From Diphasiastrum complanatum (lineage: Eukaryota; Streptophyta; Lycopodiopsida; Lycopodiales; Lycopodiaceae), in the NCBI GenBank assembly GCA_029204225.1, contig CM055095.1:66179940-66243939 (forward strand): 64,000 bases of DNA, written 5' to 3'. Every line of letters starts with the position of its first letter. Positions within the stretch are counted from its first letter, which is position 1. Positions 1-64,000 of the stretch are shown here, one piece after another. Both the position numbers and the translations under genes were made by a program. The notes below the pieces were generated by a model. The model was not told the DNA's origin. It saw only the letters and a list, made by a program, of their open reading frames with translations, and searched no databases.

Positions 1-277
1 CACGCATTAAAAGGTAGTAGAAACCACTCATAAGAGCTGCAAATAAGAGTCCTAAAGAGACACTTGCACTTTTTTCCATCCCACTGTTACCTCTTTCCAC
101 ATGGAATATTTTATTTCAGAAATGAGTGGCATACATATACATAATTCTGAGATCACACTGAAGTTACACTAAAAAATACAGCAATGTTTTGGGTACACAA
201 ATAGCATCTGTGATAATCACAGGCTATTTGCTTTTGTTGGCACTTTCTTTCAGTGACTCCTCAGCAACTTTGACTGC
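1..277 (-). other. 3' flank of ATL gene 1
   Basis: Non-coding. The stretch around 50-90 (cacttgcactttt..ccatccc) recurs near 20150-20180 downstream of the second ATL gene, so the duplicated unit includes the 3' flank and probably the 3' UTR. I see no clear polyadenylation signal that I would commit to. Confidence 0.5.
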
Positions 278-1468
278 TTAAAGAAAAACTGTATGTCCCT
301 CCCCTTTCATGTGCTGAAGAGGCCTAGTAATCTGTTTTCTCTCCTTGCCCAGGATCCAGCTGAGTGTACTTTTGACAATTGGCAACCATTTCTGTGACTG
401 TTCATCTTGTTTCTTTGGATGGCTTCCTTGAGCTAGTTTACCATCACATGCATTGTGGTGATCAGACCGGGGATATCTCTGGAATCCAGTGATCTCAGAC
501 ATGGATCTTTGGTCTGAGAACAACAATTCCTTGCCCTCGTAAGCGCAGCTGGCCTCAGGATCAATATTCATCCCGCCATGACCATCTTTGGGAGGTGCGA
601 TTAAGTTCTGCTTCTTCATTAGGGTTAGCAGATCAGCCGGTACGAAATTGCTCCATCGGTGCTGCATTAGCACGTCTGAGACAATGATCGTGTGGCTAAA
701 TCGCCTCAGCATTGAGCTTGCCTCATCAGTCAAGGGTGTTGTCCCGACTCCTCCTATATGGCTGGGCATGTTATCTGGTAGCAGCGACAGCGGGTTTCTA
801 TCAAATCTTCGATTAGGCTCTCCCGCACCATCTCGCTGTACAATAATTTGGAATCCCCCGGTCTCTAATGAGCGCCTAGGTGTTGACCCTTGCTCTAACA
901 CAATATCTAATGAACCTCGAGCACTAGATGTCCCATCTGCAAACACTTGATCCTCCGTCGTAACTTGACACCTACAAAGAGGACAATTGGATTTGGAAAG
1001 AAGCCAATTATCCACGCAGTCGATATGGAAAGCATGTCTACACCTTGAGAGTAGCCGGAGTACATCAGTATCCACGTATTTGCCTAAACAAACTGCGCAC
1101 TCTAGCCCTTCTTTGTTCCCTTTCAAAGATGAGAAAGAAAACTTTGGCAGTGATTGTATGATAGCCTCATCAATTCCATTATCAGTGCTGTTTGCAAATT
1201 CAGGATGATCAGCATCCACATCAAGAACAAGTTCGGAAAGAAGTCTTCCCCTTCGCAATGCCCTTTTCATGACATACATTGCATACACAACCACTAGAAA
1301 CACCGACCAGAAAATCCCAGTGATGATACCAATTATCAAGATGAATTTAGGCCTGAAAGTATCTTTGAAGATGGAGCCAGGAGGGACAGCAGCTGTTGGT
1401 GAGAAGGTGCTGTTTGAAAGGTGCCTGTCATGAAAGGATTGCCACAAAGCGAGATCCATCTTCCACAT
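278..1468 (-). CDS. ATL-family RING-H2 E3 ubiquitin ligase, copy 1 (intact)
   Basis: A 396-residue protein in one exon. Residues about 41-64 form one strongly hydrophobic membrane segment, followed by basic residues. Residues 98-110 (GIDEAIIQSLPKF) are the GLD-type motif that precedes the RING in ATL proteins. The RING-H2 finger is complete: C124, C127, C143, H145, H148, C151, C162, C165, with W155 in the E2-contact region. ATL proteins are membrane-anchored E3 ligases that pass ubiquitin from an E2 to a substrate; the substrate here is unknown. The roughly 230-residue C-terminal tail has conserved blocks shared with the copy at 20.4-21.5 kb, for example RWSNFVPADL at 271-280 and SDQRSMSEITG at 318-328. 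Start: the first Met (MWKMD); Met4 is an alternative. The single-exon structure fits most ATL genes. The family call is firm, the individual member is not. Confidence 0.92.
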   Translation of the reverse strand: MWKMDLALWQSFHDRHLSNSTFSPTAAVPPGSIFKDTFRPKFILIIGIITGIFWSVFLVVVYAMYVMKRALRRGRLLSELVLDVDADHPEFANSTDNGIDEAIIQSLPKFSFSSLKGNKEGLECAVCLGKYVDTDVLRLLSRCRHAFHIDCVDNWLLSKSNCPLCRCQVTTEDQVFADGTSSARGSLDIVLEQGSTPRRSLETGGFQIIVQRDGAGEPNRRFDRNPLSLLPDNMPSHIGGVGTTPLTDEASSMLRRFSHTIIVSDVLMQHRWSNFVPADLLTLMKKQNLIAPPKDGHGGMNIDPEASCAYEGKELLFSDQRSMSEITGFQRYPRSDHHNACDGKLAQGSHPKKQDEQSQKWLPIVKSTLSWILGKERKQITRPLQHMKGEGHTVFL

Positions 1469-1784
1469 ATTTCTATCTCGGTCACATAATCAATATTTAT
1501 GAATTGTCTACCTGCATAGTCGATCATGAAGCAAAAGCAAAATTCATTCAACTTACACCTGCATAGACTCAATAGTACTGTTCACGTTTTATTTCTCATA
1601 TAACTGATCACGACTCGGACAACCCAGCTTCAAGGCGACGATGAGTACACATCAGAGCTATAATTTAAGCTGTTTTTGGATGGCGCAAAATGGGTTGGAT
1701 GGAGTTGCCGCAACCATCATCTCGGATAGCAAGGCCACAAGGAGGGTAGGTTGAAAAACTCAACCTCCTGCCTCCTTCCTACCT
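1469..1784. other. Upstream region of ATL gene 1
   Basis: Non-coding sequence 5' of the minus-strand ATL gene and the expected site of its promoter and 5' UTR. I recognise no confident TATA box or other element. A short ORF overlapping the start in another frame has no recognisable content. Confidence 0.4.
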
Positions 1785-1912
1785 CCACAAACTCTTTTTT
1801 CTCTCTCCTTCGAACCTCCACATTTTACTCCCTATGAATATGGGGAGTCCACAAACTCTTTTTTTTCTCTCCTTAGAACCTCCACATTTTACTCCCTATG
1901 AAGATGTGGGAG
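1785..1912. repeat. 64-bp tandem duplication
   Basis: Two adjacent copies of a unit of about 64 bp starting ccacaaactctttttt and running through cctccacattttactcccta. The second copy starts at 1849. They differ by a few substitutions and length changes in the T/C run. No coding content. Confidence 0.8.
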
Positions 1913-2400
1913 ATAGGTGATGCTTATGACATGTGGCTCACCGCCTCATTTCAGGAGGCTACCACCGGTGGTACCCTCGAACATGTGACCCAGGTCTTCC
2001 TCATCCAAGGCGTGACGAAGCAAAGCAAGAGGCAAAAGGTAAGAGGCGAGCGAGTGAGAAATGGCATAATCTCATAACTGGGCCACATGATGATGCTGCA
2101 ACCGGTTTGTTGCCTCTCGTCACAGCCTCCAAAAATTTGGGAGCAAGCCACTTGTCGGAGGTAGCACCGAAGGTAGAGTGCTACCTCCAACCTATGTGTC
2201 GTGATCTTATTGGGCATAATTCTGTAAGTTGGCAGAGGCTGACTCTAGAGGTTGGCATGCCTCTAAAGGTATACTTTTTTAACTTCCAAAGGTCAGAGCC
2301 AACCTCCGAAGGTAGGAGGGAATATCCTCTCCTACCTCCTCCATGTGGCCCGGCCTTCGGTCTCAACTCACACTTAGGACTGAGGAGGTATGCTAAAGTA

Positions 2401-2750
2401 TTAACACTAATTTTGTCACATTGTTATGGACTAGACCATGGATGTTTGTCCTTAAGAATATAATGGCACTTCCTTTACTCTTGGTGAGTAGGTGATTGAT
2501 TATAAGGTAAAATATTCTCACTAATTCTGTCCACATTATCGTGGACTAAATAATGAGTGTTTGTCGAGAAGGATAAAATGGTTCATCCTCTTGTCTCAGC
2601 AAGAAGGTCATGACTCACATGTAGGTCTTTCTTGTCTCGGCAAGACGGTCATGACTCACATGTACGACTTAGGACATATGATAAAATATTCGCATTAATT
2701 TTGTTCACTAATTATTATGGACTCGGTAATGGGTGTTTGTCGGTAATGAT
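2401..2750. repeat. Three dispersed copies of a 50-60-bp motif plus a 41-bp tandem duplication
   Basis: Sequence related to cactaattttgtcac..ttatggact..aatgg.tgtttgtc occurs near 2403-2455, 2518-2565 and 2690-2745. Between them, 2590-2630 and 2631-2670 are a direct tandem duplication (cttgtctcagcaag / cttgtctcggcaag, then ggtcatgactcacatgta). Non-coding. The origin is unknown; it could be a decayed transposon end. Confidence 0.65.
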
Positions 2751-3600
2751 GTAATCGCTCATCGTCTCATCTAAGCGAGATGAGGGTCGAGACGTCATCT
2801 TGCTGAGATGAGAGGATGAGTCGCTATATCCTTACTATGGGCCAAAACCACCCTCAAAATCTTACAAAAAATAAAATAAAATCATGTTCAAAACATAATT
2901 AATGATTCCATCCGTGAGCACTACTTATTTCCAATATTTTATTCATGAGGCCTATGTATTTCAAAATTACATCTATGAGGGTAGTATTTTTCAAGATTCC
3001 ATTCATGAGAACTTTCTATTTTGAGGGCTAAAAATTATAGCCAATCAAATTTGTAGAAAATAATGAGGTCCTATTATTATGCCATAGGTAACGGTGGTCC
3101 CCAAATTCAATTGGGACTATTAGATTCATGTAAGATTGGACTAGACACACATTATGTAGGTACTAGATACTAGGAGGTTACCTCAGAATCTTCGCACTAC
3201 TTCATTCATGACCTTAGATACTAGGACGTACGGTAGCAAATTCACACTAATTCATTCCTACCTAAGAGGTAAAGAGCAGGTCCCCATGGTCAACAAACAA
3301 TAAGAGGGATCTCCTTCACTAATCTAGTGCTTGAGTATTTCGAAAGTGAGCACATTGAGATGGTGGGTCCATTGAAGTCACTATTCAATAGTTTACATAA
3401 GTTTTGGAAATTCAAGCTCCACAACTCTTTCAAGGGGGGAGGATGGGGATGAAGTGGAAATAAGTGGATGAACTGCAAGTTTTGGGGCCATGGCCATGTG
3501 GCATAAAACTTCTTGAACTAAGAAAGGCACCTGTTTAATGAAAACACTATATAGACATCATTGAAACTTAACTCAATGCTCATTACACGATATTGGCAAA
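2751..3600. other. Intergenic, nothing recognised
   Basis: AT-rich non-coding DNA. Short ORFs here have no recognisable domain, and I see no RNA gene or transposon terminus. Confidence 0.4.
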
Positions 3601-3604
3601 TGCA

Positions 3605-4290
3605 TTAAACTTTTAAACTTCAAAGACTTTATCCTTTTACATGGGCCACCATAAGAGCCTTGCCCCTAATTTTAAAATTTAAACAATTAGCCAAGATCAG
3701 CCTTGCAGTTTGACAGCCGTATTGACCGTCAAAAGCCATTTTGGCCATAGAATATAGGCGTACTAAAAATTTGGCCGTCATAGCAGACAGGCACATACAA
3801 TTCAAAAACGTCATGTTGACATGTGCCTTTGTTTTTTTACTTGTATATATTCACAATAAATATATTATACACCACTTGAAACTTCATAAAAATCTCAGCA
3901 CAAACTTTGACATTCATGATTCAACTTTCAACCCTTCTAAGTTGGCAGCTCATCTTTGAAATTCGTACCCATCTCTAAACTATCAAATTCCAGATTTGAA
4001 GGTCAAATGGTTTTTCAAACAGTCACTGAAAAAAGCATGACAGGCAGTCTAGACCGTCAAACTGCAAGGCATGCCAAGATGCCAATTCCTTCAACTTTAC
4101 AAAATTTAAACTTCAAAGACTTGATAATATAATATCCTTTAGCATGGGCCACCATAAGAGCCTTGCCCATAAATTTAAAATTTAAACAATGGGCCAAGAT
4201 GCCAATTCCTTCAACTTTACAAACTTTAAACTTCAAAGACTTAATAATATCCTTTAGCATGGGCCACCATAAAAAGAGCCAAATGCCAAT
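3605..4290. repeat. Three copies of a 100-120-bp unit
   Basis: The core ttaaacttcaaagactt..(ttt)agcatgggccaccataa(gagccttgccc) occurs at about 3610-3700, 4075-4192 and 4193-4275. The last two are tandem with a 120-bp period; the first lies about 0.5 kb away. Small minus-strand ORFs across the copies repeat the same peptide only because the DNA is repeated. Confidence 0.75.
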
Positions 4291-5547
4291 TACTTCAACT
4301 TTCAACTTAGTACTATCCATCATCTCCCACAAATGTAATTGATTTTTTGTGAGTATTTTGCCCAATTTTTGGGCTCCTTAAAAAGGACCTTAAAAAGGAG
4401 AATATGTCACTTTTTTTTTTTTAAGAATATGACACCCATTCCAGCCTGCGCGTCAGTCCGCGTCAGTCCACATGCGTCAACCTGCCACGTGGCAATTTTT
4501 GACTGGTAAAAAAAAAAAATCAAACTGCTGATTATGCTTTATAAATGACATGTGGAAAAGTCAAAGAATCCATTACGCGATGGAATGGGCCGGCGGGCAC
4601 AAGCCATTCTGCTCGGTAAGGATTTCCAGAAATTTTTTAGGCGAGGCCTTCACCAAAAAAAATCCTAGAAATCCTTATTGGGCAAAATGGCATGTGCCCC
4701 GATCCATTCCATAGTATGTTATAGTTCATTCCAACTTTCAAACTTCCAAAGATTCAGCTTCAGTTTTCGTGTGTTCGTTGCAGTCCGAACTTCATGGAAG
4801 GTAAAAGATCTTTGTCACATACATGTAGATTCTACGTTTGTAGCCTTCACTTTCTTTTAATACATGCATTACTTGGAATTTGATATGATGTAAATAGGTA
4901 CAGTTTGATAAATTCTTCACTAATATAATACTGAAAATTTTAAGAAAAAATTTGCATGAATGTACATCATATTTAACATGAAATTTGAAGGGAAAATTCT
5001 ATGTAAAGATATTACATGAAGGTCATGAACATTGTGAAAGACATCATGGAAATAGAGCACAAAGGAAAACCATGATTGTCAAATTTCAACATTGACTCCA
5101 AACGAGGTGATGATTAAGAAAGTCTCATTGGAATGTAAGACACTTGGGGAGCTATTTTTTCTTCCACTAAAGACATGATGAAATCTTTCCTAGAGTTGAT
5201 GCCTTGTCTCTAGTTGTTGGTTTTAGGTCCATGGTTGTTGAAGAATAAGAAAGATAGTTCTAACATCTATAGGTGGAAATATCCTCTTTTTTGGCTTTGT
5301 CTTTTTCTCTCACTCATCTTTCCTCCTAACCTTCTACATTCATATCTCAAGCCCTTTTCAATCCTTCAACTCTCAAGGCGGCCCACTCCTATTTTTGGAA
5401 ACTCCAGATATATAGACTTATAAAGTATCTTTTTTTTTTAGCAAATCGACAAAGGGTGGTAATTAGACATAAATTGATGTCAAAATAGTTGTCAATAAAA
5501 AATGTCATGTGTTGTGTTTAGAAAAAAAATCAATCAAGTCTCCTTGT
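4291..5547. other. Intergenic, nothing recognised
   Basis: AT-rich DNA with a T run near 4411 and A runs near 4508. No domain-bearing ORF. The 3' LTR of the Copia fragment that begins at 5548 would be expected here, but I could not identify its terminus, so it is probably deleted. Confidence 0.35.
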
Positions 5548-5980
5548 TCAAAACTTTATCTCAGTATTCTTGGTCCTAGAATAGCCTCTATGATTAAGTG
5601 ACAACGCTATTGTATTTCTTTTTTTGTCATAGAACATAGTAGCTGGATTATTTGAAGAAGGTCTAATGCTAGATAATAAAAGTCTTAACCATATTGCTTC
5701 CTTAGTTACAAAGGAAGTAGCTACATATTCTAATTCAATTAAAGACAAAGCTATAGAGGTTTGCCTTCTACTATTTTTGTCCACATCACTTGCCTAGTTA
5801 GCATCTATGAAGCCCTGCATGACACGATTGTTTTTTATAGTTGGTCCTCCATACAAAATGCATTGACCTTTGGTGGCTTGTAGATACCTTATAACCCTCA
5901 CAAGGTCTTTCCAATGGATAATCATAATATTGGACATGAACTGACTCACAGGGTAGATATATACTCTCCACCATTGTCAC
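5548..5980 (-). pseudogene. Copia RNase H fragment
   Basis: Minus-strand reading in more than one frame gives RNase H pieces: a HWKDLVRVIRYL-type stretch near 5880-5920, then KNSRRQTS and LIELEYVATS (related to SSSEAEYKAL) around 5700-5780. Frameshifts separate the pieces. It is joined directly to an integrase fragment at about 5980, so some 2 kb of pol is deleted. Confidence 0.7.
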
Positions 5981-6753
5981 TCCTTGTGGAAAAATTGGTT
6001 CTCCCTTGCATTCTTGAACTTAAGAAAGACATCATACACTTCACTTTTGTTCAGTAGTGGATAGATCCAACAAAATCTACTAAAATCATCAATGAAAGTT
6101 ACATACATCTTAGCTCCACTATTGCTAATTGTAGTAATTCCATTAATATCCGAATGTACAACTTGCAAAGACTTTGTAGATCAAGATGTAGATCTAGTAT
6201 AAGGTAGTCTATGTGACTTTGACAAAGCACAAGACTCACAAACATGATAGATACTTTTTAAAGGACTTGGAAGACCTATCACAACTTGCTTCCTAGCCAT
6301 TACCTCCAATGACTTGAAGTTCGGGTCTCCCATCCTTTTATGCCAAACCTCTTGAATAAGTATTCGCTCTCTTGCAACACATCCAACTTGGCTAGCCATA
6401 ACACAAGCATCTAGTTTGAACAACTTCCCTTGCCTTTCACCTTTTGCAATCAAGATATCCTTCCTTTTGATCATACAAGCATCTACATCAAACTCAACTT
6501 TGAGGCCTTTACTTAGCAATTGACTCACACTAAGTAAATTCTTGGTAATAGATGGAATAATGGACAAAACATCCTCCAAATGAACATTCCTATTTGTAGA
6601 GAGAGAAATAGGAATTGTGCTAATCCCTTTGATTGCACACTCACCATCATTGGCTGGGTAGATCACCCTCTTGTCATCTCCATATGCCAACAAAGAACTA
6701 AAGTACTCCTTGTGAAAAGTCATGTGTGAACTTGCTCCACTATAAATCCACAT
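5977..6753 (-). pseudogene. Copia protease/pre-integrase/integrase N-terminal fragment
   Basis: Begins at a degenerate protease motif (IYSGASSHMT in place of IDSGATSHMT, so the catalytic Asp is changed to Tyr). It runs through GECAIKGI, KNLLSVSQLL, VWHKRMG and CESCALSKSHRLPYTRS, which form the integrase HHCC zinc site (one His is changed: KRMGDP for KRMGHL). The integrase core start (HSDINGITTISNSGAKMYVTF and DDFSRFCW) follows at 5977-6168. A stop codon separates the two blocks. Confidence 0.8.
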
Positions 6754-7487
6754 GGATCTAGATCTCCATCATTAGCAAGGATACATGAAGACATCACAAA
6801 AGCATCATCATTTGAATGGAAACACTTTGAACAAAGTTAGCATGAGCATCCAACAAACCATTACGAATGTACTCTAAGACATACATAGCAGAAGAGCCTA
6901 TGTATAACTCAGCTGATCCAAAAGGCGCGACTGTTTCAATGCACAAAGCACTCCTTTGAACAAAAACAAATGTTTTAAAAGGAAATCACAAACATATGAA
7001 ACTACGCAGTTCTCTTCTAGCACTTATACCAAGCAAATCAACACATAGAATAGTGAAATCTTGATCAACCTATGATCTATCCTCATTATAGTGACTCTTG
7101 CCACTTCCTAAGATTGAAACACACTCAAATGAAGTTCAGTAACCTCATAATCTAGAGATCCAATTAAAATTAGAGTTTTGACAAAATCACAAAAAATTGA
7201 ATATTTCAAAATCTACATGCAATTGTCTATATCTTGATATGCAATCTTGTAGACACCACTTAGGCTTTTTCAATGCTCAAAAAAATGGCCAAATCCAACA
7301 TGTATGCTGATAAATCGGAATTGATCAAGACTATAACCCTATTTAAAGTTTTGATCTACAAAAGATCTAATCTATTTATGCAAGAAACTCGATTTTGGTG
7401 TAGAATCCAATCTAGCATGCTCTAGCATTGATATCTTCTTTAAATCATTGACAGATGTGATTGGCTCCTTCATAACCTGAAACACAA
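6754..7487 (-). other. Copia gag/leader remnant
   Basis: No open gag. The stretch near 6850-6880 (agcatgagcatccaacaaacc) matches the gag of the intact subfamily member near 52770-52795, so gag is present only as fragments. The rest is AT-rich leader sequence. Confidence 0.55.
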
Positions 7488-7499
7488 GATCTGATACCA
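7488..7499 (-). other. Primer-binding site (initiator Met tRNA)
   Basis: Minus strand reads TGGTATCAGATC, one base from the TGGTATCAGAGC seen at the other primer sites in this window, and directly abuts the LTR at 7500. It would prime first-strand synthesis. Confidence 0.85.
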
Positions 7500-8154
7500 T
7501 GTGAAAGATTTTAGATCAATCAAGATCTAAATCCATAAAACGATCTTGGGTTAGAAAGACAACATATCACCAATCTTGCCAATGTAGAAAAATTAGCATC
7601 TACTCTAAAAATGAGATACAAACTCTAATAGATCTTAATCAAACATGAACCAAAACATAAAATAATTTTGTTGTTTGTACAATAATAATAAGCTATTATA
7701 TTTCACATGTGTGGGTCTGAAAATAGCATTTATTGAACATTCTACACATAGAATTGCAAGATATCACAACTATAGTGCACCACTGGATAGTAGAACCCAA
7801 GAGAACCATGTATAAACATGAATGAGATAAAAGAGAGAGAGAGAGAGAGTGATCCCTCTTCCCAAGGGTTACATCCTTTTATAATAGGTCCAAGATCTAA
7901 ATTGCCACTTGGTTTCCCTCCATAATGAAAAACCCTACTATTTTTGGGACTAGATTCAATGTACCCAACTTTCAAATTTGAAACTACTAAAACACGACTT
8001 CTACTTTTCCCACATTTTCAAAAAGTGTTTAATCAAATACTTTTAGACATATATAACTTTGAAAAGTCAACATCTAAGTCTATTATGAAATTGGCCTCAA
8101 ATGCCAAATAATTAAATGTAGCAAATATGACTAAACCAGTTGAAAACTTTCACA
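7500..8154 (-). repeat. 5' LTR of Copia remnant A (655 bp)
   Basis: Starts tgtgaaag next to the primer site and ends cttttcaca-like (aactttcaca), so the ends are inverted TGTGAAAG/CTTTCACA. The length matches the 653-bp LTRs of the related element at 48.7-54.5 kb. An AG run (7836-7850) lies inside it. It would carry promoter and polyadenylation signals. Confidence 0.8.
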
Positions 8155-8387
8155 CTATATTCACAAAAAGACTAAAGAGTACATATACATAGTCTTAATT
8201 TTGGAGGGCACCACTGCATGGTGTTATGGTCCTCGTTATAGAAGGCATGTCCCGACTCTACTCAATATGTATCGTCAAATTGGCACACATGCGAACTGTT
8301 ACATAAACAAAATTAACTTAAAATCACTACTTAAATAGGAAATAGTCATTGAACCATAAAAGAAACTTGGGCTTACTTATTCTAACA

Positions 8388-9530
8388 CTCTCTCTTAAGC
8401 CCTACTTTATCTTTCTTACATAGAGTGTTTCTCTAAAAAAACTCAAACTTATCAATACTTAAAATTTTAGTAAGTATGCCAACTAACTGATCCTATGTCT
8501 TACAATGCACTATATTTATTTCATTAGATAATAATTTCTCTCTAATAAAATGATATTTTACCTCTATGTGCTTTGTGCATGCATGGAATACAATATTCTT
8601 AGCTAGCTGTATAGCGCTCTGGCTATCACATTTGATTACAGTAGGCTTCTTCATGTGAAATTCCAATGTCTTCTAACATCCTTCTTAGCCAAACTGATTC
8701 ATGTGTAGCTGATAGTGCTTTGTATTCTACTTTTGTGGTAGAAAGAGCAACTGTGTCACAACCTGCCCAATCTGAATCAACAAAGCCCTGTAAAATTGGT
8801 AAAGCCCATTGCCTCTCATATAATCCATGGGTTAATGTCCCTTTCACATAACAAAGAGTCCTCTTCGCTGCTTTCCAATGAATTTCCCTAGGAGTAGCCA
8901 TGAATTGACTCACATCACTTACAACATAACTTATATCAAGACAAGTAGTTGTGAGATAAATTAGCATCAACTAGTGCATTCTCATCCTGGTTAGATAGTT
9001 TATTACCAACATCCACAAGTGTAGACATTGGCTTGTTGTTGCACATTTTGAAATGCTTCAGAATATTGTTCACGTACTTTGTTTGTGTTAGTGTGATGCT
9101 AGTATGCCTTTGCTAGATTTCCACTTCTAAACAGTAGTGCATCAAACCAAGATCAATCATATCGAAACTGGTGGATAGATCCTTCTTGATTGCACTAATA
9201 AAATCATCATCATTACTTGTGATTATGAGAACCTCGTCTAGTATGACACAATTAGTGTGATGGTAGAGTCATGAGAAAAGTAGTAAAGATTGAAATCTGA
9301 AGAAGTGTGTGTCAAACCTCTAGACGAGAGATACTCATCAAAGTGGTTGTACCAAGCATGTGGTCTTCCTTCAATCCATACAAGGCCTTATTTAGTTTGC
9401 ATACATTGTTTTCCATGCCATGTACCACAAAACCACTAGGTTGGAACGTTGGAAAGGCAAGTCCGATGATGAGGACACTTGGAGGAGAAAGGACTATTTT
9501 AGACTGAACTTCCCTGGTTTGCCTCCTTTA
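8388..9530 (-). pseudogene. Copia remnant J (RT and RNase H fragments, 3' LTR junction)
   Basis: The minus strand reads, from right to left, an RT piece near 9350-9460 (FQPSGFVVHG, VCKLNKALYGLK, then a frameshift where KQAP is expected) and RNase H at 8626-8970 (DISYVVSDVSQFM, HWKAAKRTL, FVDSDWAG, ALSTTKVEYKAL). At 8389-8400 ctctctcttaag reads on the minus strand as a polypurine tract abutting TGTTAGAA, so a 3' LTR starts at 8388 and runs leftward; its far end is not resolved. Many stops. It is a different Copia lineage from remnant A. Confidence 0.75.
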
Positions 9531-9542
9531 GGAAGAGACTCT

Positions 9543-9900
9543 TAGAGGGGGAGGGAATGTTATGTACCCATAAGGGCATGCAACAGGAAACTTGAGGTGA
9601 CGGTCTCTTTATGGGACAAAACGCTGATTTGGAGCTATAGGTCTTTTGGGTGCCACATGTCAATGTCTTATTGGCTCGCAATGACTCGTTGTTATGGACC
9701 CGCGTCAGTGTGCACAACTGCCTCGTGCCGTTGTGGTCATGCGTGAGATGACCCCACCTGGGCTATGTATATAGAGGTGGATCTTCATGAGCTTGTCATT
9801 CATTCTCTCCTTGAGAATGAATAGCTCTTCCACTGGTGGTCAGGTTAGGACAATTATATAGGCCTCAAGATGTAGGTAGACGAGGGTCGTGGGTAAGGCA
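9543..9900 (+). repeat. Possible LTR remnant with TATA box
   Basis: A purine run (agagggggaggg, 9543-9554) is followed by tgttatgtaccc, resembling a polypurine tract and LTR start. A TATA-like tatgtatatag lies near 9764 and a 7-bp-stem hairpin (cattctc-tcctt-gagaatg) near 9801-9820. No partner LTR was found, so this is a weak call. Confidence 0.35.
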
Positions 9901-9989
9901 TGGTTGGCATGGGACACCATGGCTTACATGAGATTCGAGCTTGCTTGATGGTGGTTTATAACTCCAGTGCACGGGAGGTGGCAGAAGAC

Positions 9990-10175
9990 CCAAGACATGG
10001 AGGTCGAGAGCAAGGATGGAACATCAAGTTCAAAAGGCAAGAGCAAGAAGGACAAGAAGAAGCTGAAATGTTTCTTTTGTGTTAAGAAATGACACTTTGC
10101 ATCCAAGTGTTACAAGAAAAAGAATGTCCAAGAGAAGGACAATCAAAGTAATCTTGGCTTGAGGAGGAGGATGAA
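9990..10175 (+). pseudogene. Copia gag zinc-knuckle fragment
   Basis: Plus strand near 10040-10130 reads KKDKKKLKCFFCVKK, stop, HFASKCYKKKN. This is the CCHC knuckle (C-x2-C-x4-H-x4-C) of a Copia gag with a stop just before the His. Basic residues before and after fit gag. Nothing upstream is in frame for long. Confidence 0.7.
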
Positions 10176-10794
10176 TGCAACTCATCATTAATGACATCCA
10201 TAACTCCAACATCTAATCAAAACACTTGTGCCTTGTGCATGGTTTTTTTTTTTATGCTTATAGTTGATTTGGTGCATGTTACCGATTGGACAACAGTTTG
10301 AAAAATTGCATGAATGTCCAATCGATGGTTTGCATGCCGGTTGATTGAGGTTTTCTTAGGGCTTGACAAGTGGTAATTTTCAAGTTGGTTCCAAATTTGA
10401 TTCGGAATTAATTTGAAAATTTTAGTTACAAGCACCTAGTTAGAGGAACTTTGGTTTCTTGGTGCTCTATAGTCAATGCTGTAACCTTGCCATTTTGAAA
10501 GTAGCTTCCCGGTCTTGGCAGGAGGAATTTAGTTTTTCTTCTATGGGCAATATGCATGCTTGAGTTTTTATCAACTTGACAATCACTCGTAAGCCTAGTT
10601 TTTTGAGAACTTAATACTGTTGTTTTGTGTCAAGCTATAATAATCAGTCTAAATTTTAGTAAACCGATCTGCACAAAATAATGGTAGTGGTTTGGTTCTC
10701 CGGGCAAGTACCTAGTTAGTGGGGATTCTGGGTCCCTGGTACTGTGCTTTTTATCGATTTAACTCTGGAGTAAGATTACTCCCAGTAATTTGAG
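10176..10794. other. Intergenic, nothing recognised
   Basis: No domain-bearing ORF. Near 10425-10470 and 10705-10745 a phrase like (a)agcacctagttag..ggttc/tctgg..cttggtgctc is loosely repeated, perhaps LTR debris. Confidence 0.3.
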
Positions 10795-11055
10795 CTAAAT
10801 GGTATTATTAAGGTTCTTCCTTCTCAACTTCGGTGTTGCACCGATAGGTCCTAAAAGATACTTGTAAAAGTGAATTAATGGGATAAGGTCGTAATCTTTG
10901 GGAGGTAGTTCTATATTCGTTAAAAAAAAACAAGTGTATCGAATATACAAAGAATCACCACCGGGACCAAATTTTATTGATTTTCCATTGATTTGGGCAA
11001 TTTTAATGAAGTAATGAAAATTGACCGGATGATCAAAAAGGAAGTAGCCTAACAT
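10795..11055 (-). CDS. Unidentified 86-residue ORF fragment
   Basis: Reads as protein-like sequence (INGKSIKFGPGG, IELPPKDYDLIPLIHFYKYL, GPIGATPKL) with a basic end. I do not recognise the family. It sits between Copia fragments and may be a piece of a retrotransposon or of an unidentified plant protein. The start at 11055 is simply the first Met and may be internal. Confidence 0.25.
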   Translation of the reverse strand: MLGYFLFDHPVNFHYFIKIAQINGKSIKFGPGGDSLYIRYTCFFLTNIELPPKDYDLIPLIHFYKYLLGPIGATPKLRRKNLNNTI

Positions 11056-11238
11056 TTACTTGTGTCAAAGGAATTTTTGGGGACCCTTGCTAATGAAATA
11101 TTTCGGGTGACCAAAAATCTAAGGGACCCAGAAAATGAGACACCTTAGTAGGTAAATGTGATAGTGTTGTGTAATTTGGATTGCTTAGTGAATTTATTTT
11201 GAATATTCATAGGACCATGAGTTGACCCTATTTGTTAT

Positions 11239-12890
11239 GTGGAAATTGTATTATGGAACGAGTCTAGTGAGCAGGGAGAGCTTAGAAGATCAAGTAGAAA
11301 TCGAAAACCTCCTGCAAGATTAGAGATGAATCTAGCCCTAATGGGTTTTGTGCTCAAGGCTCAAGAACCAAAAACTTTTGATAAAGCAAAGGAGCACGAG
11401 GAGTGGCGTGAAATATGGAAACAGAAATGGAAGCTATATCAAAAAATAGGACTTGGAACTTGGTTGAGCTACCTGATGGTAAGACGCCTATCACTTGCAA
11501 ATGGATATACAAGATCAAATATGGAGCTGATAGGCAACTCAACAAATACACAGCACGGTTGGTTGCGAGAGGATTTGAGCAGCAGGAAGGTATTGATTTT
11601 GAGAAAACCTTCACACCCGTAGCTAAGATGGTAACTATACGTTCTGTCATTGCTATTTCTACTTTCTATGGTTGGAAGATCCAGCAAATAGATGTTAAAT
11701 CTGCTTTTCTTAATGGAGTGATGGATGGAGAGGTGTACTTAGTACAACCTCAAGGATTTATTGAACCAGGGAGAGAGCACCTTGTTTGTAAGCTCAACAA
11801 AGCTATTTATGGATTGAAGCAAGCACCACGGGCGTGATACTCTTGCATTGATGAACACTTTAAGCGAAGGGAAATGGTAAAGAGTGATGTTGATCCTAAT
11901 CTTTACATTCTAAGGCAAGATTCAGATATAGTATTCATTGTGTTGTATAGGGATGATTTGATTATTACAGGAAGTAATGAGAGCTTAATTGATGAAATCA
12001 AATCAGATCTTTCCAATGCTTTTGACATGAGCGATCTAGGATTGATGCACTATTGTCTTGGCATTGAAGTATGGCAAAAGGAAAACGTGGTCTTTCTTAC
12101 ACAAAGCAAATATGCACAAGATCTGCTTTATAAGTTCAATATGCAGGATTGTAAGCCTTTGAGTACATCTATGGATGTCAATACGAAGCTTATTGCATAT
12201 GATGAATTTGAGAAAGTGGATGCTTATTTGTATAGATAGCTGGTGGGTAGTTTGATTTATTTGACACACACACGACCTGATATTTCTTATGTTGTTGGTG
12301 TTGTTAGTCAATTTATGCAAGATCCTAGTCAAACACACTGGAAGTTTGCTAAACATATTCTCAGATACATTCGAGGGACATTGAATTTTAGTTTGAAGTA
12401 TGATCAGCCTGAAGCACCAATATTGATAAGGTATATAGATGCTGATTGGGCAGGTAATATTGATGACAGAAGGTCTACCAATGGTCATACATTCAGTTAT
12501 GGTACAGTTGCAGTTTCATGGAACAGCAAAAAGCAACCTACAGTAGCCTTATCACGGAAGCTGAATATCGAGCACTCAGCAATATTGCACAAGAAGCGGT
12601 ATGGTTACGAAGATTGCTTTAGGATTTAGGTCAACTATAGGTGGATGCGATTGGTATATTTTGCAACAATCAAAGCTGCATTCACCTTGCCAAAAATCCA
12701 GTTTTATATGTTCGAACCAAGCACATCGAAATACATTGTCATTTTGTTCAAGAGAAAATTCTTGATGGAGCCATTGATCTTATTTTCTGTAAATCTGAAG
12801 ATCAAGTGGCAGATATTTTTACTAAGTCATTAAGTATATGTAAATTTGAAAAGCTTGTACTCTACCAAGAATAGAAGAATGTAATTCTAT
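11239..12890 (+). pseudogene. Copia remnant I: reverse transcriptase and RNase H
   Basis: A plus-strand Copia pol 3' half. At 11415-11837: ITCKWIYKIKYGADRQLNKY, the TFTPVAKMVTIR block, FLNGVMDGEVYLVQP and AIYGLKQAPRA, ending in TGA where Trp is expected. At 11874-12239: the catalytic box reads YRDD (LYRDDLIITG) in place of YVDD, then GLMHYCLGIEV. At 12243-12629: RNase H (TRPDISYVVGVVSQF, YIDADWAGNIDDRRSTNGHT). A further frame at 12641-12874 holds the end (VRTKHIEIHCHFV, QVADIFTKSL). Integrase and gag are absent, so it is 5'-truncated. Confidence 0.85.
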
Positions 12891-12891
12891 C

Positions 12892-13360
12892 ATTGAGGGA
12901 GAGTGTTAGAAATCAGTGATAAACTTCATTGTTAGACTTCTTAGTTACTATTTACGATGTACTTTATTACTAGCTGTAACTAGCCGTAGGCTAGTCTAGT
13001 AGTCTACTCCTAGGTTTTTTTCTCTCTATCAGGGTTCAGGGTTTATATGTACATTCTACATTCAGTATGCGTTAGTGTGATAGATTTATAGTGCGTGTTC
13101 TTCTTCCGGCTTCTTTGGTGATTGCTATGGTGAATGTTTGATGTTGCATATCTTATTATTGATAGATCCTACTCTCTATATATTGAGGTAGTGATTATCA
13201 CGTCGACGACTTTGGTCTAGGTTAACTGTGAGCTCTTCTCCTCTTGTTGTCACATTGGCATAGCTTGGGGGCTAGATCCAGGAGGGTTCTAGGTTTGGTT
13301 GGGTGGTTTTGCTCCATATTCTCTCTTGTGTTTTCCTATCCTCATCTTAGGGGATTGTTC
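12892..13360 (+). repeat. 3' LTR of Copia remnant I (start at 12904, end unresolved)
   Basis: A polypurine tract (attgagggagag, 12892-12903) follows the RNase H end and precedes tgttagaaatc, the usual layout of a 3' LTR. The LTR continues to at least about 13150; I could not fix its end because no second LTR exists. The remaining 200 bp is non-coding. Confidence 0.6.
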
Positions 13361-13711
13361 CTAGTGGTCTTTACAATTGTCGTCCCATCTTAGATAGGTA
13401 AGTTGATCTTTTAGATGCATTATCTGATTTCGTGACTTGGTCTGAAATCTACTAAAGAGTGTATCCCACATCTCTCTAACATTAGAGATTGATGTGAGGT
13501 CAAGGGTAATGTTGTCTTCGATGGGAGAGGAGATGGCAGCTACTGCTTTGTCGTTCTTCTCTTTCCACTCCCAAACATCTTTGCATGTGCTGATTGGCAT
13601 CTCTTCGGTGCCATCCACCCATGGCCATAATGCTTCTCCTCTTAGGATAAGTGATGCAGTCACTTTTTTATCAAAATGCAAAAAATGCGAACTGTGCGAC
13701 AAACAGTTCAA
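13361..13711 (-). pseudogene. Copia gag (UBN2-type) fragment
   Basis: Minus-strand 116-residue ORF with the gag layout: WEWKEKNDKAVAAISSPIED, MWDTLFSRFQTKSRNQIMHLKDQL and a following LRW. This matches the part of Copia gag in which each chain has a W...L...Y/F block before the knuckle. The apparent N-terminal Met is upstream noise. No pol follows on the left. Confidence 0.7.
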
Positions 13712-14151
13712 ATATGCAGACTGTGCAAAAACTAGTTAAAATATGCAGCAATCTAAAAAGACAAGAAAAAATACCAAGGCTTTAAAGTAAAAACTTAATG
13801 TTTCTTCAAACTTGCGTGGAGAGTTATTAGTCTAGCTGTTAACAACTAATATTTAGTCTTGTCTTTCGCGAATCATTCGCGACTGATTATCAATCGAGCT
13901 CAATCTATCTCTTTGCAAATCATTCACAACAAATAATTTGTCTAGTTGTTCGTGACAAATTATTCTTCTGATGTTTTGTTAATGTTTGGCTACGTAATCA
14001 GAATGACCGTGATTTCTATCACTAACGTTTTGTTCGTTTCTGATAGGCATAGTCATGCTTAGGGAAAGAGTTATATAGCTCATTCCACTGCGCACGAACA
14101 CTTTCTGTTCGAGTTCGTTTCTCGTTTGAGTTTCGAGTTCGCTTCTTCCTA
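13712..14151. other. Non-coding stretch with palindromes, probable LTR debris
   Basis: Contains tcgcgaatcattcgcga (13866-13882), a 17-bp perfect palindrome around one central base, and related half-sites (gttcgtgacaaattattc). Similar cgcgaatcgttc sequences occur in the LTR at 23113-23940, so this may be the matching part of an LTR for the gag fragment to its left. Confidence 0.45.
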
Positions 14152-14677
14152 TTGGAGGAATTTTTCGTGATCCATCGATTCAGCACACCATATTATCCTC
14201 ACGGTAATGGGCAGGTAGAGTCATCCAACAAGATCTTGTGTAGCGTTATAACGAAAACAATCGAAGCTAGCAGATCTGATTGGGAACATAAACTACATGC
14301 TGCTCTATGGGCATTCAAGATAACAAGGGAAGCATTGATCAAACGTCATTCCAACTGGTTTATGGTAAGGATGGCATAATGCCAGTGGAGTTTTGGGTAC
14401 CATCATTAAGAGCTGCCACTATATAGCGTCTTGATAAGTCCAAATCTCTACAATTGCGCCATGAAGCCTTACACAAACTTTGAGACATGCCTATTGGTTG
14501 TGCATGCATTGGCAACTAAAAAAGCAAACCAAGTCGATCAAGGGAAAGTTGAAGTTCACAAGCAACGGCCCGTATCCTGTCAAGAAGATCCTTAGCCATG
14601 GAGCCATGAACCTTGAACAACTTTATGGGATGCCATTTGATACACCCATCAATGGTAGCCAACTTCACAAGTATTAG
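14152..14677 (+). pseudogene. Ty3/Gypsy integrase C-terminal fragment
   Basis: Plus strand 14152-14379 reads RFSTPYYPHGNGQVESSNKI and DWEHKLHAALWAFK, the end of the integrase core with the catalytic Glu (QVES). After a frameshift, 14480-14677 reads KFTSNGPYPVKKILSHGAMN and LHKY, the integrase C-terminal strand region. Reverse transcriptase and the rest of the element are not present upstream. Confidence 0.8.
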
Positions 14678-14727
14678 CCACCACAATACATAGATCCAGC
14701 TTGGTGATGACAACTAGCACATACATG

Positions 14728-14890
14728 GATCAGATTATGCATTACAAGAAGTCATCACAACTAGATCTAATGAAATCAAGCCAGATCTAATGAGATCTAG
14801 ACAGATCAAGTAAGATCCAACACGATCCATCCAGATCAAGCAAGATCTACCAAGATCCAAGTAGGATCCAGGACCAGATAGGATCAACAA
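14728..14890. repeat. GATC-rich degenerate short repeat
   Basis: Twelve GATC sites in about 160 bp, within loosely repeated 10-14-bp units such as caagatctacc, cagatcaag and aagatccaa. No coding content. It probably lies in the 3' end or LTR of the Gypsy fragment just upstream. Confidence 0.7.
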
Positions 14891-16190
14891 GGTAGAAGAC
14901 CAACATTAAGAAACACTTAGTCTCAAAAAATGAAAAATTGATTTGAAGATATCAAGAAAAAATACCAAAAATAGAGGCAAAAATCACTTGAACTAATGGA
15001 TCAACTACTAGATCTCATAAGAACTCTCACAGGACTCACCATAGTCAGATCTGATCTAGATGGACCTACAAAAATCTCTGCGAGAGTTACTTGTGAGAAA
15101 TTAGTCAAAAAAGAGCCTCTACGAGAGTTCAGATGAGCAGAACCTAAGAAATTCTCGCATGCCATCAAGATCACCAAACTAACTTACGCAGGCAGCAAAA
15201 ATGAAATTTGAGCAGTGAAATTGACCTACCTATGTGTCATATCTTGAAAATCATAAAAATTGAGCAAGTTGTGCGAGAGTTCTCTCCCCGAGAGTGTCGA
15301 ATCCTCGTAGAACCTTCGTAGGGCAGCCAAAACAACTTATGAACTTTCGCAAACTTCTCTGAGGACTTAGAATTTTGTGAAGAAGGCCCTACAAAATTTG
15401 GTATGGAACTAAGCAGTGGAAAGTGCACTTCTCCTATTACGCACTCTAATTCTCCTCTATATAACCAGGGAATTCGAGTCATTTCTCACTTTCTCAGTGA
15501 AGATCTTGCCAAATTTTCAACCGAATTATCAACTATCTTTGTTTGCAACCAAACTTCACACACACCTTCCTCAACACTCATAACTGTGAGAAATATCAGC
15601 TAGTTTAGTCATATTGGCAATTTAGGCCAATATGCATTACTTAGAGATAGATATTTCAAAGTTATATTATTCTAAATGTTTTTGAATTGCCACTTTCGAA
15701 AAGTGAGAGAAAGTAAGTAGGCGAGTTTGGACCCATTCAAATTTGAATGATTGGTACATTGAATCTAGTCCATATTGAGAGTAGGTTTTGGATCTAGAAG
15801 TACATTCAAAATAGGGCATAGACTGTTAGCAACTGTGCAAACACAGAGAAAATATAAAAAAGAAATAAAACTCCACGACATGTGTTTTGTAAGCCCACGA
15901 ATGAGTATTTGCCAATAAACTTCTACTATGGCATGTGTTTTGTAAGTCCATGGGTATAAGCTTAAAACAATAAAATAACTTAAACTTAGGATTAGAACTT
16001 AGACTTAAGAAACTTAAGCTTAGAAATATTCTAAGATATCTTCAGTAAGTCCCAAGTTAGAAACTTTTTAAAGTTCTAAGATCTAAGTTGGAAGTTTTAG
16101 AAGCCTTAGAATGGCTAGTTTGAAACTTATCTCATAAGTTAGTGGATACTTATGGAAGGACCTTTTTGCTTTAAGAAGAGAGGAATTTTC
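14891..16190. other. Intergenic, nothing recognised
   Basis: AT-rich non-coding DNA. A short duplication (acatgtgttttgtaag) occurs near 15879 and 15935. An ORF on each strand near 15237-15603 has no recognisable domain. Confidence 0.35.
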
Positions 16191-16891
16191 TATGAAAGTA
16201 CTATACTTTAGGACCATAAATGGATCTACAAAAGATCCACAAGAGTGATTGGATGCTTGCTTAACAATCTATCAAAAAACTAGACACAAAAAAGTTGATC
16301 TAGATTGGCAATTTGACAAACAACAAGCATTAACAATCAAAAGACTTGATCAACATTGAAATCCGATCCCATATGTGTGTACTACAGGCTGTAGTATGGC
16401 CTTTAACCTGAGAAACAAGTAGAAATTGAGTTGGTTTCATTTGGATCACAAAAACTCAATGTACATAGTGAACTAGCTTGAGATTGCCAATGAGCTCCAA
16501 AAAATTTCTATCTTCTCACTATGGAGAGAGGGAATACATAGCAAATTCAACTTCCTTCTTGAATTTAGGTGGATTTTCGGCATGTAATAAGGAAGTTAAC
16601 TTACTCTCCTTGACCTAAAATGAAACCCTAGCCTAGATCCTAGAGTTATGCTTGGTAGGTAGTCAGTTGGTCAAATTTTCACCTTAAACTTAGGTGTAGG
16701 TCCTATAAAGTAGGGATGACCACCAAATAGACATGACCAACTCTCTTGACTTGACCTAACCTACATTAGGAGTGGATTGCCACGTGGCATTTTGGCCATA
16801 CATGTGTGGAACCCAATTATGTACAAAATTTACACTATTCTTCATGGTTTTTTATCAAGCTAGATTTGTCAGTTTTTGGCAATTCTTCGCA
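16191..16891 (-). repeat. 3' LTR of derivative D (701 bp)
   Basis: Begins tatgaaagtac (a mutated TGTGAAAGTAC) and ends aattcttcgca (a mutated ttttcaca). It pairs with 17365-17999 over nearly its whole length, with scattered substitutions and a small deletion. Confidence 0.8.
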
Positions 16892-17351
16892 CTCCTCCTC
16901 AATTTTAGCTTGATCTATTTACAACTCTCTTTCTAAATGAATGAGTGCTTTTTTTTGGACAATAACATGACTAAATCTTTCACACACTCTTTGATGTACT
17001 TTCAAGACCTATAAAACAAGTTTAGAGGACCTGATTTCAGCCTAGATTAATTAGATTTCATAACCCTATGTTAAATCTAATCAATGGCACTCAATCTTGG
17101 TAGCTTATCCTAAGATTTTCACCAAAAATTACATCAAAAGCTCACAAATTGAATTTCTTTGGATAAAATGAATACCATGCATTAAATGCAGGTTCAGAGG
17201 TGCCCACACATGTGGACAGTACGGACCCCTACCAAGTTTGGGATCCTCAACAAAATCAAGATTCTAGCTTGCCCTCTCAATACTAGTTATTAGCACCAAA
17301 ACTTGCTAAAAATGGATTTGCATTAGATCAATGGCTTATGCTCTTGTACTT

Positions 17352-17364
17352 GGCTCTAATACCA
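17352..17364 (-). other. Primer-binding site of derivative D
   Basis: Minus strand reads TGGTATTAGAGCC, one base from the initiator-Met tRNA complement, and abuts the LTR at 17365. Confidence 0.85.
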
Positions 17365-17999
17365 TGTAAGTACTTTAGGACCATAAATGGATCTACAAAA
17401 GATCCACAAGAGTGATTGGATGCTTGCTTAACAATCTATCAAAAATCTAGACACAAAAAAATTGATTTTGACAAACAACAAGCATTAACAATCAAAAGAC
17501 TTGATCAACATTGAAATCCAAGCCCACACGTGTGTACTACAGCTGTAGTATGGCCTTCAACCTGAGAAAGAAGTAGAAATTGAGTTGGTTTCATTTGGAT
17601 CACAAAAACTCAATGTACATAGTGAACTAGCTTGAGATTGCCAATGAGCTCCAAACATTTTCTATCTTCTCACTATGGAGAGAGGGAATATATAGCAAAT
17701 TCGACTTCCTTCTTGAATTTAAATGGATTTTCGGCATGTAATAAGGAAGTTAACTTACTCTCCTTGACCTAAAATGAAACCCTAGCCTAGAACCTAGAGT
17801 TATGCTTGGTAGGTAGCTAGTTGGTCAAATTTTCACCTTAAACTTAGGTGTAGGTCCTATAAAATAGGGATGACCACCAAATAGACATGACCAACTCTCT
17901 TGACTTGACCTAACCTACATTAGGAGTGGATTTCCACGTGGTCTTTTGGCCATACATGTGTGGAACCCAATTATGTACAAAATTTACACTATTCTTCAT
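17365..17999 (-). repeat. Truncated 5' LTR of derivative D
   Basis: Starts tgtaagtactttagg at the primer site. It follows the left LTR up to attcttcat, then changes to unrelated sequence at 18000. It holds tactacagctgtagta (17535-17550), a perfect 16-bp palindrome, and a CACGTG core near 17527. Confidence 0.8.
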
Positions 18000-18626
18000 T
18001 AAATTAGGATCTAGTTTTTGTTAACCTTGGCTAGTTGAGTAAGCCTTAGTCAAGTTAGTTTTTTATTTCTGTTACGAGCACTAGTTGGAAAGCCTTGGTG
18101 CTTCCTTCCTCCTTGTTTATACTCTACAGTTGAAAGCTATTTGTAGGACATCATTACCTACAGGGTCTTCTTCATCAAACCTATGCATCTCATCAAAGAT
18201 GACATCTTTACTAATTTGTATGGAGGACTTTTCTCTTTTGATTCTATATCTATCTCTTGCATATTTCTCTTGATCTTTTCAGTTCTAATCTGTGGAATCT
18301 AATTTTTTTGTTGTACTTGAATCTACACGAGTGAAGGATGTTGTACTATTGATGTTGTATGGACAGAGACAGTACTATATCATATCTTAGTGATTATGTT
18401 GAGTTATGCATGTATTTTCAAAATCTATGAATGGTAGATGCATGATTTCTAGCTTGTAGATGAATCTAAATGTGCATCAAATTTAGCTAAAGATCTATTG
18501 ATCCATTTGTGATGTTTTGGATCTGATTTTTTCACAGGAGGTTTAGTGTAGGGTGTACGGTTTAGGGTGTAGTATATAAAAATTCGAGTTTAGGCCCCAG
18601 TGTCACTGTGCGGCAGTCCATATCAT
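18000..18626. other. Intergenic, nothing recognised
   Basis: AT-rich DNA with no recognisable domain on either strand. Confidence 0.35.
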
Positions 18627-18650
18627 GAGGGGAAGGGGGGGGGAGGGGGG

Positions 18651-18697
<47 letters not shown>
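18627..18697. repeat. Poly-purine G-run and (GA)n microsatellite
   Basis: Runs of G interrupted by single A, then about 20 GA units. A simple-sequence repeat. Confidence 0.95.
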
Positions 18698-18698
<1 letters not shown>

Positions 18699-19269
18699 CA
18701 ACTTACCTATAGTATCTCTTGCTATTAGTACTTATCATGCTTCCGAGAAGTTTTTAGTCTTGTGAGTTTACGTTTCTTTTTTTAATTTTGTATGTACCTT
18801 AGCTATGGTCACCAACGAAATCGAACTCCATATCTGAAGTTGACAAAGATGCCAACCATTAGGGCACATTTAATGAGCTCAAATTTTAGAATGTTTTCAG
18901 AAATGTAATCTTGATCAAAACTGGAAAAATTGTACTCTTGTATCAAGTCCACAACAAGCTCATATAACCAAGTGAAATTTGCAAATTAGCAGCAAGTCAT
19001 TGATTTCATTTTGTCAATATGATTCTAGCTTTATTTCTGCCACCGTAATCTCATTTTTACCTTTTTAATGAAGAAAAAAAGGGAGGCGCCTCATAAAACG
19101 TAATTTGTGTGCCTCCCCTTTTATTTTTGAGTTTCTTTTTACATGCACCTTCCCGATGCAGCACCTTCCCGATGCAGTAAGGTGTGTGAAAAAAACATTT
19201 ATGACAAAAAAGTCATTAAAACAAGTAAAAACTGAAATTACGGAAGGTCACCTTCACAGGCATCCCGCC
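18698..19269. other. Intergenic, nothing recognised
   Basis: No domain-bearing ORF and no repeat structure seen. Confidence 0.35.
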
Positions 19270-19775
19270 TTTCATATATCTTTTGGCTGGAGGGCATCAT
19301 TCTTTCCAGAATTTTAAAGCTCACAATTTTCCTTTTCAATGGATAACATCACTCTATAAAGCTGTACACAGGTAGAGACTGTCAAGTATCAATGGCTGAA
19401 GGGAACAAATATCAGATTAGGCCGGCTTCAACCCCTCCCCCCCCAATATTATATATAGAGGACATCATTCTTTCCAGAATTTTAAAGCTCACAATTTTTC
19501 TTTTCAATGGATAACATCACTCTATAAAGCTGTACACAGGTAGAGACTGTCAAGTATCAATGGCTGAAGGGAACAAATATCAGATTAGGCCGGCTTCAAC
19601 CCCTCCCCCCCCCAATATTATATATATATCTTTTGGCTGGAGGACATCATTCTTTCCAGAATTTTAAAGCTCACAATTTTTCTTTTCAATGGATAACATC
19701 ACTCTATAAAGCTGTACACAGGTAGAGACTGTCAAGTATCAATGGCTGAAGGGAACAAATATCAGATTAGGCCTA
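19270..19775. repeat. Triplicated tandem repeat of about 170-180 bp
   Basis: The unit catcattctttccagaattt...gaagggaacaaatatcagat starts at about 19295, 19463 and 19645 (periods 168 and 182). Copies 1 and 2 end in a C-run and ccaatattatatata; copy 3 ends without it. The copies are almost identical, so the expansion is recent. It lies about 0.6 kb past the 3' end of ATL gene 2. Confidence 0.9.
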
Positions 19776-20398
19776 ACCACAAATAGAGATGAACATCAAC
19801 TGAAGGACCCCACTCATCATGCCAACAACAAGAGGAATGACAACTTATGAAATTGTGAGTCAGCATCAAAGCTAAATAACAAACCCATTAAGATATGGGC
19901 CGCACCTTGAGAAAGGATCCTGATTCCTTTCCTTGCACAAAACGCACTCCCATTACCCAAGCCTGTAGAAATTAAAAAATTACTGTTTTGTTTCATGGTT
20001 GAGAAAACGGATGTGATGGTTTATCTATTTCCAAATTTTTGCAACTAGTTACAGAAGCTCAAGACGTGCAGGTGACTTTAATCAGAAAAATAGTTAGACT
20101 AGAAATAAAATGGCATTCCCGAAGAGATGTGAATAATAGTGATTGTAAAGAGATACTTGCACTTTTCCATCCCTAGGTGCTTCTTGCAATGAAGGGCAGA
20201 TAGAAAACCAGAAAGTTTTGTTAGAAATGAGTAGCTTCAGTGACAGTACTGACACATGCTGTAATTGTAAACAGCTGAAGTTACAGCAATAATGATTCAG
20301 CCTCTTGGATTAAGGAAGGAGATCTAGAATTTTGACAGACTAATTGCTTTTGTTTGCAGTTCCTTTCAGTGTCCTCAGCAATTTTGACTGCTTATCTC
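19776..20398 (-). other. 3' flank of ATL gene 2
   Basis: Non-coding. The part nearest the gene (about 20150-20398) is similar in places to 50-277, showing that the gene duplication carried downstream sequence. Confidence 0.5.
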
Positions 20399-21542
20399 TT
20401 AAAGAAAAACACTATTCCCCTGCAGTTTCCTGTGAGGAGGTTTGGTAATCTGTTTTCTCTCTCCGCCCATTATCCAGCTCAATCTCGTTTTGACGATTGG
20501 AAGCCATTTCTGTGTCTGTTCATCTTGTTTCTCTGCATAACTATCTTGAGCTGATTTATCATCAAATGCACCCTTGTTGATGTTAGACCAGGCAAATCTC
20601 TGTAATCCAGTGATCTCAGACATGGATCTTTGGTCTGAGAAAGATGAGTCCTTATCCTCGTAGGCCAATATCCCAGCCTCAGGATTTTTCGTCTTGCCAT
20701 CATCAGCTTTTGCGTTTAAACCATTAATTTGGTTCTTTCTATCTGAATTTGTGCGTGAGATTAAGTTTTGCTTTTTCATTAGGAATAGTAAATCAGCTGG
20801 TACGAAATTGCTCCATCTGGGCTGCATTAGCACAGGATCTGAAACGATGATCCTGTGGCTCATCAGTAAAGGGTGCTGTCCCAGCTCCCCATCTATCACT
20901 GGGCATTTTGTCCGGTAGCCGCGTCTGACGCCTTCGTCCAGCTCTTGCGGAAGTCTCTCCCGCATCTCGCTCCACAATTATCTGGAAACCCCCAATCTCT
21001 AATGAGCGCCTGGGTGTTGACAATGCCATATCTGATGAGACTCTAGCACTACGTATTCCATCTGCAAGCAAATATGGATCTTCCTCCGTAATTTGACACC
21101 TACAAAGAGGACAGGTAGAATGGGAATGAAGCCAAGTGTCCACGCAGTCGACATGAAAAGCATGTTTACATGTTGAGAGCATCCGGAGAACATCACAATC
21201 CGCATATCTGACTAAGCAGACTGCGCACTCTAGCCCTTCTTTGTTCCCTTTCAAAGATGAGAAAGAAAAAGTAGGCAAAACTCGAATGATAGCCTCATCA
21301 ACACCACATTCACTGCTATTTGCTTGAAGCTGATCAGCAGTCACTTCGGCATCAAGTCCTTGACGTCTTCGTAGTATCTTTGTCATGTGATGTATCGCGC
21401 ACACAACCACTACAAACGCCACCCAACAAATGGCATTGATTACTCCAACATATATCCAGACAGAGTAAGTATTGGAATGGGAGCTAAAAGCGATAGGTGG
21501 TGACGAGGGCGTTGATAGAAGCCTACCATCAGAAGTTTCCAT
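20399..21542 (-). pseudogene. ATL-family RING-H2 E3 ligase, copy 2 (frameshifted)
   Basis: Paralogue of the gene at 278-1468 on the same strand. From 21542 the first frame gives 249 residues: membrane segment about 28-50, GVDEAIIRVLPTF at 80-92, and a complete RING-H2 (C106, C109, C125, H127, H130, C133, C144, C147). At 20860/20861 the sequence lacks 26 bp that are present in copy 1 (698-723). The frame shifts and ends in a novel tail at 20793. The rest of the tail is still readable in the other frame to 20399 (RWSNFVPADL, SDQRSMSEITG, SWIMGGERKQITK), so the shift is recent or bypassed. As it stands it would encode a truncated but membrane-anchored and RING-competent protein. An intron spanning the break is possible but not evident. 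Confidence 0.85.
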
Positions 21543-22700
21543 CCTGTAGGCTCATCAGTAATTTCTTAAAAATCTCTTTGTCTATTAACATTGACAAGTA
21601 TGTCATCACTGTTGATTTTTATTATCTCTTGCAACGTTGTGAAGTTGTAAACAAAGAATTTAAAAAAGAGTCTCACCAAATTTGCACATTATTTTATTGA
21701 TCATGGACCATGGTTTTCAAGAGGGGGCTCAAACGTGGGACCAAAGAAACTTTGGATGCCAAGCTAACCAACAACCAACCCTATTGATTGTTTTATAAAT
21801 AATGGTGATTGTCAAATTTGGATTCTTTCGAACATTGGGATAGTTTAAAACTATTTTGGATTCTATGCCCCTATGCTTTTTGTAATAGTCTGCAGAATTA
21901 CTCGCAATCTACTGTAGTCTACATATTTACTGCCCAACTTGCAAAAATACACTACATTTGACTGTAGGTATCGCATTTATAGCAAACCTAACGAAAAAGG
22001 GTGAATGCCTCAACAATTGCATCAACTATCACATTTCTAGAAGAATTTTTTTCCTCAAACATGTTAATGCGAATATCATAGATATCACATTTGAATGTCT
22101 GAGCTATTGCAACCATCGCATATCAAGAAGTCCTTTGATCTCGGACATGTCTATTATATATATTACCCTTTTACCACAAAGTGCAAATGTCTCATCTATT
22201 GCAACTATCACATTTTTCTAAAAATGCAAATTCATTATTTTTTGAGAGATCCTAAGTGAAAAATTCAATATTCAAAAAGTCGACGCATTTGTTTTATTTG
22301 TATAGAATGGTTGAGCTTGCTTACATCGTTCTGAAGCAGAGCTTTGACATCTGGCTCCGCTTAGGGAGTGCACTGCATGCAATCTCTGACAGGCGTCAGG
22401 GAGTGCAGTGGTGCACAATCCCTCCTCGCCCATGATTGTTCTCTCGGCCAGCCACCTCTCTCATCTCGTCCCGTTTGCAAAAAGACGTCCAAACGTTTGC
22501 AGGAAGGCATCTCGTTTGTAGCATGTTGGTGAAGTGAACTCACAAGCTTCGTTTGCTAGTCTGCGTACAGTTTGCAACTCCAGCCAGCGGCCACAGACCT
22601 CCCTCAAGCGTGCCACATCATTTCTTTTTTATATTAACTAAAAAATAATAATAGAGTACAAATAAAAGTATAGCAAACAAAAAAAATAACAAGTACAGAA
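21543..22700. other. Intergenic, nothing recognised
   Basis: Upstream region of ATL gene 2 followed by AT-rich DNA. ORFs near 21958-22221 and 22361-22543 show no domain. A 5' promoter for ATL gene 2 should lie near 21543-21800, but I can point to no element. Confidence 0.35.
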
Positions 22701-22720
22701 ACAGAAGAGATGGATTGCAG

Positions 22721-23035
22721 CTAATTGTGAAGGTGCATGATTGAAACTGCAGTCCTCACTTCATACTTCTGTTTTAATCTTTCCCACGCTTCATGGCTAC
22801 TTTCACAGTCTTCAATCTGTATGAGTAGATCTTCATTTATGGATGAAACGATGATCATAATTGCGTGCTCATCCTTTCTGATCCATTCAGCTCTCCTCGG
22901 GTCTCCCTCTGGAGGCTGCACCTCTGAGAGTTCGGTCACCGACCAGATGCCTTCGTCCTTCAAAAGTGTTTTGGTTTTGAATTTCTAGATTCTGTAATTT
23001 GCGCCATCAAGACTGATTGCTTCTCTTGTCTAGAT
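22721..23035 (-). pseudogene. Copia gag fragment of element G
   Basis: Minus strand reads SLDGANYRI, stop, KFKTK, LLKDEGIW and then WIRKDEHAIMIIVSSINEDL, EAWERLKQKYEVRT. This is the N-terminal Copia gag. The stop replaces the conserved Trp of the NYxxWK motif (TGG to TAG). The element ends at about 22720; no pol remains. Confidence 0.8.
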
Positions 23036-23100
23036 TGTTGTAGTCATATTGTGTTGTCTGGAAGAATCACTGTTGGGATATCAGTAGTGATAACCTATCA

Positions 23101-23112
23101 GCTCTGATACCA
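23101..23112 (-). other. Primer-binding site of element G
   Basis: gctctgatacca, minus strand TGGTATCAGAGC, exact initiator-Met tRNA complement directly before the LTR start at 23113. Confidence 0.9.
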
Positions 23113-23940
23113 TGTCGCAGAAGCAGAAAACTCTGTTGGATTTCGCTAGAGCAAAATTGTTTCGTTTTTGTTTTCGTCTTCTTAATCATGAACGATTTTA
23201 TGTCTTTGAATTTTTTTTTGCGGAGAAGCTTTTACAGGATCCTAGACACGCGACTGCACATCACAGAACACATTCTATTCTAGCAATCAAGACACACAGC
23301 ACAAGACAAGAAGATGCACAAAAAAAAAGAGCGATTGTATTATCAACTCAATTTTAGAGCGAGATCATCAATGTCTCGCTCGTTGGCGGAGTGACACTCT
23401 GCTCTTTTGCTGTGTTCTGCTCGTTGGCAGACTTTAATGGACAGCTCTAGTATTTTTATTTTTCTGGTCTACTCGCTACATCTCTCTCTATCTCTTACAG
23501 ATCTCTCTTTCCAGATTTTCTCTTCACATCAGTTTATGATCCAGAGATGATCGTTTTTACCTCCACAGTGTGGAGTTTACAAGATAGCTAAACGTAGAAT
23601 CACAAGACTAGTTAACGCTAATCAACTAGTTAGTTAGTCTCCATCGTTGCCTCTCGTTTCACCTGGGCGTGAAGTTTACGACTCCAAGCCCGTTGAGCTA
23701 CCAGTTGGCAGCGCGAAAGATTCTCCTTTGTTTGTTTCGTAATCTCTCGTTTGCTTTTGTTTCTTTCGTAGTTTGTCGTTTTGCGTCCCTTTGCGGTTTG
23801 CGGTCCTGGAGGTGTGTCTATGATTCACGAATCGTTCGTGCTTTGAGTCAAGGGACATTGACTATCGCGAATCGTTCTCGTTCGACCTTCGTTTCTTGTT
23901 CGTGTTGCAAAAAAATTGCAGGAGTTCACCATTTTTGACA
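23113..23940 (-). repeat. 5' LTR of element G (about 828 bp)
   Basis: Starts tgtcgcag after the primer site and most likely ends tttttgaca at 23940 (inverted TGTC/GACA), where sequence of another Copia element resumes in mid-codon context. It contains palindromic cacgaatcgttcgtg near 23826-23840. A direct repeat of ctcgttggc lies near 23380 and 23428. The right end is inferred, not proved by a second LTR. Confidence 0.65.
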
Positions 23941-24590
23941 CTCCATAGGTGTATCTATGCCTTTACAGTTTTCCATTTGGAATTTCTTGAGCATGGAAAG
24001 TGCATATCTACTTTGGCTTATAAATGCATGACCATTCCAAAAATCTATTTCAAGGCCTAGAATATAGTGAAGAACACCTAAGTCTTGCATCTTAAACTCA
24101 CTACCAAGTGCATGCTTAGTTTCTTCAACTAGCTTCTCATTATTTCCACAATGAATGATATCATCTACATAGATGAGAAGTATAATTACAAAGTTATCTA
24201 CAAACTTATAGTATAGAGAAGGGTCATATTCACTTCGAATAAATTTAGGTGATATGAGATAGGAGTTGTGCCTTGCATACCAAGACCTTGGTGCCTGTTT
24301 CAGTCCATACAGACTTTTGAACAAAAGACAAACTTTTGATTCATCACCTTCCTTCACAAAACCTAGAGGCTGCTCCATGTAAATCTCCTCCTCAAGGTAA
24401 CCATTGAGAAATGCATTTGAAACATCAAGTTGGAACATACTCCATTTGTCAAAACATGCAAGAGATGAGTATTCGGATTGTTACCATCTTTGCAACTGGT
24501 GCAAAGTATCTTCATAATCAAGACCTTTGATTTGTGAGTAGCCTGTGGCACAAATTCTTGCTTTATACTTATTGATAGCATATCCCACGA
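23941..24590 (-). pseudogene. Copia RT fragment F' (inverted relative to element F)
   Basis: Minus strand holds RT: FQLDVSNAFLNGYLEEEIYM, SLYGLKQAPRSWYAR, LLIYVDDIIHCG (the YVDD box is kept) and GVLHYILGLEIDF, ending at GIDTPME where the LTR of element G begins. It is nearly the same protein as element F at 24.7-28.4 kb but runs the opposite way, so the two lie head to head. Its N-terminal RT part (24363-24590) is in another frame. Confidence 0.85.
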
Positions 24591-24738
24591 GTTGAGTACT
24601 CTCTCAAACTCTCTGATTGCCTAAAACTCTTCTAAAAACAAATCAAATCGGTTTAGAAACTCGAGCAACACATTCTACTCTTCAATACCTATCCAACAAG
24701 CTAGAGATCATCAAATTTGGACAATTTCTCATAGAGAA

Positions 24739-25609
24739 AATGTCTTCATCTAGTTCACATTTCTTGGAGCATAGTGAGAGATTAACATCTTCCAATTATG
24801 CAATGTGGAAGATTAGAATGAAATCATTATTGATTCTATAGATGTAATGGACATTGTGAGTGGAGCTGAAGAAGAACCTGCAACACCTAATGAAGCTGCA
24901 TCATTCAATAAAAGAACCAGAATTGCCCTTCATTTCATAAAAATGAATGTCACAAATGAAGTGTTAAGAGAGATCAGTACATGCACCACTGCCAAGGAGG
25001 CTTGGGACACTCTAAAAAAAATCTATGAAATTAAAAATACTTCTAGATTGCTTTCACTTCGAAACCAAATCTTTCTAAGTTATCAGAGAGTAGATGAGAG
25101 TGCTTCATCTTATGTAATGAGAGTAAAGGATCTCGCTGAGGATCATTAGACTTTCATTAAAAGATGGTGGAGATGACAAAGCACTCTTCACCAAGGACAA
25201 GTCAAGAGGCAAGGGCAAAGGTCAACAACACTTCAAGAAGGACAAAGCCAAAGAAGGTGGTGAGGATCAATCCTCACAAGTTGCAACATCCAGTGATAAT
25301 AAGAAGTTGTCAAAGATCAAATGTTTTTTCTGTGGCCAGAAAGGCCACTATGCATCAAACTGTTTCAAGAAGAAAAACCAATCTAAGCAAGCTAACCTTA
25401 CTAATGAGGAAGAGTGTGAGGGTGTTGAGAGTGAAAGAGATGATTCTTTAATGATGTCTAGTTTTTCATCTTTTCCTTTCAAGAATGAAGAAATCTGGTG
25501 GATAGATAGTAGGGCAAGTTCCCATATGTCTAGTTCTAGAAACTCTTTCACAAGTCTCATGCCATATCTAGGTGCAAAAAGATCAATCAGTGTAGAATTA
25601 AAGGAATAG
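24739..25609 (+). pseudogene. Element F gag and protease remnants
   Basis: In pieces: the gag start to 24841, gag middle at 24847-25149 (HFIKMNVTNEVLREI, EAWDTLKKIYE, SRLLSLRNQIF), then after a frameshift the knuckle at 25307 onward (IKCFFCGQKGHYASNCFKKK, a full CCHC) and a protease start (WWIDSRASSHM, where the DSG active site reads DSR). Confidence 0.8.
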
Positions 25610-25624
25610 GTAGTATTCCACTGC

Positions 25625-26672
25625 ATGCATCATCTTCAAAATCTTTCAAGTTTGCATGATGTACTTTATGTACCTAGACCAACCAAAAATCTCATTAGTG
25701 TAGGACATTTGTTTGATAGTGGATTGGATGTCAAGTTTCATGTTGACAAGTGTATAATCTCAAGAGAAAATGAATTTATTGCTAGAGGATCTAGAATTGG
25801 AAAGTTGTACAAACTAGATTCTAGGGAGAGTGCTAATATTTCAGATATTGCTTATGAGACCAAGGTTCAATAGGAGGATCTGTGGCATAAGAGATTGGGA
25901 CATCCCAATTTCAAAGCCATGCAATATATGGTCAAGGAAGGAAAAGTTGTTGGACTACCAAAGACACTGTCAAAGGAGCTTCAACCTTGTGAAGCTTGTG
26001 TTTTGGCAAAATCACACAGAAGGCCTTTTCCAAGATCAAGCATCAAAACACAACATCCATTTGAACTCATGCACTCTGATGTTCATTTCTCTTCAACCAA
26101 AAGCAAAGGAGGAGAAAATTGCTTTGTTACCTTTGTAGATGATTATACCTGATATTCTTGGATCTATATGCTATCTTCTAAAGCCATGGTTTATGCTGTT
26201 TTTCTTACTTTCAAAGCTTATGTAGAAAAGTAGTTTACTTTCAAGTTGAAAGCTTTGAGAAGTGATAGTGGAGGTGAATACACCTCCAATAAGTTTAAAG
26301 ACTTTGTGAGAGAGAGGGAATACAAAGATTTTTTGTTCTTATACTCCTCAGCAAAATGGAGTTGCTGAGAGAAAAAATAGAACTTTGTGTGAATGTGCAA
26401 AAGCCATTAGGCTAGAAGCATCTCTGCCTAAAGAATTTTGGGGAGAAGCAGTTGCATGTGCAAATTATCTTTGTAATAGGCTTTCTAATCTTGCAATAGA
26501 AGGAAGAACACCATTTGAGATGTTGTATAAGAAAAAGCCTAAGGTAGATCATCTTAGGGTCTTTGATTGTGTATGCTTTGTGCATGTACCTTTAGAGACT
26601 AAGAAGAAGGATGATCCTAGTGCTGTTAAAGGAATTTTTGTAGGATATGCTTCTACTAAAAAAAGCATATAA
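25625..26672 (+). pseudogene. Element F pre-integrase and integrase remnants
   Basis: KNLISVGHLFDSGLDVKF, then LWHKRLGHPNFKAM (stop in between), CEACVLAKSHRRPFPRSS (zinc site) and LMHSDVHFSS (first catalytic Asp). ALRSDSGGEYTSNKF and TPQQNGVAERKNRTL also lie in the region but are split by stops and a frameshift near 26150-26340. A late block AIRLEASLPKEFWGEAVACA is open at 26385-26672. Confidence 0.8.
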
Positions 26673-26925
26673 AGTATATCTTCTCTCTACTAACAAGAAT
26701 GTTGTAAGTAGAGATGTGATCTTTCATGAAGATCAAAAGTTTAACTTGGATGAAGCACATATCAAGGAGTCTCATACAAGGTCTATAATCATCAATCTTG
26801 ATGCTTCTCAAGAAGTGGTGAGGCTGAGGCTTGAGGAGGAGCAACTTCAAGCACCTACACCATGAAGATCTACAAGAGAAAGATCTGAGCCAAGAAGGCT
26901 TACATATGATGAGGAAGGAAGGCAA

Positions 26926-28334
26926 GTGGAAGGTGAAACTTCCTATTATGTTCTCTTCATATCAAATGAAGAGCCTAAAGATCTCCAAGAGGCACTTCAA
27001 TCCAAGAAGTGGGTTGAAGCAATGACCCAAGAGTTTGAAGCCTTGATGTCAAACAACACATGGGAGCTTGTGGAGCCACCAAACAACATGCATGTAATTG
27101 GATGTAAGTGGGTTTTCAGGATCAAGTATAACAATGATGGATCCATCAACAAATATAAAACAAGACTTTGTGCTAAAAGCTACTCTCAAATCAAAGGTCT
27201 TGACTATGGAGGATGTTTTAGCTTGATGTTTCTAATAACTTTCTCAATGGTTACTTTGAGGAGAAGATTTACATGGAGCAACCACCTGGATTTTTGAAAG
27301 AAGGTGAAGAATCAAAAGTTTGTCTTTTGTTCAAAAGTCTCTATGGACTAAAACAAGCACCAAGGTCTTGGTATGAAAGGCTCAACTCCTTTCTCATATC
27401 ACTCGGATTTTGTCTTAGTGAATATGACCCCTCTTTGTATATTAAGTTTGTAAGTAACTTTGTAGTTATTCTTCTCGTCTATGTAGATGATATCATTCTT
27501 TGTGAAAATAATGAGAAGCTAGTTGAAGAAACTAAGCATGCACTTGGTAGTGAATTTAAGATGCAAGACTTAGGAGTTCTTCACTATATTTTAGGCCTTG
27601 AAATTGACTTTTGGAAAGGTCATGCCTTCATAAGTCAAAGTAGATATGCACTTTCCATGCTCAAGAAATTTCAAATGGAAAACTGTAAAGGCATAGATAC
27701 ACCAATGGAGCACATTGTAAAAGTTCCTATGAAAGATGATGAAAAAACCTTTGAGGACATCGCTCTTTATAGGAGTCTTATTGGCTCACTTATATGGTTA
27801 ACTGTGACAAGGCCTGATCTAAGCTTTAGTGTGCATAAGCTAAGTCAACACATGCAGAATCCAAAGATATATCATTGGAAGTTGGCTAAAAGAATCTTGA
27901 GGTATATATCTTCTACCTTAGACTATGGATTAATCTACAAAGGAGAAGATCTGACTTTGGTTGCTTTTTCAGATTCAGATTTTGCAAGATACGGGTTGGA
28001 TAGAAAATCCACAAGTGCTTACACAATTTTTCTTGGAGGGAATCTAGTTTCTTGGCTATCAAAGAAGCAAGCAACTATATCCTTATCATCTTGTGAAGCT
28101 GAATATCTTACAACCACAACAAAAGAGATTTTATGGATCAAAAGGCTACTCTTGGAGCTAAAGTGTTATGGAGATGAAGACCCTCCAATTATAAAAATTG
28201 ATAGCATCTCAACTCAGGCTCTTGCAAATAATCCTGTATTCCATGCAAGGAGCAAACACATCAAGGTAGCTCATCATTTTGTAAGAGAAAAAGTTATTGG
28301 GAGAGAGATCTTATTGGAGCATGTTGAATCTTAA
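26926..28334 (+). pseudogene. Element F reverse transcriptase and RNase H
   Basis: The RT start (NNTWELVEPPNN, GCKWVFRIKYNNDGSINKY) is open from 26926 and then broken by the deletion near 27205. A single frame at 27273-28334 covers MEQPPGF, SLYGLKQAPRSWYERLNSF, LLVYVDDIILCE (YVDD intact), the RNase H blocks AFSDSDFARYGLDRKST and SLSSCEAEYLT, and HARSKHIKVAHHFVREKV. It stops just before the end (a stop replaces the residue after HVES), with LLTKPLL beyond. Confidence 0.85.
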
Positions 28335-28454
28335 AATTGTGTTGCAGATCTTCTCACCAAGCCATTGCTCAAGAATGTTTTTATCAAGATGAGGTCTAAC
28401 CTTGGCCTAATTTCAAAGTCTATGTTGGATAGGAACATATATTTTAAGGAGGAG

Positions 28455-29358
28455 TGTGAAGATTAGTAAAATTATATCTTCCTATCGCGAGTTTTGGGGC
28501 CATGCTATTGTTTCTCTATGGAATTTCTTGAGTGAACACTCTAAAGACTTGGAATCATTAGGGCAACCCTGCTCTAGGCCTCAGATCATGCTCAAATCGA
28601 TCCACAGGCGAGTTAGATCAAACAAAAATCAGTGTGGGGAGGTGCGGTCGCAGACAAGGAGGCCGCGGATTGTTCGTGGAACCAGGGTGAGAGCGTAGCG
28701 CTTCAAAGTGGACAGTGTCTACAAGACTCTCCATTGGTGCACATAAGTGCTCAAATCTGTTGGATAGAGGAGTTACAAGATTGACGACTCAGATTGTGCT
28801 ACTTAGAAGGGATATCCATGGTTGGATCAGATTCAACCATTGGATGGAGTCTGAAGGGTTGTTGAAGAGGGCCCTGAAGAAGTGAAGTGAATTTTAGCCT
28901 TCAACTTCATTAAAAATTTTCATACTAAAATTGGAGTTGGGTCCCTTCACAAGTGAAGAGTGAAGTTTCTTCAAGGTGAAGAAACAATTCAAAAACTAGA
29001 AAAGTCCCTATTTTTGGGTCCTTTGCCCGTTTTGACCCAAACGAAAGGCTATAACCTCCAAACAAAGGGCACCCGGACTGTACCTACAAGTACGGTACAG
29101 CAAAACAGAGTGATTGCAGTGGAGAAAGTGTTCAGATTATGCCAGAAGTGATTTCACCATTCCACTGGGCATGTTGTTGAGAGTTGACGACTGAGTGCAT
29201 TTCGGAAGGCGACGTCGATTTGGCTTTCAAATTGGTGGAAAAGTGGCGAGTGGCCTGGTAAGGGAAAAAGTACAGGTCATTATCTTCAACTTATGACATC
29301 ACTGTTGGCCTCGGCATACTGTTTTTAGCCTACGGCAGAAGTTTCAAGCAGTTTTGCG
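28455..29358 (+). repeat. 3' LTR of element F (start only) and following non-coding DNA
   Basis: tgtgaagatt directly after the polypurine tract marks the LTR start at 28455. Its end is not visible. Near 29077-29099 ctgtacc..ggtacag forms a 7-bp-stem hairpin. The next Copia gag starts at 29359 without a recognisable primer site between. Confidence 0.5.
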
Positions 29359-31650
29359 ATGGCAAACATGGGAGAGTCCATTGTGAGTGAAAGTAACAAA
29401 TTGGACGAGATTTCTAACTATGCAGTGTGGAAATTCAAAATGAAAAACATACTGATGGAGAAAGACATGTGGGAAGTCGTCACAAGTGATGAGAAAAGGC
29501 TGCCAAATGAAGTAGATATCAACGTGTTTGACAAAAAGATGAGGAAAGCTTTGACCTTCATTAACTTGTCAGTGAAGGATCACATCATTACCCACATTTG
29601 TGATGTTGTTACACCTACACAGGCATGGGATGTGCTGAAGGAGCATTCGAGACTTCAAATCCATCAGGAATCATGTTTCTGAAGTCAAAGTTGAATAGTG
29701 CCCGCATGAAACAAGGAGAGCATATTCAGACGTACATGACCAGAATCAAGACAATGAGAGATGAACTGCATTCTATTGGTGAGCACATACGTGTTGTGGA
29801 GCTAGTGCACAATGCATTGTGCGGCATTGCAGAATCCTATTAGATGTTTGTGAGCGGAATAGCATCAAGAGAAAGATTGCCAACCTTTGACGAGCTCACA
29901 GGAATCTTGATACAGGAAGAGCAATGACGAGAAATGGTGAAAGCTAGACGTCAAAATACTGACGATCAGGCACTTGCGACCTGCCAAAAACAAGGCAAGG
30001 GCAAGGGCAAGGGCAAGAAGAAGTCTAAGTAGCAATTTGCCAAGTCTTAGGAGGACGAGGGATCTTCCAGTAAAACTAAGAAGAAAGGCAAGTGCTTCCA
30101 TTGTGGTAAAAAGGGCCATTGGAAGAGTGAATGTCGCAAATTCCTGGCAGAACAAGGCAAGGGAAAACCAAAACAAGCACGTAACCTTGTTGATGAGGGT
30201 GAGATTGAAGACTCTAGCATCTTCATATCTACGTTGTCATCTAATCAAGTTGATCAAACATGGTATATTGACTCGGGAGCCACAAGACACATGACAGGTA
30301 ACAAGAATTGGTTCAATAGTTTGAAGGTGTTGGATAATGGAACATTTGTTTCACAAGCAAATGGTGAGGTGTGCAAGATCAAGGGGATAGGCACCGTTGC
30401 AATCCAACTACCTGATGGCAAAAGCAGGATGATCAGGGAGGTACTTTACATACCAGGCTTGAAGAAAAATCTACTTTCTATTGGAATCATTACTGATCAA
30501 AAGCTGAAAGTAGAATTCGCCCATGATCGTTGCTTTGTGAAAAATGTGAACCAAAAGTTCAAAGTTATTGCGGATGGAGTAAGAGAGCCCAATACAAAAT
30601 TGTACAGGTTGAATGCTACAATTAGTGGGCAACACGGACTTGTATCATCCATTCCATCACAAACTGAGTTGTGGCATAAGAGACTTGGTCACTTGAACTT
30701 GGGAAGCCTCAGTTTGATGAGAAAATTGGAGATGGTAATAGGATTGCCTACCATAGAAGATCACTTGAAATCGATGTGCGAATCCTGTGTATATGGGAAG
30801 CAGCATCGAGAGAAGTTCAATAAAGAGGGTGTTGCAAGAGCAAAGAATATCCTGGATTTAATCCACACAGATTTATGCGTGCCTATGAGGACCATGTCCT
30901 TAGGTAAAGCCTTCTATTTCATGACCTTTATTGATGATATGTCACGTAAGACGTGGATCTACTTCTTGAAAAAGAAATCAGATGCATTTGATAACTTCAA
31001 GAGCTTTAAAGCATTGGTCAAAAATTAGATAGGTAGGAAGATCAAAGTCCTAAGATCAGATAGTGGAGGTGAGTACAAGTCTAATGACTTCAATGATCTT
31101 TGTGATCAATGTGGAATTAAAATACAATTTACGCAAGCTCATACTCCTGCTCTCAATGGTGTAGCTGAGTGCAAGAATCGTACGATTGTGGAAAGTGCCA
31201 GATCTATGCTAGCTGAGATGAAACTACCAAAAGATTTTTGGTCAGAAGCATGTAGCATGACAGTCTATCTTCAAAATAGAAGTCCTACCATTGCCATACC
31301 AAAGATAACACCTGAGGAAGCATTCACGAAGAAGAAGCCAAAGGTGAACCACTTGTGAATCTTTGGATGTAAGGCCTTTGTACACATTCCTAAGGAAGAG
31401 AGACATAAACTTGATGTAAAAGCTATCAAGTGCATATTCCTAGGATATGATGATCGTGTGAAGGGCTATAGATGTTTTGATCCAGTCAAAAACAAAATCC
31501 ATATAAGCCGTGATGTTATCTTTAATGAATCCAAGATGTATGAAGACGAGGATGCTGAGAAGATAGAAACATCCATTGGGAAAGATGGTATAGTGAGGAT
31601 ACTACCTGATGATGATCCATGGAAATGAAACCTTCTCCTGCCCTCCACGC
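29359..31650 (+). mobile_element. Copia element H, 5' half only (gag to integrase)
   Basis: Gag at 29359-29860 in two frames (ISNYAVWKFKMKNILMEKDM, QAWDVLKEH, MKQGEHIQTYMTRIKTMRDEL). The CCHC knuckle is near 30090-30135 (KCFHCGKKGHWKSECRK). Protease to integrase is at 30234-31028: WYIDSGATRHMTG (DSG intact), LLSIGIITDQ, LWHKRLGHLNLGSL, CESCVYGKQHREKF, LIHTDLCVPM, ending in TAG. The second Asp block (KVLRSDSGGEYKSNDF) and the CKNRTIVESARSML block follow to about 31500, then a VISRDVIF-like block to 31650. The RT half is gone. A lineage distinct from elements A-F. Confidence 0.85.
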
Positions 31651-31898
31651 TCCAAAGAGTACCAGCGAGATCATGCAAGTATCCAGAAGTATAGATATCT
31701 GATCTGATGACATGATGTTAGCAAATACATTTTAGGTCATGGCTAATCTGCCACTCTTGTAATTCTCTGATTAGTTGTAGATGCTTAATCACTCTAATCT
31801 CAGATTTACATAGAGCGTCTATACTTACTAGATGATACTTGACATATAGATTAACAGAATACATCCTAGACATACATTCATGAGAGAAGTGTATCTCT
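31651..31898. other. Non-coding junction
   Basis: Sequence between the truncated Copia element H and the duplicated block. Nothing recognised. Confidence 0.4.
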
Positions 31899-32650
31899 CT
31901 CACGCCAACGCACTGCGTGGATTTGCATGCAGTGCTTGAAGAAATCAGAGAAAGATCAATATAGACGATTTTTCTTGTTGTGTCTGATCTCGAATGCAAA
32001 TGCGTCTGATGTTATTCGTATGTCTGAGCTTTCTTGTTCATTTGAATTTCGCACCTTGGTTGAAACTATGTTGAATGCTACATTAATTTTATAAACGTAG
32101 ATCAACAGTGCCTGACTAAATTCTGGAGGATTGTAGGAGTGATTCAGCTGGCAATGTCCAGCGATCGCAGCTGAACTCCATCCAAAGTGCAAGAGAATCG
32201 TGGTTCCTTCGCGAAAGCTTCACGACTACGAAATCCCCTTTCATTCTCATCAGTCCATCTGTGTGCAAAGACAATTCTATCTAGGATCTGAAGATCCAAC
32301 TGTCTGCTAGTAAAGCGAGATGATCACTAGAACCGTATTTCTCCCACGCCAGCGCACTACATGGATTTGCATGTAGTGCTTGAAGAATCAGAGAAAGATC
32401 AATATAGATGATTTTTCTTGTCGTGTCTGATCTCGAATGCAAATGTGTCTACTGTTACTTGTGTGTCTGAGTTTTCTTGTTCATTTTAATTCCGCACCTT
32501 GGTTGAAACTATGTTGAATACTGCATTAATTTTATAAACGTAGATCAGTGGTGCCTGACTACACTCTGGAGGACTGTAGGAGTGATTTAGCCGGCAATGT
32601 CCAGCGATCGCATCTGAACTCTATCCGAATCGCAAGAGAGTCCTGGTTGA
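31899..32650. repeat. Direct duplication, about 307 bp, offset 445 bp
   Basis: 31899-32205 and 32344-32650 are about 85-90% alike by eye (acgccaacgcactg, gcttgaag.aatcagagaaagatcaatatag, accttggttgaaactatgttgaa, caatgtccagcgatcgca). Each is non-coding. They lie at the 3' side of the Gypsy element and may come from its LTR or untranslated region. Confidence 0.8.
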
Positions 32651-32808
32651 GTCACAGTCGCGACAGTTTCACTAAGGTTTTGCGATTTCTTCACCGATTC
32701 TCATCAGTGGCATGTAGAGCATATCACACTCATCAAATTTTTGCTGATCCACCTTTGCCAATGATTTGTCTGGTTGGCCCCTCATTAGGTAGTCAACTAT
32801 ATTGGCTG

Positions 32809-33285
32809 CTATGTCAACGTAAAATAAAGAAGCATCGGGTAGCTCATCATCGGGTTAGATTGCAATCTCCTTTCCTTGATACGCGATACATGATCTGCCA
32901 TGTAGTGTTGTTTTCCCTTTCGAACCACTGTCCAAAAATCAAACTCTAACAATAGAAGTAGCCATCGAGTGATTCTCCCTGTGTTGCAGGTTTTGTTAAC
33001 AAGATAGAGCAAGGGTTGATGGTCCGTAAAAAAGACAAAGTGTGTGGCCATCAGGTAATAACGAAACTTCTTAACCGCACATATCATTGTCAGTGCTTCC
33101 CGCTTTGTGGTTAAATTATTCATTTCTGTATCACTAAGCTGTCGACTTTCAAATCGAATCAGAAAATCTTTTTTGTGTTCTCCTGACTGGCTTAAGACTG
33201 CTGCAACTGCATACTTCGATGCGTCCGTATGCACATAAAACTCAATGGACCAATTGGGTGGATGTAGGATTGGTGCTGAGACCAA
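32809..33285 (-). pseudogene. Gypsy RNase H domain
   Basis: FYVHTDASKYAVAAVLSQ (first catalytic Asp), TTKREALTMICAVKKFRYYL (catalytic Glu) and FVFFTDHQPLLYL (third Asp), then NTGRITRWLLLLLEFDF and MADHVSRI. This is the typical Ty3/Gypsy RNase H order; the domain itself is nearly intact. Confidence 0.9.
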
Positions 33286-33299
33286 TGCATCTTTAAGTT

Positions 33300-34080
33300 T
33301 TTGGAAAGCCTTTAGGATTTTCTCATTCCAATGTGGATCCGTTGTGAGTTTGTAAATTGGTCATGCCAACTCCGCAAAATTTGGAATGAAAATCCTGTAA
33401 TAGTTAGCATGACCCATAAAAATGTAGACCTCGTGGATCGTTCCAGGAGGTGGTAGATCAACAATGATCCTGATTTTTTATAGGTTTGTGGCGATCCCAT
33501 GTCTATACACTATACGGCCGAGAATCAAGCCATGTGTAACCCAAAATTGACATTTTTCTGGATTCAAGGAGATCTGGAATTCGCGACATTTTTTTGTAGC
33601 ACCTTCTCTAGATTGGATAAGTGTTCAGAATCTGGTCCATGTACGCACAGATCGTCCAAGAAAATTTCCAGAATTTTTTGCAAATACTCTTTGAATGCCG
33701 CCTGTATGACTCACTGGAAGGTACTTGGGGCATTACAAAGTCCGAATGGCATCAGTGTATAGCCATAGGTTCTTCATTTCGTGGCAAATGATGTCTTATA
33801 CTGGTCTTGGGGTGCTATCTTCACTTGGTTGTAACTGCTAAAGCCGTCTAAAAAACTGTAGGCTTCGGCTCCAGCTACTCTGTCAAGGACACTTTCCGTA
33901 AAGGGCAAAGGAAGATGATCCTTTTTGGTGACTGCGTTTAGCACCTTCAGATTCACACATATTCGAATTTTTCCATTCTTCTTGGGTACTATAACTATCG
34001 GCGATACCTATTTAGTGTGTTCAATTTTGTAAATGAAATCTGCATCTAACAGCTTCTGCAATTTCTGCTTGATTAGTTCC
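33300..34080 (-). pseudogene. Gypsy reverse transcriptase
   Basis: At 33774-33956: LKVLNAVTKKDHLPLPF, SFLDGFSSYNQVKIAP and TSFATK. Further left, in other frames, YTLMPFGLCNAPSTFQ and an active-site block reading IFLDDLCVHG (YxDD with the Tyr changed to Phe) near 33640-33760. Upstream near 33980 a VPKKNGKIRICV-like block. Several stops. Confidence 0.8.
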
Positions 34081-34494
34081 GTGTAGTTTGGGTTGCAGCG
34101 GTAGTAATGACTCACCTTGGGGGCTGCTCCATCCACCAAGGGTATGGTGTGTTGGACTACTGTTGGTGGGATTCCCTTCAGATCACTGTAATTCTAGGCA
34201 AAACAATTCCTATACTCTACCAACAATGATCGTAGCCGCTTGAATTGTGTGGGTGTTACCTGTTCCCCCACATGCACTATCTTTTCTTCTTCACCTAGCT
34301 CGGTAAGATTCATTGGTTACGTTTGTGCAGGTCCCTTGAAGACTTGTTACGTTGGTGTTTGACTTTGATCAGGTTCTCACTGGGCTTGTGACAACATAAT
34401 TACCACATCGTCCAAGGTATAATTTTTGAAAGTCTCAGACATCTCGTGAATGGGTGCTCGTTGAAATTTCTCCTTCAGCATATTGATCTTAGCC

Positions 34495-36125
34495 CTACAC
34501 CTTTTGATTCTTCATCATCTGAGTAGAGGATGACGCTGCATCAGAGTTCATTCTGATTGACTTCAAGGAATCTGACACATTCTTCTTGTCTCTTTTTGTC
34601 ATATCGGTGGATTCGTCCTTGTTGTCTTTCTTCAAAACTGGTGTGACATTCGTCTCATGGTTGGGAGTATCGACATCCACTGTAGCTATAGCTTCTTCAG
34701 GTAGATCACTCCATTGGATCACCTGGTTGTAGTGTTGTTTCAACTGGTTCTTCTTGTTTGTAGGTGCCTTTGGTGGATCTATCCTTGAAACTTTGGCCAT
34801 AGTAGATTTTTGCGACGGTTGAGCTGGTACTCTCTTAGTTCCATGATGATCCGGGTCCATGTGCTGTAGGACCTGCTCATCAGTTAGTTCAATCTCTTTA
34901 TTGTAAGTCAAAGCATGTTGCCAAGGGACTAAGTCATCGTCCACTAGGTTCTCAATAGATTCCGCTCACAGCCATGCTACGCTTATCATATTCACTCCAA
35001 ATGTAATTGGCATATCCATGGTGTAACACTTGGGTGAAGATGTGCTGGGTTCAGGATCCGATTCATGTTGACATGCTTGGTAGTCAATCGTTGCTAATGC
35101 ATCCGTCCATATCACGGCGTCTGTCTCTAAATCGTAGTGACCACCCTTGGGTTGCCTTGGGCGATCGATTGTATGATCTGTCATGGATAATCCGTCATCA
35201 ACCTTGGGTGCAATAGGCTTCACCGCCCATGTGGTTGGATTGACCTTTCCAGCCTGCTCTCTATTCTCAAATGTGAGTTTTCCCATATCCCAGTTGTGTA
35301 CTCTTGCGCAATCCTCAACCATGGTCATCCCAGTAAAACACGGTATGCAGATCGAGACTCAGGTATATCCATTACCACAAAGGTGATCATAAAACGGGGG
35401 CATGGAAATGTTGCTTTTCCGGTAGCATCTCTACTGGAACTGTTGCTCATTGTATTGCAATGAAGTTCAATGGCGCACTGACCCCAGGTCTCAATGGACA
35501 ATTCTTGAAGCAGTGTCCATAATCGCGATCCCGGTAGAAGGATGTATATTGTCCCTTATAAGGACATTCAGCAATTCTGTGTCCTTCGCCACATCTATAG
35601 CAGCCATAATTTCTTTCGTCTTGACGCTGAGTTTGAGCTGCATAGGCTGCAATATATTCATTTATGGCAGGATTCATATATGTGCATCTGGCCCATACCA
35701 TTGTTGCTGCTCAGGTTGAGGTGGAATTGGCATCTCTGGTTCTGCTGTTGTCAAGTTTACGTGTGCCACTTGTTAATTAGCTGGCCCTGGTGGTGCAGGT
35801 AAGGCCATGCGTTGTTGATTGATCAGTGCACCATACCTCGGTGTCGTGCCCCTTGATGATATGGATAAGAAGTCTGACAAGGACTCATCTTCTGTTGGAC
35901 AATCCGGGGGTTAAATGGGCAAAAGGCCGTATCATGCGATGTTGCGTTGCACAAATGGCAAAATCTATGGATCAGTCTCAGATTTTGTTTTAGGACTATG
36001 CACTCGTTCGTAGTATGATTTTGTGTGCATACTGAACACCGTACATTTTTGCAATGAAGATATTGTAGCTGGTTTTCCTCTACTAGATTTTTCGAGTGAG
36101 GAATGGATTTCTCTTGATGCAGCAA
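34495..36125 (-). pseudogene. Gypsy gag and protease-region remnants
   Basis: 35823-36125 has Cys/His pairs (CKNVRCSVCTQNHTTNEC and FCHLCNATSHDTAFCPF). 35447-35701 has a knuckle (CYRCGEGHRIAECPYKG). Near 35290-35390 a VVMDIPESRSAYRVLLG, stop, PWL block is the end of a Gypsy protease. The 34495-34944 ORF is a charged linker with no recognisable domain. Confidence 0.65.
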
Positions 36126-36373
36126 TTTCAGAAAGCTTTTGACCTAGGCTATATATTGATATTCAGATTATATTAAAATGCAGCACTGGATCAAACAATG
36201 TTTATTTGTAAGCACTTGAGTGCTGATATAATCGTCGAGTTGTTGGATGATGGTTGGGATACAAAACAAAATCAGCAAGTTGAGTGCAGAGTATATTACT
36301 CATCCATGACATTTAGATATTACATCAAAAAGCAAATGCTCACTTTGCTGCTGTATTATAGAAGATGGATTAA

Positions 36374-36740
36374 ATGCAAAAATGTTTGAAGCCACTTGAT
36401 CAAGATTTTGGTATAAACCCTCAAGAGCAACTTCAGATAATAATGAAAAGAAATGACAACATTCTTGCAAAGGTTGAAGTCGAGGAAGATTGGTGTCTCA
36501 ATCACATTCGATCAGAACTAGACATGTTGCAATTCGATCTACCTCAGTACTATCAATTTCGATTGAATGGTGTAAAGGTACGTTATGCCATATAAATATA
36601 TTCTTTTTTTTCTATTTCTAAGTGAATTAGTTTCATAAAATATATAACTAACAGTTTCTCTTGTGCAGATAAGAGTAAGGCATGAAGAGAATATAAAATG
36701 CAAAGACATTGGAACATCCATCGAAATTGAAGATCCATAG
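36374..36740 (+). CDS. Unidentified two-exon ORF (91 residues if spliced)
   Basis: Exon 36374-36577 (PLDQDFGINPQEQLQIIMKR, DWCLNHIRSELDMLQFDLPQ, YYQFRLNGVK) ends at a GTACGT donor. A T-rich tract and TTGTGCAG acceptor precede 36669-36740 (IRVRHEENIKCKDIGTSIEI, EDP, stop). The junction is phase 0 and keeps the frame. An overlapping frame upstream (36198-36389, LSADIIVELLDDGW) may be an earlier exon. I do not recognise the family. It converges on the H3-Ulp1 gene. Confidence 0.45.
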
Positions 36741-36849
36741 ATTATGAACTATGGAATTTTGTATTATGTAATACAATTTTTTGTATACATCATTTAAGAA
36801 TATATATAAACCACTTTTTCTATGAGACTCATTCATTTCTATGATCTTA

Positions 36850-36968
36850 ATTTCCATGGTGCAAACACAATGTAATTGCAACTGATAATATGAGTTTTCG
36901 ATAGCAAGATTCATTGTCTCCTGCAGGAAATGCACTATCTCCATTGGGGAGACCTTCAGTCACTTGAA
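36850..36968 (-). pseudogene. Duplicate of the H3-Ulp1 terminal exon
   Basis: Minus strand reads FK, stop, LKVSPMEIVHFLQETMNLAI then ENSYYQLQL. This parallels the terminal exon at 37407-37565 (FKCPKVSPMEIMHFRQETIKIVIKNSY). The Cys codon TGT is replaced by TGA. It lies about 0.6 kb downstream of that exon and indicates a local exon duplication. Confidence 0.75.
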
Positions 36969-37680
36969 CTCCAGTTGAACGCTTGCCCTTGTTGAAGTCT
37001 CTTATATCGCTTGTATTTTTTGTCTTCATTGCCTTGGTCTGTATTGTCCTTGTCTTGGCATATTTGGATATGTTGAGATGATGATCTGATCAAAGCTTTG
37101 TTGTGACAAATCTAAGTGAACTAATGTCGCATGTTTGGATTAGTTGTGGCAAAGGTTCGGTCAGATCATCATTCGGAACTTATCCAAAAAAAGACCATGG
37201 CAAAGGCAAGGCAGACCAAGGCTATGAAACACAAACATGTCAAAAGATAGTAAAATTTGAAGATGAATGAATCATAATCTGAATTGATAAGAGGAAAAAA
37301 AAAAAACATGTAAGAACAACCATAGAAAAACTGTAAGTATATTTCTATTATAATTTTTTGTACATGTGTCTCATCCACATAAAGTGAGACGAATATTTAA
37401 ACTGAATCAATTATCTATGATCTCTAAATCCATTTCTCCATTTGGAAGTAGCTTGGGTGGAGAACACTCGGCCACTGCAATTGGATATGAATTTTTGATC
37501 ACAATCTTTATGGTCTCCTGCCTGAAGTGCATTATCTCCATTGGGGAGACCTTCGGACATTTAAACTGAAAAAAAAAAAAACATAAACACAGTTAAATGT
37601 AATTAAACAAAGATCACTTAATAGGAGTTTGTATATGAAAAAAATAAAAACACAATTAAAAGTAATCAATCAAATATTAC

Positions 37681-37788
37681 CTCTTCCAAATTTGGAAGTC
37701 CATCTTGTAATGAAAGCCAATTAAAAAAGTGTTTGGCATTGCATATGGTATACCAGCCACAGTTGACAGAATCAATTTGTTGGGAGGA
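37681..37788 (-). other. Ulp1 catalytic Cys exon
   Basis: Acceptor TTCTACAG and donor GAG|GTAATA bound exactly 36 codons, phase 0 on both sides: SSQQIDSVNCGWYTICNAKH and so on. QQxxxxxCG is the oxyanion Gln plus catalytic Cys box of C48 peptidases. The exon itself has no stop. Confidence 0.85.
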
Positions 37789-37814
37789 CTGTAGAATCCA
37801 AATTTGAACATTAT

Positions 37815-37975
37815 GAGATATCGGATCAATGCGTAGGATGTAAGAATAAAATCTACAATGAAAACAAGCGTGCGTCGATCCAATATCAAAAAAATTTGAT
37901 TGAATATCGGATCAGCGCGCACGTTGGAAAAATAAATCAATTGATAACTACAAGGGCGCGTCGAACCAATATTGA
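37815..37975. repeat. GATAT..ATC..CGCGC motif cluster, copy set 1
   Basis: Four related short motifs in both orientations, in the presumed intron between the His and Cys exons: near 37817-37836, 37868-37888, 37902-37924 and 37953-37975 (forms such as atatcggatcagcgcgcac and gcgtgcgtcgatccaatatc). Confidence 0.65.
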
Positions 37976-38274
37976 AAAATTTATAACTCTGCATCAACCA
38001 TTTTCAGCTTCGAGTATGCTTTTGCATTTGGTACTAGAAATAGTTCCAGTATTTTCTGTGTATGGGTCCTGACAATTTTGTGTGCGTGTGTGTAATAGAG
38101 TTCATCTTCAAACAAACTGGATTATACACACCCTCATCATTGACGTACAAGGACAACACATATAAGCTCCAATGATCACTGAAATCAGAAAACAAGAAAT
38201 TTATGTAAATCAATGTGAAATCAAAATTCATATAAAAAATTCAATAAAATAAAATCTGAAAAATAGTCACTTAC

Positions 38275-38500
38275 TTTGTTATGTATGGCAGCACGAGAAT
38301 TGGAGTCCCCAGTCTGACGTATTGGAGCATATCATCGTGTAGACTTTTGAAATCAGGAAAATCAAATGCTACCATGAATTGAAGGGAAAACAATGCAACA
38401 TCTATAAACCATGGGGTCTAGAAGAACTCCATCCAGTACTGAATGGCCCCACCTCCTACATTGTCCCCTAGCATTTTATCCCTACTTTCTAATTAAGCAG
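38275..38500 (-). other. Ulp1 protease N-terminal part in the fusion exon
   Basis: In frame with the H3 fold, apart from stops: LGDNVGGGAIQYWMEFF, stop, TPWFIDVALFSLQFMVAFDF and YVRLGTPILVLPYIT. This has the layout of the Ulp1 region before the His box (surface helix, then a hydrophobic strand ending before HW). The exon ends AA|GTAAGT and joins TTTCAG|TGATCATTGG to give ITNDHWSLYVL in frame. Confidence 0.7.
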
Positions 38501-39107
38501 TATCTAAAATAGAAAGGGGGAGACCAGCATTGGTCTTCGGCATCCTAAAACTGTATCGAGGACCTAAACCTTTAAGATACGTATTTAATAATTGGTCATA
38601 CTGTACATATTGAGGACTATTTACAAAGGCAAGTGCAGGGGGTGCCGAAAGTAACACAAATAAATCACATAAATAATTGTCATTCAAAATTGATTCTACC
38701 TTTACACTAATAAAATCATCTAAATCACTTCCAATAACAGGAGGAGGGGAACTAATATTTACGGGTTTAGAAGGAGGAGGAGATTTAGGAGGTGGAGATT
38801 TATTAGGAGAGGAAGATTTAGCAGGAGAAGTTAAAGATGGAGTGGAAGGAGACTTAGGAGGAGAAGAAGGAGAATTAGGAGGGGAATGAATAGAAGAAAG
38901 AATAGTATTCAGAGGAGTTGGCTTGGAAAAATCCCTCGCTTTAGATGGAGAGTCAAGATACCTCCTCTTCTTTGAAACACTCCCGCTCTGTATACAAATA
39001 ACAAGCCGGGTTGGTTGAGATTGCTTGCATTTTCTCCTCTCTGAATCTTGTTTTGGAGGAGAGGAGGGAGCAGGTCTAAAGTATTCAGCAAACTTGTCAT
39101 ATGTATC

Positions 39108-39360
39108 CCGAAGCCTGAACACTATGTTGAAATCCTTGGGCATGATGGTCGCCCTCTTGGCATGGACAGCTGCAACAACAGTATCCGAAAAAAACTTCAC
39201 CTAGAAATCCTCATATGCTGTGTGCAGCGCCTCAATTGCCGTTACCGTCCATCTCACATCTGTAGATAGACTTCTTGTCACCTGTCTGATGGACCTCTGT
39301 ATGTGAGATTTCGAAATCAGAAGATTATTTGTCTTCTGAAGCTTCTGAATATCCTTGAGC
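39108..39360 (-). other. Histone H3-type fold domain within the fusion gene
   Basis: The minus strand, one frame, gives LKDIQKLQKTNNLLISKSHI, QRSIRQVTRSLSTDVRWTVT, AIEALHTAYEDF, stop, VKFFSDTVVAAVHAKRATIM and PKDFNIVFRLRD. Against canonical H3 from the alpha-N helix to the end this aligns without a gap, about 37 of 86 positions identical by my hand count. The best block is HAKRxTIMPKD. Loop 1 has the canonical length, not the longer loop of CENH3, although R-W replaces R-F as in CENH3. The N-terminal tail is absent. The stop sits in helix 2 where H3 has Leu of YLVGLF. Confidence 0.85.
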
Positions 39361-39389
39361 CATGGAGGGTGGCTGTGATCAATAGGAAT

Positions 39390-39403
39390 TGGCTATAAAT
39401 ATG
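39390..39403. promoter_or_regulatory. Candidate TATA box between divergent ORFs
   Basis: ggctataaatatg holds TATAAATA on the plus strand, and its complement reads TATTTATA. It lies just upstream of the H3-fold coding start (about 39379, minus) and about 280 bp upstream of the plus-strand ORF at 39680. Which gene it serves, if any, cannot be told from sequence. Confidence 0.35.
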
Positions 39404-39477
39404 TGCACCACTTGCCTTATTTTGATTTCGTAATCTTTTATTCAGAACTCTCTAGCCTTCTTGTTTTTCTTCATTCT

Positions 39478-39680
39478 CCCGATATTGAATCGACGCGCGC
39501 CAACCCTTGCTGTGCATGCTCGTATTCATTCAGGCGTGCTGAATCGATATCAGCCACTGCCGACCAGTTCTTTTTGGAAAATTTCATTCTCGGCCTTACC
39601 ATATCAAATCAGCACGCGCACTTTGCTTTATTCTTCTACCGATATTTATTTGTCACGTTGAACCGATATCAGATTCAATA
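39478..39680. repeat. GATAT..ATC..CGCGC motif cluster, copy set 2
   Basis: The same motif family as at 37815-37975, here upstream of the plus-strand ORF: 39481-39502 (gatattgaatcgacgcgcg), near 39540-39560 (gaatcgatatcagcc), 39601-39621 (atatcaaatcagcacgcgc) and near 39655-39678 (gaaccgatatcagattc). Confidence 0.65.
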
Positions 39681-40030
39681 TGGCTAGTTCCTCCATGGCC
39701 TCAGATGACATACTTATGGATTTTTTTAATGCCAGTCACATTCCATCTGACAAATTAAGTATTTTGCTAGTATTTTTTTTGTTTCCTTCGATATCGATAA
39801 GCTAGTTTATGAGAATCATTATAGTTTAATTTCTTATCTTGATAATCTTTCTCAGATTATTAGTCCTCCTGTCATGGATGTAGATAATTTTTGTTTCGTT
39901 AATTTTCAGGACCTTGTACATTCCCAACCATCCTCTAAGCATAAACACAATACTTTATGGTATGTGGATCTGCTCATTTCATATCGTTGCTTTCATCTCT
40001 TTGCTACATATGAATGGTATCAAGCTTTCT
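39680..40030 (+). pseudogene. Unidentified ORF with a frameshift in an 8-T run
   Basis: ATG at 39680 opens MASSSMASDDILMDFFNASH and IPSDKLSIL, then reaches a stop soon after a run of eight T (39773-39780). In the neighbouring frame the sequence goes on without a break as VSFDIDKLVYENHYSLISYL, DNLSQIISPPVMDVDNFCFV and so on to a stop at 40028-40030. The composition looks coding on both sides of the run. I do not recognise the family. It diverges from the H3-Ulp1 gene. Confidence 0.45.
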
Positions 40031-40358
40031 AGGTGATAAACGTGATGGTATGAATCTGTTATCCAGCGATGAATCAGCAAGGGTTCATACACATTTTTGT
40101 ATGATGCTTTTTTATAAATACTATCCGCTGTCCAGCGATGGACCAGCGATGAAGCATGCTCAACTGTGTAGAAGTTTTTTGAAGATATATGGGTTGTTGT
40201 CCAACGATGGACCTGCAACGATTTGTCTTGAGTTAGATACTCAAAAAATGGATATATATGGTAAGTTGTCCACTAGCGATGGACCAGCCATGAAACTAGT
40301 GCTTCCTTCCACATACTTTGTAAGCATGATAATGATAGGTATGCATCACATATGGTAG
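40014..40358 (+). CDS. ORF with four 23-residue repeats
   Basis: A 114-residue ORF with units starting LSSDESARV, LSSDGPAMK, LSNDGPATI and LSTSDGPAMK (DNA near 40060, 40130, 40200 and 40268; period 69 bp, the last copy with one extra codon). A K-x-Y-G/P sequence precedes units 2 to 4. The DNA core is tgtccagcgatggaccagc. The plus frame stays open across all four copies and absorbs the 3-bp insertion, whereas the minus-strand reading is broken at the fourth copy. No known family recognised. It starts just before the stop of the ORF upstream. Confidence 0.4.
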   Translation: MVSSFLGDKRDGMNLLSSDESARVHTHFCMMLFYKYYPLSSDGPAMKHAQLCRSFLKIYGLLSNDGPATICLELDTQKMDIYGKLSTSDGPAMKLVLPSTYFVSMIMIGMHHIW

Positions 40359-40825
40359 GTTGAGACGAAAGCTTCTTAATGACCATCGATAAAGCACTTC
40401 TTACCTTATGAATGGTTGTGTGGATTCAAACTCCTTATCATAGATATGAAAGGATGAAAGTTTGGTTTGATAACTACGATATACAATAGGCTTTACTATC
40501 CTTCAAAGCACAGTATGAATGTTTGGTTGTTCCATAAGTAACGAAAGGTTACATACATACTCCAGAGACGAAGCCATTGTAGTATCATGCCATTATACAA
40601 AAGATACAACTCAGACACTGGCACGTTCTGATTATGATTAGTATACCTCATGCTTTAACCTGTTTGCTATCATACTTTTGAATGATTGCTATTTCAAAGG
40701 GAATACTACTGTTCTAAGCACTAACAAATAAAACTTGTGCTCTTTGTAGCATCGAATATTACTACTATCTTTGTTTTCGATTAGGTTCGGTTTCGAACCT
40801 TAAAGCTATAAGCGTTTGCACAGGT

Positions 40826-41038
40826 ATGCACATTAAACCATTCGCTTCAGACTTATATTATTTTTTATTTCAAATTAATCAAAAAACATGGATAGAGCAT
40901 GGTAATTATGGAAGTGCAAAGAAGAGGCCATATTTAATAGTATGTATCAATTTTGTGCATGCAATGGCAAGTGAGTTGAGAGAAGCTGGTTATGGCGCAC
41001 ACAAAAACAATATCATGCAAGGTTTTATATATATCTGA
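40826..41038 (+). CDS. Unidentified 70-residue ORF
   Basis: Reads FQINQKTWIEHGNYGSAKKR and PYLIVCINFVHAMASELREA, which looks protein-like, and begins after a gcacaggtatgc sequence that could be a splice site. No family recognised; it may be an exon of the same unknown gene as the ORFs at 39.7-40.4 kb. Confidence 0.25.
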   Translation: MHIKPFASDLYYFLFQINQKTWIEHGNYGSAKKRPYLIVCINFVHAMASELREAGYGAHKNNIMQGFIYI

Positions 41039-41164
41039 TCTATGCATTGTGGGAAGAGAGACTCAAGAACAAGCTATCTTCACACAAATAGAATCAATAT
41101 TACAAAAATCAAGACAAAACAAATGAAACAATAAATTGATCATAGTTACACATTTTATATATAT

Positions 41165-41721
41165 TCAATCTCCATCACTTTGTTGCTCCTCCTCAATCCT
41201 TGCAAGATCATTGACACCAAGGTTGTTGATTTCACTTTCATTCACACAAGATACTAGATGGATCCAAGCATCTCTTGTATAAACATCTAAGAATGTTTCA
41301 TGCATCTTATCATCACTACTTGGTACATGAGGAAAAGAGTGTACATTTGAATAAATGATTTCCTCTTTTGCCATAACAATTTTAGCATCCAACTTAAACA
41401 AACTACCTTGTTTAACACCCTTCGCTTACAAATATCATTCTTCATGATGGAACAAACTCCATGCTTGAAGTGAACATCTAAACCATCATCCATTAGTTGT
41501 CCAACACTAAGCAAGCTCATGGTAATTGATGGTACAAAAAGGACATTGTCTAGATCCATCCTTTTGCTAGATCCTAGACTTAATGAGATGGTACCAATAC
41601 CATCTATCTTACATTCTTGATTTTGTTGGTTTGCGATCTGGCATGTTATGCTTTTCCAACAGCTTTTGATTTGTTGAAATTCAGACATAAAGGACCTAAA
41701 ATTGATCCATTTAGTCCCCAA
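41165..41721 (-). pseudogene. Copia pre-integrase fragment
   Basis: Minus strand reads CKIDGIGTISLSLGSSKRMD, LDNVLFVPSITMSLLSVGQL and HFKHGVCSIMKND, then in another frame KLDAKIVMAKEEII. This matches the pre-integrase part of element C (SSKRMNLDNVLYV, VQFKHGVCSIL). The protease start and the integrase are missing. A later frame (41165-41401) holds acidic linker residues of the same family. Confidence 0.8.
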
Positions 41722-43520
41722 GAGGGATGGGATGCATTGATTTCAATGATTCTCTAACACAAGCGATCATTTGTTAGAAAACAAGCAAGAACAATCAATT
41801 TCCAAGTGTTTATGACCAAAATAGCCTTCACACGTGTGAAGGACAACCTAGTGTCCAAACAATCATGCTAAAAAATTAAGATAAAATTTTTTAAGAATAT
41901 ATTCAAATTTGCACATATTCTAAAAGAACTAAGAACTGAGAAATGAATACTGAGAAATGAGAACTGAGAACTGAGAAATGAGCCAGCGGATCCTCCCTTT
42001 ATGCAGCACATTGTAACTTGCATCACATTGTCATCCATGTTTAACCTTTCTGAATTGTCTGACCTGCAAGTAACAAGTAGCAAGCAATTCAGAAAGCTGA
42101 TCAGGCAATTCAAAAAGCTTGTGTAAGTTTCAATCGAAGGCACAGATCTGTAGGAATTGATAGATTAAAGCATTGACAGTGTTTTTAAAATAATTGTGAA
42201 AATGAAACAGGGATCAAGGAGTGAGAAGCAAGTTATAATGTGATGCATAAAGGGAGGATTCATGCACAAGTTTGGTTGTGGAAGAATTGCCATAGCATAC
42301 CACATTGTACTCTTCACTTTTCGCACAATTGTACTCTTGGAATAATGCTGAAAGTTGGTAAGTGCATTTTTACGTTCCTCACATTGTCTAATATGTTTTT
42401 GTCTTAACTCAAACTTCATGTATTTTTTAATCTTTTGGCTAACTTTGTCCATGAAATGAAAGAGACACAAGTGCTCTTTTGCATATACATGAGAGTAAGA
42501 AAAGAGTAAGAGCATATACATGGTGTAAGACCATCAAATAGCATGAATTTTCACTCTATTTTCTACTTCCACTCAAATGACAGTTATTGGCACCAAAAAG
42601 TTTTTGTGTAATACCCATTTGCAGTTTTCCAAAACAACGTTAAGTACACTTTGAGAATTTACATTATAGAATAGTATTAAAGACAAAACTAAAAGTATCA
42701 CAAGTTATAACTTTTTACTCGTCACATACCTTCCTATTGCTCTAAAGCATTTGTGCCAAAGCAAGATTTCAAATAAATAGCTATAGTGGAATTGTGAAAA
42801 GAGAAAAATATACTCATTCAAAAAATTATACACACTAAGCATTGCTTGCCTCAGAATGGTCATTAACTATGCTTTGGGAGCTCACGATAAAAAATCATTT
42901 CAAAGACAAAGCTGATTTTTAATAAGTTACAACTTGCTACTCTTAGTCTAAAGTCTTTTATCGTTAACAAATCTACCTTTGACGGAGAAAAATAGTCATC
43001 CAGTAGAATTTGTTCTTGTTGAAGCCAACTACGTCATGTAGTAGTTTGCCATGAAGAAGAAAAACATAATGTAATTTACATCCGATGATTGGAAAAGAGT
43101 ACAACACATCCCTCAAAATTGTGCTCTGGACTCTATAAATGTGGCCTTCGACCTATTTGCAATCCAGTGAAGCAATTTAAATTAGCATGCTTAGCAAATA
43201 TCATGCAAAAATAAACAAGTATATCAAACTAAATTATGGTAAAGAAAAACTATTTCATTAAAAAAAAAATCACTTGCTTGCTACATGTTGATCTCATTTT
43301 GTCATTTTATGTAGCTGAGAAATCATTTTTTGTCTCCCTTTTCCTCTTTGAGGTTCTTTCCATGACTCCAAATGTGCATCTCCTAATTGGCCATGAGATG
43401 GCTTTTTTCTTTTTCCACCAAGTACTAGCTCAACCAATGGTCGTGCCCTTTGCAATGTGTTGTTGCTTCAAGGGGTTCTAATACCACGTCCTCAATGTGC
43501 CTCGTAGTATGCTTGCTACT
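41722..43520. other. Non-coding, possible LTR debris near 41.8 kb
   Basis: ccttcacacgtgtgaagg (41825-41842) is a perfect 18-bp palindrome around CACGTG, like those in LTRs elsewhere in this window, so part of a Copia LTR may lie here. The rest, including ORFs near 42165-42521 and 43236-43481, shows no recognisable domain. Confidence 0.4.
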
Positions 43521-46278
43521 TTAACATGAACCTCTAATGTGAAGAAGCTGTGACACAACATTATCCATCAATAAAGTGTCTGCAGTATTAGAGATCATCT
43601 TCTCAATTTCTGCCCACACGCTCTTAGCCTCTAGGAGTTTACATTTCATATAATCCTGGGTCCTTTGTCCTTCTTCACATGATTTAGGGGCTTCCACAAA
43701 AAGTAAATGTGGGGTGTCATTCAAATCAAACCTTGGCTCCCTATTTTGGGATGTGTGGTCGAAATCAAACAACGTTGAGCAACCACCACGGTCAATTTCC
43801 CAACAAGTGCCCAAGCTTCGCACAATGTGACCCTCCCCCACTCCTATTAGCATTTGCAGTACCTTCACTTGATGCTTGCACACATTACCCTTTTCTGCCC
43901 ATTCACAAGTGCAAAATGCCCATTTTGTATCAACATTATACACTGGATGAGCTTTGGATGGATTAGAGCTACGGACCACAATTGACGGAATTGTGGGATC
44001 AATGGAAAGAGAGACATGTGAATCTGGAATTTTATGAGCTCGAAAAAGAGCATGCTTGACTAATTTCTCTCGTGTGCTATTTGAGACAAAACCATATGAC
44101 TTGCAAAAATCCAAATAAGCATAATGGTTTTCTACGTCAGTCAAGAGTATGTATAGCAACCAATCAACTCTTCTATTTTTCATAGGTTTCTTGGTAAGAA
44201 GATGACGACCTTTGAGATTTGCATGATATGCTTCGATAGCCCCATTTCTGTCTTGGTTCGCAAGTGGCGTATTTCTTGTTGCTTTGATCCACATATCTAA
44301 AAAATTTGTAACAAAACGTTAGACAAAATCATAATGAGGTTACTTGAGAGACGCATGAACTCTTCAAAAAACAAAATGAATTTGAAACCTTTACCGATTT
44401 GAAAAAGCCATATTTCCTTGAAGTATGACATAAATGCCACTTCTTCTGGAAATCTATGCATAAAAACTTGAAGAAGTGCATGACCGCATTCTCCATTTGG
44501 GTCCATTTCCGGCCGTTCATAGTTTCCCATATACATTATTTCTCCCAACATCCAAAACATTTCTACTCTAGTATTCCAAGCTCCCACTATTTGCATGAGC
44601 ATCTTCAACCAACATCTTGTCACATGCCAAAGAAAAAGAAAGATCCAACAACGAAACACGCATCTACAAAACAACATGAAATGACTGAATGATGAGAAAA
44701 GAATATCATCAAAAAATGAATAGCCAAGAAACCAAAGACAATATATGTTGAAATGTTTTCCAATTTGACTATGCACCTCAGAGCATTTATCTCACAATCT
44801 GCATTGTCTACCATGAATCTATTTGGTTGCCAATCTACTTTTAATCCGCACATCTTCTCCTTAAGTTGTTGCAACCAAGGAATGATATCTTGAGCCTTAG
44901 AACTGCTTGTGAGCACCCATGCTACAGGTATGCCATTTTGGAACGCATCAAATGCCAAAATTGTGAGAGTTGGTACTACACACAACACAATGTGGTGAGA
45001 AGTGACAATGTCACAATAAATTCAACTTCACACAAGTAAAGTAATCAATTGTATTCTAACCTTGAATTTGTTTGTCCCAAATGTAGCATCCATGGCTAGG
45101 ATGTTGTTATGGCCAAGAGAGAGCATCTTCTCTATTTGAAATTTTGTTTGGATGCCCAATATGAATGGCGTCTTTTCCATCTTGCTAAATGTTTGATAGA
45201 GAAAAACTCTCTTCACATTTTGTATTGTCCATAAATGGACACTACGTGCATCATCTTTGTGCAACTCAAATGTCTCTTTTGACAATTTCATAGATAAGTT
45301 TAAAATATCTTGTTTGGTGAGAAAATCATCTCTCGATGGGAGAAAGCTAGTTTCAGAACTTCTTTTGCTAGCTAGCATTGCTTTGTGCTCATTGATGATC
45401 TGATTTGGGTTTGCCTTCTTGTAAAGTTTGCACAATACCCAATGCTTTTTCTCTTTCGACAACCTATGGGCAAATTGAGCTCTAGAATGAAGTGATGATA
45501 CATCCAAAGGACCATGACATGGTTGTCCATTTTTATCGACATGACATCTCTCGAAATAACACACTTTCGCAACAGCAGGCCACTAATATAGTTGCTTAAT
45601 AGAAAAATTACATTGGCAACCTCTTGACAAGCTCTCACCTCGACTTACCAAGCTTCGTCTACTTCCTGGACCCTGTTTCGACCTTTGGGACCTATCTTCT
45701 AAATTGGGACCTATCCACATTTCTATTGTCATTTGGTCCATACATACACCAATACCTGCAACACAATAAATAGAAATATTAAGTCCAAACAATAATCACA
45801 ATCTAACAAAAAAAACGTAACCCTGTTTATACCATATATTTTCTACTTACCATGTACGCTGTAGAAAACTATCTGGCTTTGCCATGTTTCAAATCCCCAG
45901 GTGCACTTGACTTTATATGATACTTTGAGAAATTTGTGGGTGCCTTATCATTTTTTTCCTCACCCTCAATGAATTGCTCAACTCGCGAGTATGGAATATA
46001 TGCAACTTCAGATTGAAATTATTTTCCCTCACGATTTTGAGTTGTAACATTCTCCCATTCCAAATCTGTAAAGCACAATGTGACAAGGGGCGGTTCTTGT
46101 ACAACTCTAAAAGGGGGCTCTATGGCCCTAAATCCTGCATGCAATAATTTTGAATTGATAAATCATTCTACAAAAACACACTGTCATTCATAACCTCATG
46201 CCAAACCGTCTTACCTTCAATAGAATTATCTCTCGATGCCACTTCAGGAGGCAGAGACACTTCTTTATTCAGAAACAT
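43521..46278 (-). pseudogene. SWIM zinc-finger / Mutator-transposase-like gene, six exons, decayed
   Basis: Resembles the plant SWIM-domain MULE-like family (Arabidopsis AT1G60560 type, from memory). Exons by splice phase: 46215-46278, 45851-46134, 45061-45755, 44777-44975, 44395-44663 and 43521-44296. Content in order: an N-terminal domain (VAYIPYSRVEQFIEGEE, YWCMYGPN), a Cys/His segment (RGCQCNFSIKQLY, then VCYFERCHVDKNGQPCHGP), a MULE transposase core (ILAMDATFGTNKFK, RFMVDNAD, NGAIEAYHANLK, giving the D-D-E residues) and a SWIM finger (CTCEWAEKGNVCKH). Exon joins 1-2, 4-5 and 5-6 are phase-correct. Breaks: TAA 46019-46021, TAG 45583-45585, one-base shifts near 45885 and near 45700, and a shift at the exon 3-4 join. 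Such genes are usually domesticated or transposon-derived; this copy cannot make a full protein. Confidence 0.85.
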
Positions 46279-46810
46279 AACTCCTCATCGCAATTTCTAC
46301 AAGTGCAAGAGATTTGTCAATTTTCACAAGTACGTTAATCTTGGTCTCAACAACATATGGATGAATGAATACGTCCAGAATCAAGCATTTTGCCATTAGG
46401 GAGATCCATCCTACCTCCGTCAAGAGTGTCTCTCACGGACTTCATGAGGCAGAAACATGCCAATGTCATTGCTTGATATCGAGCGTGGTGCTTCAAAATA
46501 GCTAGTAGTTGTAGCCTCTACGAAGTGCAAGTGCATTATGGTTAAATAGGTGTAGTCTTACAAAATGCTTACATATCGTAAGTTTATAATTATTGTACAC
46601 GTAGACATTAGGGAGATCCATCTTACCTCCAGTAAAAGTATCTCTCAAAGCAACTTCATGAAATGGAAACACACCAACTTCATTTTTTGATATCCAGTGT
46701 GGAGCTCCAGAATAAGTAGTCAAGAGTATCTCTCGATGCAACATCATGAGGCGAAAACACGCGAACATCAAAATAACTCCTAGTTGTAGCTTCTACAAGT
46801 GCAAGTCATT
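46215..46810 (-). repeat. Array of exon-1-like copies upstream of the SWIM gene
   Basis: The minus strand repeats a short coding-like block followed by a GTA(A/G)G donor and GATGGATCTCCC: LPPEVASRDNSIE (46215-46260), FLPHEV (46395-46460), FPFHEVALRDTFTGG (46610-46690) and FSPHDVASRDT (46720-46770). Only the first is joined in phase to exon 2. A flanking phrase (agttgtagc.tctac.aagtgcaag) recurs near 46505-46530 and 46785-46805. Confidence 0.65.
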
Positions 46811-47100
46811 CATAGTTTAAAAAATACAAATGCAAGTAAGTCATAGTCAAAGAGAAACAATCATACACATTTCTTAGCTTTTGTGGTTTTATTTATAATT
46901 AGTTATGATCATTAGAAAAAAAAAAAACGAGCAAACCTTTGCGGGCAATAAAGTGAAGTTTATCCTTTTGGATTCAAGCACTTTTTCATGATTGTATTGC
47001 TTCCACTTGCAATTGTAGAGTAAAAAACTAAAATGGACTTTTGCTAAAAGTATTTTTTTTCCAATAAGATTTATGGTCCTTAAATATTTTTGAATCTAAC
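46811..47100. other. Intergenic
   Basis: AT-rich, nothing recognised. The last five bases (ctaac, 47096-47100) are the left copy of the target-site duplication of element C. Confidence 0.6.
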
Positions 47101-47791
47101 TGTGAAAAGTACAATACTAAGGACCATAAATGGATCTTTGAATGATCCACAAGGTGATTGTATGCTTGTTAAACAATCTATCAGAAACTAGTCATCAGAA
47201 AACAAGATCTAGTTTAGCAGCTTGATAGGAAACAAGTAGAGACAATCAAAGCATTGATCAATCAGTATAATCCAACTCCACACGTGTGGAAATAAGGCTG
47301 GAGTACGGCCTATAGACAGTGTTTACAAAGTGCCAAAGCTGGGTTTCATTGGAAAAATAGAGTAATCACCATACAATGAGAGGAAACTCGAGTTTCTCCT
47401 TGAGGCTCCAAAAAGTTTCTATCTTCTCACTATGGAGAATGGGAGTACATAGTAAAACACACTTCCTTTGCAAAGTTAGGTGAAAATCCAGCATGTAATA
47501 AGGAAGTAGACTCCACTTTCTTGCCCTAATGTGAAAACCCTAGCCTAGATCCAAGAGTCATGCTTGGTAGGTGCATGGTAGGTACAAATCTCATCATAAA
47601 TCATGGTCTAGATCCTACAAAGTAGGAATCACTACCAAATAGACACAACCACTCCTCTTGACTCGTGGTAACCTACTTTAGGTGTGTATGTACAAGTGGC
47701 ACTTTGGCCATTGAAGTAACCAACAAACAATATTGACAAAATGTACAATATTCTACATGGCTAGATTTGCCAATGTAGGCAATTTTTCACA
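47101..47791 (-). repeat. 3' LTR of element C (691 bp)
   Basis: tgtgaaaagtacaatac...aatttttcaca. Holds ccacacgtgtgg (47278-47289), a CACGTG palindrome. Preceded on the minus strand by the purine tract GAGGAGGAG (47792-47800). Confidence 0.95.
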
Positions 47792-48661
47792 CTCCTCCTC
47801 AAATCTAGCCTTGGAGATCACAATGCTTATATCAATAACTCCAATTGAAGGTCTAAGCTTGACAAATGAATCTTTAGGTAAAGGTTTAGTAAACAAATCA
47901 GCCAAGCAACTTGATGATGGCACGTGTTGGAGCTTGATCTCTTTAGCTTGCACTTTTTCCCTCACGAAATGATGAGCAATTTCGATGTGTTTGCTCCTTG
48001 CATGGAATGTAGGATTAGTTGCAAGTGATTGGGCTGATTGGTTGTCACAATAGATGATAGGGATCTCCTCCTCCATGACATGAAGCTCCACCAATAGCCT
48101 TTTGAGCCATAAGACCTCCTTGCATGTTGATGTCAAGGCCTTGTATTTGGATTCTGTGGAAGATAGGGAGATGGTATCTTGCTTTTTGGAAAGCCATGAT
48201 ACTACTCCATCACATAGAAAGGTGGCAAAGGCACTTGTTGATCTTCTATCCACTTTGTCACCTGCAAAATCCGAGTCACTATAGGCTCTTAAGCCAAGAT
48301 TAGTTCCTCTATACAAAATACCAAAATTCTTAGTGAATGAAATGTATCTAAGAACTCTTTTGGCCATCTTCCAATGTGAAACTAGAGGACTTTGTATGAA
48401 TTGGCTTAACTTTCCAACACTATAACTAAGATCAGGTCTAGTTATAGTTAAATAGACCAAGGAGCCAATAAGCCTTCTATATAATGTGATGTCCTCAAAG
48501 GATGCTTCATCACAACCAATAGATGCTTTTACATATTGCTCCATTGGTGTCTCAATGCCTTTACAATTCTTCATTCCAAATCTATCTAGGATGGATGTAG
48601 CATATTTAGATTGACAAATGAAGCTAAAATCACATCCTCTAATAACCTCTAATCCAAGAAT
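47792..48661 (-). pseudogene. Element C pol, 3' part (RT end and RNase H)
   Basis: Continues the RT of the part at 54529-56679 after the inserted element: GLEVIRGCDFSFICQSKYAT, TPMEQYVKASI and TRPDLSYSVGKLSQF. RNase H keeps AYSDSDFAGDKVDRRST and SLSSTESKYKAL, IIYCDNQSAQSLA, HARSKHIEIAHHFVREKV and CLADLFTKPLPKD. The frame stays open to 47753, some 13 codons into the LTR. Confidence 0.9.
48657..48661. other. Target-site duplication of element B, left copy
   Basis: agaat, repeated at 54524-54528 on the other side of element B. Confidence 0.95.
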
Positions 48662-49314
48662 TGTGAAAAACTCAGATCCAAAAGATGCTAAAGTTTCATA
48701 AAGATCTTGGCCATGGAAGTTATGCACATCTAGATTGAAAAAATGATAGAAATTGTGATGTTAAGCATACTAAACATCAACTAAACATCAAAATCTGATC
48801 ATAAGCTTCCACAAACAGAAACTTGCTGTCCCTGTCCGTACTTCAGAGCCTACAACCTGCATTTCACACGTGTGAAGCCATAGCAACAAAGAAATCACAA
48901 TTCTAGTGGCTAGAATGCAAGATATGAACAAAAAAGTGAGAGAGAAGAAGATGGACCTTCAAAGAGCATAACATTCATTCAATAGAATGAAAATGAGATA
49001 TGTACATACTCGTGGAGATGGCTATTTATAGCAGCCATAGTGCCTCTTGGCCACTTGTCTTATGATAGGCTAAAATTGGGGTCCAATAGGATTCACCCAT
49101 ATACCTAGAAATTTGGTCAAATAGGAATGCACCAAATTATGAGCCAATAGAAGAGCTCCACACTCAACCTCCTCTAATTATTGTGACCTCAAAAGTAGTG
49201 TACACATACTTTGGGCCTCTACATACATGTATGAACCTATCTCTAACTTTTATTTGGCCATAGGCCTACAAAATCTCAAGTTAGGAAAATACTACTAGTT
49301 GACAATTTTTCACA
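48662..49314 (-). repeat. 3' LTR of element B (653 bp)
   Basis: tgtgaaaaactcag...gacaatttttcaca. Holds ttcacacgtgtgaa (48863-48876), a CACGTG palindrome. Confidence 0.95.
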
Positions 49315-52300
49315 CTCCCTCTTCAACTAGTTTTAGCATAGATTTAGAAAGTACACCAAGACTTGTTCTATGCTTGAAAAATAAGTCCTTTCCCAATGCT
49401 TTGGTAAAGATATCAGCCACACATTCCTTTGATGGGACATGTTCAAGCTTGATCTCTTTTGCCAACACTTGTTCTCTCACAAAATGGTAAGCCACCTCGA
49501 TATGTTTGCTCCTTGCATGGAAAACCGGATTGCTTGCTAGACTTTGGGCTGAAAGGTTGTCATAAAAGATGATTGGACTCTCTGAAAAATCCAGCAAATG
49601 AAGCTCCATAATCATCCTCTTGATCCACACCATCTCCTTTGTGCATGATGTCAAAGCTTTGTACTCGGCCTCACTAGAAGAAAGTGATATAGTTGCTTGT
49701 TTCTTCGACATCCATGAGATAGCTCCATCACCTATGAAAATAGCATGTGCATTTATGGATTTTCTATCCATAAGGTCTCCTGCAAAATCTGAATCTGAAA
49801 AACCAAATAAGTTAGGTGATGAGCCTCTATAAACAATGCCAAAATCTTTTGTTCCCGAGATGTATCTCAAGATCCTCTTTCCTAGTTTCCAATGTTCTAT
49901 GCTAGGATCTTGCATGAATTGGCTTAATCTACCAACACAATAAGATAAATCAGGTCTTGTGATGGTTAGATATATAAGAGAACCTATTAGCTTCCTATAG
50001 AGAGTAATGTCCTCGAAGGATCTTTCATTACTTCTTATAGTTAGCTTTACATGTGATTCCATAGGTGTATCAATAGGATTTGCATCTACCATATGAAATC
50101 TATTGAGAATAGAAATAGCATACTTCTCTTGTGAAATAAAAGTGATTTGAGAAGTTCTAATTACTTCTATTCCTAAGATATAGCTCAAAAGACCAAGATC
50201 ATGCACTTCAAATTCCTTTTTTAGTGCTTTCTTGATATCTTCTATATCTTCCTTGTTCCCTCCACTTAAAATAATGTCATCCACATAAATTAGAAGGATT
50301 GTAACATCATTAGCACTAATTCTAAAGTAAAGTGAATGATCATACTCACTCATAGTGAAGTTTTGAGAAAGTAGAAAAGAGTTAAGCCTAGCATACCAAC
50401 TCCTTGGTGCTTGCTTAAGACCATACAAACTTTTTTGTAGAAAACACACATGATTAGGCTTGCTATGAGAAACATAGCTCTCGGGTTGCTCCATGTAGAC
50501 TTCCTCTTCAAGATCACCATTCAAGAAAGCATTAGAAATGTCTAATTGCCAAAGATCCCATCCATAAAGAGTTGCAAGGGAAATGATTACTCTTATGCTC
50601 ACCATCTTTGCCACGGGTGCAAAGGTTTCCTCATAGTCAATGCCATGCTCTTGAGCATAACCTTTAGCCACCAACCTTGCCTTCAACTTGTTGATAGATC
50701 CATCTTGATTTGTCTTTACCTTGAAGATCCATTTGCATCCAATTGCACTTTTGCCCTTTGGAAGCTCCACCAATCTCCATGTGTTGTTTTTCATAAGTGC
50801 TTCAAACTCAAGATCCATTGCTTGGATCCATTCCTCTTTTTGCCTTGCTTCATCTACACATGAAGGTACATCAAAAGAAGTTAGGAAAGCATAGTTGGAT
50901 CCATCCACCACTTGCTTACCTTTGCCATCATAAGTGAGCCTTGAGGGTTTCACTTTATGCCTTGGAGTTCTCCTTGGAATTTGACTTGAAGAGGCTTCTT
51001 CAACATCCACATCCAATGTGTCATCAACTCCATTGTCATCAAGCACATTAGTTGCAACAACACCATCATCACTTGAAACAACTTTTGGAATGTTACTTTC
51101 ATCAAAAATGACATCCCTACTTGTGAACACTTTCTTGATTGAAGGAACATAAATCCTATATGCTTTGCTTACTTCACTATAACCAACAAAAATGCCCTTT
51201 CTTGAAGATGGATCCTCCTTAGTTCTATCATCAAGAGTAATGTTGAAGTAGCAAATGCATCCAAAAGTTCTTAGAAACTTGACATTAGGCTTCGTACCAA
51301 ACAAAGCTTCAAAAGGGGTTTTTCCTTCCAATACAACACTTGGCCATCTATTGCATAGGAAATTTGCACACAACAAAGCATCACTCCAAAAAGGTTTAGG
51401 AAGATTAGCATTCAATCTCATTGCCTTTGCACTCTCACACAAGGTTCTATTCTTCCTCTCGGCCACTCCATTTTGTTGTGGTGTTCTTGGACATGTGTAC
51501 TCCCTCTTGATCCCATGCTCATCGCAAAAGGCTTTGAATTTGTTAGAAATGTATTCACCACCATTGTCGCTCCTCAAGCATTTGATTTTGGTTGTAAATT
51601 GAGTCTCAATAGCAACTTTGAACTTGACAAACACATCAAACACCTCATCCTTGCTCTTTAGTAGATAAACCCAACAAAATCTACTAAAATCATCAATGAA
51701 AGTTACATACATCTTAGCACCTCCATTGCTAATTGTAGTAACACCATGAATATCCGAATGCAAGAGAGAAAAAGGCATCTTAGATCTAGATATAGATCTA
51801 GTATATGGCAATCTATGTGATTTAGACAAAGCACATTCTTCACAAACATGATTCAAGCAAGTAAGAGACTTGGGAAGTCCCCTTACTACCTCCTTTTTGG
51901 CTATTACCTCCAAGGCCTTGTAGTTGAGATGTCCCATCCTTTTATGCCATACCTCTTGAATTGACATTTGTTCATTTGCCATGCATCCAACTTGGTTAGC
52001 AACAACACATGCATCAAGCTTGAACAATTTCCCTTGCCTTTTCCCTTTTGCAATGATACTACACCCCTTTTTGATCAAGCAAGCATCACCATCAAACTCA
52101 ACTTTGAATCCTTTGTCAAGCATTTGGCTTACACTAAGTAAGTTCTTGGTAATGGATGGAATGAGCAAAACATCTTTCAATTCTATATTCCTATTTGTAG
52201 AAAGTGAAATAGGAATTGTGCCAATCCCCTTGATTGCACACTCACCATCATTTGCGGTATAGATTACCTTCCTATCACCATCAAATGCCATTAAAGATGA

Positions 52301-53260
52301 AAAATACTCTTTATGATATGTCATATGAGAAGTGGCTCCACTATCAATCCACCAAGGATCAATGTCTCCATGATTAGCCAACAAGCAAGATGACATAACA
52401 AAAGCATCATTTGAAAGAAGCTCATCCCCACCCTCATCAATAGTTAGATTGGTTTGCTTTTCCCCTTGATCCCTCTTTTTCTTAAAACAATCACTAGCAA
52501 AATGCCCTTTGACTCCACAATAGAAACATTTTAGCTTAGATCTATCCTTCTTTTTGCCAAAAGTAGAGTGCTCACCTTGGTCTTGCCCTTTAGACCAATT
52601 GCTTTTACCTTTGCCCTTGAACTTGCCTTTAGAGAACATTGCCTCCTCTTCTCCTCCTTGAGATGTAGAAGATGCTCCCACTCTTGCTTGCAACCTGAAT
52701 TCTTCAGCCAACAAGACCTCTTGCAAGTCTCCAACACTTGGTAAACATTTTTGGATAGCATAACTTTGAACAAGATTAGCATGATCATCCAACAAGCCAT
52801 TGAGAATCACTTGAACAAGCTCCTCATTATTTATGCCATCATTAATGCATGCTAACTCATCATTCAATGCTTTAACTCTCAAAACAAAAGCATGTCCATT
52901 CTCACTCTTCTTTTGCATACAAGAAAAGATTTGCCTTCTTAAAGTCAACACTCTAGAAGTAGACTTGGATTCATAAACCTTCTTCAAGGCTTCCCAAGCT
53001 TCACTAGATGATGTGCACTTACCAACCTCTTTGATAAGCTCATTTGTCACATTCATCTTGATCATGTGAAGGGCTTTCTTTGCCCTCTTGTCATACCTCA
53101 ATTGTTCTTGAGGTGCCAAAGGTCTCTCCTCCACACCTACAACAATATCCATCAACTCATTCATCTCAAGCAAAGACTCCATCCTTACTTTCCAAGTAGA
53201 ATAGTTGAGGGAGGTAAGCCTATCATTGCTTTCCAACATGTAGCCTCCATTTGTAGCCAT
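49310..53260 (-). CDS. Copia Gag-Pol polyprotein of element B, intact
   Basis: 1316 residues in one frame, so Gag and Pol are not separated by a shift or stop. Gag: 1-240, with NYSTWKVRMESL near 19-30. Zinc knuckle C245, C248, H253, C258. Protease active site D306-S307-G308. Integrase zinc site H439, H444, C473, C476; catalytic D503, D565, E601. Reverse transcriptase from about 820, with FLNG near 912, SLYGLKQAPRSWYAR near 944-958 and YVDD at 992-995. RNase H: D1156 in FSDSDFAGD, E1197 in SSSEAEY, D1234 in FYDN. End: HARSKHIE and DIFTKAL. The stop codon uses the first bases of the 3' LTR (GTGTGA spans the tract-LTR border). Start: first Met after the primer site, 53260. Confidence 0.95.
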   Translation of the reverse strand: MATNGGYMLESNDRLTSLNYSTWKVRMESLLEMNELMDIVVGVEERPLAPQEQLRYDKRAKKALHMIKMNVTNELIKEVGKCTSSSEAWEALKKVYESKSTSRVLTLRRQIFSCMQKKSENGHAFVLRVKALNDELACINDGINNEELVQVILNGLLDDHANLVQSYAIQKCLPSVGDLQEVLLAEEFRLQARVGASSTSQGGEEEAMFSKGKFKGKGKSNWSKGQDQGEHSTFGKKKDRSKLKCFYCGVKGHFASDCFKKKRDQGEKQTNLTIDEGGDELLSNDAFVMSSCLLANHGDIDPWWIDSGATSHMTYHKEYFSSLMAFDGDRKVIYTANDGECAIKGIGTIPISLSTNRNIELKDVLLIPSITKNLLSVSQMLDKGFKVEFDGDACLIKKGCSIIAKGKRQGKLFKLDACVVANQVGCMANEQMSIQEVWHKRMGHLNYKALEVIAKKEVVRGLPKSLTCLNHVCEECALSKSHRLPYTRSISRSKMPFSLLHSDIHGVTTISNGGAKMYVTFIDDFSRFCWVYLLKSKDEVFDVFVKFKVAIETQFTTKIKCLRSDNGGEYISNKFKAFCDEHGIKREYTCPRTPQQNGVAERKNRTLCESAKAMRLNANLPKPFWSDALLCANFLCNRWPSVVLEGKTPFEALFGTKPNVKFLRTFGCICYFNITLDDRTKEDPSSRKGIFVGYSEVSKAYRIYVPSIKKVFTSRDVIFDESNIPKVVSSDDGVVATNVLDDNGVDDTLDVDVEEASSSQIPRRTPRHKVKPSRLTYDGKGKQVVDGSNYAFLTSFDVPSCVDEARQKEEWIQAMDLEFEALMKNNTWRLVELPKGKSAIGCKWIFKVKTNQDGSINKLKARLVAKGYAQEHGIDYEETFAPVAKMVSIRVIISLATLYGWDLWQLDISNAFLNGDLEEEVYMEQPESYVSHSKPNHVCFLQKSLYGLKQAPRSWYARLNSFLLSQNFTMSEYDHSLYFRISANDVTILLIYVDDIILSGGNKEDIEDIKKALKKEFEVHDLGLLSYILGIEVIRTSQITFISQEKYAISILNRFHMVDANPIDTPMESHVKLTIRSNERSFEDITLYRKLIGSLIYLTITRPDLSYCVGRLSQFMQDPSIEHWKLGKRILRYISGTKDFGIVYRGSSPNLFGFSDSDFAGDLMDRKSINAHAIFIGDGAISWMSKKQATISLSSSEAEYKALTSCTKEMVWIKRMIMELHLLDFSESPIIFYDNLSAQSLASNPVFHARSKHIEVAYHFVREQVLAKEIKLEHVPSKECVADIFTKALGKDLFFKHRTSLGVLSKSMLKLVEEGV
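49315..49324 (-). other. Polypurine tract of element B
   Basis: Minus strand GAAGAGGGAG directly before the 3' LTR. It would prime second-strand synthesis. Confidence 0.9.
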
Positions 53261-53858
53261 GTTGCAATGATTGATCTCTGATCTTTGACTTGTTCCAATG
53301 CACTAAGCACTCTCTTGAATCAACAAATGAAACACAAGAAGAAATCACAAAGATTTGGAACCTAAAACCTTACTTTTTCTCTCTTTTCCTCACTTTTTCC
53401 TTAATTTTAGCCACTAGTTTTATGATTTCTTGATCAAACCAAGACCAAACCTCAATATACTTGCTTTTCCCTCACTCCTAAGATTGAAATACACTCTTGA
53501 ATCATTCAGCAAACTGAAAATCAGAGGGTTACATCAATTTTGAAGTTTTTGACATGAAGAAGCAAGAAATTGAATCAAAAAAACTATATGCTAGAATGGA
53601 AAACTAATAGGATCTTGTTGGATCTTGCATCTCCCTCTTTCCAAAACAATTTTTGTCTCCTTATTCTGATAAGTACAGAGGGAATTCGCCCTACTTCAAT
53701 TGAAATGCATACAAATGATGTTTTGATCACAAAGATCCAATTTCTACACATAAATCAACAAGATTTTTAGCTAGAAACTTGATTGGAATGCTACAAAAGC
53801 AAACTCGCCCACAAATCTCTTCTAAATCTGGCAAAACCTGCACATTTGGCCGCCTAAT
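53261..53858 (-). other. 5' leader of element B
   Basis: Untranslated region between primer site and Gag start. AT-rich, with no recognised motif. Confidence 0.8.
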
Positions 53859-53870
53859 GCTCTGATACCA
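53859..53870 (-). other. Primer-binding site of element B
   Basis: gctctgatacca; minus strand TGGTATCAGAGC, perfect for initiator Met tRNA, directly abutting the 5' LTR. Confidence 0.95.
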
Positions 53871-54523
53871 TGTGAAAAACTCAGATCCAAAAGATGCTAA
53901 AGTTTCATAAAGATCTTGGCCATGGAAGTTATGCACATCTAGATTGAAAAAATGATAGAAATTGTGATGTTAAGCATACTAAACATCAACTAAACATCAA
54001 AATCTGATCATAAGCTTCCACAAACAGAAACTTGCTGTCCCTGTCCGTACTTCAGAGCCTACAACCTGCATTTCACACGTGTGAAGCCATAGCAACAAAG
54101 AAATCACAATTCTAGTGGCTAGAATGCAAGATATGAACAAAAAAGTGAGAGAGAAGAAGATGGACCTTCAAAGAGCATAACATTCATTCAATAGAATGAA
54201 AATGAGATATGTACATACTCGTGGAGATGGCTATTTATAGCAGCCATAGTGCCTCTTGGCCACTTGTCTTATGATAGGCTAAAATTGGGGTCCAATAGGA
54301 TTCACCCATATACCTAGAAATTTGGTCAAATAGGAATGCACCAAATTATGAGCCAATAGAAGAGCTCCACACTCGACCTCCTCTAATTATTGTGACCTCA
54401 AAAGTAGTGTACACATACTTTGGGCCTCTACATACATGTATGAACCTATCTCTAACTTTTATTTGGCCATAGGCCTACAAAATCTCAAGTTAGGAAAATA
54501 CTACTAGTTGACAATTTTTCACA
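53871..54523 (-). repeat. 5' LTR of element B (653 bp)
   Basis: Near-identical to 48662-49314. A minus-strand ORF reading out of it has the same start as one at 48727 only because the LTRs are the same. Confidence 0.95.
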
Positions 54524-54528
54524 AGAAT
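54524..54528. other. Target-site duplication of element B, right copy
   Basis: agaat, matching 48657-48661. Confidence 0.95.
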
Positions 54529-56679
54529 GAAGCTCAATAGGCCGAGATCTACCATCTTAAACTCTTTTGCTAAAGCAATTTTTACATCTCTAATTCCATC
54601 TAGATCATTACCACTCAAGATAATGTCATCTACATACAAAACAAGAATAATGATCATGCCATCATGAAAACTTATATACAATGATGGATCATAGGCACTC
54701 ATTACAAAATTGATGGAAATGAGAAAAGAGTTTAGCCTAGAGTACCATGCTCTAGGTGCTTGCTTGAGCCCATAAAGGCTCTTCTTCAAAAAACATACCT
54801 TTCCTTCATGCTTTGCCTTGATGAAGCCCTCGGGTTGCCTCATGTAGATCTCTTCCTCCAAATAACCATTGAGGAATGCATTTGTGAAGTCAAGTTGGAA
54901 TAGCTCCCAATTGAAGGTTGTAGCAAGACTAATGATCAACCTGATAGTAACAAGCTTAGCCACAGGAGCAAAAGTCTCATCATAGTCAATGCCTTTGGTT
55001 TGTAAAAAACCTTTGGCAACAAGCCTAGCTTTATGCTTGCTTATTGATCCATCTTGATTATACTTCAATCTAAACACCCACTTGCAATCAAGAGGTTTCT
55101 TCCCTTGAGGAAGTTCCATAAGATCCCATGTATGATTCTCAATAAGAGCATCATACTCTACTTGCATAGCATCCATCCAACTTTTAGACTTACAAGCATC
55201 TTCATAGCATGTTGGCTCATCTAACATTGAAGTAAGAAAGGTGTAAGATGTGAAAGATGATGAGCCTTCCCTTTGATCACCTTGACCATCATAGGTGAGC
55301 CTCAATGGCTCGGATCTTGCCCTTGTAGATCTTCTTGGAGATCTTGGAGTTCTTGCATCTTGAGGTGGATCCTCAAGTTCTTCTTCACTTGGAAGCTCCT
55401 CCTCCATCCTAGCATGATCCTTGGCATCAAGATGATTAGTAGCATTATCATCCAAATCACAAGCATGTCCTTCATCAAAAATAACATCCCTACTCACTAT
55501 CACCTTGCTAGTGATGGGATTGAAGACTCTATAACCTTTGCTATTCTCAACATATCCCACAAAGATGCCTTTGATGGATGTTGCATCATCCTTCCTTCTC
55601 TTATCCAAGGATTGGTGTACATAGCAAGTGGATCCAAAAACTTTGAGATCTTTGATATTGGGTTTCTCTCCAAATAGAGCTTCAAATGGTGTGATTCCTC
55701 CAATGGCTTGGTTTGGCAATCTATTGCACAAATAGTTAGCACAAGTTATTGCTTCACCCCAAAATGGTTTGGATAGAGAAGCATCTAGCCTTAAGGCCTT
55801 AGAACACTCACAAAGAGATCTATTTCTTCTCTCACTCACTCCATTTTGTTGAGGGGTGTATGGACATGACAACTCCCTCTTTATGCCATTAGAACTACAA
55901 AAGTCAATCAACTTATTGGAGATATATTCACCTCCATTATCACTCCTTAATACCTTAATCTTGGTACTAAGTTGATTTTCTACCAAAGTCTTGAACTTTA
56001 CAAAAGAATCAAACACCATTGATTTGCTAGACAAGAGGTACATCCAACAAAATCTAGAATAGTCATCAATGAAGATTACATAGTAATTGGCACCACCATT
56101 AGACTCATGTGAAAAACTATGAACATCCGAATGGATGAGTTCAAGAGGAGAGTTTGATCTTGACGTAGATCTTGAGAAGGGTAGTTTGTGAGCCTTTGAG
56201 AGGCTGCATGCTTCACATCTCTTCCCACACTTTGACAAATGCTTGGGGAGTTCAACTGCAAGCTTCTTTGTAGCCATAGATTCCATGGCTCTGTAGTTGG
56301 GGTGGCCCAACCTTTTGTGCCACAGTTCCACCTTTGCCAAGTTAACACTCTCCACTGCAATATTAGCATCAAGCTTAAACAATCTACCTTGCTTAAAGCC
56401 TTTGGCTATACATTCATCATTTCTAAGGATGGAACAAACTCCATGCTTAAATTGTACATCCAGGCCATTATCCATTAACTGGCCAACACTAAGCAAATTC
56501 TTGGTTAACTTAAGAACATAAAGAACATTATCTAGATTCATCCTTTTGGATGATCCCACATACAAGGGAATTGTTCCTATTCCACTTATCTTACATTCTT
56601 GACTACTTGAAGTATAGATTGATCTATGTAAGTCATTGTAAGAAAGTAAGGTGGAGAATATGTCTTTTTGATATGTCAT
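54529..56679 (-). pseudogene. Element C pol, 5' part (protease to RT)
   Basis: Open from just after the protease nonsense change: SSHMTYQKDIF, CKISGIGTIPLYV, LWHKRLGHPNYRAM, CEACSLSKAHKLPFSRS, then integrase D/D/E blocks (LIHSDVHS, LRSDNGGEYISNK, TPQQNGVSERRNRSL). RT has GCKW-like DCKWVFRLKYNQDGSISKH, FLNGYLEEEIYM, SLYGLKQAPRAWYSR and LYVDDIILSG. It ends at DLGLLSFIL where element B is inserted; the few residues beyond come from the LTR of B. Confidence 0.9.
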
Positions 56680-56703
56680 GTGAGAACTTGTCCCACTATC
56701 AAT

Positions 56704-57626
56704 CTACCAAGAATCATTGGTGTTGCTCTTAGATGATGGTGGTTTGTTGGAAACCATCAAGGATGACTCTTCATCCTCCTCTTCCTCCTGATGTGCAGTG
56801 TTGCTTTGTTTGCTCTCTTGTGCCTTCTTCTTCTTGAGACATTCTGATGCAAAATGTCCTTTCTTTCCATAGAAAAAATATTTGTGCTTGGACTTGTCTT
56901 TGATCTTGCCCTTTGAGCTTGAAGCCTCATCCTCCTCCTTGGTCTCCTTGAAGTGCTTCTTCTTGCCATTGGTCTTCTTCTTGTTTTTGAATGAGAAATT
57001 AGCTTTCTCATCACCATCCTGCAGAGAAATAGCATTCATTCTTGCATTGGTATGCAACATCCTACACTCTTCAGCTACTAATACACTGTGTAGCTTTTCT
57101 ATAGTAGGCAAAGTGTCTTGGATTGCAAAGCTTTGGACCAAATTTGTAAAGCACTCCCTAGACCATTTAGGACAATCTGAACAAGCTCACTATCTTGAAT
57201 CTTCTCTCCAATGGAAGCTAACTCCCTATTAAGAGACTTGATTCTTAGCACATAATCCTGTGCACTCTCATCACTCCTCTTCATGCTTTGTAGAATCTGA
57301 TTCCTAAGCATGAGAACCCTCGAAGTGTTACTAGACTCATAGATAGATTTTAAAGATTCCCAAGCCTCTTCAGCACTCTTACATGATGATACTTCCCTTA
57401 AAAGATCATTGCTTACATTCATCTTAATACAGTGAAGTGCAAGCCTAGATCTCTTCTTGTATCTCACTAATTCCTGTGCACCTAGAGGTTCATCTTCATC
57501 ATCTATTAGAAACTCATAAAGATCCTGGAGCACCATTAGTGACTCCATCCTCACTTTCCAAATAGCATAATTGGTAGAATTTAACCTCTCACTAGCTTCT
57601 AGAAGGTAGGCTCCCACTGATCCCAT
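56704..57626 (-). pseudogene. Element C gag, frameshifted
   Basis: ATG at 57626: YLLEASERLNSTNYAIWKVR, EEAWESLKSIYESSNTSRVL and RIKSLNRELASIGEKI. A one-base deletion near 57160 (compare element E, which keeps the base) shifts to the frame at 56704-57141, which continues LVAEECRMLH and a knuckle in which one Cys is Phe-Tyr (KYFFYGKKGHFASECLKKK). The frame then ends in SW, stop, IDSG: TGG to TAG at the protease. Confidence 0.85.
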
Positions 57627-57640
57627 CTTACTAGCAAGAT

Positions 57641-58227
57641 TCTACACACAAGATATAGATTTGTTTGTACCTGAAACTCACAAAGGTTTCTAACTTGCAG
57701 TGTTTCACTCAAATGTTGACTTCTAATCCAATAGTTCTATCACTCCCTCACAAGCTGGAATGAAGATAAGATGAGCTGAAAACTACACTCAAGCAAATCT
57801 TGCCAATCTTGGCTATTCTTGGACAAAAACTGACTCTCTCTCTCTCATTCACTTTGATGTACTTTCAAGACCTAGTTTCCACTTTAAGAAGGTCTGAAAT
57901 CAGCCTAGATTAATTAGTTTTCATGAAACAAATTCAAAACTAATCAATGGCAAGTGATCTTCGTAGCTTATCCTAGGATTTGCACCAAAAATTACATCAA
58001 ACTGACACCAGATGAATTTTCTATGATCCAATGAATATGGGTTATTAAATGCTAGTTCAGAGATGCCCACACATGTGAACAATACAAATTTTGATCCTGA
58101 AAAATTTTGGGATCAAATCTCCTCACCAAAACCTGGATACCAGCTCGCCCTTCCAATACTAGCTTTTTGCACCAAAACCTGCTAAAATTGGATTAGATTC
58201 AAACACAGATCAATGGCCTTGTACTTG
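57641..58227 (-). other. 5' leader of element C
   Basis: Untranslated region similar to the leader kept in derivative D at 16892-17351 (gatgtactttcaagacct, cagcctagattaattag, caccaaaacctgctaaaa). This shows D belongs to the same family. Confidence 0.8.
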
Positions 58228-58239
58228 GCTCTGATACCA
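58228..58239 (-). other. Primer-binding site of element C
   Basis: gctctgatacca, minus strand TGGTATCAGAGC, next to the LTR at 58240. Confidence 0.95.
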
Positions 58240-58930
58240 TGTGAAAAGTACAGTACTAAGGACCATAAATGGATCTTTGAATGATCCACAAGGTGATTGT
58301 ATGCTTGTTAAACAATCTATCAGAAACTAGTCATCAGAAAACAAGATCTAGTTTAGCAGCTTGATAGGAAACAAGTAGAGACAATCAAAGCATTGATCAA
58401 TTAGTATAATCCAACACCACACGTGTGGAAATAAGGCTGTAGTACAGCCTGTAGATAGTGTTTACAAAGTGACAAAGCTGGGTTTCATTGGAAAAATAAA
58501 GTAATCACCATACAATGAGAGGAAACTAGAGTTTCTCCTTGAGGCTCCAAAAAATTTCTATCTTCTCACTATGGAGAATGGGAATACATAGTAAAACACA
58601 CTTTCTTTGCAAAGTGAGGTGAAAATCCAGCATGTAATAAGGAAGTAGACTCCACTTTCTTGCCCTAATGTGAAAACCCTAGCCTAGATCCAAGAGTCAT
58701 GCTTGGTAGGTGCATGGTAGGTACAAATCTCATCATAAATCATGGTCTAGATCCTACAAAGTAGGAATCACTACCAAATAGACACAACCACTCCTCTTGA
58801 CTCGTGGTAACCTACTTTAGGTGTGTATGTACAAGTGGCACTTTGGCCATTGAAATAACCAACAAACAATATTGACAAAATGTACAATATTCTACATGGC
58901 TAGATTTGCCAATGTAGGCAATTTTTCACA
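58240..58930 (-). repeat. 5' LTR of element C (691 bp)
   Basis: Pairs with 47101-47791. Holds ggctgtagtacagcc (near 58434-58448), a perfect palindrome with one central base that is mutated in the other LTR. Confidence 0.95.
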
Positions 58931-60447
58931 CTAACAACAACTCTTTCTTTGGCAAATAACCTTATAAAGCTATATCCCTCATCCCCAAAAAAAAATCTAC
59001 GGTAGAGTTACATTTTGACACAATTGCTTCCAACTAAGCATGGAGAATTGATTCAAAATAGTTAAGTAGACTCAATATACGCATGAATCTTTGTCAATTG
59101 TATACGCTTGAATCTTTGTGGATCAAGAAATCACATAAACTAGTTTATTTACATAAACCATCTCAGATAATGTCTATATTAGATAAAAAAATGCTTTCAA
59201 CATTATGAATCAGCTTGTAAGTCTTCTGAATCGGCTCGCAAAGTTTTTTCAATGATAGCGCAATAAGTAGGCAAAGACAAAAAGACATTGAGCTTAAAAT
59301 GAGAAAAATGAGTTCATTCTCACCTCCACTTTCATAACTCCTTGAAATGATCCTCGAAAATGACAATGTAGAATCAACGTTTTTAGATAACGAAGGCATG
59401 TCAAGATCGAATCTCCAATGTGCTCCATTGTGGTCCTCCATAAGCATATAAGCAATGTCTTTTTTCTCACTCACAGCTTTTCAATGCACCAACAAGCTAA
59501 AAAAAACAATGCACTAAAGCCTAAACCCTCTGAGGCCCTTCCCTCTTCAAAAAGGTTTTATTTACTTTAAAACTATTTGAAATGCCTCATCATGCTCTGT
59601 CTTTCAAAGCAAGCTTCAATCCAAATATTGAAATTCACCTACTTTAACTTATCTTATGAAATCCCTCTAAAAAATAGAATTCGAGCATCCTATTTTTTTA
59701 TAGGTCATCTCTTTCACATGCTTCCCTTGAACATGTTCAATCCCCAATCAATCTAGTAATTGAGCGAGGAAGGCTCCAGCACATCTTTGCTCATCTATAT
59801 GCATGTTCATGGCTTGCTTGCAATCTTTGATCGAGCCCCTTCTGCTAGTTGTTTGCTACACCTACCATCATTTGAGTAATTCTCAAAACTTTTGACAAGC
59901 TTATTTGTCATGCTAGGAAGACATAGGATCTGCACTTAGAGCTACATGCAATCTGCAACATAATGATAATTTGTTTGAATTGTCGTCTTCACATATGTTG
60001 GCTGCAAGGTCACTGACTACATATCTCACTAGTAAGAAATGTGCATAACAGGGGTTGGCACCAAACATACGTCTCCATCATGTTGATGCACTCAGGTGTT
60101 CTTCCTTGGACTTCACTCCACAAGCACGGAGACAGGCTGCGCCCAACCTTCTCACAAAATGTCATTGGACTTATGTAATTGCTACACTATTTGCTTAGCA
60201 CTGGGATTGCAAATGACCTCCAAGTCTGTTGAGGTCTTAAAGCGGGTCCAAGTCACTCGAGTGAGACTCTTTCTCAACTTCAAATGATCAACAAGGGCTC
60301 ATTCGTTCCACTCAATCGTGATAAAAGATCACATTTTTGCATTGAAATTTATAGAGACTTGCCTTTTTTTGTAGTCCAAATATAGAAGAGGGCAGTCATC
60401 CTACCATCATGGATTGCAATGAAGATTGGTCAACATCCCACATATTT
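58931..60447. other. Intergenic with one unidentified ORF
   Basis: Begins with the right target-site copy ctaac. The minus-strand ORF 59163-59474 (KDIAYMLMEDHNGAHWRFDL) is followed by a GTGAGA donor-like site and hydrophobic residues. It could be an exon, but I recognise no family. Otherwise nothing seen. Confidence 0.35.
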
Positions 60448-60823
60448 TGTGAAAAATTGTCAAATTTGGCAAGTCTAGCAATCATCAAGAGTAATGTTGA
60501 TATAGCAAATGCATCCAAAGTTTTGAAAAACTTGACACTCAGCTCTCTAGTACATTGAGATTTTGTGATTCAAATGCAACCAAGTCAATTTCTACTTCTT
60601 TCTTAGCTTGAAGGCCGTACTACAGCCTGTAGTACACAAGTGTGGGCTCATATTTCAATGTTGATCAATGCTTTTGATTGTTATTGCTTGTTGTTTGTCA
60701 AATTGCCAATCTAGATCAACTTTTTTGTGTCTAGTTTTTTGATAGATTGTTAAGCAAGCATCCAATCCCTCTTGTGGATCTTTTGTAGATTCATTTATGG
60801 TCGTAAAGTATAGTACTTTCACA
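60448..60823 (+). repeat. Rearranged 5' LTR of element E (376 bp)
   Basis: Starts tgtgaaaaattgtc and ends tactttcaca before the primer site, but is only 376 bp against about 700 in related LTRs. Bases about 60481-60545 match a piece of Copia integrase-region sequence (compare 51229-51290: catcaagagtaatgttga, gcaaatgcatccaaa), so foreign pol sequence lies inside it. The right half matches derivative D reversed (acttttttgtgtctag, catttatggtc). Confidence 0.7.
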
Positions 60824-60836
60824 TGTAATCAGAGCC
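60824..60836 (+). other. Primer-binding site of element E
   Basis: tgtaatcagagcc, two bases from TGGTATCAGAGCC. Confidence 0.75.
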
Positions 60837-61269
60837 AAGTACAAGAGCATAAGCCACTGATCTAATGCAAATCCATTTTTAGCAAGTTTTGGTGCTAAGA
60901 ACTAGTATTGAGAGGGCAAGCTAGAATCTTGATTTTGGTGAGGAGATTTGATCCCAAACTTGGTAGGTCCAAATCCATACTGTCCACATGTGTGGGAACC
61001 TCTGGACCTACATTTAATGCATGGTATTCATTTGATCCAAAGAAATTCAATTTGTGAGCTTTTGATGTAATTTTTAGTGGAAGTCTTAAGATAACCTACC
61101 AAGATTTAGTGCCATTGATTAGATTTGACATAGGGTCATGAAATCTAATTAATCTAGGCTGAAATCAGATCCTCTAAACTTGGTTCATAGGTCTTTAAAG
61201 TACATCAAAAAGTGTGAGGGAGATTTAGTCATGTTATTGTCCAAAAATAGCCAAAATTGGCAAGATTTG

Positions 61270-61610
61270 ATTGTAAGTAGATTTCACATCATCTTATCTT
61301 CATTCCAACTTTGTGAGGGAGTGTTAGAACTAAGATTATAAGTTCATTTGTTGGATTATAAATCTAATTTGAGTGAAACACTACAAGAGAGAAACCTTAG
61401 TGAGTTTCTAGAGACAATCAAATCTATTTCTTGGCAAGATTTGTTTGAAACTTGTTTTCACTTCATCTTATCTTCATTCCAGCTTTGTGAGGGAGTGATA
61501 GAATTGTGATTATAAGTCCATTTGTTGGATTAGAAATCAAATTTGAGTGAAACACTACAAGTGTGAGACCTTTGTGAGTTTCAAGTCAATCAAATCTATT
61601 TCTTGTTTGT
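61270..61610. repeat. Tandem duplication in the leader of element E (about 178 bp)
   Basis: Two adjacent imperfect copies: cttatcttcattcca.ctttgtgagggagtg...tttgttggatta.aaatc...gagtgaaacactacaag...atcaaatctatttcttg, first at about 61280-61440 and second at about 61455-61605. Confidence 0.8.
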
Positions 61611-61626
61611 AGAAGTCACTAGTAAG

Positions 61627-62325
61627 ATGGGATCTGCTGGAGCATACCTTCTAGAAGCTAGTGAGAGATTGAATTCTACAAATTATGCTATTTGGAAGGT
61701 TAGGATGGAGTCACTTTTGGTGTTCCAAGACTTTTATGAGTTTTTGATTGAGGATGAAGATGAACCTCTAGGTGCATAGGAATTAGTGAGATACAAAAAG
61801 AGATCTAGGCTAACACTTCATTGTGTGAAAATGAATGTGAGCAATGATCTTTTGAGGGAAGTATCATCATGTAGAAGTGCTAAAAAGGCTTGGGAGTCTT
61901 TAAAATCAATCTATGAATCTAGTAACACTTCAAGAGTACTCATGCTTAGAAATCTGATTTTGCAAAGCATGAGGAGAAGTGAGGAGAGTGCACAGGATTA
62001 TGTACTCAGAATCAAGTCTCTAAATAGGGAGTTGGCTTCCATTGGAGAGAAGATTCACGATGGAGACCTTGTACAAATTGTCCTTAATGGCCTAGGAGAT
62101 GACTTTGCAAATTTGGTCGAAAGTTTTGCCATCGAAGACACTTTGCCAACTATAGAAAAACTTCACAGTGTATTAGTGGCTGAAGAATGTAGGATGCTCC
62201 ATGCAAAATCTAGGATGAGTTCCTTGTCTTTGCAGGATGGTGATGAGAAAACCAATTTCTCATTCATGGGCAAAAATAAGACCAATGGAAAGAATAAGCA
62301 TCCAAAGGACCGAAGAAGAGGATGA
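61627..62325 (+). pseudogene. Element E gag
   Basis: ATG 61627 opens a gag nearly the same as element C (AYLLEASERLNSTNYAIWKV). A stop TAG at 61777-61779 replaces Gln of AQELVRY (CAG to TAG). The frame goes on to 62325 (VLNGLGDDFANLVESFAIED, LVAEECRMLHAKS) and then shifts. Confidence 0.85.
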
Positions 62326-62968
62326 TGCATCAAGCTCAAAGGATAAGTCAAAGCAAAACTGCTTCTTTTGTGGAAAGAAGGGGCATTATGCATCCGAATG
62401 CTACAAGAGGATAAGAGCAAAAGAGGAGGAGGACAAACAAGGGAACCTTGCATATGAAGAGGATGGAGATGAGGAGATCTCATCTTTGATGGCATCTACA
62501 TCCACTCCAACAAACAAAAGCAACTCAAGGTGGATTGATAGTGGGTCTAGCTCCCACATGACTTTCCAAAAGGACACATTCTCAACCTTACACTCTTTCA
62601 ATGGTGGTAATAAATTTGTTTCTTTAGCAAATGTCTACATTAAAAGAGTAGGAAAAGATTTTGTGATACTGACCATTTTCATGGATGATTCGTTGATGAT
62701 AGGAAATTCCTTGATGCTGATCAAAGACACGAAGGGTCAGATTTTTGAAAGCTACAAAATCACAGATATTGGAGAAGCAACAAAATGCCTAGGGTTGGAG
62801 ATCAGAAGAGATCGAACAAAGGGCGAAATGCACTTGAGTCAATCAGAATATGCCAGAAAAGTGCTAAAACAGTACAACATGATGGACTGCAAAGAAAAGG
62901 CCACACCAATGATAGTTGGAGCCAAGCTCACAAAGCAGAATTGTCCAAAAATGGAAGAGGAAGAATAG
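62237..62968 (+). pseudogene. Element E fused protease-RT reading frame
   Basis: After the frameshift: knuckle NCFFCGKKGHYASECYKR, protease start RWIDSGSSSHMTFQKDTF (DSG intact) and FVSLAN. At about 62631 the frame passes without a stop into RT (YIKRVGKDFVILTIFMDDSL; the YVDD box reads FMDD) and EATKCLGLEIRRDR, EYARKVLKQYNMMDCKE. The RT piece is of another Copia lineage. A following frame (to 63019) reads AGIPYQNLIGSLM. It cannot yield active enzymes. Confidence 0.8.
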
Positions 62969-63019
62969 AGGATGGCAGGTATACCCTACCAAAACTTAAT
63001 CGGTAGTCTGATGTGTGGA

Positions 63020-64000
63020 AAATGCAAAAATAAGCTTGGTAGTGGCCAAAAATCATGTATATAGGATGATTACACATGTGTGGAGCCTGTTCCCACGTGT
63101 GAAAATAGTGTACTTGTCATGTACCATAATGGTGCATTGATTTATTATCTCTGATTTTTTGAGTGCATGTTGAAGTTGAGAGAGATTTTGCTAAAAATCA
63201 TAGATTAAGGAGTGATATGCAAGGTGAGAGGTTGAAATCCATTGTACCATCACTCTAGGTTTGTTCAAGAGTGATAGGGTCAAGTTTAAAAGCATTAATT
63301 TGCTAGAAAACATCCTTGGATCTATCCTCCAAGTGAAACCTTTGAGAGTTTCTAGTGCATATAGAGCATCTATGCAAATCTTTTGTAGAATTTGACATAG
63401 ATTGGCTTAAATTGAGAGTTCTAGAAAAGAGATTGAGATCCAAGTCACATTGTTCAACCCTACTCAATTTGTTTGAGTGATTGTAAGGTTTGAAAAGAGT
63501 CATTAAGGTGTCTATGACAAATGTGTATAGAGATATCCAATTTTCTAAGAGTTCCTTCCTTTGTAGAGGGCAAGATCTAGAGGCTCATTATGTGTTGTTA
63601 TTGGTGAAGAATTTGTCTTCTCTTAGGTGATCAAATCTTTCTAAGTAGTATTAGCTCTTTGAAGCACAATATCTTAGTGAGAAAAATCACAACTTTTGAT
63701 TTTGAATTTCATTCCAAGTCTTAAAAAGTAGAGTAATTGGTGGAATCAAATAGGAGTGATTGAATTCAATTTGTTGAGCAAAAATTGACATAGAACATTT
63801 GAAACTCAAATTAGTTCTATTCAACTTTCTTTGTGAGAGTGTGAGGGTCAATTTGTGATCCCATTTGATGTCTAGAATGAGGAGGAGTCCATATTTGAGT
63901 ATTCATGCATGGTTGAGATCTTTGTGAATCTCTAGTTGTCTAATTTTAAAGTTTTGTGAAAAATTGGTGGTACAATTTGTTTTCAAACCAAATCAAATTC
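63020..64000. other. Non-coding, nothing assigned
   Basis: AT-rich. Contains acacatgtgtgg and cccacgtgtgaa near 63069-63095, like the LTR palindromes elsewhere, so LTR or leader debris is possible. No domain-bearing ORF. Confidence 0.35.

Follow-up and report, generated by a model that had tools for sequence, protein, structure and literature searches.

Ulp1 domains are known in plant MULEs from several species, and the VANC genes of some VANDAL transposons include such a domain (KIU). In the account given by a 2026 review, KIU/VANC proteins work by way of noncoding motifs and bring about hypomethylation of their own kin; the same review, which cites Hoen 2006, van Leeuwen 2007 and Sasaki 2022, calls the precise role of Ulp1 in plant transposons unknown (PMC13317346). 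VANC21 is described as binding a 9-base motif in noncoding regions, in one orientation, with tandem repeats of the motif upstream and in introns (PMC5735166), and a further precedent for VANDAL anti-silencing through short noncoding motifs has been reported (PMC10398659). Fungal hAT transposons, in turn, are described as carrying H3-like (H3L) genes (PMC3538342, PMC6710886). For each half of the fusion considered here there is a precedent in transposons, namely the Ulp1 domains of plant MULEs and the H3-like genes of fungal hAT elements.

Here we describe a gene relic in Diphasiastrum complanatum in which an H3 globular domain is followed, on the same strand, by a linker and a probable Ulp1-type (C48) protease domain. 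The relic lies in the window, the whole stretch of 64,000 nt that we analysed (GCA_029204225.1, contig CM055095.1, 66,179,940-66,243,939); all coordinates below are positions in it. Among the open-licence papers listed as matches in our literature searches, judged by title and the start of the abstract, none described an H3-Ulp1 fusion and none reported a mobile element of plants with a histone core as part of a protein that it encodes. To this extent, the literature agrees with the original prediction, in which no described family with this architecture was known.

Results

A single frame runs from an H3 domain through a linker

An H3-type fold leading into a Ser/Pro/Lys-rich linker had been predicted in a single minus-strand frame broken by three stops, and we find this frame at 39392-38275. 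It makes up exon 1 (38275..39392, minus strand; 5' end tentative), which holds the H3 globular domain, the linker and a segment before the protease boxes, and which is followed by a GTAAGT donor from 38274. The H3 domain gives way to a basic stretch and then to the linker (38760..39107, minus strand), both open in the H3 frame. The three stop codons are at 39201-39203, 38493-38495 and 38418-38420. The open stretch at 38496-39200 has 235 codons and spans from helix alpha2 of H3 to the part after the linker; in 500 Markov control sequences the longest stretch was 179 codons, so that none (0/500) was as long. When the frame was divided into five segments, codon-position bias was significant in four, namely the H3 part, the part after it, the linker and the post-linker part, and was not significant in the last segment of exon 1 (38492-38277; P = 0.185). 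Since the linker is of low complexity, which itself lengthens open frames, the segments flanking the linker weigh most in these comparisons. The post-linker region matched no Pfam family of its own. A search for relatives of the 235-residue piece gave 25 pattern matches among viral contigs and 68 among those of prokaryotes, of which none was confirmed.

In a departure from the original prediction, which did not mention it, we found no ATG in the H3 frame between the domain and the stop that closes the frame upstream, and thus the start, or an entire first exon, has been lost or escaped detection. A TATA-like string, TATTTATAG, which we spotted by eye only, lies immediately upstream of exon 1 (39393..39401, minus strand). 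With three in-frame stops, a frame break in exon 2 (see below) and no start codon found, this copy of the gene is dead.

The N-terminal half is a histone H3 domain that apparently evolved as a protein

The assignment of the first half to H3 (39108..39359, minus strand; H3 residues 48-131, alphaN to alpha3) is borne out by three kinds of sequence search. When the frame was read across the first stop, with the stop as X, the histone profile PF00125 matched at 1.9e-18 (67.3 bits against a curated cut-off of 26.4); the pieces on either side of the stop matched separately at 2.1e-08 (above the cut-off) and 0.0015 (below it). A search of PDB sequences yielded 173 distinct sequences at E ≤ 0.001, the best 60 of which are all H3 or H3 variants, aligned from H3 residue 48 to about residue 131; the best match was H3.2 (2.3e-17). 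Furthermore, tblastn of H3 against the window found 39359-39108 at E = 1.6e-20, with a runner-up at E = 23. These scores exclude chance for the H3 half. Comparison of folds, a check proposed with the original prediction, did not help: a structure modelled on this one sequence had low confidence (pLDDT 49.5), though with helices at 10-21, 31-43, 50-77 and 85-104 placed as in H3, and Foldseek with this model returned no histone among the best 50 of 155 rows. The H3 assignment therefore rests on the sequence profiles.

The domain is identical to H3.2 at 37 of 84 positions (44%), aligned ungapped. In a simulation of neutral drift to 44% identity, with an assumed indel:substitution ratio of 1 to 8, we expected about 103 substitutions and about 13 indels, compared to the 0 indels observed in 252 bp. 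The number of stops is by itself uninformative, since 29% of the neutral simulations had one stop or none. We also asked which residues have been kept, using lists of DNA-contact and H3-H3' interface residues that we chose ourselves: on the short list 10 of 11 are retained, compared to 44% identity overall (P = 9e-4), and on two wider lists 8 of 15 and 7 of 10. With 44% identity reached without an indel, and with 10 of the 11 contact residues in place, the H3 domain seems to have evolved as a protein and not to be a fresh H3 pseudogene.

The parental domain was apparently without a canonical H3 tail. In a tblastn search of the window with an H3 N-terminal tail, the best of 172 matches had E = 0.085 and lay at 56981, and the matches listed near exon 1 had E values of 3 or more; a tail encoded by an exon farther upstream would still be compatible with these matches.

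The domain shares with both canonical H3 and CENH3/CENP-A the fold from alphaN to alpha3, most of the contact residues and AKR.TIMPKD in loop 2. Where H3 has Phe84 the domain has Trp, a residue also found there in a CENP-A chimera in the PDB. It differs from canonical H3 in being only 44% identical to H3.2 and in its C-terminal fusion, and its loop 1 has the canonical length. Loop 1 of CENP-A and CENH3 is longer than that of H3, in CENH3 typically by two residues; a CENH3 sequence spans 96 residues where H3.2 spans 94, whereas the D. complanatum domain aligns to H3.2 without a gap over 84 residues. Loop 1 is thus too short for CENH3 to be the direct source of the domain.

The C-terminal half is probably a decayed Ulp1-type domain

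The protease boxes had been predicted to lie in later exons joined by phase-compatible splice sites. This proved correct for the joins of exon 1 to exon 2 (donor A|GTAAGT, acceptor CAG|T, phase 2 to 2) and of exon 3 to exon 4 (donor G|GTAATA, acceptor CAG|T, phase 0 to 0), and is doubtful for the join between them, where the exon 2 donor G|GTTGAT is a weak guess and exon 2 has a frame break that the original prediction did not mention. Specifically, exon 2 (37999..38178, minus strand) holds the His box, NDHWSLYVL...VYNPV; its frame is broken near 38105 and its 3' end is uncertain; it encodes NDHWSLYVLSLY...VYNPV after the CAG acceptor that is matched in phase to the exon 1 donor. Exon 3 (37681..37788, minus strand) holds the Cys box, SSQQIDSVNCGWYTICNAKHFF. 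Exon 4 (37407..37565, minus strand) encodes the C-terminus and ends with the stop codon at 37407-37409, and a decayed second copy of it lies at 36888..36970 on the same strand (81% over 83 nt).

We examined whether these exons match known C48 proteases. Regular expressions for the His box and the Cys box, which were designed with knowledge of the locus, had one match apiece in the six frames of the 64 kb, both at the locus and in the correct order. Two longer joins of the region from the His box to the Cys box matched PF02902 at 12.4 bits (E = 0.14) and 13.8 bits (E = 0.053), below the cut-off of 20.7, and PF02902 was the only family listed for either; a third, shorter join of the C48 part had no match to it. 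A search of PDB sequences with the C48 part (E ≤ 10) returned no protease, and its sole match was an unrelated pilus protein (E = 1.5). Relative to the Ulp1/SENP SUMO proteases, the locus shares the order of the His and Cys boxes, with the Gln that precedes the Cys box, and the sub-threshold PF02902 match, but the D. complanatum copy is broken, scores below the cut-off and reads Asn in the place of the Asp of the C48 catalytic set. Thus, of the predicted protease, the two boxes in their order stood, while the profile score and the PDB search gave no independent confirmation, and since the profile match is below the Pfam cut-off, the protease half is probable rather than proven.

Paired 20-bp sites lie upstream of the gene and in intron 2

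In the noncoding parts of the locus we noticed, initially by eye, a recurrent 20-bp half-site, GATATYGRWTCRRCGCRCGC, of which there are eight copies in the 5' flank and intron 2 and of which the original prediction made no mention. The intron 2 array (37817..37973) has half-sites at 37817 (+), 37868 (-), 37903 (+) and 37954 (-), and the 5'-flank array (39481..39670) has them at 39481 (+), 39532 (-), 39600 (+) and 39651 (-). This flank is presumably noncoding and could be promoter, leader or an upstream intron. Each array is made of two inverted pairs, with strands alternating + - + -, and in all four pairs the offset from start to start is exactly 51 bp, giving 71 bp overall.

We measured how specific the half-sites are to the locus. 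The consensus with at most three mismatches occurs six times in the window, compared to 0.05 expected in shuffles, a comparison that is partly circular because the consensus was drawn from the same half-sites. With at most five mismatches there are 11 matches, eight at the locus (at most four mismatches) and three elsewhere with five (9135, 40995 and 63130). When the upstream half-sites alone, four in number, served to train a matrix, the four intron sites ranked directly behind them in the entire window (20.1, 20.0, 19.7 and 13.3; best other, 12.5). With the reverse matrix, trained on the intron sites, three of the four upstream sites outranked all unrelated positions, and the fourth, 39600 (13.0), fell behind 57610 (13.2). 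In 200 Markov controls we found no pairs at 51 bp and a mean of 0.84 single sites (maximum 4), compared to eight in the window, at a score threshold of 13 that was set after the scores had been seen and with four of the eight window sites being the training sites. Specificity drops sharply when the half-site is reduced to an 11-base core: with one mismatch allowed there are 17 matches, compared to 9.2 expected, and 2 of 100 shuffles had as many.

We detected no sequence relationship between the 31-bp spacers of one cluster and those of the other. Comparisons between clusters gave 4, 8, 5 and 4 identities of 31 in direct orientation and 12, 8, 8 and 9 when inverted; random 31-mers from the window average 8.2 identities, and 12 or more has P = 0.09. 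In contrast, the spacers of the intron units are identical to each other at 18 of 31 positions (P = 0.0003), so that these two units are probably duplicates, which leaves about three independent units.

The inverted arrangement could reflect either an RNA hairpin or a DNA-binding dimer. The two arms of a unit are no more alike (mean 12.75/20) than arms from different units (13.54/20), and when the units were folded as RNA, two of the four surpassed their shuffles by over two standard deviations (z = -3.56, -2.48, -1.27 and -0.27). We consider the RNA hairpin less likely, and these results favor a DNA-binding dimer. The half-sites are reminiscent of an array bound by a protein, such as the noncoding targets of the anti-silencing proteins of VANDAL, some of which carry Ulp1.

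The surroundings are rich in transposon relics

A broken MULE/SWIM-type transposase lies about 4 kb upstream on the same strand (43524..45582, minus strand), with a SWIM match at 2.5e-4 (above the cut-off) and a MULE match, PF10551, at 0.094 (below it), and with a copia fragment in between. We found nothing that would place this transposase in the same element: it and the H3/C48 gene have no paired sites in common, nor did we find ends shared by the two. Direct repeats unlike the paired sites occur just upstream of the transposase relic (46227-46810).

Scans for the ends of an element framing the gene gave nothing convincing. A terminal-repeat scan gave six candidates, all with 3-bp duplications, compared to 3, 2 and 4 in three shuffles, and the best score was 16/20 in both. 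A scan for element ends with 8- or 9-bp duplications gave 0, compared to 1, 0, 0, 0 and 1 in controls, and a looser version gave 2, compared to 2, 1, 1, 1 and 8. CACTA-like strings are scattered over the window, and no pair of them could be established as framing the gene.

Retroelement pieces flank the locus in both directions. At 32.8-34.0 kb, matches to RNase H and, slightly under the cut-off, to reverse transcriptase mark a relic that we take to be gypsy-like, and a Pol_BBD copia-type fragment is found at 41.3-41.7 kb. Between two retroelement relics there is also a direct repeat of about 320 bp (31885-32648), its copies 88% alike and 444 bp apart. Farther away, apparent nested copia elements occupy 47101-58932: the outer repeats (47101-47793 and 58240-58932) are 97.8% identical, and the inner repeats (48662-49314 and 53871-54523; 99.8%) enclose an open frame of 1330 codons (49313-53302); the inner element looks young. 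An LTR-like family with about 73-98% identity occurs in both orientations at 16193-17999, 47101-47793, 57816-58932 and 60541-61247. The window also holds two related minus-strand RING-H2 genes (281-1489 and 20402-21551; DNA 76-79% alike), the second of which is split across two overlapping frames.

Discussion

We favor the explanation, at a rough probability of 0.45 and thus a little short of an even chance, that the locus is the relic of a plant gene, probably of DNA-transposon type, whose parent made one protein of H3 globular domain, linker and Ulp1-type protease that acted on its own element. By the type of gene, a transposon origin is likely. In the mechanism that we propose, the exons would have been joined in a single transcript; the H3 fold would pair with H4 and so enter, or dock on, the element's chromatin, whether nucleosomal or tetrasomal, and the Ulp1 domain tethered to it, if catalytically active, might strip SUMO or a SUMO-like modifier from local silencing factors or histones. 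The inverted pairs of sites, both those of the 5' flank and those of intron 2, would serve as the element's own address, bound by the fusion protein or by a partner, and are a concrete candidate for the DNA on which either might act. The outcome would be an element kept unsilenced, as with VANC/KIU of VANDAL MULEs, with the H3 fold as an extra chromatin handle. A Ulp1 domain joined to H3 would also point to chromatin-bound SUMO conjugates as its target.

The alternative that survives best, although we think it unlikely, keeps the transposon-borne fusion but assigns the inverted-pair sites to a transposase or to transcription, with no relation to the fusion protein. CACTA elements have subterminal binding repeats for their transposase, inverted paired sites fit a dimeric DNA-binding protein, and an H3 fold is not known to bind DNA sequence-specifically. 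Consistent with this, the arrays described for VANC21 are in a single orientation (PMC5735166). Two observations speak against it: one of the clusters sits between two exons, away from any recognizable element end, and terminal repeats with 8- or 9-bp duplications beside the clusters were not above controls.

We also considered that the H3-Ulp1 fusion was real but belonged to a host gene, a divergent H3 variant with a protease domain that is now a pseudogene, in which case the array would be a promoter and an intronic enhancer. We regard this as improbable, and it ranks behind the previous alternative. The lack of convincing transposon ends, the TATA-like string with paired sites just upstream, and the preserved exon-intron structure would all be expected of a host gene; against these stand the retroelement pieces around the locus, the partial duplication of the last exon, the MULE-like transposase relic and the presence of Ulp1 in plant MULEs of several species (PMC13317346).

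That no fusion protein ever existed, and that H3-like and Ulp1 fragments were juxtaposed by nested insertions in a frame left open by luck, is a decidedly poor explanation, since despite the dead copy, the repeat-rich neighborhood, the C48 score below the cut-off and a low-complexity linker that could lengthen open frames without selection, frame and codon periodicity are continuous from H3 through the post-linker segment, the H3 part has no indel, and paired sites that precede the H3 exon recur between the exons with the His box and the Cys box.

A more elaborate version of the favored explanation takes the spacing of the sites literally. Nucleosomal DNA has about 10.2 bp per turn, and the 51-bp offset is five such turns. 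On the element that encodes it, a tail-less H3 might have formed particles that resemble (H3-H4)2 tetrasomes and are addressed by sequence, with each 71-bp pair as the dyad of one particle, while the tethered Ulp1 domain removed SUMO-dependent silencing there. We hold this to be a long shot, the least probable of the ideas put forward here; if it were true, the protein would be a selfish, self-addressed nucleosome variant.

Returning to the transposon-borne fusion that acts on its own element, we compare it to the two nearest systems. The locus differs from VANDAL in the DNA motif and in the domains that accompany Ulp1: the VANC21 motif is 9 bp long and in one orientation, whereas the D. complanatum half-sites are 20 bp, in inverted pairs with a 51-bp offset (PMC5735166). 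The VANC21 motif itself is absent from the locus (one match in the window, at 4925), and DUF1985/VANC is absent from the families listed for the pieces that were run against Pfam. Conversely, no H3 domain is mentioned for KIU/VANC in the main text of the 2026 review, in which the word "histone" is absent (PMC13317346). With respect to the fungal hAT elements, H3L is described as a separate ORF that includes an N-terminal tail, and other ORFs make up the chimeric protein that is described (PMC3538342, PMC6710886); in the text of one of these papers "ulp1" occurs 0 times (PMC6710886).

With the KIU/VANC genes of VANDAL, a non-TIR MULE, the locus shares a Ulp1-type domain, here a probable one, and repeated short motifs in noncoding flanks and introns (PMC13317346). 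With fungal H3L it shares an H3 domain, which in the fungi is carried and multiplied by a DNA transposon, and H3L of Pyrenophora is reported to fit neither H3 nor CenH3 fully, as is the case for the D. complanatum domain (PMC3538342, PMC6710886).
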